Below, one piece after another: positions 1 through 56,347 of a DNA stretch of 56,347 bases (the stretch's first letter is position 1; each line of letters opens with the position of its first letter). The stretch is from contig JAUYMS010000046.1 in assembly GCA_030698625.1 (NCBI GenBank), positions 1-56,347 on the forward strand, in the 5' to 3' direction. Under the pieces are notes generated by a model, which searched no databases, was not told the origin of the DNA, and saw only the letters and a list, made by a program, of their open reading frames with translations. Source of the DNA: Candidatus Omnitrophota bacterium (GTDB taxonomy: Bacteria > Omnitrophota > Omnitrophia > Omnitrophales > Aquincolibacteriaceae). The position numbers and the translations under genes were made by a program.

Positions 1-125
1 GGCGGCAGGATTACAACGAATTTCGACCGCATGGCTCGCTCAAGGGCCTGACGCCCAGCGAGTTCACGAAACAATTTTCATCAACCCAAAACCCCGGGGG
101 ACTAAACTTTCAAGTGGCCCAATAA
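1..125 (+). CDS. IS3-family transposase (OrfB), C-terminal fragment
   Basis: The frame starting at base 3 reads RQDYNEFRPHGSLKGLTPSE and continues to a TAA at 123-125. The YNxxRPHxSLxxLTPxEF pattern is the end of the DDE integrase core (rve) of IS3-family transposases, close to the final catalytic region that binds the transposon ends. Only about 40 residues are present because the window cuts the gene. It lies upstream of a decayed sulfotransferase gene, which fits a region disturbed by insertion events. I cannot tell whether the element is intact beyond the edge. Confidence 0.8.
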   Translation, partial: RQDYNEFRPHGSLKGLTPSEFTKQFSSTQNPGGLNFQVAQ

Positions 126-139
126 AGGGGGTAACACCA
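1..139 (+). mobile_element. Right end of an IS3-family insertion sequence (partial)
   Basis: The window opens inside a transposase reading frame whose C-terminus is typical of IS3-family OrfB. A short tail follows that ends in a run of G and then GTAACACCA at about 131-139. IS3-family elements normally end in CA next to the target site, so I place the right end near 139; that boundary is inferred. The left end and the rest of the element lie outside the window, so the inverted repeat cannot be matched. Confidence 0.6.
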
Positions 140-317
140 GGTCCGCAATGATTCGATTTTTTTGAACCAAGACAACTCCTCATCTGATGCAGACTGATCT
201 CGAACGAGGCTTGTTAATCGGGCTAAAGGGGTTTTGTTGCGTGGGTTTCCTTGAGTTTGCATTGGCGGACTTATTATAGGCTGAGATAAAGCCTTTCGTG
301 TATAATATCTCGCTGTA
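140..317. other. Non-coding spacer between IS end and sulfotransferase pseudogene
   Basis: No reading frame with recognisable content is seen. The only feature I can support is a -10-like box at 301-306 directly before the pseudogene start. No matching -35 box is found at 16-18 nt upstream. Confidence 0.5.
301..306 (+). promoter_or_regulatory. -10 box TATAAT before the sulfotransferase pseudogene
   Basis: A perfect TATAAT stands 11 nt before the ATG at 318. With a usual start 6-8 nt after the box, the leader would be only about 5 nt. No convincing -35 element and no Shine-Dalgarno sequence are visible. The same arrangement recurs at other genes in this window. Confidence 0.45.
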
Positions 318-1174
318 ATGACGGATCAGCAAAGCATAGCCGAGAAATTCAGCGACGAGTGCATGCTCCTGGCAGGTCGTCTAGAGCCTCTATCGACCAA
401 ACAGAGTATTCTCTTTTACACTGTTGCAAAAAGCGCCTCAGTCTACGTGGGGAAAATTCTGAAACAGTTGGCCGTTGCCTCCGGTATGACTCCGATCGAC
501 TGGGAGCAATACTGCTGGGAGCAAGGTTCCCGGTTCTGGGAATTATTCGCCAGCCAGGCTGATGCGACAAACGCCTTCAAGAAAACGGGCTTTATGTTCG
601 GGCCTTACCGCAGTTTGAACTTTCCGTTGGAAGCCCTCAACAGTTATCGCGTTCTTTTGCTGTTGCGGGACCCGCGCGATGTGCTCGTCTCTCTTTATTT
701 TTCTATGGCTTATAGTCATGGGATGCAAAATGAGGCGATCCGGAATGTGATTCTCCCCAAACGCCGCAGGGCATTGAGTTAGAGTGTCGACGAATTTGTA
801 CTCGAACAGAGCCCGCACTACGTGAAACTTTATGAAAATTACTGTGATCAATTACTCTACCGCCCGAATCTGCTTTTTGTGAAATACGAAGATATGGTGG
901 CAAGCTTTGAGCCCTGGCTGGATGGTATCATTGAATTTCTTGGGGTTGATGCCGTTCCGGAAGTGCGGTCAAAGATTATTCGAGAGGCTGATTTCCATGT
1001 CGAAAGGCTGATTTCCATGTCGAAAAAGAAGACGTTTATTCGAAAAGAAGGCAAGTGAGCCCCGGCGATCACTTGCGGAAACTGAAGTCCGATACGATAC
1101 GATTATTGGATAATCAGTTTCGGAACGTCATGAACATATTAAGCTATGACTATGGCAGGGAAGGATGCAAATAA
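318..1174 (+). pseudogene. Sulfotransferase (PAPS-dependent, Sulfotransfer_1/3 type), inactivated
   Basis: A cytosolic-type sulfotransferase moves sulfate from PAPS to an acceptor, here probably a sugar. The N-terminal part (318-779) carries the 5'-phosphosulfate site region (TVAKSASVYVGKIL) and the 3'-phosphate site (LLLLRDPRDVLVSLYF). An in-frame TAG at 780-782 interrupts it. The same frame goes straight on with SVDEFVLEQSPHYVKLYENY, so this is a nonsense change and not a gene end. A 20-bp tandem duplication (985-1024) then shifts the frame. Removing one copy restores EADFHVEKEDVYSKRRQVSP and the family-typical tail GDHLRKLKSDTIRLLDNQF up to a TAA at 1172-1174. With two independent lesions, the gene is almost certainly dead unless both are sequencing errors. 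Its end overlaps the next gene by 29 nt. Confidence 0.85.
985..1024 (+). repeat. 20-bp perfect tandem duplication
   Basis: Two adjacent identical 20-nt units occupy 985-1004 and 1005-1024, each beginning AGGCTGATTT and ending CATGTCGAA. The extra 20 nt change the reading frame of the sulfotransferase. Deleting one unit in silico rejoins the conserved C-terminus in frame. Confidence 0.95.
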
Positions 1175-3503
1175 CTTGACCGGCGATACTGAGCTTTCAC
1201 CAGGCAAGCCTGTTTTTGTTGTGGGGTGCGACCGTTCGGGGACGACATTTCTGGGCCGGATATTTGGATCGCATCCGGAGGTGGCTTACGTTGAAGAGCC
1301 CGAGCTCGGATATTTTGTGCGCGATTTTTCCGCACGCCTCCACCGCTATCTCGATATTGAAGCGAAGATGAGGAAACTCCCCTGTAGTGAGACTCTCGGC
1401 GGACGGACTTACCGCGGTCTTAGCCTGCTCAGCGAAGCGGAAGAGGCGGCGGTTCAGGCCGAGTGCCTCCAAAAGACGCGGGAATTCTTTCATTCGCTTT
1501 GCGACAGCTCAATCCGGGAACGTGGGGCAAAGATTTTCGTGGAAAAGACGCCGCAGAATGATCGGTGTATGAACGACTTGCTGAATGTATTTCCGGACGC
1601 GAAGTTTGTACACATTATCCGTGACGGCCGGGATGTGGCGGCTTCATATCTTAGTCGCGGCCTGTTTGAGCGCTGGGGAATTGAGGTGCCGGAGGAGGGT
1701 AGGATCGACTGGTTGGCGGCGCATTGGCGTCGTTATCTTACGAATGTGCGGCAATGGGGCGCAGAGCACGGGCCGGCGCGGTACCGGGAGATCTTTTACG
1801 AATCACTTACCGGGAATCCGGAAAAGACGCTGTCTCCGGTGCTCGAGTGGGTGGGCCTTTCCTGGGCCCCAGAGCTTGATCGATTTTTAAAGCAGGGGAT
1901 GGGAGGTGGGCTAAAAACCGATCGCATCGGTTGTCACCGTAAGGTTCTCACCGAGGGCGAGATCGAGCAGTTTGAGCGTCAGAACGGCGATCTGTTAACG
2001 GAACTGAATTATTCCGTCCCGAAACGAGAGCAGCCGGAAGCCGGAACGCCCGCACCCAAAAGCATGAAAATTAGCGCCATAGTTACTTCTCATAATTACG
2101 GGCGTTACCTGGCGGAGTGTCTCAATAGCCTGCTGGCTCAGAGCCATCCGTTCTGTGAAATCATCGTCGTGGATGATGATTCGAAAGATGAAACGGCCGA
2201 GGTCGCAGCTCATTTTGGAGGCCGGATCCGTTATGAAAAAGTTTCCTTCCGGAATGTGGCAAAGGCTCGTCAGCATGCTTTTGCGATCTCAAAAGGAGAT
2301 TACGTTGTGCCCGTCGATGCCGATGATTGGTTGTTGCCCAACTACAACGAGCGGCTTATCGAACCGCTGCTCGCCGACGACCGTGTGGGGATCAGTTACT
2401 GCGGAGCGCATTTTCATTTCGAAGAAGAGGCTAATGAATGGTTCCCGGATGAGTATTACCCGCTTGTCACTTTCGACAGAGAGTTACTTCGCCGTTCAAA
2501 TTTCATTTGCAATTGCAGCATGGTCCGACGCGAGGCCTGGCAGGGAGAAGACCCTGCCTTGCAGGGGCATTATATAGACTGGGACCATTGGATCCGTGTG
2601 GTTGATAAGGGATGGAAAGCGGTGCTGGTGCCCGCCCACCTCTTTTACTACCGCATCCACAAGGAAAACTCCACTTACAAGAGAATTCACGGGGCGTGGC
2701 AGGATGCCTACTTCGGGGTTCGCGAGAGATATCTCGACAAGCCATTGACGATTCTGACTCTGTTTTCAGGCAAAAAAAATCTCTTGCCGGCTTATCTTGA
2801 TGCCTTAGCGCATTTTCGGAAGCCCGACGATACCCAACTCCTGTTTATTGATGACAGTCGGGACGTGCGATTCTTCAACCGGCTTAGAAAACTCAATGTG
2901 GAAACAATCGTTTATCCGGAGGTGTCGAACAGGCCTGATGGTAATGCACCGTATATTGAGAATCAGCAGGCGGTCGCCCGACATCTTGCAAGTCTCTATG
3001 ATTTTTCAAAGTTTTTTATCCGGGGACGGAGATTGTTGATTTGGGAGCATGATGTCATACCTCAACCCGATGCCCTCGAAAAATTGGAAAAGAGTGCAGT
3101 AGAACGTCGTGCGGACATGATCGGCGCAGGGGTCGTTTCCAGGAAGACGGCCGAGTTCATGGCCTGGCGTGTCAAAAATGCGAACCCCAGAGCCGGGCTT
3201 TATAGGGTTCAGGCGGGGCGCGGACTCAAGAGGGTCTTTGCGACTAGTTTCAGTTTTCTCTTAATGGACACGAGTTTGTTTTTCCGTATGCCGCTGGAAG
3301 CGTCGAGGGACGGTCTTCCCTTTTTCGGATGTGACTTGAATGCAGGGGAATGGGCCTTTCGAAAAGACATGCGGTGGTTCATGGACGGGTCCGTACGGTG
3401 CCGTCATCTGGACAGCGACGGTCTTGCTGTGGAACGCGGCAGTCTCCGCCATACGCAGTCCGGTCTCATGGCCATGATCCGGAGCAAGCAGGCCGCGGTA
3501 TGA
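1146..3503 (+). CDS. Sulfotransferase-glycosyltransferase 2 fusion protein
   Basis: This 785-residue protein joins three modules. Residues 20-295 form a sulfotransferase with the PAPS loop GCDRSGTTFLG (27-37) and the 3'-phosphate motif IIRDGRDVAASY (157-168). Residues 307-530 form a family 2 glycosyltransferase starting MKISAIVTSHNYGRYL, with the metal-binding DADD at 391-394. Residues about 535-785 form a second GT-A-like module beginning LTILTLFSGKKN. The protein could sulfate and glycosylate the same surface glycan in the cytoplasm. The start overlaps the tail of the broken sulfotransferase gene and has no clear Shine-Dalgarno sequence; ATG 1152 is an alternative. The stop overlaps the next start (ATGA), so the two are co-translated. 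The second and third modules recur in the next gene. Acceptor and sugar are unknown. Confidence 0.85.
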   Translation: MTMAGKDANNLTGDTELSPGKPVFVVGCDRSGTTFLGRIFGSHPEVAYVEEPELGYFVRDFSARLHRYLDIEAKMRKLPCSETLGGRTYRGLSLLSEAEEAAVQAECLQKTREFFHSLCDSSIRERGAKIFVEKTPQNDRCMNDLLNVFPDAKFVHIIRDGRDVAASYLSRGLFERWGIEVPEEGRIDWLAAHWRRYLTNVRQWGAEHGPARYREIFYESLTGNPEKTLSPVLEWVGLSWAPELDRFLKQGMGGGLKTDRIGCHRKVLTEGEIEQFERQNGDLLTELNYSVPKREQPEAGTPAPKSMKISAIVTSHNYGRYLAECLNSLLAQSHPFCEIIVVDDDSKDETAEVAAHFGGRIRYEKVSFRNVAKARQHAFAISKGDYVVPVDADDWLLPNYNERLIEPLLADDRVGISYCGAHFHFEEEANEWFPDEYYPLVTFDRELLRRSNFICNCSMVRREAWQGEDPALQGHYIDWDHWIRVVDKGWKAVLVPAHLFYYRIHKENSTYKRIHGAWQDAYFGVRERYLDKPLTILTLFSGKKNLLPAYLDALAHFRKPDDTQLLFIDDSRDVRFFNRLRKLNVETIVYPEVSNRPDGNAPYIENQQAVARHLASLYDFSKFFIRGRRLLIWEHDVIPQPDALEKLEKSAVERRADMIGAGVVSRKTAEFMAWRVKNANPRAGLYRVQAGRGLKRVFATSFSFLLMDTSLFFRMPLEASRDGLPFFGCDLNAGEWAFRKDMRWFMDGSVRCRHLDSDGLAVERGSLRHTQSGLMAMIRSKQAAV

Positions 3504-6376
3504 AGACCAGCGTGATCGTCACCTGTCACAATTACGGTCGGTATTTAAAACAGTGCCTCGATAGTATTCTTCGCCAGACGAAACCCTTCCGCGAAATCAT
3601 CCTGATCGACGATGCCTCAACCGACGAAACCTTCGATGTCTGGAAATCTTCTTATCTAGATCAGGTTCGCTATGAACGGGTTGAGCTGAGAAATCGGATG
3701 GCTGTGCGCCATTACGGTGTCGAGAGGGCGACCGGTGAATTTATCGTATGTGTTGATGCCGATGACTGGCTGTCTCCTAATTTCCACCAACTAATGGTTA
3801 AGCCGCTACAAGCGGACCCGTCGGTCGGATTTTCCTATTGCGGACTATACTTGATACCGGAAAACGGATCTCATCTCTACCGTGCCGATGAACACGTGAT
3901 GCGCGAATTCGATCCCTATCGCCTGTGGCAAAGCAACGATATCTCCCAAACCTGCCTTATTCGGCGCGCGGCATGGCGGGGCAATCAAAGGGCCTATGGC
4001 GTTCTTATGTCAAATGGAAGGCAATATGGGGAAGACTGGGACCATATTATGGACATCGTGTGCCATGGTTGGAAAGGGGAGCTGGTCCGCGAAAAACTCA
4101 TTTTTAAAAAGATGCACGGGGAGAGCAGTTCCCTAGAAGTCGAAAAAGATATCGAGAAGTTTCGAGAAAGCCGGTGGCAGATCAAAGAACGCTTCTTGCA
4201 ATATGACCTGAGCATCGTCTGCTTTTTTTCGGGTAGAGATCAGACCGACTGGAGAGGCCTTCGGGAAAATATCGGAGGGCTTGATGTGCCCGTTAAAACG
4301 CAAATTCTTTTCGTGGACGGGTGCGGGCAAGATGAACTCCGTCAGTCATGCGAGACCGCAGGCATCACCTATTTGCCCATTCCTTATGTGCGGCAGGTGT
4401 CTACCGATGACGGTTGGAAACAGGCGGCCCTTTGGCGGGTACGCCGCTACGTTGCAGGCGGGGAAGTGTTACTGCTCGATGAGGACATGCGTCTTGGTGC
4501 CGACGCCTACACGCGTCTGTCTGAGGTAATGAAAAGTAAGCGGGCATCGTTTTGTTCCGTACGAGTCCCTTTGGGATGGGGCGACGGCATTGCGGCATGG
4601 CGCGCTCTGCGCGGTGTTCCGGACCGGGGGATCTATTTTACGCCGGTCGCTCGCGCTCCGAAGCGCGTGTTCGCGACAGCCCTGAAAGCGGTCCTGATCA
4701 ACGCACGCGCCTTTCACGACATGCCCCTAGAATGCGGCAGGTTCACCGAGGGTTCCACACCGGTGACCGATAAGGCAGAGCCCTTGGAGTTCATCTGCGC
4801 GAGGCAGGCATGGGAGTCGGGCTACCGCTGGTTTGTCGACGGCCGCATTCACGCCGCGCGTCTTGACCGTGCCGGTATGAAAGTGCGCCCGGGACGTGAC
4901 GGAAGATTTAATTTTGGCGCTAATGGGAAAGTCGAAGCACAACTGCCTGGGGTTTCGATCGTGATTCCCGTTCGCGATGGGGGGAGAACGATCAGAGCGT
5001 TACTGCAAAGTCTCCGGACGCTTGATTACCCGCATGAGAAGTTTGAAACTCTAGTTGTCGACAACGGTTCCTCCGATGACACGCTCAAGATTGTTCGGGA
5101 GTTTCCCGAGGTGAAGCTGAAATTCGAAAAAACCCCTAGCTCTTATGCCGCACGCAACACGGGTCTTCGCGAGAGCCGCTTCGGGATCATTGCCTTTTTG
5201 GATGCCGATACCGAGGTGACGGCGCAGTGGTTGCGCGAACTGGTGAAGCCGTTTGCCGAAAGCGAACGGGTCGGTGCCGTGGGGGGCGGGAATATTCCTC
5301 GGGGCGGGATTGGTGATTTTCCAGAGTTAGAAAGGAAGCAGTGTGGCTACAGGAACTGGGTTTCCCCGGTTGCCGGATCGCGATTATCCTATGTCATTAC
5401 GATGAACGCTGCCTATCGGCGGGCCGTCTTTAAAGACGTGGGTCCGTTTGATGATCGTGAGATATCCGGCTCCGATGTCGACATGAGTTGGCGAATGCAG
5501 ACCGAAGGCCGCTGGGAACTGCGTGTCTTAGATGAGCAAGCCATGGTCTATCACAAGGACCCGGATACCCTTCTAGGCCTGGTTCGTCGGGCAGTGCGGA
5601 TCGGCCGGGGTCACTACGGGCTTTATCAGAAGCATCCTCTTTCTTTGCCCCTTCAATATACTTGGCTGCCGCGCACGCGATGTGAACTTATTCTACGCTT
5701 GCTGAAGAGGGCTGCATTTAAGAATTCTGACACGCGGCTAGGACTGAATCCTCGTCTCACGACACGAGATCGAGTCTTCTTTCTTCTGCGTGATTTCTTT
5801 AATGTTTGGGGCTACTCCCATGAAGCAAGATTGCGCGCTCGGAAGCGGGTGACCGGAGCAGCAAAGCAGCGCAAATATCTTCTTTGCTCCGGAAAGGATG
5901 CGCTTCGACCTCAGCACCCGGTCTTCCGGGATCTGTGGATCAAGTCCTGCTCGGGGTTTCGCGTCCTTCACGAGGGCCCGTCCCGCAGTTGTCTACGCTC
6001 GTGGTATGAAGCCATACTGTCCGCAGCCGGCGGTACAACGGTTTGGACGTGGAGGCCCGGGTTTCAGTCGCTGTTTGCGTGGAAGCTCTTACCCGAATTT
6101 GGGCGGTGGCGGTGGCCGCAAAGAATCAACGATGCCATAAACCGCGCGCGTATCCGAAGGGTAATGGGCGTACCCCGCGGCGGGCAGCTGACAGTTCGTT
6201 CTAATCCGGATGCGATTCAAATGAGAGAATGGGAGGCGGCCTGGCGCCGAAAAAGGATTGCCGTAAGGTTTCAGGAGCAATACTGTAGTGACAACTGCAT
6301 GCTACTTCGCCAGAGCCGGAGACCGGACGACCTCGGCGGGGTTGTAAGTTTGGCAGAACTTGCCGTAGGCCGCTAG
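3500..6376 (+). CDS. Multi-domain glycosyltransferase with two GT2 domains
   Basis: The start is the ATG at 3500, which overlaps the upstream TGA; this gives 958 residues beginning MKTSVIVTCHNYGRYL. Longer upstream starts would only read the previous gene out of frame. Order of domains: GT2 (1-230, VDADDW metal site), a middle GT-A-like module starting LSIVCFFSGRDQ (about 232-470) that is homologous to the last module of the previous protein, a second GT2 (about 480-740, beginning VSIVIPVRDGGRTIRALLQ, metal site LDADTE, acceptor region SGSDVDMSWRMQ), and a basic tail of about 200 residues that I do not recognise. The last 25 codons lie antisense to the end of the convergent ABC ATPase gene. 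It is likely a polymerising or sequential glycosyltransferase of the surface glycan. Confidence 0.85.
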   Translation: MKTSVIVTCHNYGRYLKQCLDSILRQTKPFREIILIDDASTDETFDVWKSSYLDQVRYERVELRNRMAVRHYGVERATGEFIVCVDADDWLSPNFHQLMVKPLQADPSVGFSYCGLYLIPENGSHLYRADEHVMREFDPYRLWQSNDISQTCLIRRAAWRGNQRAYGVLMSNGRQYGEDWDHIMDIVCHGWKGELVREKLIFKKMHGESSSLEVEKDIEKFRESRWQIKERFLQYDLSIVCFFSGRDQTDWRGLRENIGGLDVPVKTQILFVDGCGQDELRQSCETAGITYLPIPYVRQVSTDDGWKQAALWRVRRYVAGGEVLLLDEDMRLGADAYTRLSEVMKSKRASFCSVRVPLGWGDGIAAWRALRGVPDRGIYFTPVARAPKRVFATALKAVLINARAFHDMPLECGRFTEGSTPVTDKAEPLEFICARQAWESGYRWFVDGRIHAARLDRAGMKVRPGRDGRFNFGANGKVEAQLPGVSIVIPVRDGGRTIRALLQSLRTLDYPHEKFETLVVDNGSSDDTLKIVREFPEVKLKFEKTPSSYAARNTGLRESRFGIIAFLDADTEVTAQWLRELVKPFAESERVGAVGGGNIPRGGIGDFPELERKQCGYRNWVSPVAGSRLSYVITMNAAYRRAVFKDVGPFDDREISGSDVDMSWRMQTEGRWELRVLDEQAMVYHKDPDTLLGLVRRAVRIGRGHYGLYQKHPLSLPLQYTWLPRTRCELILRLLKRAAFKNSDTRLGLNPRLTTRDRVFFLLRDFFNVWGYSHEARLRARKRVTGAAKQRKYLLCSGKDALRPQHPVFRDLWIKSCSGFRVLHEGPSRSCLRSWYEAILSAAGGTTVWTWRPGFQSLFAWKLLPEFGRWRWPQRINDAINRARIRRVMGVPRGGQLTVRSNPDAIQMREWEAAWRRKRIAVRFQEQYCSDNCMLLRQSRRPDDLGGVVSLAELAVGR

Positions 6377-7081
6377 CGTTTTTCCGCAACTGTCGAATGC
6401 CTGCATTCGACCCTCCTCCAGCCAGATGGCCCGGCCGCAATAACGTGAGAGTATTTCCTGATTATGCGAGGCGATCAGAATAGTCTTGTCTGAGGTCATC
6501 AACTGCTTGAAGTATGAATCGCACTTCTTCTGAAATCGTGCGTCAGCTAGTGAAGCGCTCTCGTCAAAGGCGAGAAAGGCGTCATCCGACTGCGCGAAAA
6601 CGGAGAATGAGAGCCGTTGGACCTGCCCCGAAGAAAGATTCTTTACGGGAAGATAGAGCAGCTTCTCGAGTTCGCAGAAGTCGATGATCTCCTCAAGTTT
6701 TCTCTTGATCCTGCCGGCCGAGAGCCCGTAAAAGGCTCCTAAGATATAAACATTGTCAATGACCGGCAGATGAGGATTCATGCCGATTCCATAACGAAAT
6801 AGAGGGCTGATCGGAACTGTGCGGCGCACCGTCCCTGTTGTGGCCGGGTAGATACCGGATGCTACACGGAAAAAAGTTGTTTTTCCCGCCCCGTTTCGGC
6901 CGATGAGCGCGACTTTCTCCCCCTGCTTGATGTTCAAACTGATATCTTGAAGCACCCATAAGTCCCGCTTGAACGGGATGCGCGCGGCGAGGGACTTCCC
7001 CAGACGAAACAGTGTTTTTTGAACCTGATAAATACGGAATCGCTTCCCGACCTTCTGGAACTCAAGCACCTTTCGTCTCAT
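6302..7081 (-). CDS. Polysaccharide ABC exporter, ATP-binding subunit (Wzt/RfbE/TagH-like)
   Basis: This 259-residue ATPase powers export of a lipid-linked glycan across the inner membrane together with the permease just upstream. Visible motifs are Walker A GRNGAGKTT (61-69), the family-typical ISPLFRYGIGMNPHLPVIDN segment, signature NLSSGQVQR (148-156), Walker B FLAFDES (169-175) and the switch histidine in IASHN (H206). It lacks the C-terminal carbohydrate-binding domain found in long Wzt proteins, so glycan recognition before export, if any, must lie elsewhere. Its start overlaps the permease stop (ATGA), showing a two-gene operon. The 3' end overlaps the convergent glycosyltransferase gene by 75 nt. 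The expected substrate is the glycan made by the neighbouring transferases (inferred). Confidence 0.9.
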   Translation of the reverse strand: MRRKVLEFQKVGKRFRIYQVQKTLFRLGKSLAARIPFKRDLWVLQDISLNIKQGEKVALIGRNGAGKTTFFRVASGIYPATTGTVRRTVPISPLFRYGIGMNPHLPVIDNVYILGAFYGLSAGRIKRKLEEIIDFCELEKLLYLPVKNLSSGQVQRLSFSVFAQSDDAFLAFDESASLADARFQKKCDSYFKQLMTSDKTILIASHNQEILSRYCGRAIWLEEGRMQAFDSCGKTLAAYGKFCQTYNPAEVVRSPALAK

Positions 7082-7857
7082 AAGTATTCCAGGATCTGTT
7101 TCTCAAACTTTTTGGAGAGGAAAAGACCGATCAGGAAAAGGGATAGCGCCCAGAGCAGGGCGTGCAGATAAGTCGCGGACGTCAAATGAGGCTCCTGAAC
7201 GCCCAGGATCAGAGTCTGAAAGCAGATCATGAAGGGAGTCAGGGGATTCAACGTGTACGCGAGATTCCGGCCCCAGGGCGATAACATGTTGAGGGTATAA
7301 AAAATCGGGCACACAAAAAACAAAATAGGCGAAATGCTGTTCCATATTTCGAGCACATCGGTCGCGAAGGAATAAAGAATGGCCAGAATGAATCCGACTC
7401 CGAGTGATAAGAGAAAAAAGAAGACGGATAAGCCGAGAAGCGAAAAGATATTCCGAAACGGAAAAATACCGGCAAAGACCGCAAGCGCTATGCAGACAGT
7501 TATTTCCACGATAAATTTCAAAAAAGGAACAGACACGGCCGAGAGAACGATTACCAGGGGAGGCGTCAGCGAGTTGATAATGACATCCCTGTTTGCGGAC
7601 ACGGCTTGCATGACTACCTGGACAACAAGTTTGAATGAGCTAAGAAGTACGATGCCGATAAGCAGACGCAAGGGGAAATGCGGAATCTGGCGTCCGAAAC
7701 GGTCAATGAATATGAAGTAAAGGACGCCGAGTGACAGCAGGGGGCCCGCAAAGCTCCAGAGCGCGCCGAGGAACGAGCGATAATCACTCGAGATGATGTG
7801 CATCCTGGACAGGACCAGGAATAGATTCAGGTGCTTTTTCAGATTCTTCATTAGCAT
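7078..7857 (-). CDS. Polysaccharide ABC exporter, permease subunit (Wzm/TagG-like, ABC-2 family)
   Basis: The 259-residue protein has about six hydrophobic segments, beginning near FLGALWSFAGPLLSLGVLYFI and ending near LLWALSLFLIGLFL, with the ABC-2 permease pattern LNPLTPFMICFQ before the last helix. It forms the membrane channel for the ATPase encoded immediately downstream; the genes overlap by 4 nt. ATG 7857 is preferred because GGAAA lies 8 nt before it; ATG 7851 is possible. A promoter with TTGGGC and TATAAT lies in the divergent spacer, back to back with that of the GT2 gene on the plus strand. Confidence 0.88.
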   Translation of the reverse strand: MLMKNLKKHLNLFLVLSRMHIISSDYRSFLGALWSFAGPLLSLGVLYFIFIDRFGRQIPHFPLRLLIGIVLLSSFKLVVQVVMQAVSANRDVIINSLTPPLVIVLSAVSVPFLKFIVEITVCIALAVFAGIFPFRNIFSLLGLSVFFFLLSLGVGFILAILYSFATDVLEIWNSISPILFFVCPIFYTLNMLSPWGRNLAYTLNPLTPFMICFQTLILGVQEPHLTSATYLHALLWALSLFLIGLFLSKKFEKQILEYL

Positions 7858-7883
7858 AATTCACATTTCCAAGTTAAAGAATC

Positions 7884-7934
7884 ATTATAAAGGGATTTTA
7901 GCCGTTGCCCAAACTCTATTAGAGCGTCTAGAAT
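7884..7934. promoter_or_regulatory. Back-to-back divergent promoters sharing a -35 region
   Basis: Minus strand: TTGGGC (7912-7907), 17-nt spacer, TATAAT (7889-7884), serving the ABC exporter. Plus strand: TTGCCC (7905-7910), 18-nt spacer, TAGAAT (7929-7934), serving the GT2 gene whose ATG follows the -10 box by 8 nt. The two -35 elements overlap on the same TTGCCCAA, so polymerase binding in one direction should exclude the other. Confidence 0.5.
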
Positions 7935-7942
7935 CGTCGCAA

Positions 7943-8695
7943 ATGACTGAGAGAAAAGAGATATCTTCCACGACCGCGATCGTCACCTGCCACAATTACG
8001 GGCGGTATCTGCCTCAATGTTTGGACAGCTTGCTGAATCAGACCCTTCCTTTTAAAAATATCATTCTGGTCGATGATGCCTCCGATGATGAGACTCACGA
8101 TGTCTGGGAGAGGCAATATCAGGATCGTGTCGGCTATGCGAGAGTCGATTTTGGTTCGCAGATGAAGGCCCGGCATTTCGGGGTCGAGCAGACCGAAAGC
8201 TCTTATATCGTGTGTGTCGATGCCGATGACTGGCTGTCAGCCACCTACCATCAACGCATGATCGAGCCTTTTCTGGAAGATCCCGAGGTAGGCCTGGCCT
8301 ACTGCGGCATGGAAATTGTGCGGGAGGGAGATGACCACAACTGGTTTCCTTATACGTGCCACGCCTTAATTCCTTTTGATCCTGATCTGCTCTGGCGGCA
8401 AAACTATTTCTCGACCGCGGTGATGATACGGAGGAGTGCCTGGCTCGGTGCGGAAAGGGAGTATGGCGTGAGGTTCCCAAACGGGAAGTATGCGCTCGAG
8501 GATTGGGACCACTGGCTTGAGATTACGGGCCGCGGATGGACCGCTCGGTTGGTCTCCGAAAGATTAATCTTCTACCGTATTCACGGCCAGAATACGAGCA
8601 GGGCCTCGTTCACCGGAGATACTTACGATGAGGATGCTTCCCGTCAAGTGCGGCAAAGGCACGCTCACCGATTTCGTGCTTCTTCAAAGCCGTGA
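7943..8695 (+). CDS. Family 2 glycosyltransferase, single domain
   Basis: The start ATG 7943 (250 residues, MTERKEISSTTAIVTCHNYG) is chosen because longer starts run back through the divergent promoter and the exporter gene. It has the GT-A nucleotide-binding pattern IILVDDASDDETHDVW, the metal site VDADDW and the acceptor-side motif EDWDHWLEITGRGW. It is closely related to the GT2 modules at 2065-2740 and 3500-4190, even at the nucleotide level, so it is a recent duplicate. Its end overlaps the convergent glycosyltransferase gene by 31 nt. It adds one sugar from a nucleotide sugar; which sugar cannot be told. Confidence 0.88.
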   Translation: MTERKEISSTTAIVTCHNYGRYLPQCLDSLLNQTLPFKNIILVDDASDDETHDVWERQYQDRVGYARVDFGSQMKARHFGVEQTESSYIVCVDADDWLSATYHQRMIEPFLEDPEVGLAYCGMEIVREGDDHNWFPYTCHALIPFDPDLLWRQNYFSTAVMIRRSAWLGAEREYGVRFPNGKYALEDWDHWLEITGRGWTARLVSERLIFYRIHGQNTSRASFTGDTYDEDASRQVRQRHAHRFRASSKP

Positions 8696-10683
8696 GGTTG
8701 TGAGTCTAGCTGTTTCCGCAATTCCACAATTTCATGTTCGGCCTTTCTTAAGGCGGCGGCAGTAAATGAAATATCCTTTTGGAGACGGAGGCGTTCGGAG
8801 CCCAGGCTTTGAACGGCAAAAGCCAGTTCTTTGAACGGTGCCGGCAGATCAAAATAAGGCCGCGTTGCCTGGAAGTGAGAATGGTCGGCGTTGGTGTCAA
8901 GGTTGCCTTCGCCGGATACACGGTAGTCGTACAAGGATTCGGGGGTGACTTCAAAGCGGAATCCCTTGATCGCGACGCGCTGAAAGAATTCCCAGTCCTC
9001 GTGGCAGCATCCGAAGTCTTCGGAAAAGCCGCCGAGCTCATAGAAAACATCCCTGCGCACGAGGGCTTGAGCGTCGCCGTAACAATTACGGAACATGCCT
9101 GATACCGGATCGCCGCCGAGCGGGAGCCAGCGCATCGGTGGAAGATCCTTGCCGTTATCCTCTTCGAAGCGGTCATGGGCGCATGTGACCACAGCGGCAT
9201 TCGTGGCCTCCGCGATGCGTACCAGGGAGGTAAGACAATGGGGCTTTGCCGTATTGTCGTCGTCGTGAAACAGCAGGTACTTTCCCTTTGCGTTGTCTGC
9301 AGCGCGATTGCGAGCTGCACCGATGTGACGATTGGGTTGCCGGATAAGTGTCCAACCCCGACTTTGGAATTTTTCGGATAGACTGTGGAGATAGCTTAGG
9401 GCACTCGGGACAGTGCTTCCGTCATCAACTAAAATGATCTCATATGACTTATAGTCCTGACGCTCCAGGTGCTCGAGGGCTTGCTGCAAGTAGGCGGCAC
9501 GGTTTCTGTGGATCAGACAAATGCTGACGAGGGAGGAAGAGTTTACAGGGCTAATCGGTTGCGATTCTATTTTTGACGGCCATACGGTTGTTTCACGGGG
9601 TCCTGTTTTCGGGCGAGGCGCCGCCGCCGTTTTGGTCACGGCTCGCGAAAGTATGCGGGCGATGTCGGAGGGCACGGGATCAAATAAGATTTTCCCGGCG
9701 TCTTCCGCACGAATGAGGTCGGGGATCTCCCCGAGCCGGCTCGTCAGGAAATGTATTCCGCATTCTAATAAGTGTCGCACTAGATAGGGTGGAGGCGCGT
9801 CCAAGAACGGCAAAACGGCAAGGCGGCCCTTGTCTTTCAAATAATCTATGACGCGGCTGTGTTCCCAACCCGATTGTATCCGCCACTCAAATTGCCAATC
9901 CCGGGCCCGAGTCCTCACGTAGTCAGCACCGTCAACGCCCCGCTCCTGCCCCGAATCTCCGAGAAAGGTGACGCTAAAAGGGAGAGGCACTTCAATCCCC
10001 GCGATCATTTCAACGGCATCACAAAAAATGGCCAGACCCGCGGCAGTTTCGAGGCGTCCTAAAAAAACGACTTCGTTCGGGCTCCCGATTTCAGCTGAGG
10101 ATTCGTGCTGGGAAAAACTCATCGGGAGATTCCAGATTTGACTTTTGTTTGGAAGTTCCCAGTCTTGATCCCGCATCCAATCGTCGACGGACCGGCTCGT
10201 CGAAACAATGAGATCAGCCAATTCGACGGATCTTTTTTCCGTGTAATGGATATAGAGATCGGGAATGGTCAGGAACTCATGATTGGAGCGAATCCGGCAT
10301 AGCGTGGGGCTCGTCACGAGAATGTTTAAACGCGTCTCTGCAAAACTCTCGCCCTGACTTTTTTCGATTAAACTGTAATAACCGAGCCCTCCTCGGAGGG
10401 CAAAGACGACTTCGTCGAAACTCCGGCTTTTCAGCCATTGCAGGACCTCATAGCTTTCCACAAGATGAAGCGCGTTGTGATAATTTCTGACCGGCGGTTG
10501 TATCGGAAGGATGTGGAGAGTGACTCCCTCGGGGACAGATACAGGTGAGGGCGAGTGTGTCCGTAACCAATGCACGTGATGGCCCTGACTGAGAAGCCGG
10601 TCGGTGAGATCTCCGCAGGCCAACGCTAGGTCGTCCGTGTTGAAGGTGCCGGGGAATTCCGGACTTACGACGCAAAAATTCAT
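8665..10683 (-). CDS. GT4-like / GT2 fusion glycosyltransferase
   Basis: ATG 10683 gives 672 residues beginning MNFCVVSPEFPGTFNTDDLA; ATG 10689 is the upstream alternative but sits only one nt after a TATAAT. Residues 1-350 look like a GT-B (GT4/GT1) transferase with an N-terminal Rossmann fold and a later IPDLIRAEDAGKILFDP segment like the donor-binding end of the family. Residues about 383-600 are a GT2 domain with ICLIHRNRAAYLQQALEHL, VDDGST, and metal site HDDDN. The last 60 residues (RLRLQKDIS...EHEIVELRKQLDS) are predicted coiled coil. Such two-fold fusions may add two sugars in sequence. It is the only minus-strand gene between 7.9 and 37.9 kb. Confidence 0.82.
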   Translation of the reverse strand: MNFCVVSPEFPGTFNTDDLALACGDLTDRLLSQGHHVHWLRTHSPSPVSVPEGVTLHILPIQPPVRNYHNALHLVESYEVLQWLKSRSFDEVVFALRGGLGYYSLIEKSQGESFAETRLNILVTSPTLCRIRSNHEFLTIPDLYIHYTEKRSVELADLIVSTSRSVDDWMRDQDWELPNKSQIWNLPMSFSQHESSAEIGSPNEVVFLGRLETAAGLAIFCDAVEMIAGIEVPLPFSVTFLGDSGQERGVDGADYVRTRARDWQFEWRIQSGWEHSRVIDYLKDKGRLAVLPFLDAPPPYLVRHLLECGIHFLTSRLGEIPDLIRAEDAGKILFDPVPSDIARILSRAVTKTAAAPRPKTGPRETTVWPSKIESQPISPVNSSSLVSICLIHRNRAAYLQQALEHLERQDYKSYEIILVDDGSTVPSALSYLHSLSEKFQSRGWTLIRQPNRHIGAARNRAADNAKGKYLLFHDDDNTAKPHCLTSLVRIAEATNAAVVTCAHDRFEEDNGKDLPPMRWLPLGGDPVSGMFRNCYGDAQALVRRDVFYELGGFSEDFGCCHEDWEFFQRVAIKGFRFEVTPESLYDYRVSGEGNLDTNADHSHFQATRPYFDLPAPFKELAFAVQSLGSERLRLQKDISFTAAALRKAEHEIVELRKQLDSQPHGFEEARNR

Positions 10684-10690
10684 GAGCATT

Positions 10691-10696
10691 ATTATA
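10691..10696 (-). promoter_or_regulatory. -10 box TATAAT before the GT4-GT2 fusion gene
   Basis: On the minus strand TATAAT lies exactly 7 nt before ATG 10683, so a transcript starting at the usual distance would begin at or next to the start codon. No Shine-Dalgarno sequence precedes it. The -35 region is not recognisable. Confidence 0.5.
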
Positions 10697-10791
10697 CCCG
10701 CAGAAACCCTCGCAAGCGTCCTTAATTTGCTTGCATCCCCTGGGGTCCTAGGCTAACATCGTGACGTTTCCAGCCCCCTAGAAGGAATGCC

Positions 10792-11730
10792 GTGAGTTCA
10801 ACCCTGGACTTTGATCCCAAGACACTGCCTTGGTTTGACAAGGACACCTTTGATAGCGACCTGCCCCGGCGCGTCCGAATGGGACAAGTGACTCCGCGCG
10901 AAGCCGTTTTGTTGCGTCAGTGGCGGCGCGACGGTTTTGTGATCCTGCGGGGCGTCGTGGAACACGACTTGATAGACCGGATGCTGGCCGATTACGAACG
11001 TGCCTGGGAGGAACGGCCCGTCTGCCGTTTGTTGGTGCAGGGAGAAGGGTTGATATGGTTGCGTACGGCCAGGCCCCGTAGTGAATACCCTCATCACCAT
11101 TATCGTCTGCTGGATTTTCATAATCTTTCCGATGCTGCAGCCTCGATCATGTTGCATCCGGGTATCGCACGTTTTTTGTCTATTCTCTTCGATGACATAC
11201 CCCGGGCAATGCAGACCCTCTTTTTTGAGTATTCAAGCGAACAAAAGACCCATCAAGACTTTGCTTATGTGCAGTCGGGTATTTTGTCTCATTTGGCGGC
11301 GTCATGGGTGGCCTGTGACGATGCCGACGAAGAAAATGGAGCTGTTTACTATTACGCCGGATCTCACAGAATCCAGAAATTCGACTTTGGCGACAATTCC
11401 ATCACACTGCATGATCGGGATTTTGGCAAAGCGGTCGGCTTTGAGCAATATGTCGAGGCGCAATGCCTAGAGCGCGATCAGGAAAAGAGAATCGTATGTC
11501 TGAAAAAGGGAGACGTTTTATTGTGGCACTCGGCACTAGTCCATGGGGGCGGGCTGGCGCGCAATCGCGAAAAGAAACGCAGGAGTTTGGTGTCCCATTA
11601 TACCAGCAGCGGCGCCTACCCGCGTGATAGGCGCCATCCCCATGTTGTGCCGACATCGATCGCTTTGAACGGGGGTCTTTACTATGCTTGTGAATATCCC
11701 GGTCACGTCGAGGGGGTTTATCGTGCCTGA
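10792..11730 (+). CDS. Phytanoyl-CoA dioxygenase (PhyH) family Fe(II)/2-oxoglutarate oxygenase
   Basis: The GTG start is preceded by AGAAGGA at 10780-10786, a good ribosome binding site. The 312-residue protein shows the facial-triad pattern HQD (H154, D156) and a distal histidine in LVHGGG (H251), followed by R264 in KKRRSLVSHY that would bind 2-oxoglutarate. The family hydroxylates small molecules or sugar-linked groups. Here, inside a glycan locus, it may modify a sugar or lipid carrier; this is inferred from position. The next gene starts at GTG 11723 inside its 3' end, so both are probably translated together. Length is typical of the family and nothing looks broken. Confidence 0.85.
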   Translation: MSSTLDFDPKTLPWFDKDTFDSDLPRRVRMGQVTPREAVLLRQWRRDGFVILRGVVEHDLIDRMLADYERAWEERPVCRLLVQGEGLIWLRTARPRSEYPHHHYRLLDFHNLSDAAASIMLHPGIARFLSILFDDIPRAMQTLFFEYSSEQKTHQDFAYVQSGILSHLAASWVACDDADEENGAVYYYAGSHRIQKFDFGDNSITLHDRDFGKAVGFEQYVEAQCLERDQEKRIVCLKKGDVLLWHSALVHGGGLARNREKKRRSLVSHYTSSGAYPRDRRHPHVVPTSIALNGGLYYACEYPGHVEGVYRA

Positions 11731-14245
11731 GCTTGCGCCTTCAATTAATGAAGTTGTTCGCAAGCCCGACTTATCACGGGATTCGGCAGCGACAGCTGCC
11801 GTATGTACTGTGGCTTCGGCAAATTATCTGGCCCATGTCCGTGCTTTTACCAAGACTCTAAAGACCTATGACCCCGAAAGACGCGTCATTGTGCTGCTCG
11901 TGGATCGTCTGGAACCGGACTTCGACGCGGCTAAGGAGGCTTTTGAAATAATTCAAGTTGAAGAGCTCGACAATATCCCCAACCCAGACACCTTCTTCTT
12001 TAAATACAGTGTGCTGGAACTGAATACGGCCGTAAAACCGTACTTCTTTGAATATCTATTTAGGCAATATGGAATTCACAAACTCGTCTTTTGCGATCCC
12101 GATGTGGCTTTCTTTGATCGCATGGATAGTGTCTGGAAGCTTTTAGAAGAGCAGTCCATTGTTCTCACGCCGCATATCCTGGAGCCTTATTCGGACGGTT
12201 TCTGGCCTGATGAATTGCAGATTAACCGGGCGGGGATCTATAATCTGGGTTTTATTGGTATGTCGGATAGGCCCTCGACACATGCATTCCTTCGGTGGTG
12301 GAAAGACCGCCTGTATGACCAATGTTTCCAGGACTTGGAGTCCGGCATGCATGTCGATCAGAAATGGGTCAATTTTGCGCCCGTGTTCTTTGAAGGCACT
12401 CACACGCTGAGGGATCCGGCTTACAATATTGCTTACTGGAATCTCCATAGTTCAGGGAAGTCTCTGGAGATGCGCGACGGCCGTCTTTGGATTTCAGGAA
12501 AGCCTGCGGCATTCTTTCACTTCAGCGGATTTGACCCTAAAAATCCGGCCAAAATCTCGATCCATCAAAATCGCTTCCGGCTCAAAGACCTCCCGAATCT
12601 CAGACCCCTTTTGAATGGGTACCGTGATCTCCTGCTGGAATGCGGGTATGAGGCATCATCCCGCTGTCCGTATGCCTATGGCCGCTTTGACAACGGAGTC
12701 CGTATTCCGAAGGTGGCGCGGCAAATTTACCGCAAATTGGGTAAAGAAAAGGCGCGTTTCGGAAATCCCTACCGTGCTGACGGATTTTCGAGTTTTTTCA
12801 GGTTTCTAGTACAGTCGGCCAATTCCATATGGCTCAGCAATCATTTCGTGCCGGTTTCGCGGGTGGTCTGGGGGATCTATGACCATCGCAGGGACCTTCG
12901 CAAAAAGTGGCGCGATCCTCTCGGCAAAGACTGGCCCGCCTTTCGAAGATGGCTTAAAAACCATGCCGAGGCCGACCTGGGCATTGACCTTGTCTTTCTT
13001 CCTAAGGAGACGGGGCGGAGCGGGTGGGGAAAGCCTCTGAATCACTGGTTTTGGGCGGCGTGGGTACTGGTGCGGGATCTCCTGTGGTGCGCCAGGCAAT
13101 GGGTCCACAATCTGCGAAGAAAGAACCCTTCCCGTATTCAGCCGCATAGGAGTCCGACCTTCGGAGCGAACGTTGCCGGTTATGTGCATGGAAAATTCAG
13201 CCTGGGAGATATTGCAAGGTCCGTCATCGGAGCTTTGGAATCCGCTACCGTACCCGTTGCCGTTAACCCTTTACGGGATCCCAATCACCGTTATGAGGGC
13301 GGGTCTCACGTCTTTTATTCTGATGAAAATCCGTATCAGTTCAATTTGATCGTTGTTAACGCCGATCATAGCGAGTGGTTTCGCCAGAAGAGAGGGTGGG
13401 ACTATTTCCAGGAGCGCTCGAGCATCGGAATCTGGTTCTGGGAATTATCTCAGTTTCCGGCCGAGTGGTTTCCGAGTTTCCGGTTCTACCGGGAGATTTG
13501 GGTCGGAAGTAGTTTCTGCCAGGAAAGCATTGCCCGCATTTCGCCCATTCCCGTCGTCAAAATGACCTTCCCGGTCCTGATGGAAAAAAGAGAGGGAGGA
13601 CGCGATCGCTTCGGTTTGAATGAAGAGGAGTATATTTTCCTGTTCAGTTTTGATTTTCTCAGTATTCTTGAGCGGAAGAATCCGCTGGCGGTCATAGAGG
13701 CCTTTGCCCGCGCATTTCACAAGACGGATAAAGCAACACTGATGATCAAGACGATTAACGGGCACCATTCGCCCGAGCAAATGAAGCAGCTCGAACAAAC
13801 CGCGCGGGACCTCAAGGTTCGGATTCTGGACGAATGTGTTTCCGAGGAAGATATGGCGAAGCTCATGAATGCCTGTGACTGTTTTGTCTCTCTGCACCGT
13901 GCCGAAGGTTTGGGGCGCGGCATGGCACAGGCGATGTATCTCGGCAAGCCGGTGATCGCGACCGGCTATTCGGGGAATATGGATTTTATGAACGGGCAGA
14001 ACAGTTATTTGGTGGATTATAAGCTCGTGGAGCTTGCCGGCAATTTTGGTCCCTACCGAAAGGGCAGCGTCTGGGCCGAGCCGGACATTGAACAGGCGGC
14101 CGTTCTGATGCGGGCTGTCTATGAGAATCGGTCGGCTGCCCAGGCAAAGGGGGAGCGGGCCGCCCGTGATATCACCGAACGGATGTCGCTGCAGCGCTGT
14201 GGCGAAGAAATGGCGGCGCGCCTGCGCCTGCTCGCAGGCAATTAG
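11723..14245 (+). CDS. GT-A / GT-B fusion glycosyltransferase, copy 1
   Basis: I choose GTG 11723 because GAGGGGG lies 6 nt upstream and the resulting N-terminus VPELAPSI aligns with the start MQELAPTI of the following paralogue. The 840-residue protein has an N-terminal GT-A-like domain (about 25-300) with the metal site CDPDVAFF (D125, D127), a linker, and a C-terminal GT4 domain (about 480-835) with WFWELSQFPAEW, FSFDFLSILERKNP, SLHRAEGLGRGMAQAMYLG and GKPVIAT. In the usual GT4 EX7E motif the second Glu is replaced by Gln. It overlaps the dioxygenase gene by 8 nt and lies 2 nt before copy 2. It is likely a cytoplasmic transferase of the same glycan. Confidence 0.85.
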   Translation: MPELAPSINEVVRKPDLSRDSAATAAVCTVASANYLAHVRAFTKTLKTYDPERRVIVLLVDRLEPDFDAAKEAFEIIQVEELDNIPNPDTFFFKYSVLELNTAVKPYFFEYLFRQYGIHKLVFCDPDVAFFDRMDSVWKLLEEQSIVLTPHILEPYSDGFWPDELQINRAGIYNLGFIGMSDRPSTHAFLRWWKDRLYDQCFQDLESGMHVDQKWVNFAPVFFEGTHTLRDPAYNIAYWNLHSSGKSLEMRDGRLWISGKPAAFFHFSGFDPKNPAKISIHQNRFRLKDLPNLRPLLNGYRDLLLECGYEASSRCPYAYGRFDNGVRIPKVARQIYRKLGKEKARFGNPYRADGFSSFFRFLVQSANSIWLSNHFVPVSRVVWGIYDHRRDLRKKWRDPLGKDWPAFRRWLKNHAEADLGIDLVFLPKETGRSGWGKPLNHWFWAAWVLVRDLLWCARQWVHNLRRKNPSRIQPHRSPTFGANVAGYVHGKFSLGDIARSVIGALESATVPVAVNPLRDPNHRYEGGSHVFYSDENPYQFNLIVVNADHSEWFRQKRGWDYFQERSSIGIWFWELSQFPAEWFPSFRFYREIWVGSSFCQESIARISPIPVVKMTFPVLMEKREGGRDRFGLNEEEYIFLFSFDFLSILERKNPLAVIEAFARAFHKTDKATLMIKTINGHHSPEQMKQLEQTARDLKVRILDECVSEEDMAKLMNACDCFVSLHRAEGLGRGMAQAMYLGKPVIATGYSGNMDFMNGQNSYLVDYKLVELAGNFGPYRKGSVWAEPDIEQAAVLMRAVYENRSAAQAKGERAARDITERMSLQRCGEEMAARLRLLAGN

Positions 14246-14247
14246 CC

Positions 14248-16725
14248 GTGCAGGAGCTCGCACCCACGATCGAGACAGTCGCCGCGACTTCCGTTGTCTG
14301 CACGATTGCAACAAAGAGGCAACTGGGGCATGTTCGCGTATTTGCCGAGACGCTCCGCAAGCATGAGCCGGCCAGGCGCATCCTCGTGCTTCTCACCGAC
14401 CGGATCGAATCCTGTTTTGACCCTTTGGGGGAAGGCTTCGAAATTATTCTCATCGAAGATCTCGATACGATTCCCGACCCTCGCTCATTTTTCTTTAAGT
14501 ACAATGAGAAGGAACTTCAGGCGGCAGTCAGGCCGTATTTTTTTGATTATCTTTTAACTCGTTGCGGTGTCGGGAATTTGGTTTTCTGTGATCCTGCCGT
14601 CGCCTTTTTCGGCCCGATGGATACGCTGTGGAAACTTTTAGAGCGGCACCCTATGGTTTTGGAATTGGGTATCATGGAGCCCTACTATGACCATGCTTCA
14701 GCCGGAGAAATTCTTATTACGCACACGAGTGTTTCCACGCTGGGTTTTGTGGCCTTAAAGCACTCGGCGTCGACGACCCGGTTTTTAGATTGGTGGAAAG
14801 AGAAATCCTACGACCACCGCTATGAGAATGTGGAACGCGGCTTTCATATGGATGAAGAGTGGGTGAATTTTGCCCTCTTCTATTGTGAGGATATCCATGT
14901 CATTCGCGATCCCGCTTATATCACCGCCTCTTGGAACGTTTGGCATCGGGGCAAGAATCTGAAATTCGAAGCGAATCAGGTCAGCCTTAACGGGAACCGC
15001 GTATCCCTTTTCCATTTTAACGCTTTTGAGCGAAAGCAAATGTGGGACTCCCCGGCAGAAGACCTTCTGAATCTGGAGCGGTTGTTTGCCGATTATCGTA
15101 GCCGCTTGAACGCGGTGGGGCAATCACGGGTAAAGCGTTGGGTCTATGCGTTTGACCGCTTCGATAACGGTGCTCGTATTCCACAGACAGCGCGGGAACT
15201 CTATCGGAAAACGCCGGATGCCGCAGCGCGATTCGGGAACCCGTTTGCGGCGGCGGGTATGGCGAGTTATTTTAACTTTCTCAGCGAGCCCGATTCGGGG
15301 ATCCCGCGGTTGTTTCGGGAAATCCATGAATCGCGCCCGGATCTGCAACAAGCGTTTCCCGATCCGGAAGGACAAGACAAACGAGCCTTCCTGCGCTGGA
15401 CAGCCGTGAGCGGGCGCGTGGAGTACGGGCTAGATCCCGCTTTTTATCGGGCGGCACGCATTCCCTACCATTCCTGGCGGTTACGACTGCCGCGCCTACT
15501 GGAAGCGGCTATTCTGCGGTGGAAATCAAGCATTTGGCCGGAGATCACAAACTCCTGGCAGAAGTGGATCTGGAAGAGGCGAACAATGCAGGGACGCGGT
15601 CTGAGCGCTTCGGAAACCTGCGGCGTCAATATCATAGGATATCTTCAAGGCGAATTCGGCATCGCGGAAGCCACGCGCTGTTATATTGCGGCCGTAAAGG
15701 CCTCCGGTGTTCCGTCGGTCCTGAAGAATGTTAGCGCTCCGCACCATTCCAACCGCGATAGTAGCATTGATCTCGAGGACACAAAGCACGATTACCCCAT
15801 CCAAATGGTCAATGTCAATTTCGACCGGGTATACAGCTATTGGCGCGAGCAGTCGCAGGGCAAATGGAAGAAAAAATACCAGATCGGTGTCTGGTTCTGG
15901 GAGCTTGCCGAGTTTCCGAACGAATGGTTATCGGCGTTTCGTTACTACAGAGAAATATGGGTTGCGAGTACCTTTTGCCAGGAGGCGATTGCCGCAATAT
16001 CCCCGATTCCGGTCCTTAAAATGGATATCCCGATACTCTTTACTAAAACAGAAATTCAAAGAGAGCGGTTCGGTTGGCTGCCGGATGAAATGATTTTTCT
16101 GTTCTGTTTTGATTTTTCGAGTTTCTTCGAACGGAAAAATGTCCTGGGTTTGGTGGAGGCCTTTCGGAAGGCCTTCGGGCCGGATGAAAGGGTTCGCCTG
16201 GTGATCAAATCGATTAATTCCGACGCTTCACACCGCATTCGCGGTCAGCGTGAGCTCTTGGGCAAGGTTGCGGAAGGGCTCCGCGTTCAATTTATTGATG
16301 AGTGCCTGGAGCGCAAAGTCGTGGACGGCCTGATGAATTCCTGTGACTGTTATGTTTCGCTGCATCGCTCAGAAGGTTTCGGCTTGCCGTTGGCTCAGGC
16401 CATGGCGCTCGGCAAACCGGTGATCGCAACTCGTTACGGGGGGAACACCGAATTCATGACGCCGGAAAATAGTTTTTTGGTCGATTACAAGCTCACTGAA
16501 TTAGAAGGAAACTTCGGGCCCTACCACCGCGGAGCCGTCTGGGCAGAACCCGACACCGACCATGCCGCACAACTGATGCGTTATGTTTATGAAAACAGAG
16601 AAGCCGCTCAGGTGACGGCATTTCGTGCTGCAGAGGACATGCGCCGATTCCGAACGCCTGAAATCTGCGGTAAAAAAATAAAAGCACGACTCAATCTTAT
16701 CCATGATGAGTTCCTCAGTGATTGA
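14248..16725 (+). CDS. GT-A / GT-B fusion glycosyltransferase, copy 2
   Basis: This GTG-started 825-residue protein is a full-length tandem paralogue of the preceding gene. The N-terminal GT-A-like domain has CDPAVAFF at 114-121, so the second Asp of the DXD-like metal site in copy 1 is an Ala here. The C-terminal GT4 domain keeps the classical loop SLHRSEGFGLPLAQAM, again with Gln in place of the second Glu of EX7E, followed by GKPVIATRYGGNTEFM. The two copies may have diverged to use different donors, or this copy may have an inactive GT-A half (inferred). It ends the glycan cluster; an AT-rich spacer and the promoter of the giant gene follow. Confidence 0.85.
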   Translation: MQELAPTIETVAATSVVCTIATKRQLGHVRVFAETLRKHEPARRILVLLTDRIESCFDPLGEGFEIILIEDLDTIPDPRSFFFKYNEKELQAAVRPYFFDYLLTRCGVGNLVFCDPAVAFFGPMDTLWKLLERHPMVLELGIMEPYYDHASAGEILITHTSVSTLGFVALKHSASTTRFLDWWKEKSYDHRYENVERGFHMDEEWVNFALFYCEDIHVIRDPAYITASWNVWHRGKNLKFEANQVSLNGNRVSLFHFNAFERKQMWDSPAEDLLNLERLFADYRSRLNAVGQSRVKRWVYAFDRFDNGARIPQTARELYRKTPDAAARFGNPFAAAGMASYFNFLSEPDSGIPRLFREIHESRPDLQQAFPDPEGQDKRAFLRWTAVSGRVEYGLDPAFYRAARIPYHSWRLRLPRLLEAAILRWKSSIWPEITNSWQKWIWKRRTMQGRGLSASETCGVNIIGYLQGEFGIAEATRCYIAAVKASGVPSVLKNVSAPHHSNRDSSIDLEDTKHDYPIQMVNVNFDRVYSYWREQSQGKWKKKYQIGVWFWELAEFPNEWLSAFRYYREIWVASTFCQEAIAAISPIPVLKMDIPILFTKTEIQRERFGWLPDEMIFLFCFDFSSFFERKNVLGLVEAFRKAFGPDERVRLVIKSINSDASHRIRGQRELLGKVAEGLRVQFIDECLERKVVDGLMNSCDCYVSLHRSEGFGLPLAQAMALGKPVIATRYGGNTEFMTPENSFLVDYKLTELEGNFGPYHRGAVWAEPDTDHAAQLMRYVYENREAAQVTAFRAAEDMRRFRTPEICGKKIKARLNLIHDEFLSD

Positions 16726-16972
16726 GCGGCGGTATTAGATATTGCAACTCGTCGTTTCGTATTGAATTCAACATGCTGTCATAAGAGTTAGGTTTTGTTA
16801 TAAACTTAATACTTATTAAATTATCTTAAGAAGCGTATTGACAATGACTTACACGTATGTTACGCTTCTGCTACATTCAGCATATGAAAAGTATTTGAAA
16901 AGTTGAATGTGATGCAAAGCAGGAAGACGGGGGAAAACACGGGGGGAAATACGAGACTCAGAGGGTTTTCGA
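16726..16972. other. AT-rich spacer upstream of the giant gene
   Basis: The 247-nt spacer is markedly richer in A and T than the surrounding coding DNA, especially 16785-16835. A promoter is visible at 16838-16866 and a ribosome binding site at about 16959-16965. A small frame from 16903 is out of frame with the giant gene and lacks recognisable content, so I do not call it. Confidence 0.6.
16838..16866 (+). promoter_or_regulatory. Sigma70-like promoter with extended -10 for the giant gene
   Basis: A perfect -35 TTGACA (16838-16843) is followed by a 17-nt spacer and TACGCT (16861-16866). A TGT directly before the box (16858-16860) makes an extended -10 element. Transcription would start near 16873, giving a leader of about 100 nt before GTG 16973. 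This is the best-formed promoter in the window. Confidence 0.6.
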
Positions 16973-19900
16973 GTGTATTTCCAAGAATTGAAAAAACTGG
17001 TTTCCCTGGTCGTTGCGAGCGTTTTTATGACGACTACCGTTGCTTGGTCAGCCCCGGCGCTTCCCGCGGTAAGCCTGCTCCAGCCCGGCGAAATTATCGC
17101 CGACGGTGTTTATGTTCCCACTCTTATTGACCAGTTGGAGCTTCCCGAAGCCCTAGGCGCTGTCGGGCGTCGGCACTTATCAAACACGTCCTCCACGTCT
17201 TCTTCATCCATTATTCTCGTCCAAGACGCGCATTCAAGTTACGAAGCCCAGCAGAATATCAAAGGTATTCTCGAGCACCTCTCCGTTCAGTACGATGCGG
17301 ATCTCTTTTTTCTAGAAGGCGGTATGGGAGAAATCGACCCGTCCTTACTGGAATTCTTCAGTGACGATGAGTGGAACCTTCGCCTCGCCGATCTTTTCAC
17401 CCGAGACGGTGTTATCGGCGGCACCGAGCTCTTTCTGCTGAATAACTCACTAAAAAATAAGACAAGTCGCAAGGTTGAAGCCTATGGTGTGGAAAAGGCT
17501 GAGCTTTATCGGGAGAATCTCACTGACTTTCGCGCAGTCTACGATAAGAAACCGCAAGCAGATCAATTTCTGAGCCGGCTTAAAGAACGTATTCTTACAG
17601 CGGGTTCTCATATTTTTAACAAGAAGCTCAAGGAATTTTTTCGCGAATGGCTTTTCCACCAAGATAATCCCACAGAGCTTCTTCGGCAGTTAAAAACTCT
17701 CGAACAAACAGCCTTGGCGGAACTCGGTATCGATCTCTCCAATCCCCGCGAGCAGCTTGATTGGCCGCAGCTGGTTCGTTTTCATCAGATTAGAGTGCTG
17801 GAATCCGAGCTTGATCCGGAACAGGCAAACGAACAAATGGATAAGCTGGCCAATTGGATGAAGGCGCATGGCGTTAGCGATGACCTTATCGCGAAGATTA
17901 GACAGCTTGATAACGGGAGCCGGAAGAGCGGTGATAACAACCAGAGGTTCGAAGATCACCGCGGCTTTCTAGAGTCTCTTTATACGGTTCTTTCGGAATA
18001 CGATTTCTCCTTTGCGCAATATCCCGATCTCAGCCGCAGGCTCGGTCTGCGGGTTCTGCAAAGCGAGATTAAGGCCAAGGACCTATTTGATGAGCTGTCG
18101 CTTCTCACCGACAAGATTCTCGAGACGATGGCTGCAAGCCCGGTCGAGAAGACCCTCGTCGAGCTCTACTCAGACTATCTTTTGTTAAACAGCCTTTTCT
18201 CTCTGGAGCTGGTCTATGAAGACCATGAGCAGCTCGTCGCCAAAAGGGCCGCAGTTCTGCCGAGCGCCGTCTGGCAGCGCTTGAATTTGCTGGCTTCATC
18301 TGAACTTCGTGAGGATGCGAAAGCGGCTCCGGGGGCAGGAACGGATGCCGTCTTTGCCGAAGCCTTATCCTTTTATCGGGGTGCAAAAGAGCGCGAGGCC
18401 GCCATTTTTGAGAATATGATTACAAAGATGCGCGAAACAGGTAAGTCGCACGCAGTTCTCGTGGCCGGTGGTTTTCACACGGAAGGTTTGTTCAAAATGT
18501 TCCGGGATAACGCCATATCCTATGCCGAAGTTTCTCCGCAAATCTCTGAGGTCGAAGAAAATAGTGTCTATGTCGATGTCATGACGCTCAAGGGAGACTA
18601 TGTCACACAGCGCTCTTATTCTCGCCAGCCCAGTGTTGCAGATGCTCAAGGTTTGCTCGGTCTTCACGACCGTGTCGGTAATGCCGTTGCTGCCAATTAT
18701 GCAGGTTTGGTTCACGTAAACTTTACGACGCTTGCCAGGCAGCTTGCCGAAACAGGCTCGGTTACTTATCCCGAGCTCCGTGCTGCCGCTGCGAGTAGTG
18801 CGGTTCTTGCGGCGCATGGGATGGTTTACCTGCCGGAGACGGGAGCTTTAGTTTTTGCCGGTGAAACGGTCGAAGCTCGTGACGGTAGTGCGCTTGCTTG
18901 GGCAGAGACCGGTCCCGCTCTTGTATCCCAGGCGGCCGTGCGTTCTGAGTTGAGGAGTGCCGTAGATACGATAAAACAGTGGTTCGGTGTCAGCCCGGTC
19001 ACAGCTTCCAGGAGCAAGCGCCCCAAGATGTCACTCACTCCGAGATTTGAACGCTTGGAAGACCGTACGCTCTTGGCCGGAGTTGTGAATGTTTATGACG
19101 GGGATTCTCTTCCCGATAAAATTGCCGAAGCCCAGGCCGGGGACACCGTTCTCATCCACAACGATCAATCGGACTTAGTTTTCCGCGGAGGTTTCCAACT
19201 CCCCGAGGGGGTTACCCTGCGAACCAAAAAGTGGGAAAATCCCGTTACGCTCGATGTCAACAGCGAGGACACCCAGACGCTGGATCTTATCAAGATGGGG
19301 TCGAGTTCCCAGATCGTAGGTAATTTTTTAATCAGAGATTCGGCTGACGACGGCGTGGATACTGTCATTATGGTTGGCGTCGGAATCGAAGGCGTTCGCA
19401 TCGAAGGTGTCAAGGTGGACGAAAGAATGGAAATTTTTGGCAATCAAACCTTTGTGACTCATGGACAGTTCGGACCGGTGGTTATTGAAGGCTCGAATAA
19501 CGTGCTGGATGCCGCGACATTTGAAGGAAACGTCACTATTAACGGTTCCGACAATACTATTCAGAATAGCGACGGCATTGTCGAGACCGGCCCGGCCGTG
19601 ACGCTAGTCGGGGGCCACAACCGCCTCGACAATAATATTTTTCACACTCAAGGACCGATTATTGTAAATCACTATGACCCGAACTCAGGGCAGACTGTTC
19701 CGGTACCGCTCAGCGGGCCTGTTGTTGAAGTGACCGGCAGCGAACCCACGGATAAGAATGCAGGAAGCAATGTTCTTAATGGCAATACGATTTATGGTTG
19801 GGACGGCGCGAAAACCGGCAGCGGCATTTCAAAGGGGGTCCGGTTTACCTATTGGACCGGCCCGGAAAACACGGTCACCAACACGATTATCGCAAATGTA

Positions 19901-22900
19901 GGTCAGCCGCTTGATACGCACAGCCCCTATCCTGTGGACGTGAGCTATAGCCTTTTTACCAATGATAATTTTCGAACTAACACAGCTGTTAAGCCGGAGC
20001 CGACTTTTGTCTTCGGTGACGGCGTCCAAACAAATGTCGATCCTCTATTCGCAAATCCGCCTGTCAGCTTCCGGCTTCATCATGATTCACCCGCAGAAGA
20101 AGCGGGGCGCGACGGACGCGATCTTGGGGCCTTGCGGGAGTTGGTGAGCATTGAGCCTTCGGGAACGGACGTAACCCGCGTAACGCCTATTCCGGGACTC
20201 GCGAAGCGTGGCGTCTCGCTCCTGGCGACAGCGTCTGCCAAAGAAGAAGGAAGCGAGGCCGGTGCCGTGGGCTTCTGGGACAACCGGGTGGTCGTACGGC
20301 TCTTCACAAAGGATGAGGCGGGCGGTATTACGGCCGATAATTTCGGGACGACCGAGATTGAGACCTCAGACATCTCGGATGCCTTTGAAAACGACGTGCT
20401 CGTCATCGGGGCTTCCGGAACTCATGACAGCGTGATCGTCGAAATGGTATCCGCGAATCCCGTAACGGGAGAAGAAAACAAGGGGCTCATCCGCATCAAC
20501 GGATTGCAGGCCGATCTTCAGCAGACCTACGATATTTCTCTTTCTGATTTCGAAGATCAGGGTGTTGACCTCGAAAACTTCCGCATTCTGTTCTTTTCCT
20601 ACGATGATGCCGCGGCGGATTACATGTTGAATGCCTACCCGCCGAGTGGCGAATCGGTTCTTGCCTTTGCCGACAACCTCACCGCCGATGATATTTCGGT
20701 GATGCAGGGGGGTGTTCTCATCGATCAGGGAAAAGTCTGGCCCGGCGAACATGCGGCGACGCGCGTGCAGTCCGAGCCCGAACGCTTCGATTATACGCAA
20801 CTCGGCGAAGCCGCGGTCGTGGGAATTCACTCGCCGGATATGGATCAGATCGCCCAGAATTATGTCGTAGTAAGGGCGCATGATTTCGACGGGAATAGTA
20901 CGAGTTTCCGTCTGGAAGGTGTGAGCGGGGAAGAGCAGATCCTTGCCATTCCGAATGCCTTTCTTGAAGAGCGCGGAATCAATACCAAAAAAGTCTATTA
21001 TGTGCAATATGACGCCTATGCGAGCACGATCAGCGCCGTCTACGATGATGAAGGCAATCTCGATCCGGCCTCGTTGATCGTGCGCACCGATCCGCCGGAA
21101 ACCGACATCATTGTCAATCCGGATAGTCAGGAATCTGCCGACGGGCATTATCGCGTGACACCCGACCGCTTTAGCCCCACCACTCAGCTGCGTCTGACAG
21201 ACCTGGAGCTCAATACGCATAAACATTTTGTCAACGTTAATGCCACGGGAACAAACGGCTCGGCAGTGTTTTTCGGGGAATTTTCCGTAACCAATGACGG
21301 CATCTATATGCTGGCCAAAGAAAGAGACCTGCCCGGCAATGTCAGCCACTTCGATCGCTATGTCCTGCGTTATCTGGCCTATGAGAATCTTCCCGAGGCT
21401 CCCGAGAGCCTGGGCGTGCGGGTGCAGGCCGGGCGGTCGTCGATCGACTCTATTGATCTCGGCGATACCGTTGCCCTGCAAAGGGAAGCCGTCAGTTCCA
21501 TCGGCCTCGTGAAAGGCAAATCCATTCTAAGCGTGACGGACAATGCGGGTACGACAACCCTCGTAGACTTAGCAACCGGCGAAATCGTATTGCCGAATTA
21601 CGTCTTCGAGACGGTGGACCTTGCCGACGGCCGGCAACAACTGCGTGTTGTCGATGAGATAAGCGGCGCATCTCAAACGGTGTTTACGACCGGCGGCGAA
21701 GAGTATGGGCAAACCCTGACAGGCACTGCGGTCGACCCGACGCAGCGATATATCTTCTTTGACTACAATAAGTATCCGCGGGGAAGCCTCTCGACGCCGC
21801 ATCTGATGATCTACGACACAGTCAAGCAGGAATTGGTCAGTCCTATTGATGCCGATACGGGTGAAGCGCTGGACCTCAATGGCGAAGATGCCATTACGGG
21901 GCAGGGGCGTTCAGCTTCCAGTTACCGGTTTGTCGAAGATATTGCGATCATTCCGACTACGCGCGACCCGTATACGCGGTATTGGTCCGACGGGTACTTC
22001 GTCAAAATGACCGACGATGGGGTAACGATCAAGAAAACGGGCTCGATCTCAAGGACCCAGTACTCTGCCCAGGAAAGGCTTATATATTTTAGGGAATTCG
22101 ATTTAATCGGCAAAGCTACCCTCAACCGCGCTTACAATATCGACACCGGAGAAATCACTACGGCCACGCCTCCGGTGACGACATCTTCTGTTTCCGGAAC
22201 CATCGTGCAGATCACCAATGTGGCAGGAGATGTCCTCTTTGAACACGATTACAGCACGGAACCGGCGGGTACATTCCCTGAAGGCCGTCCTCCCATCGAG
22301 GATACACGAGTTGTGGCCGGGGCCCTGATTGTCAATCTTACCAATAATAAGATCGACGTCATTCCCATCCGCACTGACGCGAAGATCAATCGCCTCGACG
22401 GCATCAGCATCAGCGCGGCGGAGGAGTGGTTTTACGATCCCGACAGGCTTCATCTGACGGTTCTTAAGGATCAATTCAGCCAGGTCTTCTATACCCTTTA
22501 TGTTAACAGTCTCGTTACGGACAATCCCGACATCAACGAACATGTGACCGAATTTACCAGAATTCAGGTTTCAGGCACGGATCTGAGTCAGGTCACGGAC
22601 CTTCCGTTTCAATACATTGCTCCCGGCGTACGGTTTGTTACGGTCAAGCCCGTCGGAAGCAATACCTATGTCACGAGCAATCGCGACTATATCAAAATTG
22701 ATGCCGAAGACAGCGATCAGGGAGGCGGCCCGTCATTCGATTCGCTGACGACGGGCGCGGTCGAAACTCATGATTTAACCGGCGTGAGTCAAATTATCGT
22801 CTCCATCCTCGGTACGGATGAAGTCGCCAGGTTGGAATTGGTGGATTCACAGGAGAAGAAGCATTCGGTGGTCCTCGAAGGGATTAAGCCGAATGAGTTG

Positions 22901-25900
22901 CAGACAGCGGCCATCCAACTGGGTGAGTTTGCCGATAAGATTGATCTTAGCCAAACCCGTTTTCAATTCCTCATCGATGCCCTTCCCGGCCGCAGCCAGT
23001 TTGTGCTGGGTGTGGGCCCTGACCTGGCCGAGCCTTTAACCGCGGCCGGTGATGATTACTCGGTGATTGTAACGGGCGGAAGCATTATCACGGTACCCAA
23101 TCGCCCGGAGCTCGGGACGCCTAACCTACGCGAACTCGGTGTCGCGGTTCGCGGCAACCTTATGGAAGGCGACGAGAATCCCGTGGATCTGAATTATTTC
23201 GAAACCGACAACGGCACCACCATCATTCACGTTCCTGTGGCCAACGGCCGCGAAGCCGTGCTGTTCGTTGAGCCCGGTCTGGATCCCACGCTGCCACAAA
23301 ATGCGACCGTTCGCACAAATATCGCCGAAGGCCGATTGTCGCCTGATGAAGCGCATCTTGTGACGTACCGGAACATATCTGGCAGCAGCAATACGGATAT
23401 CATTTCGGTCACGGACACGGTTACGGGCGAAGCTGCCGAATACGAAGTCGAATTTAGTGAAAGCGGCGTTCAAGAACCCCCGCAGCCTCAATACGGCCAG
23501 CCCGGAGCGGAAAGGTCTGCGATTAACAATGCATATGTTGTGGTCAGTACCTTGAGGCTCTTCAACGGCGAATCCGAAAACATTTTGACGGCGATTCCCT
23601 TACAGGGGCAGGTTGCAGAGCCCATCAGCGTTTCCATTCCCGTACCGACCATCGCGGAAACCGGCGAGGTCAGGGGCGAGCGTCTGGGCTATCATTTCAG
23701 GGCCGCCGAATTCATCTCCGGTACGAATACGGTCATCGTAACCCTAGATAATGACAAGCGGTTTCGGTTCAATATCGATACCGCGGAATTGAGCGAGATC
23801 CCGCCTTTTAAAGTCGTATTCGACTATCCGGGCACGCAGCAGGTGATCCGGGTTTTGGACGCTAAGGGCGAAGTCCAGCTTGAATACGGCTATGACCGCG
23901 GAAGTTTCCAGAGCCTCCCGATCAACGGTTACAGAATCGTCGGCAGCAACCTAATCGTTGATCTGGATAATGACACTTTCGATGTCTTTCGAATCGGTAC
24001 CGACGAGGACCCTTTCAACTTTGATGGGATCTCGGTAAGCCGGGCCGTTGTCGAAAACGGCAGGCTCGAGCTTACGGCGCTTGAGACGCAGAGAAATTCC
24101 ATCACTTACAGCATTAATCTGAACAACCCGGCGGATTTTACCGAGACGCGCCATGACTTCGTAGAAATTGCAGCGGCCGGGACCGGCATGGATCAAATCA
24201 CCGAGCTCGAATATGCGCGTGATGAAAACGGGCGATTGCGCACGCTTACGGTCAGAACTACCGGAAGCCAAACCTCGGCTAGGGGATACGAGAACACTGT
24301 TGTTGTCGATGCTCACCGTAGCGACGAGGGCGGATCGGCCGTATTTGACGATTTTACGACTTCAGTAATAGAGACAATCGATCTGAGCGGCCGCGATACG
24401 ATTACCCTCGGCTTTGCCGGCACGCATTCCGAGAGGCGCTATGAACTCGTATCCGCGGATGAAAACGGGGTCGAGACCAAGGGGTCGGTCATCATCACGG
24501 GCATTGAACCCGGCACGATTAAAGTCGTGACGATTTCGCTGTCGGCATTCGCAGAGCAAGGCGTGGATCTCAAGCGCGTGCGCCTGCCGGCTGGCATCAA
24601 TGTCGAAGACGGACGGGAACAGTTTATTGACGTCGTTAGTTCCATAGGATTCGGACAGTTTTCGACAAGCGATGATGAACACATCATTCTTGTTGCGGGT
24701 GACCGCTTCTACTTCTACCCGAAGGAACCGAGCGCGGATACACCGCATAGCGACAATATCTACACTGCCAAGCTCGACGAAATTCTCGGGACGGAAGGAA
24801 TTCATGTGCTTGGCGCGTCAATTTCAGCTCGCACGATCGATGTTTCGATTGACGGCTCGGATGTCAAGAAGATCATCGAAATCGAGCTCGTCGGCCAGGT
24901 TAAGGGTTACGCCTTGCTGACCGAAAGAGACGGCTGGGAGCGTCTTCGGGTTCTTGGCCCGGGCAAGTTCAATTTTGATGAAAACAGACTGCTGTATTTC
25001 ACGCCGCGATCAAATGATGCGAGCGGTACCCTGAGCGTGTTCGATTTAGAAACGGGCGAGACCGCGGAACATTTTCTGTTTGCGGATGATGAAGGCGTTC
25101 CGGAAGAACTTATGACGAACGGTATTCACCGGACCGTGGTGGGCACGGACTACGCGGTTGTGACGCATGTGTCGTCCTCGCAGAGCATAGACTTTCACAC
25201 GGTGACGTATGACATTATCAATCTCAATACCGGAGAGGAGTCCGAAATCTATGAGCGCCTGCCCGTCGATGCGGACCTCGGCGGAGAACTCTTTCTTTCG
25301 GGAACCATTTTTCGGCAACTCGACCCGATTACGGGCGATCTTACGGATTCCATGGTCATCAATCACCGTAACGGCCGCGTGACGCGAATTTATCCGTCCA
25401 TCAATGCTATCGGCGCCGAATCGAACCCGTCCTATGCCTTTCGTGATGTCTTTATTCAGGGTCAGGGCATCGGTAATAATACCGTAAAATTAGAATTGAT
25501 TGAGCTCGAAACGGGACGCACGCAGGTGCTCACGACCCAGACCGGTTATCCGAGGGGCGGAGAGATCACGCATGTCTATGATGTCTCGCCCGATTCCTTC
25601 CCGGGTTCGCCGGTCGTTGTCTATAGCGTTGGAGGGCAGGAAGACCCGCAAAACGGAAGGACCTTCACGACCTATGTGCAGAGGGTGGACGATCCGGCCG
25701 AGCGGGCTACGGTGGTAAGCAGGAGGACCCAAAAGCCTCGTGCTTTGCAGGACATCGAGTATGTCCGGGATGGCGAAAATGTAGGCAGGGTGTTTGTAAG
25801 GCATTATGTGACATTTGATCTGAGTTTTGGCAGTGAAAACGCCATTTTTGACCGGCATGTTGCTGCTGTAACTGACTCCCTTATCCACGTACCCGGCTTT

Positions 25901-28900
25901 GCGATTTCTCAGCTTTATCGTGACGGAGACAAGGTGCACGTCGATGGAGATACGCCTCTTGTCCTTATCGTTCACGACGACTACGGTCCTTGGCCCTCTA
26001 ATGTCAAAGATGTTAACGCGCTGGTTTTTGTCTCCACCGGAGAAGGCAACGATATGCACCAGTTGGCGGCTGTTAATATTGTTCAAGGCGTAACCGGCGA
26101 CAGTATCGAAGCGGAAAATACGTTCCTCGATGCAACGACTGCAGCCTCATCCGAAAACAGGCGGGTGGCCGTGATGGGGTTTAACGGCGAGAATTTTACG
26201 ACGAGCGTTCTCGTCAATCCTACGTCAGGTCAGGCCCCGCTTCGTCTCGACGTTGCCATCACCGAAGAACTCAGCCGCAGCGGCAATGTCGTGACCTATG
26301 CGACGATCAATCAGAACGACCAGGTCGGTGAAGTTCATGTGAATCTTCATACGTTGCAGGTAGTTAAACCCGGGGAGCCGTTTACTCAGAGTGATCTCGA
26401 AGCGCTTATTCGTAACGACCTTTTGGCGGACCAGCTGATTGCCGACATTATCCCTGTTGCGACAAACAGCCCGCTTACCGTTGCCGCAAGAGTGGGTGAG
26501 CAGTTTTCGAGCGGCGGAGAGACTCACCTCTTCGTGTACTCGGCCGTGCTCGATTCGGACGGAAATCCGAAGCAACTGTATTCGCTGGAACGGTCCTATG
26601 ACCGCCCTGTTCGGGGCTTTACTTTTGATGATACCGGGAACGCTTTTGTGCTGCACTTGAGCAACGGTCCGTATCCGGGCGCGGTGGAAGTTTACCTCGT
26701 CGGTAATCAGGAGCCGTCGGTTTCTAAAGTGGTGCCGGCGATCGCAACAACCGGAAACAACGTTTTGGTTAATATCGATGATGCGGCGGGGCCGGAGCTG
26801 TCCATCGATGTCTATCCGAATCCGACTCATGAGGTCCCCGGCGGTACTTTAACAGTGATTGACGTCAGTGCCGACTCGGTCAATATCACCGATGACCGGA
26901 TTCATCATTTGCCGGATGCTATCCGCACCGAAATGCCGGCGACGGATTCCAACAGTAACTTTATCATCGAGACGCGATTTAAACCGTCCGGTTCGGGCTC
27001 CTCCGCGAATTATTACAATGTCTTTACAACCGGCGGCGAGTCGGTCGCACAATTCATCAAGCAACACGGCATTTCGACATACAATGGTTTCATCAACCTT
27101 GCCCAGGACTTGCCGGATGCGGCTGCAGACGGATCCTTGCTGGTCATGCCTTCATACCATCACCGCTTTTACACAGGAGTGTTTCCGACACAGCGGCTGC
27201 AGGTAGTCAGTACGGAAACGGGTGAGGAAGTTCGGCAGATCGATCTTCCGGCCCCCGGCTCGACGAGCGAAAACGGTGTGACCACAATCCATTTTATACC
27301 GGGTTCCTCCACTCGCGTCATCGTTCGCTACGCCAATCAGCAGGAAGAAATTTATGACGTCACGACCGGAGAGCTTGTGAGCCGGCGTGATGTCCACGAT
27401 ACGAACGGGGACGGGATTGTTTCCCCGATAGATGCACTGATTATTATCAATCGGCTGAATGCGGCGGGTCCCGGCATCATTACCGATACCACGCACAACC
27501 TCGACACGAACGGAGACCGGAATATCTCACCGATCGATGTTTTGCGGGTCATCAATTACCTCAATAACCGTGCGGCAGCCGCGCCTGAAGGAGAAACTCC
27601 GGTCAGTGTCATAAAGGCCGAAGGGGAAGCGGGGCATGTCACGATTCACTACCAATCCGGTTTCTACGAAGAGTTTTCGGGCGGCACGTATCAGAAAATC
27701 GGCGAAGGCGAATCTGGCGGCGATATTGCGCGTTCGAATCCTAACTTCCGTATCGGTACTTACGAGGAGGGCGGTGACTTCTATTACAGCATTACCAACA
27801 TTCAAACCGGCCAGGTCTTTCCGGGACCGACCAATAGCGGACGCAGGCTGACCCAAATAAGTGATGCATCGGGCGGTGGGGCCGTCGGCACGTTCACGGC
27901 CTATAACCCGCCTGACGTTCATCACGAGGGTCGCTATGCCGTGCACGGCTGGGAAAGTGTTGTTAGGACCACTCGCGGCATTGGCGATACCACCCGTTTC
28001 GGGAATCAGTTTGTCATCCTGGATCAATCGATTCCTGTCGAGGACGAGGCCAATTGGGTCAGCGTCGATCTGAATGACCTCGTCGAGGGTGATCACGAGG
28101 GCGAACGGGATATCATTGTGAGGTCTGTCTACTTTTCGAGTGGAACCCCCAATCTCATAGAAGTTGTCTACATGGATGTTTCGGCAAGTGAGGAGCGACG
28201 GGCGTTTTATACGTTACAAGGCGAACGCATCGCGTCTTCGGTGCCGGCGGATGCAATCGAAACGTCGCAATCCGATTACTATTACACGATTACCCCGGGC
28301 AACAACGGTGAAGTCCTGACCGTGTACCATGCGACCGGTGATGGAGTCGAAAGCCGTATTATCGCTGCGGACAGCGACATCTATGACGTAATTGATGTTA
28401 CCCCGAACGGAGTGGTTGTTTACGGGCTCAAATCGGCCTCGTCTCCTGTTGTGGAACTCCGGGACTTCAATGACCCGAATCGCCGGCTTACACTGAACAG
28501 ACGCGGCGTGCTGGAAGATATCGTCATTGATGGAGCTAACGGTGATGTTATTTTGAATGCGCGCACCCATCAAGGTTTCAGGGTTAACACCGAGGGACCT
28601 CTTCAGGAGATCCGCCGTTTTGACGAATTGCCGGAGGGCGCGGAAGCCGTCGGGGTGCATGATGACTCTTATAAGCTGCTCGCTCGCGAAGTCTCGTTTG
28701 TCGGTGCCTCGGGGACTACCTATAACACCGTACCTATCCTTAGTTTATTGCAACCAACCGACGACGGCGCCTATGAGGGCCCGGTCTTGATCGGGGTGGG
28801 TTCTAATGCCCTGGCCATTGATGGCGGTACCGTGGGCATTTCCCTCGACGGAAACACCGTTATCTTTCCTTCGAGCCGCACGACGACATTCACGCTGAAT

Positions 28901-31900
28901 GGGATTCCCCACTTTGGACACCACAATCTCTTTGTCAATGCCAGACACCTTTCAAATCCGGCAGAATCAGCCGAGTTTGATATCAAAGATTCAACCGCTC
29001 ATCCGGCCCCCGATCCGATCGAGGCCATTTTCTTCGGCACCACGGAAGCGATTGTGACGACATCTGAAGGTCTTCTGAGAATCGATCTCGATACGCTGCA
29101 GCTTGTGCCGACTCATGATGGTACGGTAACCATTGCGCCGGAGGCGACGCATGAAGATATCAACGTGATTGCTTCAGAAATCAACGTCCTTGACGGAATA
29201 AACGGCGTGCAATTGGTGTCCTCTGATTTTACGGCTGAAAGCGACTCACGGCGTGCGCCCGGAGCCTTTGATGTGACGCTCAATACGGCCGGCCGCAAGT
29301 TTGACTTCGGCGGGTTTGAAGTTGTGACTGCGCAGACTTTCGGGAGTCAGCTTGTTTTTGGTATAGAAACCACAACAGGGATTCAAAGCATTATCGACGG
29401 TGACGGCATGGTGATGGTTGAGATCTTCGATGCTGACGGCGATTCAGTCCGGCCGAAGTTGACCGAGGTTTCCGAAACCGAGCTTATCTTTAACATCGAT
29501 GCGGCGACATTCGCAGCCGCGAACGTGGATAATTTTAAAGGGTTGGTATTAGTCCTTGAAGACGGCAATATCGCCGACGGTAAAGATATTCTGGCGACCT
29601 TTCGGATTCATGTCCGGCCCCAGCCGCTTCAGGTCTTCGAGCCTTCAACCGTATACACGAATCGCGACATCACCGATTTTGGGGCGACGAATCAGTTCGT
29701 GACACTGGGGACAAGTGTCGACAGTACAATCGTAAGCAATGACAGCCAGAGGGGCGTCCTCACCGGCCATGTCAATCCGACCAGCGAATTCTTAGACATA
29801 TCAGGACCGAACATTGATCTCGTCAATACGCCGAGCTATGCCGCTCAATGGGCGCCCGACGCGGCGGGCACAGAAGTATCGATTAATAGTTTGGGTCGCG
29901 TTGTGGCTTCGTTTCCGGGCGAGAACTATGGGGCATCTGTCACCAACGAAGTCAATCCTCCGATCAAACTCGAAGGTATCTTTCGATATGTGATCGGTCT
30001 GAAAAGCAGCAGAAATGCCACCTACAGTCTAGTGCTAACGACCGCAAACTCAGAGTACCGATTTCCCGCCTTCAATGCGGTCGGGGGAATCGGCAGTCTT
30101 CTTTATGTTGCGATTCCGGAAGGCCTGCGCGCAGACGAAGTGACGGGTTTCACGATTTCTCGTATCGAGCGCACTGCAGCTTCGGTCCTGCCCACCGATG
30201 AAACCGGCGATTATGCGGTTTCACTCGAAGTGTCACAGCTTGAGTTTCATCAACGGGTTCCGCCAGACAGATCCGCGCTTGCCGGATTTGCCGGTTTCGG
30301 AATGAGAAATCTTAAGCCTGTCGTCGAGGGCGGTGTCGTCATTATCGATGTGGGAGCGGACTTCGGTGATACGGGAACCCTGGAATTCATTGATTTTCAA
30401 GCTGACGGCCAGCGGCAGTCGGTACAGTTTCAGCTCCGAGGGTTGGACGGGGAACTGGGCACCTTTGCTTTCCCCGAAGCGGCATTCGCCCGTGTCGGCA
30501 TTACACCTGCCGATATCGATAGCGCGATTCTCATAGCGTCCTTGGAGCATCGCGGTACGCAGGAAGGAGACGCCCAGCTTCGGCTGCTGGCAAGGAATCC
30601 GCTCGACACCAATGACGACGGCATAGTCTCTCCGATCGATGCCCTGCTCATCATCAACTACCTGAATCGGTCAGGTCCCGGACTCGTTACGGATACGACC
30701 GAAAACCTCGATACGAACGGCGACCGGATCATTTCTCCGATCGATGTCTTACTCGTCATCAATTACTTGAATAATCGTGCCGCTACGGCCCCTGAAGGAG
30801 AAACACCCATCAACGTCATAAAGGCCGAGGGTGAAGCCGGTAATATTACGATTAATTATGCCTCAGGCCTGAGCGAAACTTTTGACGGCACAACTCTCGC
30901 ACCGATCATCGAGCAGGAACAAATCGGATTTGATGCGGGCCGGCGTCATGTAGAGATTAATCCCAACACGCAAACCGCCGAAGTGACGTTTACGAGACCC
31001 AGAAGGCTAAGAAACATCTTATTGCGTTTTGAGAACGTGTCGACTGAGCGGCAACCCGGCGACCGCGTTATTGGCCTCAATCGCGCCGATGGCACCCGTT
31101 ATTTTGGGCAATTGGTTCAAAGATTTGATCGTCGCGGCAGACTCAGCTATGAAAGGGTCGAGAGCGGGACCGAAGGGTCTGATTACGCGATTACGGTGAA
31201 GGGTAGGACTGCCGTGATTCAGTATGATTCGGCCGATGATAACATCACGGAAACCTACCGCGTTGTTAGCGAGCGCCATCGCCCAAGGACTCAAGCGATT
31301 CATACCTTTAAGAACGCCAACAGAGAGATCACAACTCTCTATGGCAAGCGGCACAGGCTTAATATTCAGGGTGACTTGGGCGAAACGGTTAGTGTGCGTT
31401 TTTCAAATCGGCCCAATCGTGGTGTGGCTATACTCACTTTGGGTAATGGAACGAGAGTGACCTATGATCGCGTGCGTCTTTTTCCTGCCGATCGGGATGT
31501 GCCCGAGGATCTCGATGTCATTCACACTTACGCGGGCAAGAATGGTGACGAATATAATGTTATCGGTCGTTTTCGTCGCGCGAAAGGCCCGGATGGCAAC
31601 CGCATTAGTTCTGCTGAGGCCTCTTCATTAATACGTAGCTCCGCCGATGTGGCGGACGATGTGTTCTCTAATTTTGACGGTGTCGGCGGTCTCGGAAGCG
31701 CATTGGATGATATCGCCGCCGATCTGGCGCTTCTCCGTTCCCGCTCGGAACTCAGAAGCCTTCGTGGGGTTATTACGACGGCCGTTGCCTTGGCGGCGCT
31801 TTCTGCAGTGACAAAGCCCGCGACGGCAGAGGAGGGAATTTACCAGATTCGCGATCTGAGGCCTGCCATTGTACAAATTGAAAGAAAAGCCCCTGCCGTT

Positions 31901-33091
31901 AGTGCCATTGGGCCGTCTGTCGGCGCCGATGACCAAATCCGCATTATTAAACCGATTATTACTTTTGACGACGAGAAGCCCGCCCAACCGGATTATCCGC
32001 GAGTGGATTTGATTAATGACAAAAAGGGGCGTCCGAGAGTCGTGAAGATCGTTGACGGCCGCGCGGTCCCGGTGGGGCCGCCTGATCCGGGGGTCGTGGA
32101 TCTGACGGAATTTGAGCTTCTGGATCTTGTGGAGCTTGGCCTGGTGGAAACCCATCTTGCGCGATTCGATCGCTCATTGGTACCGACAATTGCCGTGGCC
32201 AGGATGTCCGAGGATCTACTGGACTTAGCCTTTCACGCCGACCGTATTCTCCTGCAGGCGCTGATCAATATTGTGGCGCCTGAGATCATGGAAGCCAAAA
32301 CCGACCAGGTGGCTGTGGCTAATGCCATGCAGGATTGGTCCAATGTCTTCGAACAACTGATTGCCGATCGCAAATTTCTTAATGATGGTAATGGTATCGT
32401 AGTATCAACCACCGCGGGTGATCTCGCGAAGAGAAAGGCGGTTACGTTAGCTAAGCTGCCCTTGATGGCGGCTGTTGCCAAACGCGACACGCGCGGAAAA
32501 TACAATCAGCGGTTTGTCATCGGCGGAGAAAACGCGCAGGCCATTCACGATACCGTCTTTAGCCGCGGTAATGCTCTGACTGCAATTGTAAAAGCCTTCT
32601 CCGGAATGGTGCGGTGGGGCCAAGAAGGAGAATCTCTGGCCGACCTGATTTCGGATGCCATTGTGGAAGAATCCCGGAGCGCACAACCGGGTTCGGTCAT
32701 CTCATCGGTGACTGCCGGCGAAGCCGATGCGATGCCGCATGTCATTACTCAGGTGCTCCGTATGATTCAGGATGAAAGCGAACTCACTGCGCTAGATCTT
32801 CTCAATCCGGAACAGATTGCCGATTTTGCCGCGGCCGATTTTGCCCGCGACTTGATGCTGCAGGACTTTTCGTCACGTGAGCAGGTCGACCCGGAGAGAC
32901 TTAAAACAGACCCGGACTACGCTGACGGCATCGCGCAACTCTTGAAACAATACATTGCCGCAAACTACCCTGACATTGATCTGAGCCAGGTCAATATCAA
33001 GGGCGGCCGTTTTCACATTTCGCTCCAGGAGATTTCTAAACAGCTCACCGTCTTGAGAGATGCCATGGACGCTCGAGCCAGAGCGGCTTAA
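16973..33091 (+). CDS. Giant secreted modular protein (5372 residues), polyprotein-like
   Basis: GTG 16973 follows AGAGGG by about 7 nt; no other in-frame start exists back to a TGA at 16910. Layout: signal peptide (about 1-27, VSLVVASVFMTTTVAWSA); N-terminal module to 656 with QDAH (84-87), LEGG (114-117) and VAGGFHTEG (497-505), recalling a ChaN/TIKI-type fold; RSELRS (657-662); LEPR-XLL sorting motif PRFERLEDRTLLA (690-702); right-handed beta-helix (703-1060, ending DPLFANPP...DLGALRE); propeller-like TGE repeats and beta-sandwich modules; dockerin-like pair 3476-3531; a second dockerin pair 4545-4600; a basic stretch; RSELRS (4924-4929); signal-like segment VITTAVALAALSAVTKPATA (4933-4952); alpha-rich C-terminal module. 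Promoter and terminator flank it as a single-gene unit. Probable role is a cell-surface adhesin, scaffold or glycan-binding protein; the enzymatic status of the N-terminal module is unproven. Confidence 0.85.
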   Translation: MYFQELKKLVSLVVASVFMTTTVAWSAPALPAVSLLQPGEIIADGVYVPTLIDQLELPEALGAVGRRHLSNTSSTSSSSIILVQDAHSSYEAQQNIKGILEHLSVQYDADLFFLEGGMGEIDPSLLEFFSDDEWNLRLADLFTRDGVIGGTELFLLNNSLKNKTSRKVEAYGVEKAELYRENLTDFRAVYDKKPQADQFLSRLKERILTAGSHIFNKKLKEFFREWLFHQDNPTELLRQLKTLEQTALAELGIDLSNPREQLDWPQLVRFHQIRVLESELDPEQANEQMDKLANWMKAHGVSDDLIAKIRQLDNGSRKSGDNNQRFEDHRGFLESLYTVLSEYDFSFAQYPDLSRRLGLRVLQSEIKAKDLFDELSLLTDKILETMAASPVEKTLVELYSDYLLLNSLFSLELVYEDHEQLVAKRAAVLPSAVWQRLNLLASSELREDAKAAPGAGTDAVFAEALSFYRGAKEREAAIFENMITKMRETGKSHAVLVAGGFHTEGLFKMFRDNAISYAEVSPQISEVEENSVYVDVMTLKGDYVTQRSYSRQPSVADAQGLLGLHDRVGNAVAANYAGLVHVNFTTLARQLAETGSVTYPELRAAAASSAVLAAHGMVYLPETGALVFAGETVEARDGSALAWAETGPALVSQAAVRSELRSAVDTIKQWFGVSPVTASRSKRPKMSLTPRFERLEDRTLLAGVVNVYDGDSLPDKIAEAQAGDTVLIHNDQSDLVFRGGFQLPEGVTLRTKKWENPVTLDVNSEDTQTLDLIKMGSSSQIVGNFLIRDSADDGVDTVIMVGVGIEGVRIEGVKVDERMEIFGNQTFVTHGQFGPVVIEGSNNVLDAATFEGNVTINGSDNTIQNSDGIVETGPAVTLVGGHNRLDNNIFHTQGPIIVNHYDPNSGQTVPVPLSGPVVEVTGSEPTDKNAGSNVLNGNTIYGWDGAKTGSGISKGVRFTYWTGPENTVTNTIIANVGQPLDTHSPYPVDVSYSLFTNDNFRTNTAVKPEPTFVFGDGVQTNVDPLFANPPVSFRLHHDSPAEEAGRDGRDLGALRELVSIEPSGTDVTRVTPIPGLAKRGVSLLATASAKEEGSEAGAVGFWDNRVVVRLFTKDEAGGITADNFGTTEIETSDISDAFENDVLVIGASGTHDSVIVEMVSANPVTGEENKGLIRINGLQADLQQTYDISLSDFEDQGVDLENFRILFFSYDDAAADYMLNAYPPSGESVLAFADNLTADDISVMQGGVLIDQGKVWPGEHAATRVQSEPERFDYTQLGEAAVVGIHSPDMDQIAQNYVVVRAHDFDGNSTSFRLEGVSGEEQILAIPNAFLEERGINTKKVYYVQYDAYASTISAVYDDEGNLDPASLIVRTDPPETDIIVNPDSQESADGHYRVTPDRFSPTTQLRLTDLELNTHKHFVNVNATGTNGSAVFFGEFSVTNDGIYMLAKERDLPGNVSHFDRYVLRYLAYENLPEAPESLGVRVQAGRSSIDSIDLGDTVALQREAVSSIGLVKGKSILSVTDNAGTTTLVDLATGEIVLPNYVFETVDLADGRQQLRVVDEISGASQTVFTTGGEEYGQTLTGTAVDPTQRYIFFDYNKYPRGSLSTPHLMIYDTVKQELVSPIDADTGEALDLNGEDAITGQGRSASSYRFVEDIAIIPTTRDPYTRYWSDGYFVKMTDDGVTIKKTGSISRTQYSAQERLIYFREFDLIGKATLNRAYNIDTGEITTATPPVTTSSVSGTIVQITNVAGDVLFEHDYSTEPAGTFPEGRPPIEDTRVVAGALIVNLTNNKIDVIPIRTDAKINRLDGISISAAEEWFYDPDRLHLTVLKDQFSQVFYTLYVNSLVTDNPDINEHVTEFTRIQVSGTDLSQVTDLPFQYIAPGVRFVTVKPVGSNTYVTSNRDYIKIDAEDSDQGGGPSFDSLTTGAVETHDLTGVSQIIVSILGTDEVARLELVDSQEKKHSVVLEGIKPNELQTAAIQLGEFADKIDLSQTRFQFLIDALPGRSQFVLGVGPDLAEPLTAAGDDYSVIVTGGSIITVPNRPELGTPNLRELGVAVRGNLMEGDENPVDLNYFETDNGTTIIHVPVANGREAVLFVEPGLDPTLPQNATVRTNIAEGRLSPDEAHLVTYRNISGSSNTDIISVTDTVTGEAAEYEVEFSESGVQEPPQPQYGQPGAERSAINNAYVVVSTLRLFNGESENILTAIPLQGQVAEPISVSIPVPTIAETGEVRGERLGYHFRAAEFISGTNTVIVTLDNDKRFRFNIDTAELSEIPPFKVVFDYPGTQQVIRVLDAKGEVQLEYGYDRGSFQSLPINGYRIVGSNLIVDLDNDTFDVFRIGTDEDPFNFDGISVSRAVVENGRLELTALETQRNSITYSINLNNPADFTETRHDFVEIAAAGTGMDQITELEYARDENGRLRTLTVRTTGSQTSARGYENTVVVDAHRSDEGGSAVFDDFTTSVIETIDLSGRDTITLGFAGTHSERRYELVSADENGVETKGSVIITGIEPGTIKVVTISLSAFAEQGVDLKRVRLPAGINVEDGREQFIDVVSSIGFGQFSTSDDEHIILVAGDRFYFYPKEPSADTPHSDNIYTAKLDEILGTEGIHVLGASISARTIDVSIDGSDVKKIIEIELVGQVKGYALLTERDGWERLRVLGPGKFNFDENRLLYFTPRSNDASGTLSVFDLETGETAEHFLFADDEGVPEELMTNGIHRTVVGTDYAVVTHVSSSQSIDFHTVTYDIINLNTGEESEIYERLPVDADLGGELFLSGTIFRQLDPITGDLTDSMVINHRNGRVTRIYPSINAIGAESNPSYAFRDVFIQGQGIGNNTVKLELIELETGRTQVLTTQTGYPRGGEITHVYDVSPDSFPGSPVVVYSVGGQEDPQNGRTFTTYVQRVDDPAERATVVSRRTQKPRALQDIEYVRDGENVGRVFVRHYVTFDLSFGSENAIFDRHVAAVTDSLIHVPGFAISQLYRDGDKVHVDGDTPLVLIVHDDYGPWPSNVKDVNALVFVSTGEGNDMHQLAAVNIVQGVTGDSIEAENTFLDATTAASSENRRVAVMGFNGENFTTSVLVNPTSGQAPLRLDVAITEELSRSGNVVTYATINQNDQVGEVHVNLHTLQVVKPGEPFTQSDLEALIRNDLLADQLIADIIPVATNSPLTVAARVGEQFSSGGETHLFVYSAVLDSDGNPKQLYSLERSYDRPVRGFTFDDTGNAFVLHLSNGPYPGAVEVYLVGNQEPSVSKVVPAIATTGNNVLVNIDDAAGPELSIDVYPNPTHEVPGGTLTVIDVSADSVNITDDRIHHLPDAIRTEMPATDSNSNFIIETRFKPSGSGSSANYYNVFTTGGESVAQFIKQHGISTYNGFINLAQDLPDAAADGSLLVMPSYHHRFYTGVFPTQRLQVVSTETGEEVRQIDLPAPGSTSENGVTTIHFIPGSSTRVIVRYANQQEEIYDVTTGELVSRRDVHDTNGDGIVSPIDALIIINRLNAAGPGIITDTTHNLDTNGDRNISPIDVLRVINYLNNRAAAAPEGETPVSVIKAEGEAGHVTIHYQSGFYEEFSGGTYQKIGEGESGGDIARSNPNFRIGTYEEGGDFYYSITNIQTGQVFPGPTNSGRRLTQISDASGGGAVGTFTAYNPPDVHHEGRYAVHGWESVVRTTRGIGDTTRFGNQFVILDQSIPVEDEANWVSVDLNDLVEGDHEGERDIIVRSVYFSSGTPNLIEVVYMDVSASEERRAFYTLQGERIASSVPADAIETSQSDYYYTITPGNNGEVLTVYHATGDGVESRIIAADSDIYDVIDVTPNGVVVYGLKSASSPVVELRDFNDPNRRLTLNRRGVLEDIVIDGANGDVILNARTHQGFRVNTEGPLQEIRRFDELPEGAEAVGVHDDSYKLLAREVSFVGASGTTYNTVPILSLLQPTDDGAYEGPVLIGVGSNALAIDGGTVGISLDGNTVIFPSSRTTTFTLNGIPHFGHHNLFVNARHLSNPAESAEFDIKDSTAHPAPDPIEAIFFGTTEAIVTTSEGLLRIDLDTLQLVPTHDGTVTIAPEATHEDINVIASEINVLDGINGVQLVSSDFTAESDSRRAPGAFDVTLNTAGRKFDFGGFEVVTAQTFGSQLVFGIETTTGIQSIIDGDGMVMVEIFDADGDSVRPKLTEVSETELIFNIDAATFAAANVDNFKGLVLVLEDGNIADGKDILATFRIHVRPQPLQVFEPSTVYTNRDITDFGATNQFVTLGTSVDSTIVSNDSQRGVLTGHVNPTSEFLDISGPNIDLVNTPSYAAQWAPDAAGTEVSINSLGRVVASFPGENYGASVTNEVNPPIKLEGIFRYVIGLKSSRNATYSLVLTTANSEYRFPAFNAVGGIGSLLYVAIPEGLRADEVTGFTISRIERTAASVLPTDETGDYAVSLEVSQLEFHQRVPPDRSALAGFAGFGMRNLKPVVEGGVVIIDVGADFGDTGTLEFIDFQADGQRQSVQFQLRGLDGELGTFAFPEAAFARVGITPADIDSAILIASLEHRGTQEGDAQLRLLARNPLDTNDDGIVSPIDALLIINYLNRSGPGLVTDTTENLDTNGDRIISPIDVLLVINYLNNRAATAPEGETPINVIKAEGEAGNITINYASGLSETFDGTTLAPIIEQEQIGFDAGRRHVEINPNTQTAEVTFTRPRRLRNILLRFENVSTERQPGDRVIGLNRADGTRYFGQLVQRFDRRGRLSYERVESGTEGSDYAITVKGRTAVIQYDSADDNITETYRVVSERHRPRTQAIHTFKNANREITTLYGKRHRLNIQGDLGETVSVRFSNRPNRGVAILTLGNGTRVTYDRVRLFPADRDVPEDLDVIHTYAGKNGDEYNVIGRFRRAKGPDGNRISSAEASSLIRSSADVADDVFSNFDGVGGLGSALDDIAADLALLRSRSELRSLRGVITTAVALAALSAVTKPATAEEGIYQIRDLRPAIVQIERKAPAVSAIGPSVGADDQIRIIKPIITFDDEKPAQPDYPRVDLINDKKGRPRVVKIVDGRAVPVGPPDPGVVDLTEFELLDLVELGLVETHLARFDRSLVPTIAVARMSEDLLDLAFHADRILLQALINIVAPEIMEAKTDQVAVANAMQDWSNVFEQLIADRKFLNDGNGIVVSTTAGDLAKRKAVTLAKLPLMAAVAKRDTRGKYNQRFVIGGENAQAIHDTVFSRGNALTAIVKAFSGMVRWGQEGESLADLISDAIVEESRSAQPGSVISSVTAGEADAMPHVITQVLRMIQDESELTALDLLNPEQIADFAAADFARDLMLQDFSSREQVDPERLKTDPDYADGIAQLLKQYIAANYPDIDLSQVNIKGGRFHISLQEISKQLTVLRDAMDARARAA
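18941..18958 (+). other. First RSELRS site in the giant protein (residues 657-662)
   Basis: The hexapeptide RSELRS ends the N-terminal module and is followed, 27 residues later, by a LEPR-XLL motif. The same six residues recur at 31742-31759. It is recorded because it marks a module border and may be a processing site (inferred). Confidence 0.55.
19040..19078 (+). other. Internal LEPR-XLL (planctomycete-type) sorting motif
   Basis: PRFERLEDRTLLA at residues 690-702 matches the LEPR-XLL pattern known from the N-termini of secreted planctomycete proteins. Here it is 690 residues inside the frame. An in-frame ATG at 19028 lies 4 codons before it, with AGGAG at 19010-19014 (13-nt spacing), so internal initiation is conceivable. 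Confidence 0.7.
22193..24680 (+). repeat. Two tandem modules of about 290 residues in the giant protein
   Basis: Residues about 1741-2021 and 2280-2569 share the same order of segments: a VQITN/IRVLDAKGE strand pair, DLDND or NLTNN with DV..I.TD, FDGISVS or LDGISIS, a tract around TRIQVSGTDLSQVTDL or HDFVEIAAAGTGMDQITEL, then VDAHRSDEGGSAVFDDFTT or IDAEDSDQGGGPSFDSLTT, and finally a sandwich module with DLTG or DLSG. The similarity is at protein level and is diverged. Confidence 0.7.
27398..27561 (+). repeat. Dockerin type I-like pair, copy 1
   Basis: Residues 3476-3531 hold two calcium-loop plus helix units: DTNGDGIVSPIDALIIINRL and DTNGDRNISPIDVLRVINYL. The D-x-N-x-D-x-x-x-S-x-x-D loop is the EF-hand-like motif of type I dockerins, which bind cohesins. 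It is internal, not C-terminal. A near-identical second pair lies at 30605-30771, and the 30 residues after each pair are also duplicated. Confidence 0.85.
30605..30771 (+). repeat. Dockerin type I-like pair, copy 2
   Basis: Residues 4545-4600 repeat the calcium-loop units DTNDDGIVSPIDALLIINYL and DTNGDRIISPIDVLLVINYL, followed by the shared tail NNRAATAPEGETPINVIKAE. The copy starts about 3.2 kb after the first and is preceded directly by the last beta-sandwich module, an arrangement common in dockerin-bearing surface enzymes. Confidence 0.85.
31742..31828 (+). other. Second RSELRS site followed by an internal signal-peptide-like segment
   Basis: RSELRS (4924-4929) is followed by LRG, then a hydrophobic stretch VITTAVALAALSAV and the small-residue pattern TKPATA before EEG (4930-4955). 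Together they look like the n-, h- and c-regions of a Sec signal peptide with an ATA cleavage site, although they are 4.9 thousand residues inside the protein. Confidence 0.6.
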
Positions 33092-33145
33092 TCCTTTATT
33101 CAGTTCCCTGAGGAGATTTATCCCCCTTGTCTCCAAAGGGTTATT

Positions 33146-33183
33146 ACCAGAGGCCGCCTTCGGGGGGCCTCTGGTTAACTTTT
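33146..33183 (+). terminator. Rho-independent terminator after the giant gene
   Basis: A 10-bp perfect stem, ACCAGAGGCC (33146-33155) with GGCCTCTGGT (33166-33175), is capped by an inner CC(TTCG)GG tetraloop. A short T run follows at 33180-33183. The T tract is weak but the stem is very stable, and the site is 55 nt after the stop codon. Confidence 0.75.
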
Positions 33184-33211
33184 GCGTCGCTTGGCAACCG
33201 TACCTACCAGA

Positions 33212-33249
33212 CGCCCCTTCCTCCCCCGGTTTTTGGGGGGGCGGGGGCG
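33212..33249. other. GC-rich imperfect hairpin before the transporter gene
   Basis: CGCCCC (33212-33217) pairs with GGGGCG (33244-33249) and CCCC (33223-33226) with GGGG (33235-33238), with a few mismatches between. It covers the place where a -35 box for the following gene would lie. It may be a second terminator without a T tract, or simply a C/G-run sequence. Confidence 0.4.
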
Positions 33250-33262
33250 CCCACCTTTATGC

Positions 33263-33268
33263 TACAAT
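33263..33268 (+). promoter_or_regulatory. -10 box TACAAT before the SLC13-like transporter gene
   Basis: TACAAT lies 9 nt before ATG 33278, with no Shine-Dalgarno sequence between, so the transcript would be leaderless or nearly so. No -35 box is recognisable; the GC-rich hairpin fills that position. Confidence 0.4.
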
Positions 33269-33277
33269 AATTTCCTT

Positions 33278-35083
33278 ATGGAACTCGAAGCCATCTTTAC
33301 ACTTGTGGTGATCGGCCTGACGGTTTTTGCGCTGGCCAAGGAGCTGGCTTCGCCTGACCTCATCCTCTTCGGGGCCATGGCGTTCCTCATGCTCGGAGGC
33401 GTCCTTACGCCTGCGGAGGCCTTTGCCGGCTTTTCGAATCCGGGCGTATTGGTGATCGGACTTCTCTTTATCGTCAGCGCGGCCATTCAGAATACGGGGG
33501 CCCTCAATTATCTGACCTCAAATGTCTTTACGGCGACCGGCGGCGGGGGGCTCGGTTCCCGCCTTTTCAGGATGATCGTGCCGGTCTCTTTCTTGTCGGC
33601 GTTTTTCAGCAACACTGCGATTGTCATCATCTTTGTTCCCATCATTAAGAAGTGGGCCGAGAAGATATCCATTCCCTCATCCAAACTCTTCATACCGCTT
33701 TCTTATGCCGCAATTCTCGGCGGGATGTGCACACTCATCGGAACCTCGACCAATCTCGTCGTACATGGGCTCATGCTCGAAAATAATTTTGAAGGCCTGT
33801 CTTTGTTTGAGCTTACGAAGATCGGCGTTCCCTGTGTCGTGGCGGGGACGCTGTATCTGACTTGTGTCGGTAAGAATCTACTTCCCGATCATAAAGACAT
33901 GACGGCAATGGTTTCGGAGAATATGAAAGAGTATGTCGTCGAAATGAAGGTCAAGAGGGGTTGCGAGCTGATCGGTAAAACGGTGCAGGAAGCCGGACTG
34001 AGAAACCTCAGAGGGCTATTTCTGATCGATGTGGAGCGGGAGGGGCGCTCAGTCGGTCCGATCTCGAGTCAGGAGAGAATCGATGCCGAAGACCGGTTGA
34101 TGTTTGTCGGGTTGACATCTGCGGTGGTCGAATTGCAGGGTATCCCGGGTCTGGTGGCTGCGGCGCATGAGATGTTCGAGAAGGATTTTGCCTCCATGCG
34201 GACGCATCTGCTCGAGGCCGTTGTCTCCGCCCGCTCACCGATTCTAGGAAATACGGTCAAGGAGTGTAACTTTCGGGCAAAGTACGGCGCCGGCGTGGTA
34301 GCGGTACACCGTAACGGGGAGCGCATCGTGTCGAAGATCGGAAGCATTCAATTAAAAGCGGGAGATACGCTGTTGCTCTTGGCCCCGCCGCGCTTTGTCG
34401 ACACTTGGAAGGATTCGCAGGATTTTTACGTGATTTCAAATATTAAGACCATAGCGCCGGAGGCCGGCAACAAAGCCTACCTTGCTCTGGGGATTTCCCT
34501 GCTTATGATTTTGGGGACTGCGCTGGCCCCGCGTTTTCTGACGATCGGCGGCCAACCCGTTAGCGTTGTGCACTGTGTTTTTGCGGCAGTGATACTCATG
34601 GTCCTGACCCGCTCGATTCTCCCGCTTGAAGCCAAACAATCCATTCGCTGGGATATTCTCATTACGATCGCATGCGGTTTTAGCTTAAGCCGTGCACTGC
34701 AGTCAAGCGGGGCGGCAGATTTCATCGCCTCCATACTGACACAGGCGTCCGGCTTCATTGGGCCCGTGGGCGTACTCATGCTGCTTTATCTGACGACGGT
34801 CTTCTTTACGGAAGCGGTCACCAATGCAGCGGCCGTTGCCCTGACTTTTCCCATTGCCATGTCGGCAGCGACACAACTCGGTGTCGACCCCCGTCCCTTT
34901 TTCATCGCAATCACTATTGCCGCTTCGTCGAGCTTTGCGACTCCCATCGGCTATCAGACGAATCTCATTGTCAAGGCGGCCGGCGGTTATCGGTTCCGGG
35001 ATTATTTTAAGGTGGGTATCCCCCTGAGCATCATCTGCTTCCTTGTAGCGGCCGTACTAATCCCCGTTTTTTGGCGATTCTAG
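33278..35083 (+). CDS. SLC13/DASS-family permease with two TrkA-C domains
   Basis: ATG 33278 gives 601 residues; upstream starts would read through the GC-rich hairpin. The protein has hydrophobic N- and C-terminal halves (about five to six segments each, for example VVIGLTVFALAKEL and GPVGVLMLLYLTTVFF) with the repeated small-residue motifs TSTNLVVHG and TPIGYQTNLIV that line the ion and substrate sites in this superfamily. Between the halves lie two cytosolic TrkA-C (RCK-C) domains, about 212-285 and 310-380 (for example GCELIGKTVQEAGLRNLRG and SPILGNTVKECNFRAKYGA). It is likely a sodium-coupled anion transporter (sulfate or dicarboxylate type). Sulfate supply for the neighbouring sulfotransferases is an attractive but unproven idea. 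Confidence 0.85.
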   Translation: MELEAIFTLVVIGLTVFALAKELASPDLILFGAMAFLMLGGVLTPAEAFAGFSNPGVLVIGLLFIVSAAIQNTGALNYLTSNVFTATGGGGLGSRLFRMIVPVSFLSAFFSNTAIVIIFVPIIKKWAEKISIPSSKLFIPLSYAAILGGMCTLIGTSTNLVVHGLMLENNFEGLSLFELTKIGVPCVVAGTLYLTCVGKNLLPDHKDMTAMVSENMKEYVVEMKVKRGCELIGKTVQEAGLRNLRGLFLIDVEREGRSVGPISSQERIDAEDRLMFVGLTSAVVELQGIPGLVAAAHEMFEKDFASMRTHLLEAVVSARSPILGNTVKECNFRAKYGAGVVAVHRNGERIVSKIGSIQLKAGDTLLLLAPPRFVDTWKDSQDFYVISNIKTIAPEAGNKAYLALGISLLMILGTALAPRFLTIGGQPVSVVHCVFAAVILMVLTRSILPLEAKQSIRWDILITIACGFSLSRALQSSGAADFIASILTQASGFIGPVGVLMLLYLTTVFFTEAVTNAAAVALTFPIAMSAATQLGVDPRPFFIAITIAASSSFATPIGYQTNLIVKAAGGYRFRDYFKVGIPLSIICFLVAAVLIPVFWRF

Positions 35084-35099
35084 ATGCTAGAATTATATT

Positions 35100-36809
35100 A
35101 TGGATAATCAGGAGTTTGAGGCCCTCGACGACGAGGAGCAGATAAGGGTATTCGCCAAGAGCTCGATCCGGCAGAGGGGAGAGTTCCTCATGCGCGCTAA
35201 CGACCCCGCCCGACTGACCCGGGGGTTGTCGGGCGAAGAACTCTATCTCATCACCCGTGAGATGGATGTTGAGGAGCGCAGTTATGTGATTTGCCACGCG
35301 AGTTTGCCGCAGCTCTTTTTCATATCCGATATCGACTGCTGGAAAAAAGACGAGATCAATTCTGTCGGTTTTCTGCGCTGGCTGGAGACGCTGCAGTATG
35401 CCGATGAAAAACTCCTGCTTCAATGGCTAACGCAAATGGATTACGAGGCGGTGGTTGCGGGCCTGCAGAAGTTCGTCGAAGTGCTTAAACCGGAGTGGGA
35501 GTACGTGGTTGATGATGTTTTGGGAGACCGACCCTATTTCACGCTGGATCACCGTTATTTCATCTGTGTCGAAGAATCCAATATGGCGACGCTCCGAAGG
35601 GCCCTAGAGGTTCTCTATGAGAATCATCGCGGTCGCTACGTCGCAGTGCTGGAAGGAATTCTGGGGGAGTCGGAGTATGAACTCGAAGAGGAGGCTTACC
35701 GTCGCCGTGAAACCCGGCTTGCCGACCGCGGTTTTCCCGATATGGAAACGGCACAGCGCATACTCGTGCCTCTTACGCGCCAGGAATTCGAACAATTCGA
35801 CAAGAAGAATCCAGAAAGAAAAAGTAAGTCTGCAGTTCCCATCTCTGAAGAGCCGAGGCTGATTTATCCGGTCTTATGGTCGATGGAAAGACTCTTCCTG
35901 GATGATGTGCTGGCGACCTTTCGTGATGACCCTCTCGCTGTCTCCGACGGACTTTATGAAGAGCTGGCCTGGCTTTCGAATAAAGTCCTGGTGTGTGAAG
36001 GGATCGATTTCACTTCGGAGGCAAAAGTCCGGCGGGGTGTCGTAAGATCGCGGCACATCCTCAATCTAGGCCTTGAGGTCTTGAGCCGGAAAGATATGGC
36101 GACGGCGCATGCCATTCTTAAGGAGCGATGGCTTGAGACGGTTTTCCGCTACGGCATGGGGCTCTTGTGCGAACTTCGAAATCGGGTTCATGATCTGGTG
36201 CGCGTCCGATGGAAGGGCGATGCGCTGCATCTTCTGGAATTTCTTGACTCTCCTTACGATTTCATCGTCCGAGGCTTGCAGCTGACACCGATACCTGCGT
36301 GCTACGACGACCGCAAGCAGGACGAACTGGATTATCTTCGGGATTTTACGACGCTTCTGGACTTCGAAAGGACTCAGAGGGCGATTGAGCAGGTCGAGAA
36401 AATGCATGCTTTTTTATATGCTTTGGGCAAGGTGTCGGGGGGTAGTGGTGCGACCCTGTTTCGTTTAATGGGGAATGCCTTTATCCGCCACACCCTTCAT
36501 AAAAAGTCCTCGATCAAGCCCGTTTCGCCGGAGGATTTGAAGCTGTTCGTGACACGGACTTTTGCCGACCAAGGTGCGCGCCGCAAGCTGAACCGCGAAA
36601 TCCGTGAGTCCTTTCTGACTGATTTCTTCTCAGAGGCGGACCGCGAGCTTCTGAGGCCCTTGTGGGGGCTGCTTTTCGCTCGGATGGAGGAAGAATTTGA
36701 AGGGTTGAAATGTAGTGCCGATATCCGGTACGATTACACCACGCCGGTATGTTTGATACGCCGCGAACAGCAGCAGAAGAAGGCCAAAAAGGCCACGAGG
36801 AGGAGATAG
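35100..36809 (+). CDS. DUF6178-like protein of unknown function
   Basis: This 569-residue soluble protein is largely alpha-helical and rich in charged residues. The pattern of an early LSGEELYLITREMD segment, FFISDIDCWKKDEIN, and WLETLQYADEKLLLQWLTQMD fits what I recall of the DUF6178 family; I am not certain. There is no signal peptide or membrane segment. A -10-like TAGAAT lies 6 nt before the ATG. The response-regulator gene starts 6 nt after the stop, with GGAGGAGA at the end of this gene serving as its ribosome binding site, so the two are co-expressed and probably act in one signalling pathway. The C-terminus is a basic tail (KKAKKATRRR). Confidence 0.6.
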   Translation: MDNQEFEALDDEEQIRVFAKSSIRQRGEFLMRANDPARLTRGLSGEELYLITREMDVEERSYVICHASLPQLFFISDIDCWKKDEINSVGFLRWLETLQYADEKLLLQWLTQMDYEAVVAGLQKFVEVLKPEWEYVVDDVLGDRPYFTLDHRYFICVEESNMATLRRALEVLYENHRGRYVAVLEGILGESEYELEEEAYRRRETRLADRGFPDMETAQRILVPLTRQEFEQFDKKNPERKSKSAVPISEEPRLIYPVLWSMERLFLDDVLATFRDDPLAVSDGLYEELAWLSNKVLVCEGIDFTSEAKVRRGVVRSRHILNLGLEVLSRKDMATAHAILKERWLETVFRYGMGLLCELRNRVHDLVRVRWKGDALHLLEFLDSPYDFIVRGLQLTPIPACYDDRKQDELDYLRDFTTLLDFERTQRAIEQVEKMHAFLYALGKVSGGSGATLFRLMGNAFIRHTLHKKSSIKPVSPEDLKLFVTRTFADQGARRKLNREIRESFLTDFFSEADRELLRPLWGLLFARMEEEFEGLKCSADIRYDYTTPVCLIRREQQQKKAKKATRRR

Positions 36810-36815
36810 TTTAAA

Positions 36816-37946
36816 ATGGCGATAATTACGGATCAGAGCCTCGAAGCCCGCATCCTAAATTCCAATATCCTTATCATCGATGACGAAGAGGCTATGGCGT
36901 CGATGTTAGCCGAAATCCTCATAGAAGAGAAATACGCCAATGTCCGCTTCATTACCGACCCGCGCAAGTCTTTGGAGACCTATGAGGAGTTCCAGCCTGA
37001 TCTTATTATTCTGGATCTGAATATGCCTCGCATGGACGGTTTTGATGTGATGGAGAAAATTAAAACAGTTGAGAAGGGAGCCTACCTTTCGATCCTGGTA
37101 CTTACGGGAGAGTCGGATCAGGAAATACGGCTTCGGGCCTTACAGGCCGGCGCTAAAGATTTTTTGAATAAACCGATCAATCTTGCCGAAACGCTCGTGC
37201 GCATCCACAACCTGCTCGAAGTCCGCATCTTGCACAAAGATTCTCAAAATCAGAATAAGATCTTAGAGCGCCACGTCTTCGAGCGCACAAAGCAACTTCG
37301 CGAAGCGATCGCGGAGCTCAATCAGGCGCACTATGAGGCGAAACAGGCTTACATTGAAACAATTTACCGACTTTCTCTGGCGACGGAATATAAGGACGAG
37401 GATACTGCAGCTCATGTTCGCCGCATGAGTCTCTATTCATCCGTGATGGCGAGGGCCCTGGGTTTGGATGATGAGACGGCGGATATGCTGCTTTATGCGA
37501 GCCCAATGCATGATGTCGGCAAGATCGGAATCCCCGATGCAATCCTATTGAAGAAAGGGCCGCTCACGCCCGAGGAATGGGAAATCATGAAGACCCATAC
37601 GACGATCGGGTCCAAGATTTTGAGCGGGTCTCAGGCGCCGATTTTAAAAATGGCCGAGAGTATTGCTTTGAACCACCATGAATGTTGGGATGGCAGCGGT
37701 TATCCGAGGGGGATAAAGGGGGACGCTATTCCTATCGAAGGCCGCATCGTCATGGTCGTCGACATTTACGATGCCCTGCGCAGCAAAAGACCGTACAAGA
37801 AGCCGTTTGACCATGAGACCTCTTTAAGGATTATGCTCAAGGGGGACGGACGGGTCCGCCCGCAGCAATTTGATCCTAACATTGTCGAGCTATTGGAGCA
37901 GTTAGCGCCGGAGTTTCAGAAGATCTACGAAGAGCACCCGTTATAG
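36816..37946 (+). CDS. Response regulator with HD-GYP phosphodiesterase domain
   Basis: The 376-residue protein has a receiver domain (15-135) with IDDEE acidic pocket, phospho-acceptor D67 in LILDLNMPRMDG, T97 and K119 in LNKP. A coiled-coil linker (about 145-180) leads to an HD-GYP domain (185-370) with the metal ligands HDVGKIG (H232, D233), LNHHE and the signature GSGYPRG. The family breaks down cyclic di-GMP in response to phosphorylation by a histidine kinase; no kinase gene is in the window. All key residues are present, so it should be active. It is the second gene of a pair with the DUF6178-like gene. Confidence 0.92.
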   Translation: MAIITDQSLEARILNSNILIIDDEEAMASMLAEILIEEKYANVRFITDPRKSLETYEEFQPDLIILDLNMPRMDGFDVMEKIKTVEKGAYLSILVLTGESDQEIRLRALQAGAKDFLNKPINLAETLVRIHNLLEVRILHKDSQNQNKILERHVFERTKQLREAIAELNQAHYEAKQAYIETIYRLSLATEYKDEDTAAHVRRMSLYSSVMARALGLDDETADMLLYASPMHDVGKIGIPDAILLKKGPLTPEEWEIMKTHTTIGSKILSGSQAPILKMAESIALNHHECWDGSGYPRGIKGDAIPIEGRIVMVVDIYDALRSKRPYKKPFDHETSLRIMLKGDGRVRPQQFDPNIVELLEQLAPEFQKIYEEHPL

Positions 37947-37948
37947 GC

Positions 37949-38767
37949 TCATTTTTTCTTTGCTAGCTTAGAGAGAGAAGTTACCTCAAAGCCTTCCTGC
38001 CGGAGACGCGGAATCGCATCAGCGATTGCATTGAGCGTGTTCCGGCGAAAATGACCGATCCCGACAGCGTAACCCTTCTCCGCGCTCGCAGCTGCCAGCC
38101 TTTCGATTTGGACCTGTATCGCGGAGAGGGAATCGACATTGTCCAAAAAGATGTCGCGGGACAAAACAGGCACTCCTAAGTCGGTTCCAACTGACGCGGC
38201 AACCGAATCCGACGTGGTTTGGCTGTCGAGAAAGAAGAGCTTTCGGTTTTTTAGCTCAGTAAGAATCGTATCCATGAGGGGAACGCTTGTCGTGCCGAGT
38301 GAGCCCATGTGATTATTTACGCCGACATGCCGCGGCACGGAATCCAGATTTCTCGCGAGTATCTCAAGGACCTGTTGTTTCTGCATGCTGCGCGTAATCA
38401 GCCCCGGTCCCGGAATGGTTCCGTCCACGGTTTCAAGCGGCAAGTGAAGAATGACTTCAGCGCCTGTCTTGCGGCTCAGTCGGGTAAAATGATCCGAGTA
38501 ACGTAAATGGGGAAGTATGGCATAGGTAACGTTATTGTTGAGCACACGAAGCTCGCCTTCGTAAGCGCGATGGTGTCCGATGTCGTCGATGACGAATGCG
38601 ATCTTCGGTTTGCCGCTATCCGGCTGCACGGTGAACTTGTCGATCGCCACGCATGACGTGTAGCAGAGAATAGCGATGCCAATAAATCCGAAAATCCAGG
38701 CAAAAACCGCCGGCGCTTTTTTTGGGTTTCTCTTCGGAACAATTTTTTTCCTGCGTTTTTGTGCCAT
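37949..38767 (-). CDS. Divergent polysaccharide deacetylase (YibQ/DUF610 type)
   Basis: The 272-residue protein has a lysine/arginine-rich N-terminus, one membrane anchor (about 20-42, VFAWIFGFIGIAILCYTSCV), and an outer domain with the NodB-like order KIAFVIDDIGHH (DD 61-62), VILHLPLE, VGVNNHMGS, LFFLDSQTT and AVGIGHFR. In this family the fold is a (beta/alpha) barrel related to NodB deacetylases; the activity is often unproven. It would act on the periplasmic side, on peptidoglycan or surface glycan. It is convergent with the HD-GYP gene and diverges from the small gene at 38861. Confidence 0.85.
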   Translation of the reverse strand: MAQKRRKKIVPKRNPKKAPAVFAWIFGFIGIAILCYTSCVAIDKFTVQPDSGKPKIAFVIDDIGHHRAYEGELRVLNNNVTYAILPHLRYSDHFTRLSRKTGAEVILHLPLETVDGTIPGPGLITRSMQKQQVLEILARNLDSVPRHVGVNNHMGSLGTTSVPLMDTILTELKNRKLFFLDSQTTSDSVAASVGTDLGVPVLSRDIFLDNVDSLSAIQVQIERLAAASAEKGYAVGIGHFRRNTLNAIADAIPRLRQEGFEVTSLSKLAKKK

Positions 38768-38824
38768 AAAATTAATGACATCCCTCAGTTCAGCCGGCTA
38801 TTATCACGAGAACTCGATTATAAC

Positions 38825-38840
38825 TGCCCAAGTTCGGGCA
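38825..38840. promoter_or_regulatory. Inverted repeat TGCCC-N6-GGGCA between divergent genes (candidate operator)
   Basis: A perfect 5-bp inverted repeat with a 6-nt centre lies between a plus-strand TATAAT (38848-38853) and a minus-strand TATAAT (38822-38817). Its position could let a dimeric regulator block both directions. No regulator gene is nearby. Confidence 0.4.
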
Positions 38841-38847
38841 AAATAGC

Positions 38848-38853
38848 TATAAT
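38848..38853 (+). promoter_or_regulatory. -10 box TATAAT before the small PD-(D/E)XK-like gene
   Basis: TATAAT lies exactly 7 nt before ATG 38861, which predicts a leaderless transcript. No Shine-Dalgarno sequence is seen. The inverted repeat at 38825-38840 overlaps the expected -35 region. Confidence 0.45.
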
Positions 38854-38860
38854 TAGCGCC

Positions 38861-39217
38861 ATGAAACCAGAGAAGACAATCATGTTGGTTGAGGTCACGA
38901 CAGGGACCCTGAGGCGTATCCGCTCGAGCGGGGTTTATGCTAACCTCTCCGGGCATGAGGTGGACTACATCTGTTTCTTGGGTTCCCAAGGGGCCTTCGT
39001 TGCCGAGGTGAAGTCAGTGACCAAGAATATTCCCCTGAGTAAGGTCTATTCGGATGTGGATAGCAAAATCAAGACGACTATGTATCAAGTGAGTGCCCTG
39101 CGAAGGCACTCCATTGCGCGAAAGGGCAAACTGCCGCGCGGCCGCAAGAGAGTTGCCGATTACGATGAATTTCTAAAAGCCAGCAGGACAGACGAACTCT
39201 TCAAGCGCCGCTATTGA
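38861..39217 (+). CDS. Small protein with PD-(D/E)XK-like core (118 residues)
   Basis: I prefer ATG 38861 because earlier in-frame starts overlap the divergent deacetylase gene and its promoter. The sequence GHEVDYICFL...AFVAEVKSV places D35, E49 and K51 in the order D-x13-E-x-K, the metal-binding core of PD-(D/E)XK nucleases and of the Holliday-junction-resolvase-like fold. The rest is strongly basic (KGKLPRGRKR), fitting nucleic-acid binding. I do not recognise the family. It could be a structural relative without nuclease activity. It stands alone, with 135 nt before the next gene. Confidence 0.5.
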   Translation: MKPEKTIMLVEVTTGTLRRIRSSGVYANLSGHEVDYICFLGSQGAFVAEVKSVTKNIPLSKVYSDVDSKIKTTMYQVSALRRHSIARKGKLPRGRKRVADYDEFLKASRTDELFKRRY

Positions 39218-39315
39218 GAGTCATGCCGCACTAGCAAAATATAGCATTCCGTCTCCCCGTAAGCCTTCTCTTAACTCCCGGATGTTAGACCGTAGCGCAA
39301 TAAACCCCTTAGTGC

Positions 39316-39321
39316 TATACT
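39316..39321 (+). promoter_or_regulatory. -10 box TATACT before the transglutaminase-TPR gene
   Basis: TATACT lies 31 nt before ATG 39353. Unlike the leaderless candidates, this gene has a ribosome binding site (AGGA at 39341-39344). The -35 region is weak. Confidence 0.35.
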
Positions 39322-39352
39322 CCGAGAACCTTTTTTCCCCAGGAATCCACGA

Positions 39353-40540
39353 ATGCTTCATTTGGAACCTCCCATACGACCCTGGCTCGTGTCAGGACTT
39401 ATCTGCGCCCTCCTTTTGGCTGGGTTGCCGACGCGACCCGTCTATGCAGTTCAAGGTCAGCAAGCGAGCGCCCTTTTTCACGCTTCGCTGAAACTTTCCC
39501 GCACAATAGCCCCAACATTGACGGGAGAGACGCCTGATATCTTGGTCTATGAGGCGCAGTTTCAGGGCATGGTGAGCGAACTTAAAGAGGGCCTCACGTC
39601 CCTCGAAGGCGAACCGCTTGAAGTGACGGCGCTCATTGATTTTTTAAACCATTACTTCTTCGATGTCTGGGGCTTTTCTTTTGATAGAGAGAATAGTGAC
39701 GGCAGAGAAGCCGGCAGTTTGCTGATTCATTCCATTATGGATCGGCGGAAGGGGTACTGCTTGGGCCTATCCATCCTTTATCTCAGTCTCGCTGCACAAA
39801 TTGGGTTGCCGCTGTCCGGTGTTGTGGTCCCGGGCCATTTCTTTGTGCGTTACGACAAGGACGGAAGGAGATTTAACATTGAAGTGACCCAGCACGGCGT
39901 TCTTCGCGATGACGATTCCTACCGGCAGGAATTTTCAGTATATGAAACGAACTCCTATTATCTGAAGAGTCTGACGACGCGCGAACTCCTCGGTATTTAT
40001 ATGGATAATGCCGCGCTTGCTTTTAATCAGCAGGGTAGGCCGGACTTAGCATTGCCGCTGTACCGGGGGGCGATTGCTCTGAATCCTCGTTTTGCTCAAA
40101 CCCGGGTCAACTATGCCAACACGCTCGCGCGTTTAGATGACCTAAGTTCTGCGTTGTTAGAATACCGAAAGGCCCTGAAGCTAAATCCGCATATTCCCGA
40201 ATTGCACTATAATCTCGGCGTGGCCTACGGACGCAAAGGAATTGTTGAGAAGGAGATTGCCCACTATCGTCTGGCCATGACCTTGAAACCGGATTATATT
40301 GAAGCGGCAATCGCGCTCGGGAATGCTTACGGTAAAAAGGGGATGTTTGACGATTCGATTGCGGTTTCGCGCGATGCCCTGCGCCTGAGTCCGAATCTGG
40401 CCTATGCTCACCAGAACCTTGCACTCGCATACTTCTTCAAGGGCCGCTACAACCTGGCGGCAAGCCATTCCGAAAAGGCAGCAAGTCTCGGGGTGCCGTC
40501 CTCGGAGCGATTAACGCAATTACTAAAAACCCGCCTTTAA
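39353..40540 (+). CDS. Secreted transglutaminase-like (SirB1-type) protein with TPR repeats
   Basis: This 395-residue protein has a signal peptide (hydrophobic VSGLICALLLAGL, cleavage after VYA at residue 32). Residues about 75-200 form a SirB1/Transglut_core2 domain with the catalytic Cys in KGYCLGLS, His in PGHFFVRY and the acidic residue in FNIEVT. From about 220 to 390 there are about five tetratricopeptide repeats (for example GRPDLALPLYRGAIALNP, DDLSSALLEYRKALKLNP). It would act outside the cytoplasmic membrane as a protein-modifying or protein-assembly factor. Its stop shares the TTAA tetranucleotide with the stop of the convergent gene. Confidence 0.85.
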   Translation: MLHLEPPIRPWLVSGLICALLLAGLPTRPVYAVQGQQASALFHASLKLSRTIAPTLTGETPDILVYEAQFQGMVSELKEGLTSLEGEPLEVTALIDFLNHYFFDVWGFSFDRENSDGREAGSLLIHSIMDRRKGYCLGLSILYLSLAAQIGLPLSGVVVPGHFFVRYDKDGRRFNIEVTQHGVLRDDDSYRQEFSVYETNSYYLKSLTTRELLGIYMDNAALAFNQQGRPDLALPLYRGAIALNPRFAQTRVNYANTLARLDDLSSALLEYRKALKLNPHIPELHYNLGVAYGRKGIVEKEIAHYRLAMTLKPDYIEAAIALGNAYGKKGMFDDSIAVSRDALRLSPNLAYAHQNLALAYFFKGRYNLAASHSEKAASLGVPSSERLTQLLKTRL

Positions 40541-42039
40541 CTTGCAGCCTGAGCGGTTGCCGGTTCTCTCTTTGCAATTCCCAGACGTGACAGATCAGGG
40601 ACGAACGTCTCCATGATGAAGAGCAATGCCAGTACAGTGGAATGGAGCAGGAGCCGGTTCATGGCCGTGTTCAGCTGGAAAACAAGAGAATGCGGCGTGA
40701 TGTGAATGATCAGGTAATAGCCGAGATTCACGAGTGTTACCAGGGCAAGAAATACCCAGCTATAGGCGCGCCATTTAATATGCCGGCGAAAAAAAATACG
40801 CGTGCCGAATGCGATAAGCATAAATATCCATAAGCCTCCCCAGTGTTCCAAACGCGGATAATAAAAGAAGCTTGCCGTAATTACGACCGTGCGGCGCCAA
40901 TCCCCAAAAAGCTGCTTCACGAGATCCAAGAAACTCCTGCCGGAGCGCAGGTAGTCTCCGCTCGCACTCAATGAAGTCTTGATATAAATGACGCAGGCAA
41001 AAGGAACAGCCAGTCCCAGTAGAAATGCCCCTAGGAACCACATCTTTTTCGGGTGATTGGAAAAGCTCTTGTCGCGCCAGAGGATAAGGATGAAAACGAG
41101 ACCGATCCATAGGGAAAAGACGATTCCCTCATTTTTGGTCCACGCCGAAAGTCCCGCGAGTAATCCAGTCAGAAAGAAGAGGGACTTTTCCTTAAACCGC
41201 AAAGCCTGCACAAAAACGACACCGGCTGCGGTAAAGAGAAAGCAGAGCGGGATATCGGCATATTGCGAAACAGCCCAGAACTGGTAGACGTCCATGCCGA
41301 GGACAAAGGTCGCTCCCATAATTGCGGTCAATAGTGAAACGCGTTCAATGAGAAACCAAAATACTAAAGCCGGTGTCGCCAAAGAAAATAGGAATGCGAT
41401 GACTACGGGCCAGACATAGATTTCCTTTTCGGCCCAAAGCCATCCCCATGTAATAGATCCGGGCAGCATGAGGGGATAGTCGGGGTGAGACCAGTCGATG
41501 ATCGGAGAAAACATCTTTTGCCAAAGCTCCGGCTCACGGACAAAAAATTGTGCTTTTAGCTTCCAGAAGTAACGTGCGTCCCATCCGCCGTGCACATTGC
41601 TGATTGACGATATTATGAAAGTCTGCAGAAAAACATAGAGCGCATAAGTCATGACTAGCCCGGCCACGAGCAGGATTGCCAGCTTGAGCAGAAAAGAACG
41701 ATTCTGAAATGGCCCCGGCAGCTTCTTAAGTCCTGCTGTTAGCTTTGGCAGAAGGGAGGCTCGCTGTTCCCCGGTTTTCACGTTTTGTTTCTGAAGGAGT
41801 ACCCAGAAAAGGCATATGCCGGTTAACGCAAATACTAAGGTCCGGAGTATGAACTGGGAATAGCGCGGCGAGATCAAGTAAGTGAGGAAAACCAACAGGG
41901 AAACAAGCGCAACTCCTATGCACGGGGATAAGGCGATTAGAAAAAGCGGTTTGTGGGGAAGCCGGCTCTTATGGAGCAAGGCACTCAAAAAAAACGCTCC
42001 GGTGAGCGTCGGGATAAGGAGCGGGACTAGAAAGATCAT
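40537..42039 (-). CDS. Membrane GT-C glycosyltransferase (GT39/GT87-like)
   Basis: The 500-residue protein has about eleven hydrophobic segments. The first periplasmic loop carries GGWDARYFWKLKAQFF and HPDYPLMLP, and a later loop shows QYADIPLCFLF and LLAGLSAWTKNEG, patterns I associate with GT-C enzymes that use polyprenyl-phosphate sugars. The acidic residue in WDAR is the likely catalytic one. It overlaps the upstream 166-residue membrane-anchored gene by 4 nt (ATGA), forming a two-gene unit. Acceptor unknown; lipid, glycan or protein are all possible. Confidence 0.75.
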   Translation of the reverse strand: MIFLVPLLIPTLTGAFFLSALLHKSRLPHKPLFLIALSPCIGVALVSLLVFLTYLISPRYSQFILRTLVFALTGICLFWVLLQKQNVKTGEQRASLLPKLTAGLKKLPGPFQNRSFLLKLAILLVAGLVMTYALYVFLQTFIISSISNVHGGWDARYFWKLKAQFFVREPELWQKMFSPIIDWSHPDYPLMLPGSITWGWLWAEKEIYVWPVVIAFLFSLATPALVFWFLIERVSLLTAIMGATFVLGMDVYQFWAVSQYADIPLCFLFTAAGVVFVQALRFKEKSLFFLTGLLAGLSAWTKNEGIVFSLWIGLVFILILWRDKSFSNHPKKMWFLGAFLLGLAVPFACVIYIKTSLSASGDYLRSGRSFLDLVKQLFGDWRRTVVITASFFYYPRLEHWGGLWIFMLIAFGTRIFFRRHIKWRAYSWVFLALVTLVNLGYYLIIHITPHSLVFQLNTAMNRLLLHSTVLALLFIMETFVPDLSRLGIAKREPATAQAAS

Positions 42040-42533
42040 ATGGTTTTTGAGAAAAGGTCGTTGCGCAAGGCAATACCCTTGCCGTTGCCGACGACCGAGA
42101 TGAGAGTGTAATGCTCCTCCCTGACGCGTTTAGTCGCATTGCCGCCCGAAGCACAGTACACGATCGCGACTTGCTCTCCCGGGTGCGGGTTGATAATCAT
42201 GGGGGCAAGATAGACCTGCGCTTTGTACATTTCGTCAATGTTATTCAGATAAGGTTCGTACGGGACGTCCATAATCCAACTGACATTACCGTCAGTCGAT
42301 AGAAAGGGTTTGAAGTCTTGAAATTTATCGCCGACAGGCAAATAAGCCAAGTCATCACCTGAGAGGAGTGACGGTATGACGATGTCCGGCAAATGAGGGA
42401 GTCTCGGAATTCTGTTGAATAGGACGACAACGATGATGATAGCGTAGAGGGCCATCGCCAGGCGTGATACAATTTTCTCCGCCTGCGGTATCCCTACTTT
42501 AGGGACAAGGGCCTTTAGCCGTAAGTTCTTCAT
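42036..42533 (-). CDS. Hypothetical membrane-anchored protein, partner of GT-C enzyme
   Basis: ATG 42533 gives 165 residues (MKNLRLKALVPKVG); ATG 42539 is also possible. One membrane segment (about 22-42, MALYAIIIVVVLFNRIP) is followed by a globular outer domain with conserved-looking WIMDVPYEPYLNNIDEMYKA and VAIVYCASGGNATKRVREE. I do not recognise the family. Co-translation with the GT-C gene suggests an accessory subunit or substrate-handling partner. A GATAAT box lies 9 nt before ATG 42533 on the minus strand. Confidence 0.7.
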   Translation of the reverse strand: MKNLRLKALVPKVGIPQAEKIVSRLAMALYAIIIVVVLFNRIPRLPHLPDIVIPSLLSGDDLAYLPVGDKFQDFKPFLSTDGNVSWIMDVPYEPYLNNIDEMYKAQVYLAPMIINPHPGEQVAIVYCASGGNATKRVREEHYTLISVVGNGKGIALRNDLFSKTI

Positions 42534-42542
42534 ATACATAGA

Positions 42543-42586
42543 ATTATCGGTTTTTTAGGGGGAAAGTACAGGGCTGAGTGTATAAT
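42543..42586. promoter_or_regulatory. Divergent -10 boxes GATAAT (minus) and TATAAT (plus)
   Basis: Minus strand GATAAT (42548-42543) lies 9 nt before ATG 42533. Plus strand TATAAT (42581-42586) lies 11 nt before ATG 42598. Both genes would have very short leaders. No clear -35 boxes are seen. Confidence 0.45.
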
Positions 42587-42597
42587 AAATGCACAAG

Positions 42598-43065
42598 ATG
42601 ACAGCCTCTAAAACGAGATCCAACGACTTTAAAAAAACCCGGCGAAAGGCCTTTGCCGCGGTTGCCCTCTGGGGCCTTCTGCTTGCCGTCCTGTCTTTGG
42701 AACCCGATTGGGTCCTAGAGTCAATTCTGCCCATTGATGAATCTCACGCAGACCTCTTTTACTCCCTATTTCATGTCACCTGTTACGGTATTCTGGGTTT
42801 TCTGCTCTGTCTCTTCTTTCGATTTAAGAAAACCCTGTTCGCATTGCGGATGACCGATCCCGTCGTTTTTGCCGCGGCGTTGACTGTGGCCGTTGTCTGG
42901 GGCGGAGCCATTGAATGGGCTCAGGTCTACAGTCCGACTCGAATTCCTGACTGGGTTGATTTCGGAGCCAATGTGCTGGGAGCGCTCGGAGGTCTTACGG
43001 CCTTTGGCCTGTGGAATTCCTCTAAAGCTTTGCCGCATAAAGATATCTCGCGCGATCGTCGATGA
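42598..43065 (+). CDS. VanZ-like membrane protein
   Basis: ATG 42598 is preferred over ATG 42589, which lies only 2 nt after a TATAAT box. The 155-residue protein has four hydrophobic segments and the VanZ-family order: a first helix (VALWGLLLAVLSLEP), D..HADLFYSLFHVTCYGILGF, GGAIEWAQVYSPTRIPDWVDFGANV and GALGGLTAFGLW. The conserved E, R and D/N of the last loop are present. Function in glycan loci is unclear; in VanZ it affects teicoplanin resistance. It is the first gene of a five-gene operon; the next start overlaps its stop (ATGA). Confidence 0.85.
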   Translation: MTASKTRSNDFKKTRRKAFAAVALWGLLLAVLSLEPDWVLESILPIDESHADLFYSLFHVTCYGILGFLLCLFFRFKKTLFALRMTDPVVFAAALTVAVVWGGAIEWAQVYSPTRIPDWVDFGANVLGALGGLTAFGLWNSSKALPHKDISRDRR

Positions 43066-44708
43066 ATAATTCTATGGAAGCTGCTTCTTCATCCTCCGTA
43101 CGCCACCAGTGGGTCTCAGTCTGGGCTGTGCGTTTGGTCGTGCTGGCCGGACTCATTCTTTTCTGGATTGTGTCAAACGCGAGTCTGATGCAGAAGAGCA
43201 ATACCTTCGACGAGGAATACGATATCGCTCGCGGTATTACGCCCTGGAAGACCGGCAATTATACGATCTACGATTATCACCCGCCTTTTGCCCACATGAT
43301 ATCGACGATACCGCTGTTGTGGACAAAGGGCTTTTTCTATCCGGAAGATTACAAGAACTTCAGCCCTCAGCTTCTCTCGTATCTTCTCTTATACAAAAAT
43401 CAGATTTCCATGGAGTCGATTCTGTTTCCGTGCCGACGCGTGACCGTGATTGTCGCCCTTATTCTGGCCATTGCGGTCTTTAGCTGGGCCAAACGCCTGT
43501 ATGGGGCCTGGCCGGCCGTCGTATCCTTTTTGCTCTGTATCTTGAGCCCGAACATCATGGCGAATGGCCAACTCGTGACTAACGACCTTATGACAGCATT
43601 GCTGTATTTTCTGTCCGTCTTTACGCTGTGGATGTGGCTGCAGGATAAGAAAAACAAATTCTATCTTCTCATGCTCGGTGTGCTGGTAGGATGCGCCCAG
43701 ATTTCAAAATTTTCCTCATTGATTCTTTATCCGGCAGTCGGTCTCATCATGGTAGGCGATGCCTTTCTCGATCAACCAAGCGAAACAAATCTATGGAAGC
43801 GTCTTTGGCAGGCGACCCAAAAAACCTTTCTTGCTTACGGGGTCGTCTTGTGCATGAGCCTGCTTATCATCTATGTGGGCTATGGACTTACCTTTGATAA
43901 CTATATCAATAACTTCCGGAAGAATACGCTGGATCTCATCCTGAAGGTGCAGCGCAATTACATGTTCGGTGAGATTTATCATGGAAAGATCTGGTACTTT
44001 CCGTTGGTGGCCATTTTTCTTAAGATGCCGCTCGCGACTATGTTCCTCTTTCTCTCCGGCGTTTTTCTGGCAGTGCGAAGCGGCAAGAAGTTTTCCGAAT
44101 ATGCCACCGTCTACGGCGGGATGATCGCCTTTATGCTCATCGCATCAATTCCGCAGAAGAATCAACAGCTGCGTTATTTCCTCCCCTTTTTCCCGTTTGC
44201 CTTTCTGATCGCAGGCAATGCCGTCTCTCGTCTCAGAGGAAAGTTTGCGGTTACCGTGATCATGGGCCTCCTGGTCTGGCTTGCCGCCGAAAATAGGGCC
44301 ATTTACCCCGATTATCTGACGTACATGAATTCGTTGGTGGGAGGTGCCAAGAACGGGCATAAATATCTTCTGGATTCGAATTACGACTGGGGGCAGGACA
44401 TGAAGGCCCTCAAGAAATACATGGATGAGAACAAAATCGAGAAGGTGTCGCTCGCCTATTTCGGCCGAAGTGATCCCGAGTATTATGGAATTGATTTCGG
44501 CGTTTTGCCAAGCGGCGGGCATTCGGTTTTGAGACTGCATTCGGAGAAGCGGGTCGAGTTGCCTCCGAAAGGCTGGGTTGTCATCAGCGCCAATCTTTTG
44601 CAGGGATATTATCTGCCTGAGGGTTATAACGATCTCTATGATAACCTGCAAGAGGTGGAACCCGTTGATCGCATTGGCAATACCCTGTTTGTTTATTATT
44701 TGGTATAG
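43062..44708 (+). CDS. GT39-family (PMT-like) membrane glycosyltransferase, copy 1
   Basis: The 548-residue protein has about ten membrane segments. The first outer loop reads SNTFDEEYDIARG (D50, E51) and YHPPFAH, the acidic and His-Pro motifs expected in PMT/ArnT-type GT-C enzymes. A later domain contains SLVGGAKNGHKYLLDSNYDWGQD and a C-terminal soluble region with PKGWVVISANLLQGYY. It transfers a sugar from a polyprenyl-phosphate donor on the outer face of the membrane. It overlaps the VanZ gene by 4 nt and is followed 12 nt later by a GT2 gene that could make its donor. A clear paralogue lies at 46686. Confidence 0.85.
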   Translation: MNNSMEAASSSSVRHQWVSVWAVRLVVLAGLILFWIVSNASLMQKSNTFDEEYDIARGITPWKTGNYTIYDYHPPFAHMISTIPLLWTKGFFYPEDYKNFSPQLLSYLLLYKNQISMESILFPCRRVTVIVALILAIAVFSWAKRLYGAWPAVVSFLLCILSPNIMANGQLVTNDLMTALLYFLSVFTLWMWLQDKKNKFYLLMLGVLVGCAQISKFSSLILYPAVGLIMVGDAFLDQPSETNLWKRLWQATQKTFLAYGVVLCMSLLIIYVGYGLTFDNYINNFRKNTLDLILKVQRNYMFGEIYHGKIWYFPLVAIFLKMPLATMFLFLSGVFLAVRSGKKFSEYATVYGGMIAFMLIASIPQKNQQLRYFLPFFPFAFLIAGNAVSRLRGKFAVTVIMGLLVWLAAENRAIYPDYLTYMNSLVGGAKNGHKYLLDSNYDWGQDMKALKKYMDENKIEKVSLAYFGRSDPEYYGIDFGVLPSGGHSVLRLHSEKRVELPPKGWVVISANLLQGYYLPEGYNDLYDNLQEVEPVDRIGNTLFVYYLV

Positions 44709-44720
44709 TACTGTGAAACC

Positions 44721-45647
44721 ATGACAAAAATTTCGGTAGTCATCCCGGTATATAATGAGAAAGAAAGCCTGGCGGGTCTTGTTGATGAACTCCTGCCGGT
44801 TCTGAAGGGTGTCGGTGATTATGAGGTCCTCCTGATCGACGACGGCTCCACCGACGGGTCTCTGGAAATTATTGAGGCCGCGGCAAAACGGGACGACCGC
44901 ATTCGCTGGATTCGCATGCGGCGGAACTTTGGAAAGTCTGCTGCCCTTCAATGCGGATTTCGCAGGGCCCAGGGCAATATTGTGATTACGATGGATGGCG
45001 ACTTACAGGACGACCCGGCTGAGATTCCGAGATTTATCAAAAAGCTCGAAGAAGGCAATGATCTGGTGTCGGGCTGGAAGAAAGAACGTCATGATCCCTG
45101 GCATAAGACGATTCCCTCTAAGCTCTATAATTTTGTGACGGCATCGGTGACCGGTGTGAAGCTGCACGATTTTAACTGCGGTTTCAAAGCCTACCGGCGC
45201 TCCGTTTTTAAAGAGGTTGAAGTTTACGGGGAGTTGCACCGCTATATTCCTGTTCTGGCAGGGTGGCGTGGTTTTCGCATTGCAGAAATCGAGGTCCATC
45301 ACCGTGCCCGGAAATTCGGAAAGTCGAAGTATGGCGTAGGCCGCCTCCTGGCCGGGCTCCTAGATTTGGGCACGGCCTATTATGTGACGCGCTTCAGCAA
45401 GAAGCCGTCGCGTATCTTCGGCGTGATCGGGTCCCTCGCGTTTCTGAGCGGGTTGGGGATCAACTTGCATATTCTTGTGATCAAGCTGGGCGGCGGCTGG
45501 GTGGGGCATCGGCAGCCTTACATGATGCTGGGTTTGCTGCTCACCTTTGTCGGTATTCAGCTCTTGTTCTTCGGGCTGCTTAGCGAACTTATGGTTTTCT
45601 TCTATCACCGATTTCGTAAGGAATATTCGATCGAGCGCGAAGAATAG
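44721..45647 (+). CDS. Polyprenyl-phosphate glycosyltransferase (GtrB/DPM1-like GT2)
   Basis: The 308-residue protein has a GT2 domain (1-230) with VVIPVYNEKESL, IDDGSTDGS, RRNFGKSAALQCGF, the metal site TMDGDLQDDP (92-94) and the membrane-near loop HHRARKFGKSKYG, then two C-terminal membrane helices (about 233-255 and 268-292). The layout is that of GtrB and dolichyl-phosphate mannose/glucose synthases, which load a sugar on undecaprenyl phosphate. It would feed the two GT39 enzymes that flank it. A TATAGT lies 11 nt before the ATG, so it may also have its own start. Confidence 0.9.
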   Translation: MTKISVVIPVYNEKESLAGLVDELLPVLKGVGDYEVLLIDDGSTDGSLEIIEAAAKRDDRIRWIRMRRNFGKSAALQCGFRRAQGNIVITMDGDLQDDPAEIPRFIKKLEEGNDLVSGWKKERHDPWHKTIPSKLYNFVTASVTGVKLHDFNCGFKAYRRSVFKEVEVYGELHRYIPVLAGWRGFRIAEIEVHHRARKFGKSKYGVGRLLAGLLDLGTAYYVTRFSKKPSRIFGVIGSLAFLSGLGINLHILVIKLGGGWVGHRQPYMMLGLLLTFVGIQLLFFGLLSELMVFFYHRFRKEYSIEREE

Positions 45648-45657
45648 GCGATAGCGC

Positions 45658-46689
45658 GTGCGCATCCTCATAGAGACACATCATCCCGCCAACATCCTCT
45701 TCTTTAAGTATCCAGCACGCATCTGGAAGGAACATGGCCATGAAGTGTTGGTTGCAGGCCGTGACCGCAATGTCATGGTGCCGCTCCTTGAAGCCTTCGA
45801 CTGGATGCCGCATGAGATCCTGACGAGAGCCGGAAAGAACAATCTACTGCCTTTCTCTGAATTTATTTCACGCCAGATCAAAATGTTTCGACTCATCCGC
45901 CGCTTTCGTCCCGATGTGGTCGTAAGCCTCGAAGGGAGTTACTGCCAGACGGCCTTTTTCTGTCGAGTTCCCAACATCATATTTTCCGACACGGAGCATT
46001 TGGGGCTGAGCCATCTTATTGCCTATCCCTTTGCCCAGAGGATCTATGTGCCGAGTTGTTTCTGGAAAAATGCGGGCAAGAAACAGATGCGCTATAACGG
46101 GAATCATCAGTTGAGCTTTTTAAACCCCAAGTATTTCCAACCCGATCCCACCGTGCTCGATGAGCTTGGTGTCAGCGAGAGCGGGTATGTCCTCATCCGT
46201 CTTTCATCGTGGAACACTTACCATGATATCGGTAAGCAGGGTATGGGTGATTCGCTCAAACGCCTGATCAAGATGGTCGGGGACCGCTTCCCTTTTTTTA
46301 TTATCCCTGAAGAAGGGCTGCCGGAAGAATATGAACGCTACCGCCTCAAGGTGGCGCCGCACCGGTTTCATGATGTGCTTGCCTTTGCACGCATGGTGAT
46401 CAGTGAAGGGGGCTCGACGGCCAGCGAGGCGGCCTGCCTCGGTATTCCTACGGTGTATGTGAACCCGCATCAGGTCGGTTATGTCAAAGAACAGGAAGAA
46501 CGTTTCGGGCTGGTTTACAGCTACCGCGAGCCGGAGCCCGCATTTGAACGCATCGAAGCGCTCCTTAATGAGGGTGGGCTTAAAGAAAAATATGCGGCGA
46601 AAAGAAAGCGCTTTCTGGATGACAAAATTAATGTTACCGACTACGTTGTGCAGGAAATCGAAAAAATCGGAAAGGCCGCGGTCTCGTGA
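45658..46689 (+). CDS. DUF354-family (GT-B-like) glycosyltransferase
   Basis: GTG 45658 starts a 343-residue protein with a GT-B-like fold of the DUF354 family. It shows LIETHHPANILFFKY at the start, VVVSLEGSYCQTAFFCR, FSDTEHLGLSH, LIRLSSWNTYHDIGKQG and the donor-side motif VISEGGSTASEAACLGIPTV with the acidic E in SEGG. The family is related to UDP-GlcNAc epimerases and MurG-type transferases. It sits between the GT2 and the second GT39 gene (4-nt overlap, GTGA), so its product probably works on the same lipid-linked intermediate. Confidence 0.8.
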   Translation: MRILIETHHPANILFFKYPARIWKEHGHEVLVAGRDRNVMVPLLEAFDWMPHEILTRAGKNNLLPFSEFISRQIKMFRLIRRFRPDVVVSLEGSYCQTAFFCRVPNIIFSDTEHLGLSHLIAYPFAQRIYVPSCFWKNAGKKQMRYNGNHQLSFLNPKYFQPDPTVLDELGVSESGYVLIRLSSWNTYHDIGKQGMGDSLKRLIKMVGDRFPFFIIPEEGLPEEYERYRLKVAPHRFHDVLAFARMVISEGGSTASEAACLGIPTVYVNPHQVGYVKEQEERFGLVYSYREPEPAFERIEALLNEGGLKEKYAAKRKRFLDDKINVTDYVVQEIEKIGKAAVS

Positions 46690-48320
46690 AGACTTCGCGT
46701 AATTTTTCTTGGCGTAATATCGTTATAGCAGCGGGTCTTGCGGCCTATGTCGCTGTCGGCACCTCGAGTTTTATGCAGAAGAATAACACGTTTGATGAGG
46801 AGTACCACCTGGCGCGCGGCATGGTTCCGTTGAAGACCGGGGACTTCTCCATGAATCAATACCATCCGCCCCTGATCAACGTGCTGGCGGCTCTGCCGAA
46901 TGCTTTCAATCCGAAGGTGAAGATCCCCGCAGATTACAAGACCCACCCGCATGTGGGCTATTTCTCCTGGGATTTCCTCTGGCGTAATACAGAGGACGCA
47001 GAAAAGATACTCTACCCCGGGCGATTCATGATGCTGCTTCTCGGTGCCCTTCTAGCAATGCTTGTCTATCGCTGGAGCCGCGATCTCTACGGGCATAGGG
47101 CCGGGTTGCTTAGTTTCGCTCTCGCCCTTCTCAGTCCTAACCTCATGGCGCATGCCCGACTGGTGACGACCGACATTGGCGTGACCTGCTTCATGTTTCT
47201 TTCCGCCTATACGCTGTGGCGGTGGATGAAAAAGAAGACTCTGAAGAACTTATTGATTGCCGGTGCGGCGCTTGGCTGTGCCCAGCTCTCAAAGTATACG
47301 GCCCTCGTTCTCTATCCTCTTTACGGGTTATTAATTTTCGCCGATGCTTTACTGGATGATCGGGCGGAACGGCCCTGGACGAGCCATGCCATTGACAGCC
47401 TCAAGGGCGCGATAAAGCCATTCCTCGTACTCGCGTTTCTCAGCCTGGGTGTTACCGTAATCGGTTACGGCTTCCAACCGGCGACTTATTTCCAGAAGCT
47501 TTTCCTATTCAGTAAAAACGCGACTGAAGAGTTACATTTCTACTTTCTCGGTCAAGTTATGAACAGCGGCCTCTGGTATATGCCCCTTGCCGTGTTCGCC
47601 ATGAAGACACCGATCCCGACCCTCCTTGCGATCGTGTGCGCCATGTTCGTGAGGACGGATGGGAACAAAAAAATGCGGGATCACGTCATGCTCTTTGGGA
47701 TTCCCGTGATCATGATCGCCGTCGCCATGATTGCCAAGAAAAATACGGAATTGCGTTATATCCTGCCGGTTTTTCCGTTCCTATTCGTGTTTTCCGGGCG
47801 CCTCATTTTTTTTCTTAAATCTTGGTTCCGCATTGCCTTCATCGGAACCGTTATCGCCTGGTCAGCATTTGAAAACTACACGATTTATCCTCATTACCTG
47901 GCGTATTTCAATCAGGCGGTTGGCGGACCGGCGAATGGTCACAAATATGTGGTCAATTCCAATCTGGATTGGGGGCAGGATTTAAAGGGGTTGGCGACCT
48001 TCATGAAAAAGGAAGGTATTGATGAAATAGGTCTGTGCTATTTTGGTATGGGCGACCCGAGATACTATGGCATTGATTTTATCCGGTTGCCGTGCGCGTC
48101 TTCGGCGTCTCCCTACACTTCGCTGATTCATTACGATGAAGTCCCGGTGTCTGAGTGGCCGCCGAAAGGTTGGATTGCGGTGAGCGCCGGTTTCTTCACG
48201 GGAGCGTATCTGCCGCCCTTTTTGAGGAAGATGTTCGAGCCGCTTAAATCAGTCGAACCCTATGCTGTGATTGGACATACGATTTTTGTCTACCGCGTGA
48301 TCCGAGCCGAGCTGCCGTAG
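46686..48320 (+). CDS. GT39-family (PMT-like) membrane glycosyltransferase, copy 2
   Basis: The GTG start overlaps the stop of the DUF354 gene. The 544-residue protein is a paralogue of copy 1, with NNTFDEEYHLARG (D37, E38), QYHPPLIN, and the later VVNSNLDWGQDLKG and PPKGWIAVSAGFF. Both copies share the same overall length and order of membrane segments. It would transfer another sugar, or the same sugar to another acceptor. The last 72 nt lie antisense to the end of the convergent YfhO-like gene. Confidence 0.85.
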   Translation: MKTSRNFSWRNIVIAAGLAAYVAVGTSSFMQKNNTFDEEYHLARGMVPLKTGDFSMNQYHPPLINVLAALPNAFNPKVKIPADYKTHPHVGYFSWDFLWRNTEDAEKILYPGRFMMLLLGALLAMLVYRWSRDLYGHRAGLLSFALALLSPNLMAHARLVTTDIGVTCFMFLSAYTLWRWMKKKTLKNLLIAGAALGCAQLSKYTALVLYPLYGLLIFADALLDDRAERPWTSHAIDSLKGAIKPFLVLAFLSLGVTVIGYGFQPATYFQKLFLFSKNATEELHFYFLGQVMNSGLWYMPLAVFAMKTPIPTLLAIVCAMFVRTDGNKKMRDHVMLFGIPVIMIAVAMIAKKNTELRYILPVFPFLFVFSGRLIFFLKSWFRIAFIGTVIAWSAFENYTIYPHYLAYFNQAVGGPANGHKYVVNSNLDWGQDLKGLATFMKKEGIDEIGLCYFGMGDPRYYGIDFIRLPCASSASPYTSLIHYDEVPVSEWPPKGWIAVSAGFFTGAYLPPFLRKMFEPLKSVEPYAVIGHTIFVYRVIRAELP

Positions 48321-50771
48321 AATTCCCGCCATGAGCGAAGCAATAATTCCGAGCCAAACAAGCGCGTTAACTCCGAACAGGGTATAGATCAGTGACAACA
48401 GGGGCGGTTGAAAGCGGAAGCGGACCTTGTTTTCACCCCTCTCGATACGAACGGCCTTGTAGCCCAGGTTCGCGCGATAAACTTCGGCGGGTTTCCCGTT
48501 AACGTCGGCCCGCCAAAACGGATGCCAGACATCGCTGTAATAAACCCAAGCCGCGTCCTGCTCTTCGAGATTTACGGTCAAAACCAAATTGTTCGCGTCA
48601 AAGCGGTCAACAATATACGGAAGACTGATGCGGGTATTGACCGAAGAGGATGTCCCGTCTGTCCACGGCACAATGTCTTCGGAGGTCACCGTTTCGTCGA
48701 CGGAAAGCAGGAGGACGTCTCCGGTGTATTCTTTAGTTCCGATAAGAAACCCGATTTTTTCAGGGGGGTTGATGCCGAATGCTTCCGAAAAGAATTGAAT
48801 CTTATCCTCGGTGGCTCCGGCGGCTTTACGACAACCAAGGCTTTCTACGGGAGACATATAGTTCCCGTAAAAGACGGCATGCGGGGTGATACGCGGATCG
48901 TTAATGTCTTCAGCCCAGCAGGCGCGGATAAACTGGTCAAAGGGCCGGAGCCACAAGTCGGTCCGAAATGATGTCCCCAGCTGATCAAAAAAGAAAAAGG
49001 CGTTAATCGCCCAGAATTCCGCGCCGTAATGAGTCAACAAATGCCCCAAAAGACGATGAGTAAGAAATGCCTTTTCGTTGCGATATTTCGCGGCTTGAAG
49101 TTGTTGGAGCAGGGCACCCATCTCGACTTTGAGGTTGGGGTAGAGGATATGGGCCCTGGGATTGTTCTGCCAGAAAAAGACCGTTCTTCTGCCGGAGTAC
49201 GGTGCTGACTGAAAATTAGTGACATCATATTGCTCTTTCGTCAAAGAGCGGCTGCGAATGTTGTTTTCGATGAATTTGTAGACCGATAGATCGGCCGTGT
49301 GAATAAGTAAAAGAATTGTAATCAGCAGTCCCGCGCTGAGTTTTTTGCCCCTACGAGCGATGAGTGTGAGCACAAGCCCGGCAAGGCCGGCAAATACGGC
49401 TGCGCGCGAGAATAGCAAGCGGGTCACATCCCCGTAAACGTCAAGTGGATCGGCGGCGATAAATTCAATCCATGCCGCATGTTTCTCGGGGGCATAAGCG
49501 ATGAGAAAGTGTATGGCGCCCACCGCGAACATGAAGAGCCCCAGCCCCAAACACACCGGTTTAAAGGGCAGGAACCTTCCGAGTAGTGACTCTTTGCGTG
49601 TATCTTCGTAGAAGACGGCCTCGACACCGAATCCTGCCAGAAAGCACAAGCTCAGGTTCGCGAATACGGAGACGGTGTAAATGTGCCGAAACAGCTTCAT
49701 GAGCGGCCAGGTGTAGAAAAAGAAGGCAGTTACAAAGGTCCCGCAGCTGAACAGAAATATGACCAGGAAGAAGGCCCAAAGGTGCAGATTCTTTTTCCGC
49801 ATGCCAAAGAGTAGAGAAAGAACCACGAACGGAACCGCCATCATCCCCGTGTAAAGATTCAGATCATTACCGGAAATGCCGTCCAGCAAACCCAGCCACT
49901 TTTGCAGGCCGGAATGACCGCTGTAGGTCATGAACGTATCCAAGGTAACTTGGGCCTCGGCATCTCTGCCGGGGGAGTAGGTCATGATTTCCTTCGTGCC
50001 TGTGTCGATGGCCGTGAAAACGGCGATCAATGTCAGCAAGACGGCGGCAAGTGTTGCCCAGAAAAGCAGGTTTAACTTGATCTTTCGAATCTGTCCCCAG
50101 ACCTCGTTGCGATTAAATATTCCATAGAAGAAGAAGTAAAGAAAAAGGACCAGGGCAGTAGCCGGTGCCGCATAAGGCAATTGACCCAGTATCTGAAGGG
50201 CCGCCAGATTCCCCGCCGCGAGGGCGTACTGCGCCTTGCCCGTTTCTAGAAAACGGTGACCAAAATGCAGGATCAGCGGAACGGCATAATAGAAACGATA
50301 ATTAAACCAGGGGGAGTCCATCCAGATCGAAGTGCCCATAACGCTGACCGCGACAAAGAAAACCGTAAACGGAGAACGGAAGAATCGATTGGCCAGCAAC
50401 CACGTCCCGACCAACAAAACGAGTTCGTCGAAGAGCATGGCTGAGTGAAAAAGGGGAATGAAATTCCAACCCTTGAAAAGAAAACCTGTCAAAGTGAGAA
50501 TGCCATGAAACAAACCCGCCGTGGGTGTGTACAACCAGTTGTTTACGGCCCCGTGTGTCATGAACGGTGTCCAAAAGGGGAGCTCGCCGGCCGTCACTAT
50601 ATTATTGAGAAAATAATATTGCTGGGAAAAAAGGGACAGCCCGTCACTGCCCTTCGGCATTCGGGGCGCCAAAATCAGGTAGGCCGTGAGGCTGACTTCG
50701 AGAAAGAAGATAGCCAGAAAAAGGAGTGCCTCGAGGCGCTTAGTGTTCCGCTGCTCGAAGGCGAAGCTCAT
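48249..50771 (-). CDS. YfhO-like membrane protein (GT-C family)
   Basis: The 840-residue protein has about twelve hydrophobic segments, then a large outer domain of about 250 residues, and a final pair of membrane segments. The C-terminal domain ends in YYSDVWHPFWRADVNGKPAEV and VRIERGENKVRFRFQPP, a pattern familiar from YfhO-type proteins implicated in lipoteichoic acid or lipid glycosylation. The first outer loop has PKGSDGLSLFSQQYY and LPFWTPF. It is the last gene of the minus-strand operon; its ATG overlaps the TAA of the SDR gene (TAATG). Confidence 0.75.
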   Translation of the reverse strand: MSFAFEQRNTKRLEALLFLAIFFLEVSLTAYLILAPRMPKGSDGLSLFSQQYYFLNNIVTAGELPFWTPFMTHGAVNNWLYTPTAGLFHGILTLTGFLFKGWNFIPLFHSAMLFDELVLLVGTWLLANRFFRSPFTVFFVAVSVMGTSIWMDSPWFNYRFYYAVPLILHFGHRFLETGKAQYALAAGNLAALQILGQLPYAAPATALVLFLYFFFYGIFNRNEVWGQIRKIKLNLLFWATLAAVLLTLIAVFTAIDTGTKEIMTYSPGRDAEAQVTLDTFMTYSGHSGLQKWLGLLDGISGNDLNLYTGMMAVPFVVLSLLFGMRKKNLHLWAFFLVIFLFSCGTFVTAFFFYTWPLMKLFRHIYTVSVFANLSLCFLAGFGVEAVFYEDTRKESLLGRFLPFKPVCLGLGLFMFAVGAIHFLIAYAPEKHAAWIEFIAADPLDVYGDVTRLLFSRAAVFAGLAGLVLTLIARRGKKLSAGLLITILLLIHTADLSVYKFIENNIRSRSLTKEQYDVTNFQSAPYSGRRTVFFWQNNPRAHILYPNLKVEMGALLQQLQAAKYRNEKAFLTHRLLGHLLTHYGAEFWAINAFFFFDQLGTSFRTDLWLRPFDQFIRACWAEDINDPRITPHAVFYGNYMSPVESLGCRKAAGATEDKIQFFSEAFGINPPEKIGFLIGTKEYTGDVLLLSVDETVTSEDIVPWTDGTSSSVNTRISLPYIVDRFDANNLVLTVNLEEQDAAWVYYSDVWHPFWRADVNGKPAEVYRANLGYKAVRIERGENKVRFRFQPPLLSLIYTLFGVNALVWLGIIASLMAGILRQLGSDHAVDKNRMSNHSIGFD

Positions 50772-51709
50772 TAAACGTTGGAGAACCGGCTATTACGAAT
50801 CATGGTAAAGCCCTTGATGAGTTCCGCAATGCCGCTGTCGAGGGAATGCGTGGCCTTAAAACCCGTTTTTTCTATTTTATCATTTGAGACAATATAGTCC
50901 CGCTTGTCCGGGTCCTCGCCGACTTCCGCTTCCATGATCACGAATTTGGGCAGCTGTTTCTTGATACGCTCGCAGAGTTCGCGTTTGGTGAGATTGGCTT
51001 CCGACAGGCCCACATTGTAAGCCTCGCCTTTGAGGGCCTCGAAGTTATTGATTCCGTACAGAAAGGCCCGGGCAACATCTCTGACGTGCACGAAGTTCCT
51101 GCGGAAATGGCTTTCGAATAGGACGATAAAACGGTCATGGACTGCGCGGTAGGTGAAATCATTGACGAGAAGGTCAAGGCGCATACGCGGAGACATGCCG
51201 AAGACCGTAGCCAGGCGGAAACTGATAGCGTTCCCTCGTTCCATAATGGTGTTTTCCGCATCGACTTTGTCACGGCCGTAGAGGGATATAGGCCGCATCA
51301 GTGTCTCCTCCGTGCACATGGCATCCTTTTCGCCCACGCCGTAGCCGCTATTGGTGATGGGTACGAGGACGCGCTGCTCCTTGCTCAGGGCCTTGACCAT
51401 ACTGATGACGGCGTCCTTGTTGGTGGAGGTAGCTCCCACAGGATCGCGGTCGCAAAGCGGGGCGCCAACGTAGGCAGCGAGAGGGATGATGATATCGGCT
51501 TTTTTCAGCAAGGGCGCCATGGTTTCGTTCGAGCGCACGTCACCGCGAACCACATCAAAGTCCGGATGACTGCAGACGTGACCTAGAGTGTGCTGACCGT
51601 ACATGAAGTTGTCGATGACCGTCACTTTGTGCCCGGCCTGCAAAAGTTCGGGGACAAGAATTGCACCGATGTAACCCGCACCGCCTGTGACAAGAATCCG
51701 GCAACCCAT
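50771..51709 (-). CDS. NAD-dependent sugar-nucleotide epimerase/dehydratase (SDR), copy 3
   Basis: ATG 51709 (312 residues, MGCRILVTGGAGYIG) overlaps the upstream TAA by one nt and has AAAGGA at a suitable distance; ATG 51715 is less well placed. The extended SDR has the NAD loop GGAGYIG (9-15), DVVRGDVRS, IIPLAAYVG, TNSGYGVG and the catalytic YGRDK. All classical residues are present. It probably makes or changes a nucleotide sugar; the exact substrate is not evident. Confidence 0.88.
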   Translation of the reverse strand: MGCRILVTGGAGYIGAILVPELLQAGHKVTVIDNFMYGQHTLGHVCSHPDFDVVRGDVRSNETMAPLLKKADIIIPLAAYVGAPLCDRDPVGATSTNKDAVISMVKALSKEQRVLVPITNSGYGVGEKDAMCTEETLMRPISLYGRDKVDAENTIMERGNAISFRLATVFGMSPRMRLDLLVNDFTYRAVHDRFIVLFESHFRRNFVHVRDVARAFLYGINNFEALKGEAYNVGLSEANLTKRELCERIKKQLPKFVIMEAEVGEDPDKRDYIVSNDKIEKTGFKATHSLDSGIAELIKGFTMIRNSRFSNV

Positions 51710-52425
51710 TAGCATTTCCTTTCGTTTAGGATATCGGCTGAACGCGCGTAATCTTCCGGCGTTCCGATATCGAGAAAGCGTCCGCCCGAGACAAACCCGT
51801 AAATATCTTTTCCCTGACTCAACATCTCGGGAAAGAGATCCGTTTCTAAAGATTGTTTTTTGGGGGTATCAATCACAAATTCATCGACTAAGTGGAAAGT
51901 CATCAGATAAACACCACCGTTGGCATAGGGAGAGGTTTGCATTTGGTCTCTGCCTAGGACGGATTCAACTCTATAGGAGTCGTCCATCTGTATCCCTTCA
52001 TAACGGTCGGCGTCGGAAATCTTAAAGAGCGACATAGAACATTCGGCTTCCTTCTCCTCGTGAAAGTGTGCCAGGGCCTTCAGGGAAACCTCGAAGAAGG
52101 TGTCACCGTTTAAGACCAGAAACGGGTGCGAGGTCTTTAAGCGTTTTACGGCCATAAGCAGGCCTCCGCCGGTACCGAGGAGCTCTTTCTCAATGCTGTA
52201 GCTGACATAACTTCCTTTGTAGTCATTGCCAATATGAGATTCGATGACTTCATGCTTGTGGCCTACGCCTAGGACAAAGTGATCAATGCCCTGAGCCCGC
52301 CAATAGTCCAGGAGCGTATCCAGAAAAGGGCGGCCTCCGACCGGGAGCATCGGTTTCGGGATCTCTTTGGTCTTGTCTCCGAGCCGCGTGCCGAGTCCTC
52401 CCGCCAATATGATTGCCTCCATCAT
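51709..52425 (-). CDS. Sugar-1-phosphate nucleotidyltransferase (HddC/RmlA-like)
   Basis: The ATG at 52425 or 52422 gives the usual start MEAIILAGG; longer starts only run into the previous gene. The 239-residue protein has the nucleotide-binding signature LAGGLGTRLGDKTKEIPKPM, GGRPFLDTLLDYW, ELLGTGGGLLMA and the catalytic/metal motif VLNGDTFF. The order is closest to HddC, the heptose-1-phosphate guanylyltransferase, but other sugar-1-phosphates are possible. It lies in one overlapping operon with three SDR enzymes, so it likely activates the sugar that they then modify. Confidence 0.85.
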   Translation of the reverse strand: MMEAIILAGGLGTRLGDKTKEIPKPMLPVGGRPFLDTLLDYWRAQGIDHFVLGVGHKHEVIESHIGNDYKGSYVSYSIEKELLGTGGGLLMAVKRLKTSHPFLVLNGDTFFEVSLKALAHFHEEKEAECSMSLFKISDADRYEGIQMDDSYRVESVLGRDQMQTSPYANGGVYLMTFHLVDEFVIDTPKKQSLETDLFPEMLSQGKDIYGFVSGGRFLDIGTPEDYARSADILNERKC

Positions 52426-52429
52426 TATC

Positions 52430-53401
52430 CTATTTCGCGACTTGCTCGCCGAGTTGATGCTCGCGATACCAATCGAGCGTCTTCTTGATGCCTGCATCGA
52501 GCGATGTGTTAGGTTCCCATCCGAAAAGTGATTTTGCTTTGTCTATATTCAGCCTTAATTTAAAGCCGATGCTGGGCTTTGTAAGGTCAAATTCGACCTT
52601 TAGATCTCTGCCGGAATGCTCAATCATTTTTGCCACAAGATCTTTCACGGAGACTGATTCGCCAAGGCCGAGATTTAGAAGTTCAAACGATTTCTCCTGC
52701 TTACTGACGGCCGTAGCGATAAAATCCGTCAGATCATCGACATAGAGAAAGTCTCGCTCATCCGTACCGTCGCCCCAGACGACGATCTTGCCGTCACGGG
52801 CGGTCATGACCTTGGTCATGGTGGCGCCGAAGACATGGGAAAGCTCGAGATCAAACTTATCATGAGGGCCGTAGATATTAGAGTGCCGAATGACGGTATA
52901 TTTAGCTTCACCGATGCGGGCGTAAAACTCGCACATCTTTTCGTGGTAGACTTTGGTCCAGCCGCCCCCGAAATATTTTTCGTGCATCTGACCGCAAAAA
53001 TCTTCCTCCCTCACCGGCTCGTCCTGCTGTTGATACATCGTAGTGCAGCTTAGGAAAACGACATGCCGTATCTTGTGCTCATAGCAGGCTCGAAAAAGGA
53101 GGGCATTCATAATGGCATTGTCAGTCACGTGCAGGTAAGGGCTGTTAACGATATCTTTAGCCCCGGAGGTGGTGGCCGCAGCCTGAATGACGACATCCAT
53201 TCCCTCAACCGCGCGGTTGACGTCATCGCGGTTCGTCATCTCCGTCTTAACATAAACGACATTGGCACATCTCTCGGCGGCCGCAGGTTTGTTCCTGTAA
53301 GTGGTATAGACTTCGTAGGATTGGTCCTGAGAAAAGTATGAGCAGAGATTATTTCCTATAAATCCGGTGCCGCCGCAAATCAGCAATTTCCTTTTTTTCA
53401 T
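52430..53401 (-). CDS. SDR-family sugar-nucleotide enzyme (GDP-fucose synthase-like), copy 2
   Basis: ATG 53401 overlaps the upstream TGA (ATGA); longer starts are out of place. The 323-residue protein begins MKKRKLLICGGTGFIGNNL with the NADP loop GGTGFIG (10-16), then VVIQAAATTSG, VFLSCTTMYQ, RHSNIYGPHDKFD and the C-terminal GWEPNTSLDAGIKKTLDWY typical of extended SDRs acting on GDP- or dTDP-sugars. At the usual YxxxK active site it reads YFGGGWTK, so the Tyr is not in its normal place. Function as an epimerase-reductase is likely but the odd site leaves doubt. Confidence 0.8.
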   Translation of the reverse strand: MKKRKLLICGGTGFIGNNLCSYFSQDQSYEVYTTYRNKPAAAERCANVVYVKTEMTNRDDVNRAVEGMDVVIQAAATTSGAKDIVNSPYLHVTDNAIMNALLFRACYEHKIRHVVFLSCTTMYQQQDEPVREEDFCGQMHEKYFGGGWTKVYHEKMCEFYARIGEAKYTVIRHSNIYGPHDKFDLELSHVFGATMTKVMTARDGKIVVWGDGTDERDFLYVDDLTDFIATAVSKQEKSFELLNLGLGESVSVKDLVAKMIEHSGRDLKVEFDLTKPSIGFKLRLNIDKAKSLFGWEPNTSLDAGIKKTLDWYREHQLGEQVAK

Positions 53402-54366
53402 TTCATACTCACGTTCGCCTGTTCCTGATACCACTCGATCGTCTTCTTGAGCCCTTCGCGGAGCGAGGTCCGTGCTTCCCACCCGAGAATTTTCTTGGCC
53501 TTCGAGGCATCCGAGACTCGGTAGGGGATGGTCGAGGGTTTGTCGGGGGCATAACAGACTTCGACGTTAAGTTTAAGGATATCCAGAATCAATGCGACGA
53601 TATCCTTGACGTTATTGGTTTTCTCGGTGCAGATATTGACGGGATCGCAGGTTGCGTTCTTTTCCAGGTTTAGCAGGATCCCGTCAACAAGATCGTCAAC
53701 ATAGGTAAAACAACGGATCTGCTCTCCGTCGCCCCACACTTCAAAGGGATTCATTTTCTGAGTGGCCTTTACGATCAGAGCCGGAACGACATGGCAATGT
53801 TCGGGATCAAAATTGTCATGCGGCCCGTAATAGGCGTTAGGCCGGACGATTCCGTAATCGGTTTTGGTCGTCATGTGGGAGTATCGGCAAAGCGTCTCGA
53901 GGTAGCGCGTGGTCCATCCGATACCATAATTTGTGGGAATCCAGGGATCTCCTTCGAAGCCCTCGCTTTCCCTATTGGGTTTCCCCGTGTCAGGGTAGAT
54001 ATAGCAGCTACTGATAAAGCTGCAGCGTCCCACTTTTGAAGCCGCTGCAAGTGTAATGAGTTTCGCGTGAAGGTCGAGATAGTCCAGGATGAGGTCGGCA
54101 GGATTCTCCTGCAATTGCTTGGCGCCGCGCACCCGTGCGGCTGCGAGGAAGGCGATATCCATGTCCTTGAAAACGTCACGGGCCTCGTCTTGATTTCTCA
54201 GGTCACAGGAGACGATTTCCAGGTTCTTATGGCAGGCCGCAATCTTGCGGTGGCGGTATTGAGTGGCTCTAACATGCGCTCCCTGGTCCAGCAACTTCGT
54301 GACTAAACTCTGCCCTACCAGTCCGCCCCCGCCGGCAACCAGTACATTCTTTCCCTTATAAAACAT
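53398..54366 (-). CDS. SDR-family sugar-nucleotide enzyme (GDP-fucose synthase-like), copy 1
   Basis: The 322-residue protein has GGGGLVG (12-18) as NAD(P) loop, IAFLAAARVRGAKQL, SFISSCYIYP, VRPNAYYGPHDNFDPEH and the C-terminal GWEARTSLREGLKKTIEWY. At the active site it reads NYGIGWTTRYLE, so the Lys of YxxxK is not in place. It is related to its downstream neighbour and overlaps it by 4 nt. GGGGAA near the start may serve as ribosome binding site. It likely shares a pathway with the nucleotidyltransferase. Confidence 0.8.
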   Translation of the reverse strand: MFYKGKNVLVAGGGGLVGQSLVTKLLDQGAHVRATQYRHRKIAACHKNLEIVSCDLRNQDEARDVFKDMDIAFLAAARVRGAKQLQENPADLILDYLDLHAKLITLAAASKVGRCSFISSCYIYPDTGKPNRESEGFEGDPWIPTNYGIGWTTRYLETLCRYSHMTTKTDYGIVRPNAYYGPHDNFDPEHCHVVPALIVKATQKMNPFEVWGDGEQIRCFTYVDDLVDGILLNLEKNATCDPVNICTEKTNNVKDIVALILDILKLNVEVCYAPDKPSTIPYRVSDASKAKKILGWEARTSLREGLKKTIEWYQEQANVSMK

Positions 54367-54395
54367 AGCGCCCCGATTCCCCGTTGTGCTTCTGC

Positions 54396-55754
54396 TTAAG
54401 CCGCGCTGCGATCCGACTTTTTATACACGACAGCCCCAAAGCCTCGGGCATTGATTTCTGAGTGCAGTTCGCGAAAATTGCTGATAATCCGTTCGGTACT
54501 GAAGCCTCGGCCCCAGGGAGTTCGTTCTTCATATTCCATGGTCAGGGCGGGAGTTTCCTCCTCATACCGTCCTTGTAAGTGCATGGTGCTGCGCCAGTCA
54601 GTGCGAACCTTCTTGATCCCAAATCTTTCGGGATGCTCAAAGGCTTCAGTGCCGGGCCGTACCGTGAACAGCGAAAGGACGGCGGAGTCCGGCTGAGTTT
54701 CTTCTAAAAAGTCGAGTGTTTGCTGAACAATATCCTCGGGTTCGCCGGGCATGCCGCTGATAAGATAGACGCGGCATTCAATTCCATTTTCCTTAAGGAG
54801 GCGAATCGTATTTTTCGCTTCGGAGACTTTAATCTTCTTGTTGACGATATCCAGGGACTGCTGGCAGACGGATTCAACGCCAAGGCTGAGTTGGATGCAG
54901 CCGGACTCCTTCGCCAGGCTCGCTATCTCGGGTGAGATGCCATCCACGCGGATCTGGCCCCGCCAGAGAATACCCGTTCTGGCGAACGCCTCCAGGTGGG
55001 GGATCGCGGCCTTCTGGCTCATGGGGATCCCGATTTCATCAAACATGTTGATGCCTTGAATCTGATATTCGTGTTTCAAGTATTCGATTTCCTCTTCGAT
55101 GAGCTCCGGGGTCCTGTAGCGAATGGTCGGACTTATGGCCTTCCTGGAGGTCATGGCGCAATAGGAGCATTTATACGGGCAGCCGCGGCTAAACATCACG
55201 GTCGTCGACAGGAATTTGTCATAGTCCGGCTTTGTCTTAATGGCCATCAGCCCCTCTCTTGCGATCGACGATGATGGCAGGTACTTCCTGCTCGGAACCG
55301 GATAGCGGTTAATGTCGACAGGTTTCGGCTCGGTGTAAATCGGTTTCAGGCCTGATGGGCTCATATAATCTGAAATGGCTCGCACAATTGATTCTTCACC
55401 CTCGCCGATAATCAGCGAATCGAAAATTTTCAGACACTCTTCCTGGTAAACCGTTGCATGGGGGCCGCCCGTAATGTGTTTGGCTCGCGGATAGCGGGCT
55501 CTTAGGATTCGCGTAAGCGACGTGAGTTCTTCATGATCCAGCGTGTAGAGCGAATAGAGATAGACATCACATTCCGGAATATGATATTCAGCGAACTTTC
55601 GTTCGATGCCCCGCAGATCAATAAGTCTGAGGTCGACATTGCCGCCGAAGCGGGCTTCCAATACCGTAAGAATTTGGAAGTGGGTGTGAGGATCCCCGCG
55701 AAAAGGGTCGAATAAGTAATCGCTACTAGGACAGATAAACCCGATGCGCAGCAT
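54396..55754 (-). CDS. B12-binding radical SAM protein
   Basis: The 452-residue protein has an N-terminal cobalamin-binding-like domain (1-135, with HITGGPHATVY and LIIGEGEESI) and a radical SAM domain with the 4Fe-4S cluster motif SRGCPYKCSYC (C192, C196, C199), GIESV-type SLGVESVCQQ and LISGMPGEPED. The C-terminal 70 residues form the usual end extension. Such enzymes catalyse radical methylation or other changes on sugars, lipids or tetrapyrroles. The position ahead of the sugar-nucleotide genes suggests glycan or lipid modification. It starts 8 nt after the stop of another radical SAM gene. Confidence 0.88.
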   Translation of the reverse strand: MLRIGFICPSSDYLFDPFRGDPHTHFQILTVLEARFGGNVDLRLIDLRGIERKFAEYHIPECDVYLYSLYTLDHEELTSLTRILRARYPRAKHITGGPHATVYQEECLKIFDSLIIGEGEESIVRAISDYMSPSGLKPIYTEPKPVDINRYPVPSRKYLPSSSIAREGLMAIKTKPDYDKFLSTTVMFSRGCPYKCSYCAMTSRKAISPTIRYRTPELIEEEIEYLKHEYQIQGINMFDEIGIPMSQKAAIPHLEAFARTGILWRGQIRVDGISPEIASLAKESGCIQLSLGVESVCQQSLDIVNKKIKVSEAKNTIRLLKENGIECRVYLISGMPGEPEDIVQQTLDFLEETQPDSAVLSLFTVRPGTEAFEHPERFGIKKVRTDWRSTMHLQGRYEEETPALTMEYEERTPWGRGFSTERIISNFRELHSEINARGFGAVVYKKSDRSAA

Positions 55755-55762
55755 TTTCTGTA

Positions 55763-56347
55763 CTACCCCGTCTTCCGTAAATTTAGGCCGCCTGCCTGCT
55801 CGTACTTTGCGGCGTCCCCGTTAAATAGTTTTTCCAAACCGAGTACGCTGAATCGTTGCTGCCAGTATTCTGATTTGTCGAAAAAGTCCTTGGCCATGAG
55901 TTTTCTTTTCTTGGATTCCGCCGGATTGTCCAGTTTGGCCTCGATGATGCCGAGAAAGAGGTTGGAGATGGGGTTCCCAAAGGTCATGCGGTCTGAGACG
56001 TCGGTAAGAAATCGCCGCATCTTTTCGAGTTTCAGGGGATGCTGCTCATTTAAGATTTTTCCGTAATTAATATCATAGTCCACTAAAAACCAAAGGTCAT
56101 TGAGCTCTTCCTTTGTCGGAACGACATCGAGCCGGCCTTCAAAGATATTGAAGAACTGTTTGGCCTTGGCTCGTTGGGCGTCTTCGGTGCGTCTTTGCCG
56201 TTCGGATTCCCGCACGGAAAACATGGTGAAGCCCTCACCGTCTGTGTTGAGGCTGTCCTGTTCGATCATGCCGAGTTCAACCATCTCATTATAGATGGGC
56301 GTCGAGGGCAGCGGGGTGAGCAACTGCACCGTATACCAGTCGAGATT
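55763..56347 (-). CDS. Radical SAM protein, C-terminal fragment (cut by window edge)
   Basis: The frame is open to the window edge and reads NLDWYTVQLLTPLPSTPIYN at its start, the end of a radical SAM barrel where substrate and SAM are enclosed, followed by a helical tail. There is no cluster motif because the N-terminal part is outside the window. The GTG at 56329 is internal and not a real start. Together with the next gene it forms a tandem pair at the head of the minus-strand operon. Confidence 0.8.
   Translation of the reverse strand, partial: NLDWYTVQLLTPLPSTPIYNEMVELGMIEQDSLNTDGEGFTMFSVRESERQRRTEDAQRAKAKQFFNIFEGRLDVVPTKEELNDLWFLVDYDINYGKILNEQHPLKLEKMRRFLTDVSDRMTFGNPISNLFLGIIEAKLDNPAESKKRKLMAKDFFDKSEYWQQRFSVLGLEKLFNGDAAKYEQAGGLNLRKTG

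Follow-up and report, generated by a model that had tools for sequence, protein, structure and literature searches.

The window analysed here, the whole 56,347-nt stretch of JAUYMS010000046.1, is contig C12 of a 3.52 Mb draft genome of 50 contigs (G000) in which some open reading frames (ORFs) are cut by contig ends. It contains a giant ORF that starts with GTG, the sole cysteine codon lying upstream of this start (Table 1). The initial annotation had divided the product of this ORF into three parts bounded by two copies of RSELRS. Both copies were found at module borders as described, at residues 657-662 and 4924-4929 of the 5,372-aa ORF, while only 0.00045 copies are expected from composition, and the three-part division holds for this protein, which is a simple case given that other giant ORFs have up to 19 parts. 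As to what had been seen after the two copies, the signal-peptide-like segment after the second is present as the hydrophobic stretch SLRGVITTAVALAALSAVTKPATA (residues 4929-4952), and the LEPR-XLL motif after the first stands as a string recognised by eye, RFERLEDRTLLAG, about 30 residues on, for which no Pfam or NCBIfam profile gave a match. Against Pfam, the passenger matched Dockerin_1 in two stretches (E 1.8e-24). The C-terminal module shares 67% identity across 294 aa with the final module of C7_13373, another putative RSELR polyprotein of the same genome.

Table 1. Coordinates of the giant ORF of the window, its parts, and one cargo module from elsewhere in the genome
Feature	Position	Strand	Remark
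Giant ORF, 5372 aa	16973..33091	+	head - RSELR - passenger - RSELR - C-terminal module
Sec-type signal peptide region, KKLVSLVVASVFMTTTVAWSAPA	16973..17059	+	from sequence; first helix in the model
N-terminal head domain, TIKI/Ere/ChaN-like	17144..18592	+	codons: D85 17225, H87 17231, E115 17315, H502 18476
Separator 1, RSELR, residues 657-661	18941..18955	+	after low-confidence/disordered stretch 601-656
Passenger, 4262 residues (662-4923), Cys-free	18956..31741	+	from sequence
LEPR-XLL-like string RFERLEDRTLLAG, residues 691-703	19043..19081	+	by eye only
Dockerin type I-like repeat pair, first copy	27398..27575 (end approximate)	+	Pfam Dockerin_1; position from sequence
Dockerin type I domain, second copy	30605..30772	+	best Pfam stretch, 2036-2091 of window:24500-31741
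Separator 2, RSELR, residues 4924-4928	31742..31756	+	from sequence
C-terminal module, 444 aa, signal-like start, ends ARARAA	31757..33088	+	from sequence
Permuted enolase module	L043:10945-13602		C13_38330 residues 4206-5091

RSELR separators and module borders

A DNA pattern for RSELR codons matched G000 143 times against 23 for the reversed pattern, and a stricter pattern 110 times against 7. In the 1.02 Mb taken around the pattern matches, 277 exact copies of RSELR were found in 38 giant ORFs, which together encode 219,131 aa (about 657 kb of the 3.5 Mb) and of which the largest reaches 12,257 aa, and the short ORFs of the same sequence contained just three further copies. Other orderings of these letters occur 1.03 times each on average in the 38 ORFs, and one-residue variants are nearly absent (KSELR 0, RTELR 0, RSEIR 0, RSEVR 1, RSDLR 4, RSELK 3); here and below, expectations were derived with simple models of composition, rearranged motifs or random placement. 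The copies share the logo [P/A]-[Q/D/A/V]-R-S-E-L-R-[A/S/T]-[D/E]-[D/E], beyond which no further conserved column was found within 30 residues. Thus, the hexapeptide first taken as the signal is present in the window, but its fixed part is RSELR, with a sixth residue that varies across the genome (A in 67, S in 58 and T in 45 of the 277).

The 277 copies are encoded by 203 distinct DNA 15-mers, indicating that the constraint acts at the peptide level; a reading of RSELR as a DNA repeat was rejected because the codons differ. The serine codon is TCN in 269 copies and AGY in 8, where AGY would be expected about 110 times, a bias that indicates common descent of the copies together with strict purifying selection. 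Such ancestry, along with the pairwise duplication of some copies (RSELREAGTAMRSELR is found twice in C13), would also fit separators that are now functionless scars of gene fusion or of recombination via a repeated linker, retained through inheritance. We hold this to be very improbable, because the synonymous sites are well mixed whereas the amino acids never change, and neutral scars would decay; moreover, the separator sequence differs between lineages but its place does not. Even less credence can be given to the proposal that the modules, which resemble separate genes, are translated separately with RSELR marking internal starts or a stop-and-go event. Start codons were no more frequent than expected over the 20 codons that follow RSELR (ATG 64 against 76.8; ATG, GTG and TTG together 190 against 189.4), leading us to reject internal translation starts, and the RSELR coding sequence, whose codons are free, contains no GGAGG or AGGAG (Shine-Dalgarno).

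Whether RSELR strings fall within folded domains, which would speak against module borders, was examined by placing the domains found in seven giant ORFs against the separators, with random placement as the null. None of the 44 Pfam domains was crossed by RSELR, where 9.6 would be expected (P = 1e-4), supporting the border reading of the initial annotation. Furthermore, outside their heads giant ORFs share 55 homologies, of which 16 start no more than 8 residues from a separator, against an expectation of 1.1. A single ORF of about 2,000-12,257 aa carries several independent proteins. Owing to the divergence of the modules, HMMER covers this cargo sparsely; the modules recognised include PfkB, PPDK, HAD, PP2C, histidine phosphatase, Fic, NUDIX and CofD, as well as AAA, methyltransferases, response regulator, HD, HEAT and TPR. 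The cargo modules are mutually unrelated, cytosol-type enzymes, and some hold several domains with no separator between them. One is a complete UDP-glucose dehydrogenase that begins 4 residues past its separator and keeps the active-site Cys motif. Another is an enolase in which the barrel stands ahead of the N-domain, a circular permutation inside a Cys-free polyprotein that is predicted to be exported (Table 1); judging by the alignment, the equivalents of the catalytic residues are apparently kept. A normal enolase gene lies elsewhere in the genome (C12:111518). In C7_34923 (L037), residues 3938-4506, a separator stands between a response-regulator receiver and an HD domain, which are normally one protein, and an intact RR-HD gene is found in the window at 36816-37946.

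Features of an N-terminal type follow separators more often than expected in the giant ORFs, extending what had been noticed in the window: hydrophobic segments start within 35 residues after a separator in 22 cases (8.1 expected), and Tat-type RRxF motifs occur within 15 residues in 4 cases (0.21 expected). A Tat- or Sec-like N-terminus at this place makes sense only for a free, or formerly free, N-terminus. This weighs against the alternative that RSELR is a short binding motif, by which a docking partner (scaffold, chaperone or surface protein) attaches to the linkers of chains that stay whole. Docking would also account for the invariance of the motif, its inter-module position and its drift by lineage, and the window passenger carries two dockerins, like surface scaffolds. 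Nevertheless, it is unlikely to be the explanation, since the modules are unrelated cytosol-type enzymes, some of which have such an N-terminus of their own right after RSELR, and since some sites lie merely 9-30 residues apart (median spacing 529 residues).

A shared head and small-residue ends in cysteine-poor chains

Where the 5' end is intact, almost every giant ORF opens with a signal peptide comparable to that of the window ORF, followed by a head of about 650 aa from one family. Three ORFs with unusual starts, C9_25708, C32_3050 and C41_66001, look truncated or frameshifted; the latter two still match the head family, but C9_25708 does not. Across 24 aligned heads, which share a mean identity of 23%, H87, E115 and H502 are kept in all 24, as are twelve other residues, and D85 replaces the other Glu in 19. 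The 28-residue spacing of H87 and E115 equals that of the catalytic pairs in Bcr135 (3B55) and RRSP, and D85 and H502 appear to match the remaining two active-site places. Judged from conservation and spacing, the head would thus have the His-Glu pair and second His that characterize TIKI/Ere proteins. Different from the TIKI/Ere/ChaN proteins, the head has a long helical insert, and its family was found in Omnitrophota only, with 79 of the 80 loci of named relatives (genome contigs) titled Omnitrophota or Omnitrophica.

The match of the head to the TIKI superfamily is weak, the sequence similarity being marginal. The best Pfam relative was ChaN (Tiki superfamily), with E = 0.0021 in 2 of the 24 members, while the head profile gave nothing credible against PDB, and a search of the genome contigs with a single head gave no match. 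A Foldseek search with the AlphaFold2 model of the head (pLDDT 77.7, pTM 0.70) gave as its plausible matches 3b55 (prob 0.41), EreC (0.20) and ChaN (0.16), none at E <= 0.001. Residues 601-656 of this model, directly before separator 1, are of low confidence, as would be expected of a linker.

At the opposite end of the chains, Ala is the final residue of 29 of the 31 ORFs that contain a stop (AA closes 20 of them, SA 7), compared to 12% in other genes. The tails have a weak common C-terminal helical element, with 13 of 42 ranking first in a leave-one-out test; a shared tail fold was rejected, because only the final A is invariant in the tail alignment. Two giant ORFs end differently, C18:126-9179 (-) in ...EWCYP and C47:105003-132053 (+) in ...EQWCYPLYWAT, and their shared WCYP contains a lone Cys near the C-terminus, a residue otherwise avoided. 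Indeed, Cys makes up 0.027% of the giant ORFs against 0.997% of neighbouring genes, a depletion of about 37-fold, and the residual internal Cys are mostly in close pairs or catalytic. This poverty may reflect adaptation to export into an oxidising place.

Separator variants across Omnitrophota

The head family is present in 176 of 384 genomes of the phylum. Among the Omnitrophota genomes compared, RSELR as such is limited to some members of the class to which the window belongs, and its excess lies mainly within part of the window's order. The recurrence in Omnitrophota that had been suspected initially is therefore borne out by the 277 copies in the own genome and by variants elsewhere, with RSELR itself restricted to a lineage. 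Among family relatives, the separator is RSE[LMAVSI]R in G009, RSEMR in G020 and R[SA]E-x-R in G005; in another family, f4 (G042, G026 and G040), it is [AG]-x-S-L-G, and likewise in the named genome OFTM55, where locus L181 has nine such sites and no Cys in 3,849 aa. Pooled over the family relatives, RSE-x-R occurs 73 times against 1-11 for rearranged controls, and [AG]-x-S-L-G pooled over f4 occurs 29 times against 1-4. In all groups, the first separator follows the head motif at a similar distance, mostly about 490-670 residues. At the edges of homologous modules, RSELR of G000 aligns with RSENR (G005), RSEVR (L237) and RAETR (L233), the L233 match being a stretch of 42% identity bounded on both sides by separators of the G000 protein.

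In many other giant head-ORFs of Omnitrophota, no recognisable separator was found. Examples are L207, L192, L212, L208, L234 and similar ORFs, which contain about 0.4% Cys and may represent an ancestral or a different state. In G048 (C37, L124-L129), a 35,113-aa open frame follows the head, of which some 24,000 codons are runs of N.

Putative processing of exported polyproteins

One separator over dozens of unlinked genes, differing between genera and always inter-module, argues for a trans-acting, sequence-specific enzyme and its sites. We consider it probable, from the sequence evidence, that the giant ORFs encode exported polyproteins whose separators are cut by a specific protease. A single chain, with signal peptide, TIKI/Ere-like head enzyme, one to about eighteen modules and a small-residue tail, would be translocated, and a sequence-specific protease would then cut at RSELR, probably after the last Arg and before the small and then acidic residues, freeing the modules. 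One recognising enzyme or enzyme family would keep the site uniform within a genome, and enzyme and sites would have drifted together between lineages, giving RSELR, RSE-x-R, R[SA]E-x-R and A-x-S-L-G. Taken together, this looks like a genome-wide polyprotein-cutting system of a kind undescribed in bacteria. Arguing against the cutting of the chains are the modules that hold several domains undivided by a separator, the many giant head-ORFs of other Omnitrophota in which no separator is recognisable, the weak match of the head to the TIKI superfamily, the heads that stand alone, and the candidate peptidases C11, S41 and C14, which do not co-occur with the system. In the literature, with preprints outside the search, no 'bacterial polyprotein' of the RSELR kind was found, nor any paper joining Omnitrophota with polyproteins or mentioning RSELR.

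Viral polyproteins likewise comprise many unrelated proteins in one chain, with one protease and a strict, shared short site, and viral proteases and their sites drift together between lineages. In contrast, the present genes are cellular bacterial genes at dozens of unlinked loci, the chain is probably exported and the protease is putative. To our knowledge, protease-site co-evolution has so far been known mainly from viruses; a strict five-residue site, present hundreds of times per genome and shifted in relatives, would offer a natural experiment in it. The closest known system in logic is that of the MARTX toxins, in which several effector modules are released from a giant secreted chain by sequence-specific autoprocessing (PMC6315884, PMC2900308). 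Here, different from MARTX, about 40 genes per genome with up to 19 modules each have one separator in common, and the proteins have a Sec-type N-terminus and a TIKI/Ere-like N-terminal head and are nearly Cys-free; no Pfam match to RTX repeats or a cysteine protease domain was found in the seven giant ORFs scanned or in the window ORF. One MARTX effector, RRSP, is a TIKI-family, sequence-specific endopeptidase of Ras/Rap1 (PMC6254334).

ORFs of more than 20 kb are described as frequent in Omnitrophota; they have few annotated domains and an unclear role, and have been read as possible predation or adhesion proteins (PMC10066038). No mention of a separator, a common head, Cys poverty or a polyprotein reading was found there. 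With the separators, giant genes hitherto read as single huge surface proteins become parsable and hundreds of separate modules annotatable, turning a riddle into the testable question of whether RSELR is cut, and whether by the head. If the modules leave the cell, it calls for an explanation why a bacterium would export enzymes resembling enolase, UDP-glucose dehydrogenase and kinases. A bolder possibility, which we offer tentatively and with considerable doubt, is that about a fifth of the genome encodes exported polyproteins, each with its own TIKI-type protease head recognising the separator of its lineage, that this head and its separator co-evolve as viral proteases do with their sites, and that Cys-free metabolic and signalling enzymes are sent out, perhaps into prey or host. 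Enzyme delivery of this sort would be in line with a predatory way of life, as has been suggested for some members of the phylum (PMC10066038).

The head is the leading candidate for the protease, since it is almost always present, its active-site residues are kept and the superfamily it resembles includes sequence-specific endopeptidases. This assignment is far from proven, because the head also exists alone: some head proteins stand without separators, suggesting that it serves a separate function as well. Other peptidases were rejected as the common cutter, namely Peptidase C11, absent in 39 relatives, S41, absent in G000, G020 and G050, and C14 metacaspases, found in G000 only and not in G009, G020, G050 or G042. 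The two metacaspase-like (Peptidase C14) genes of G000 are located at C41:6058-6735 and C34:18075-18752.
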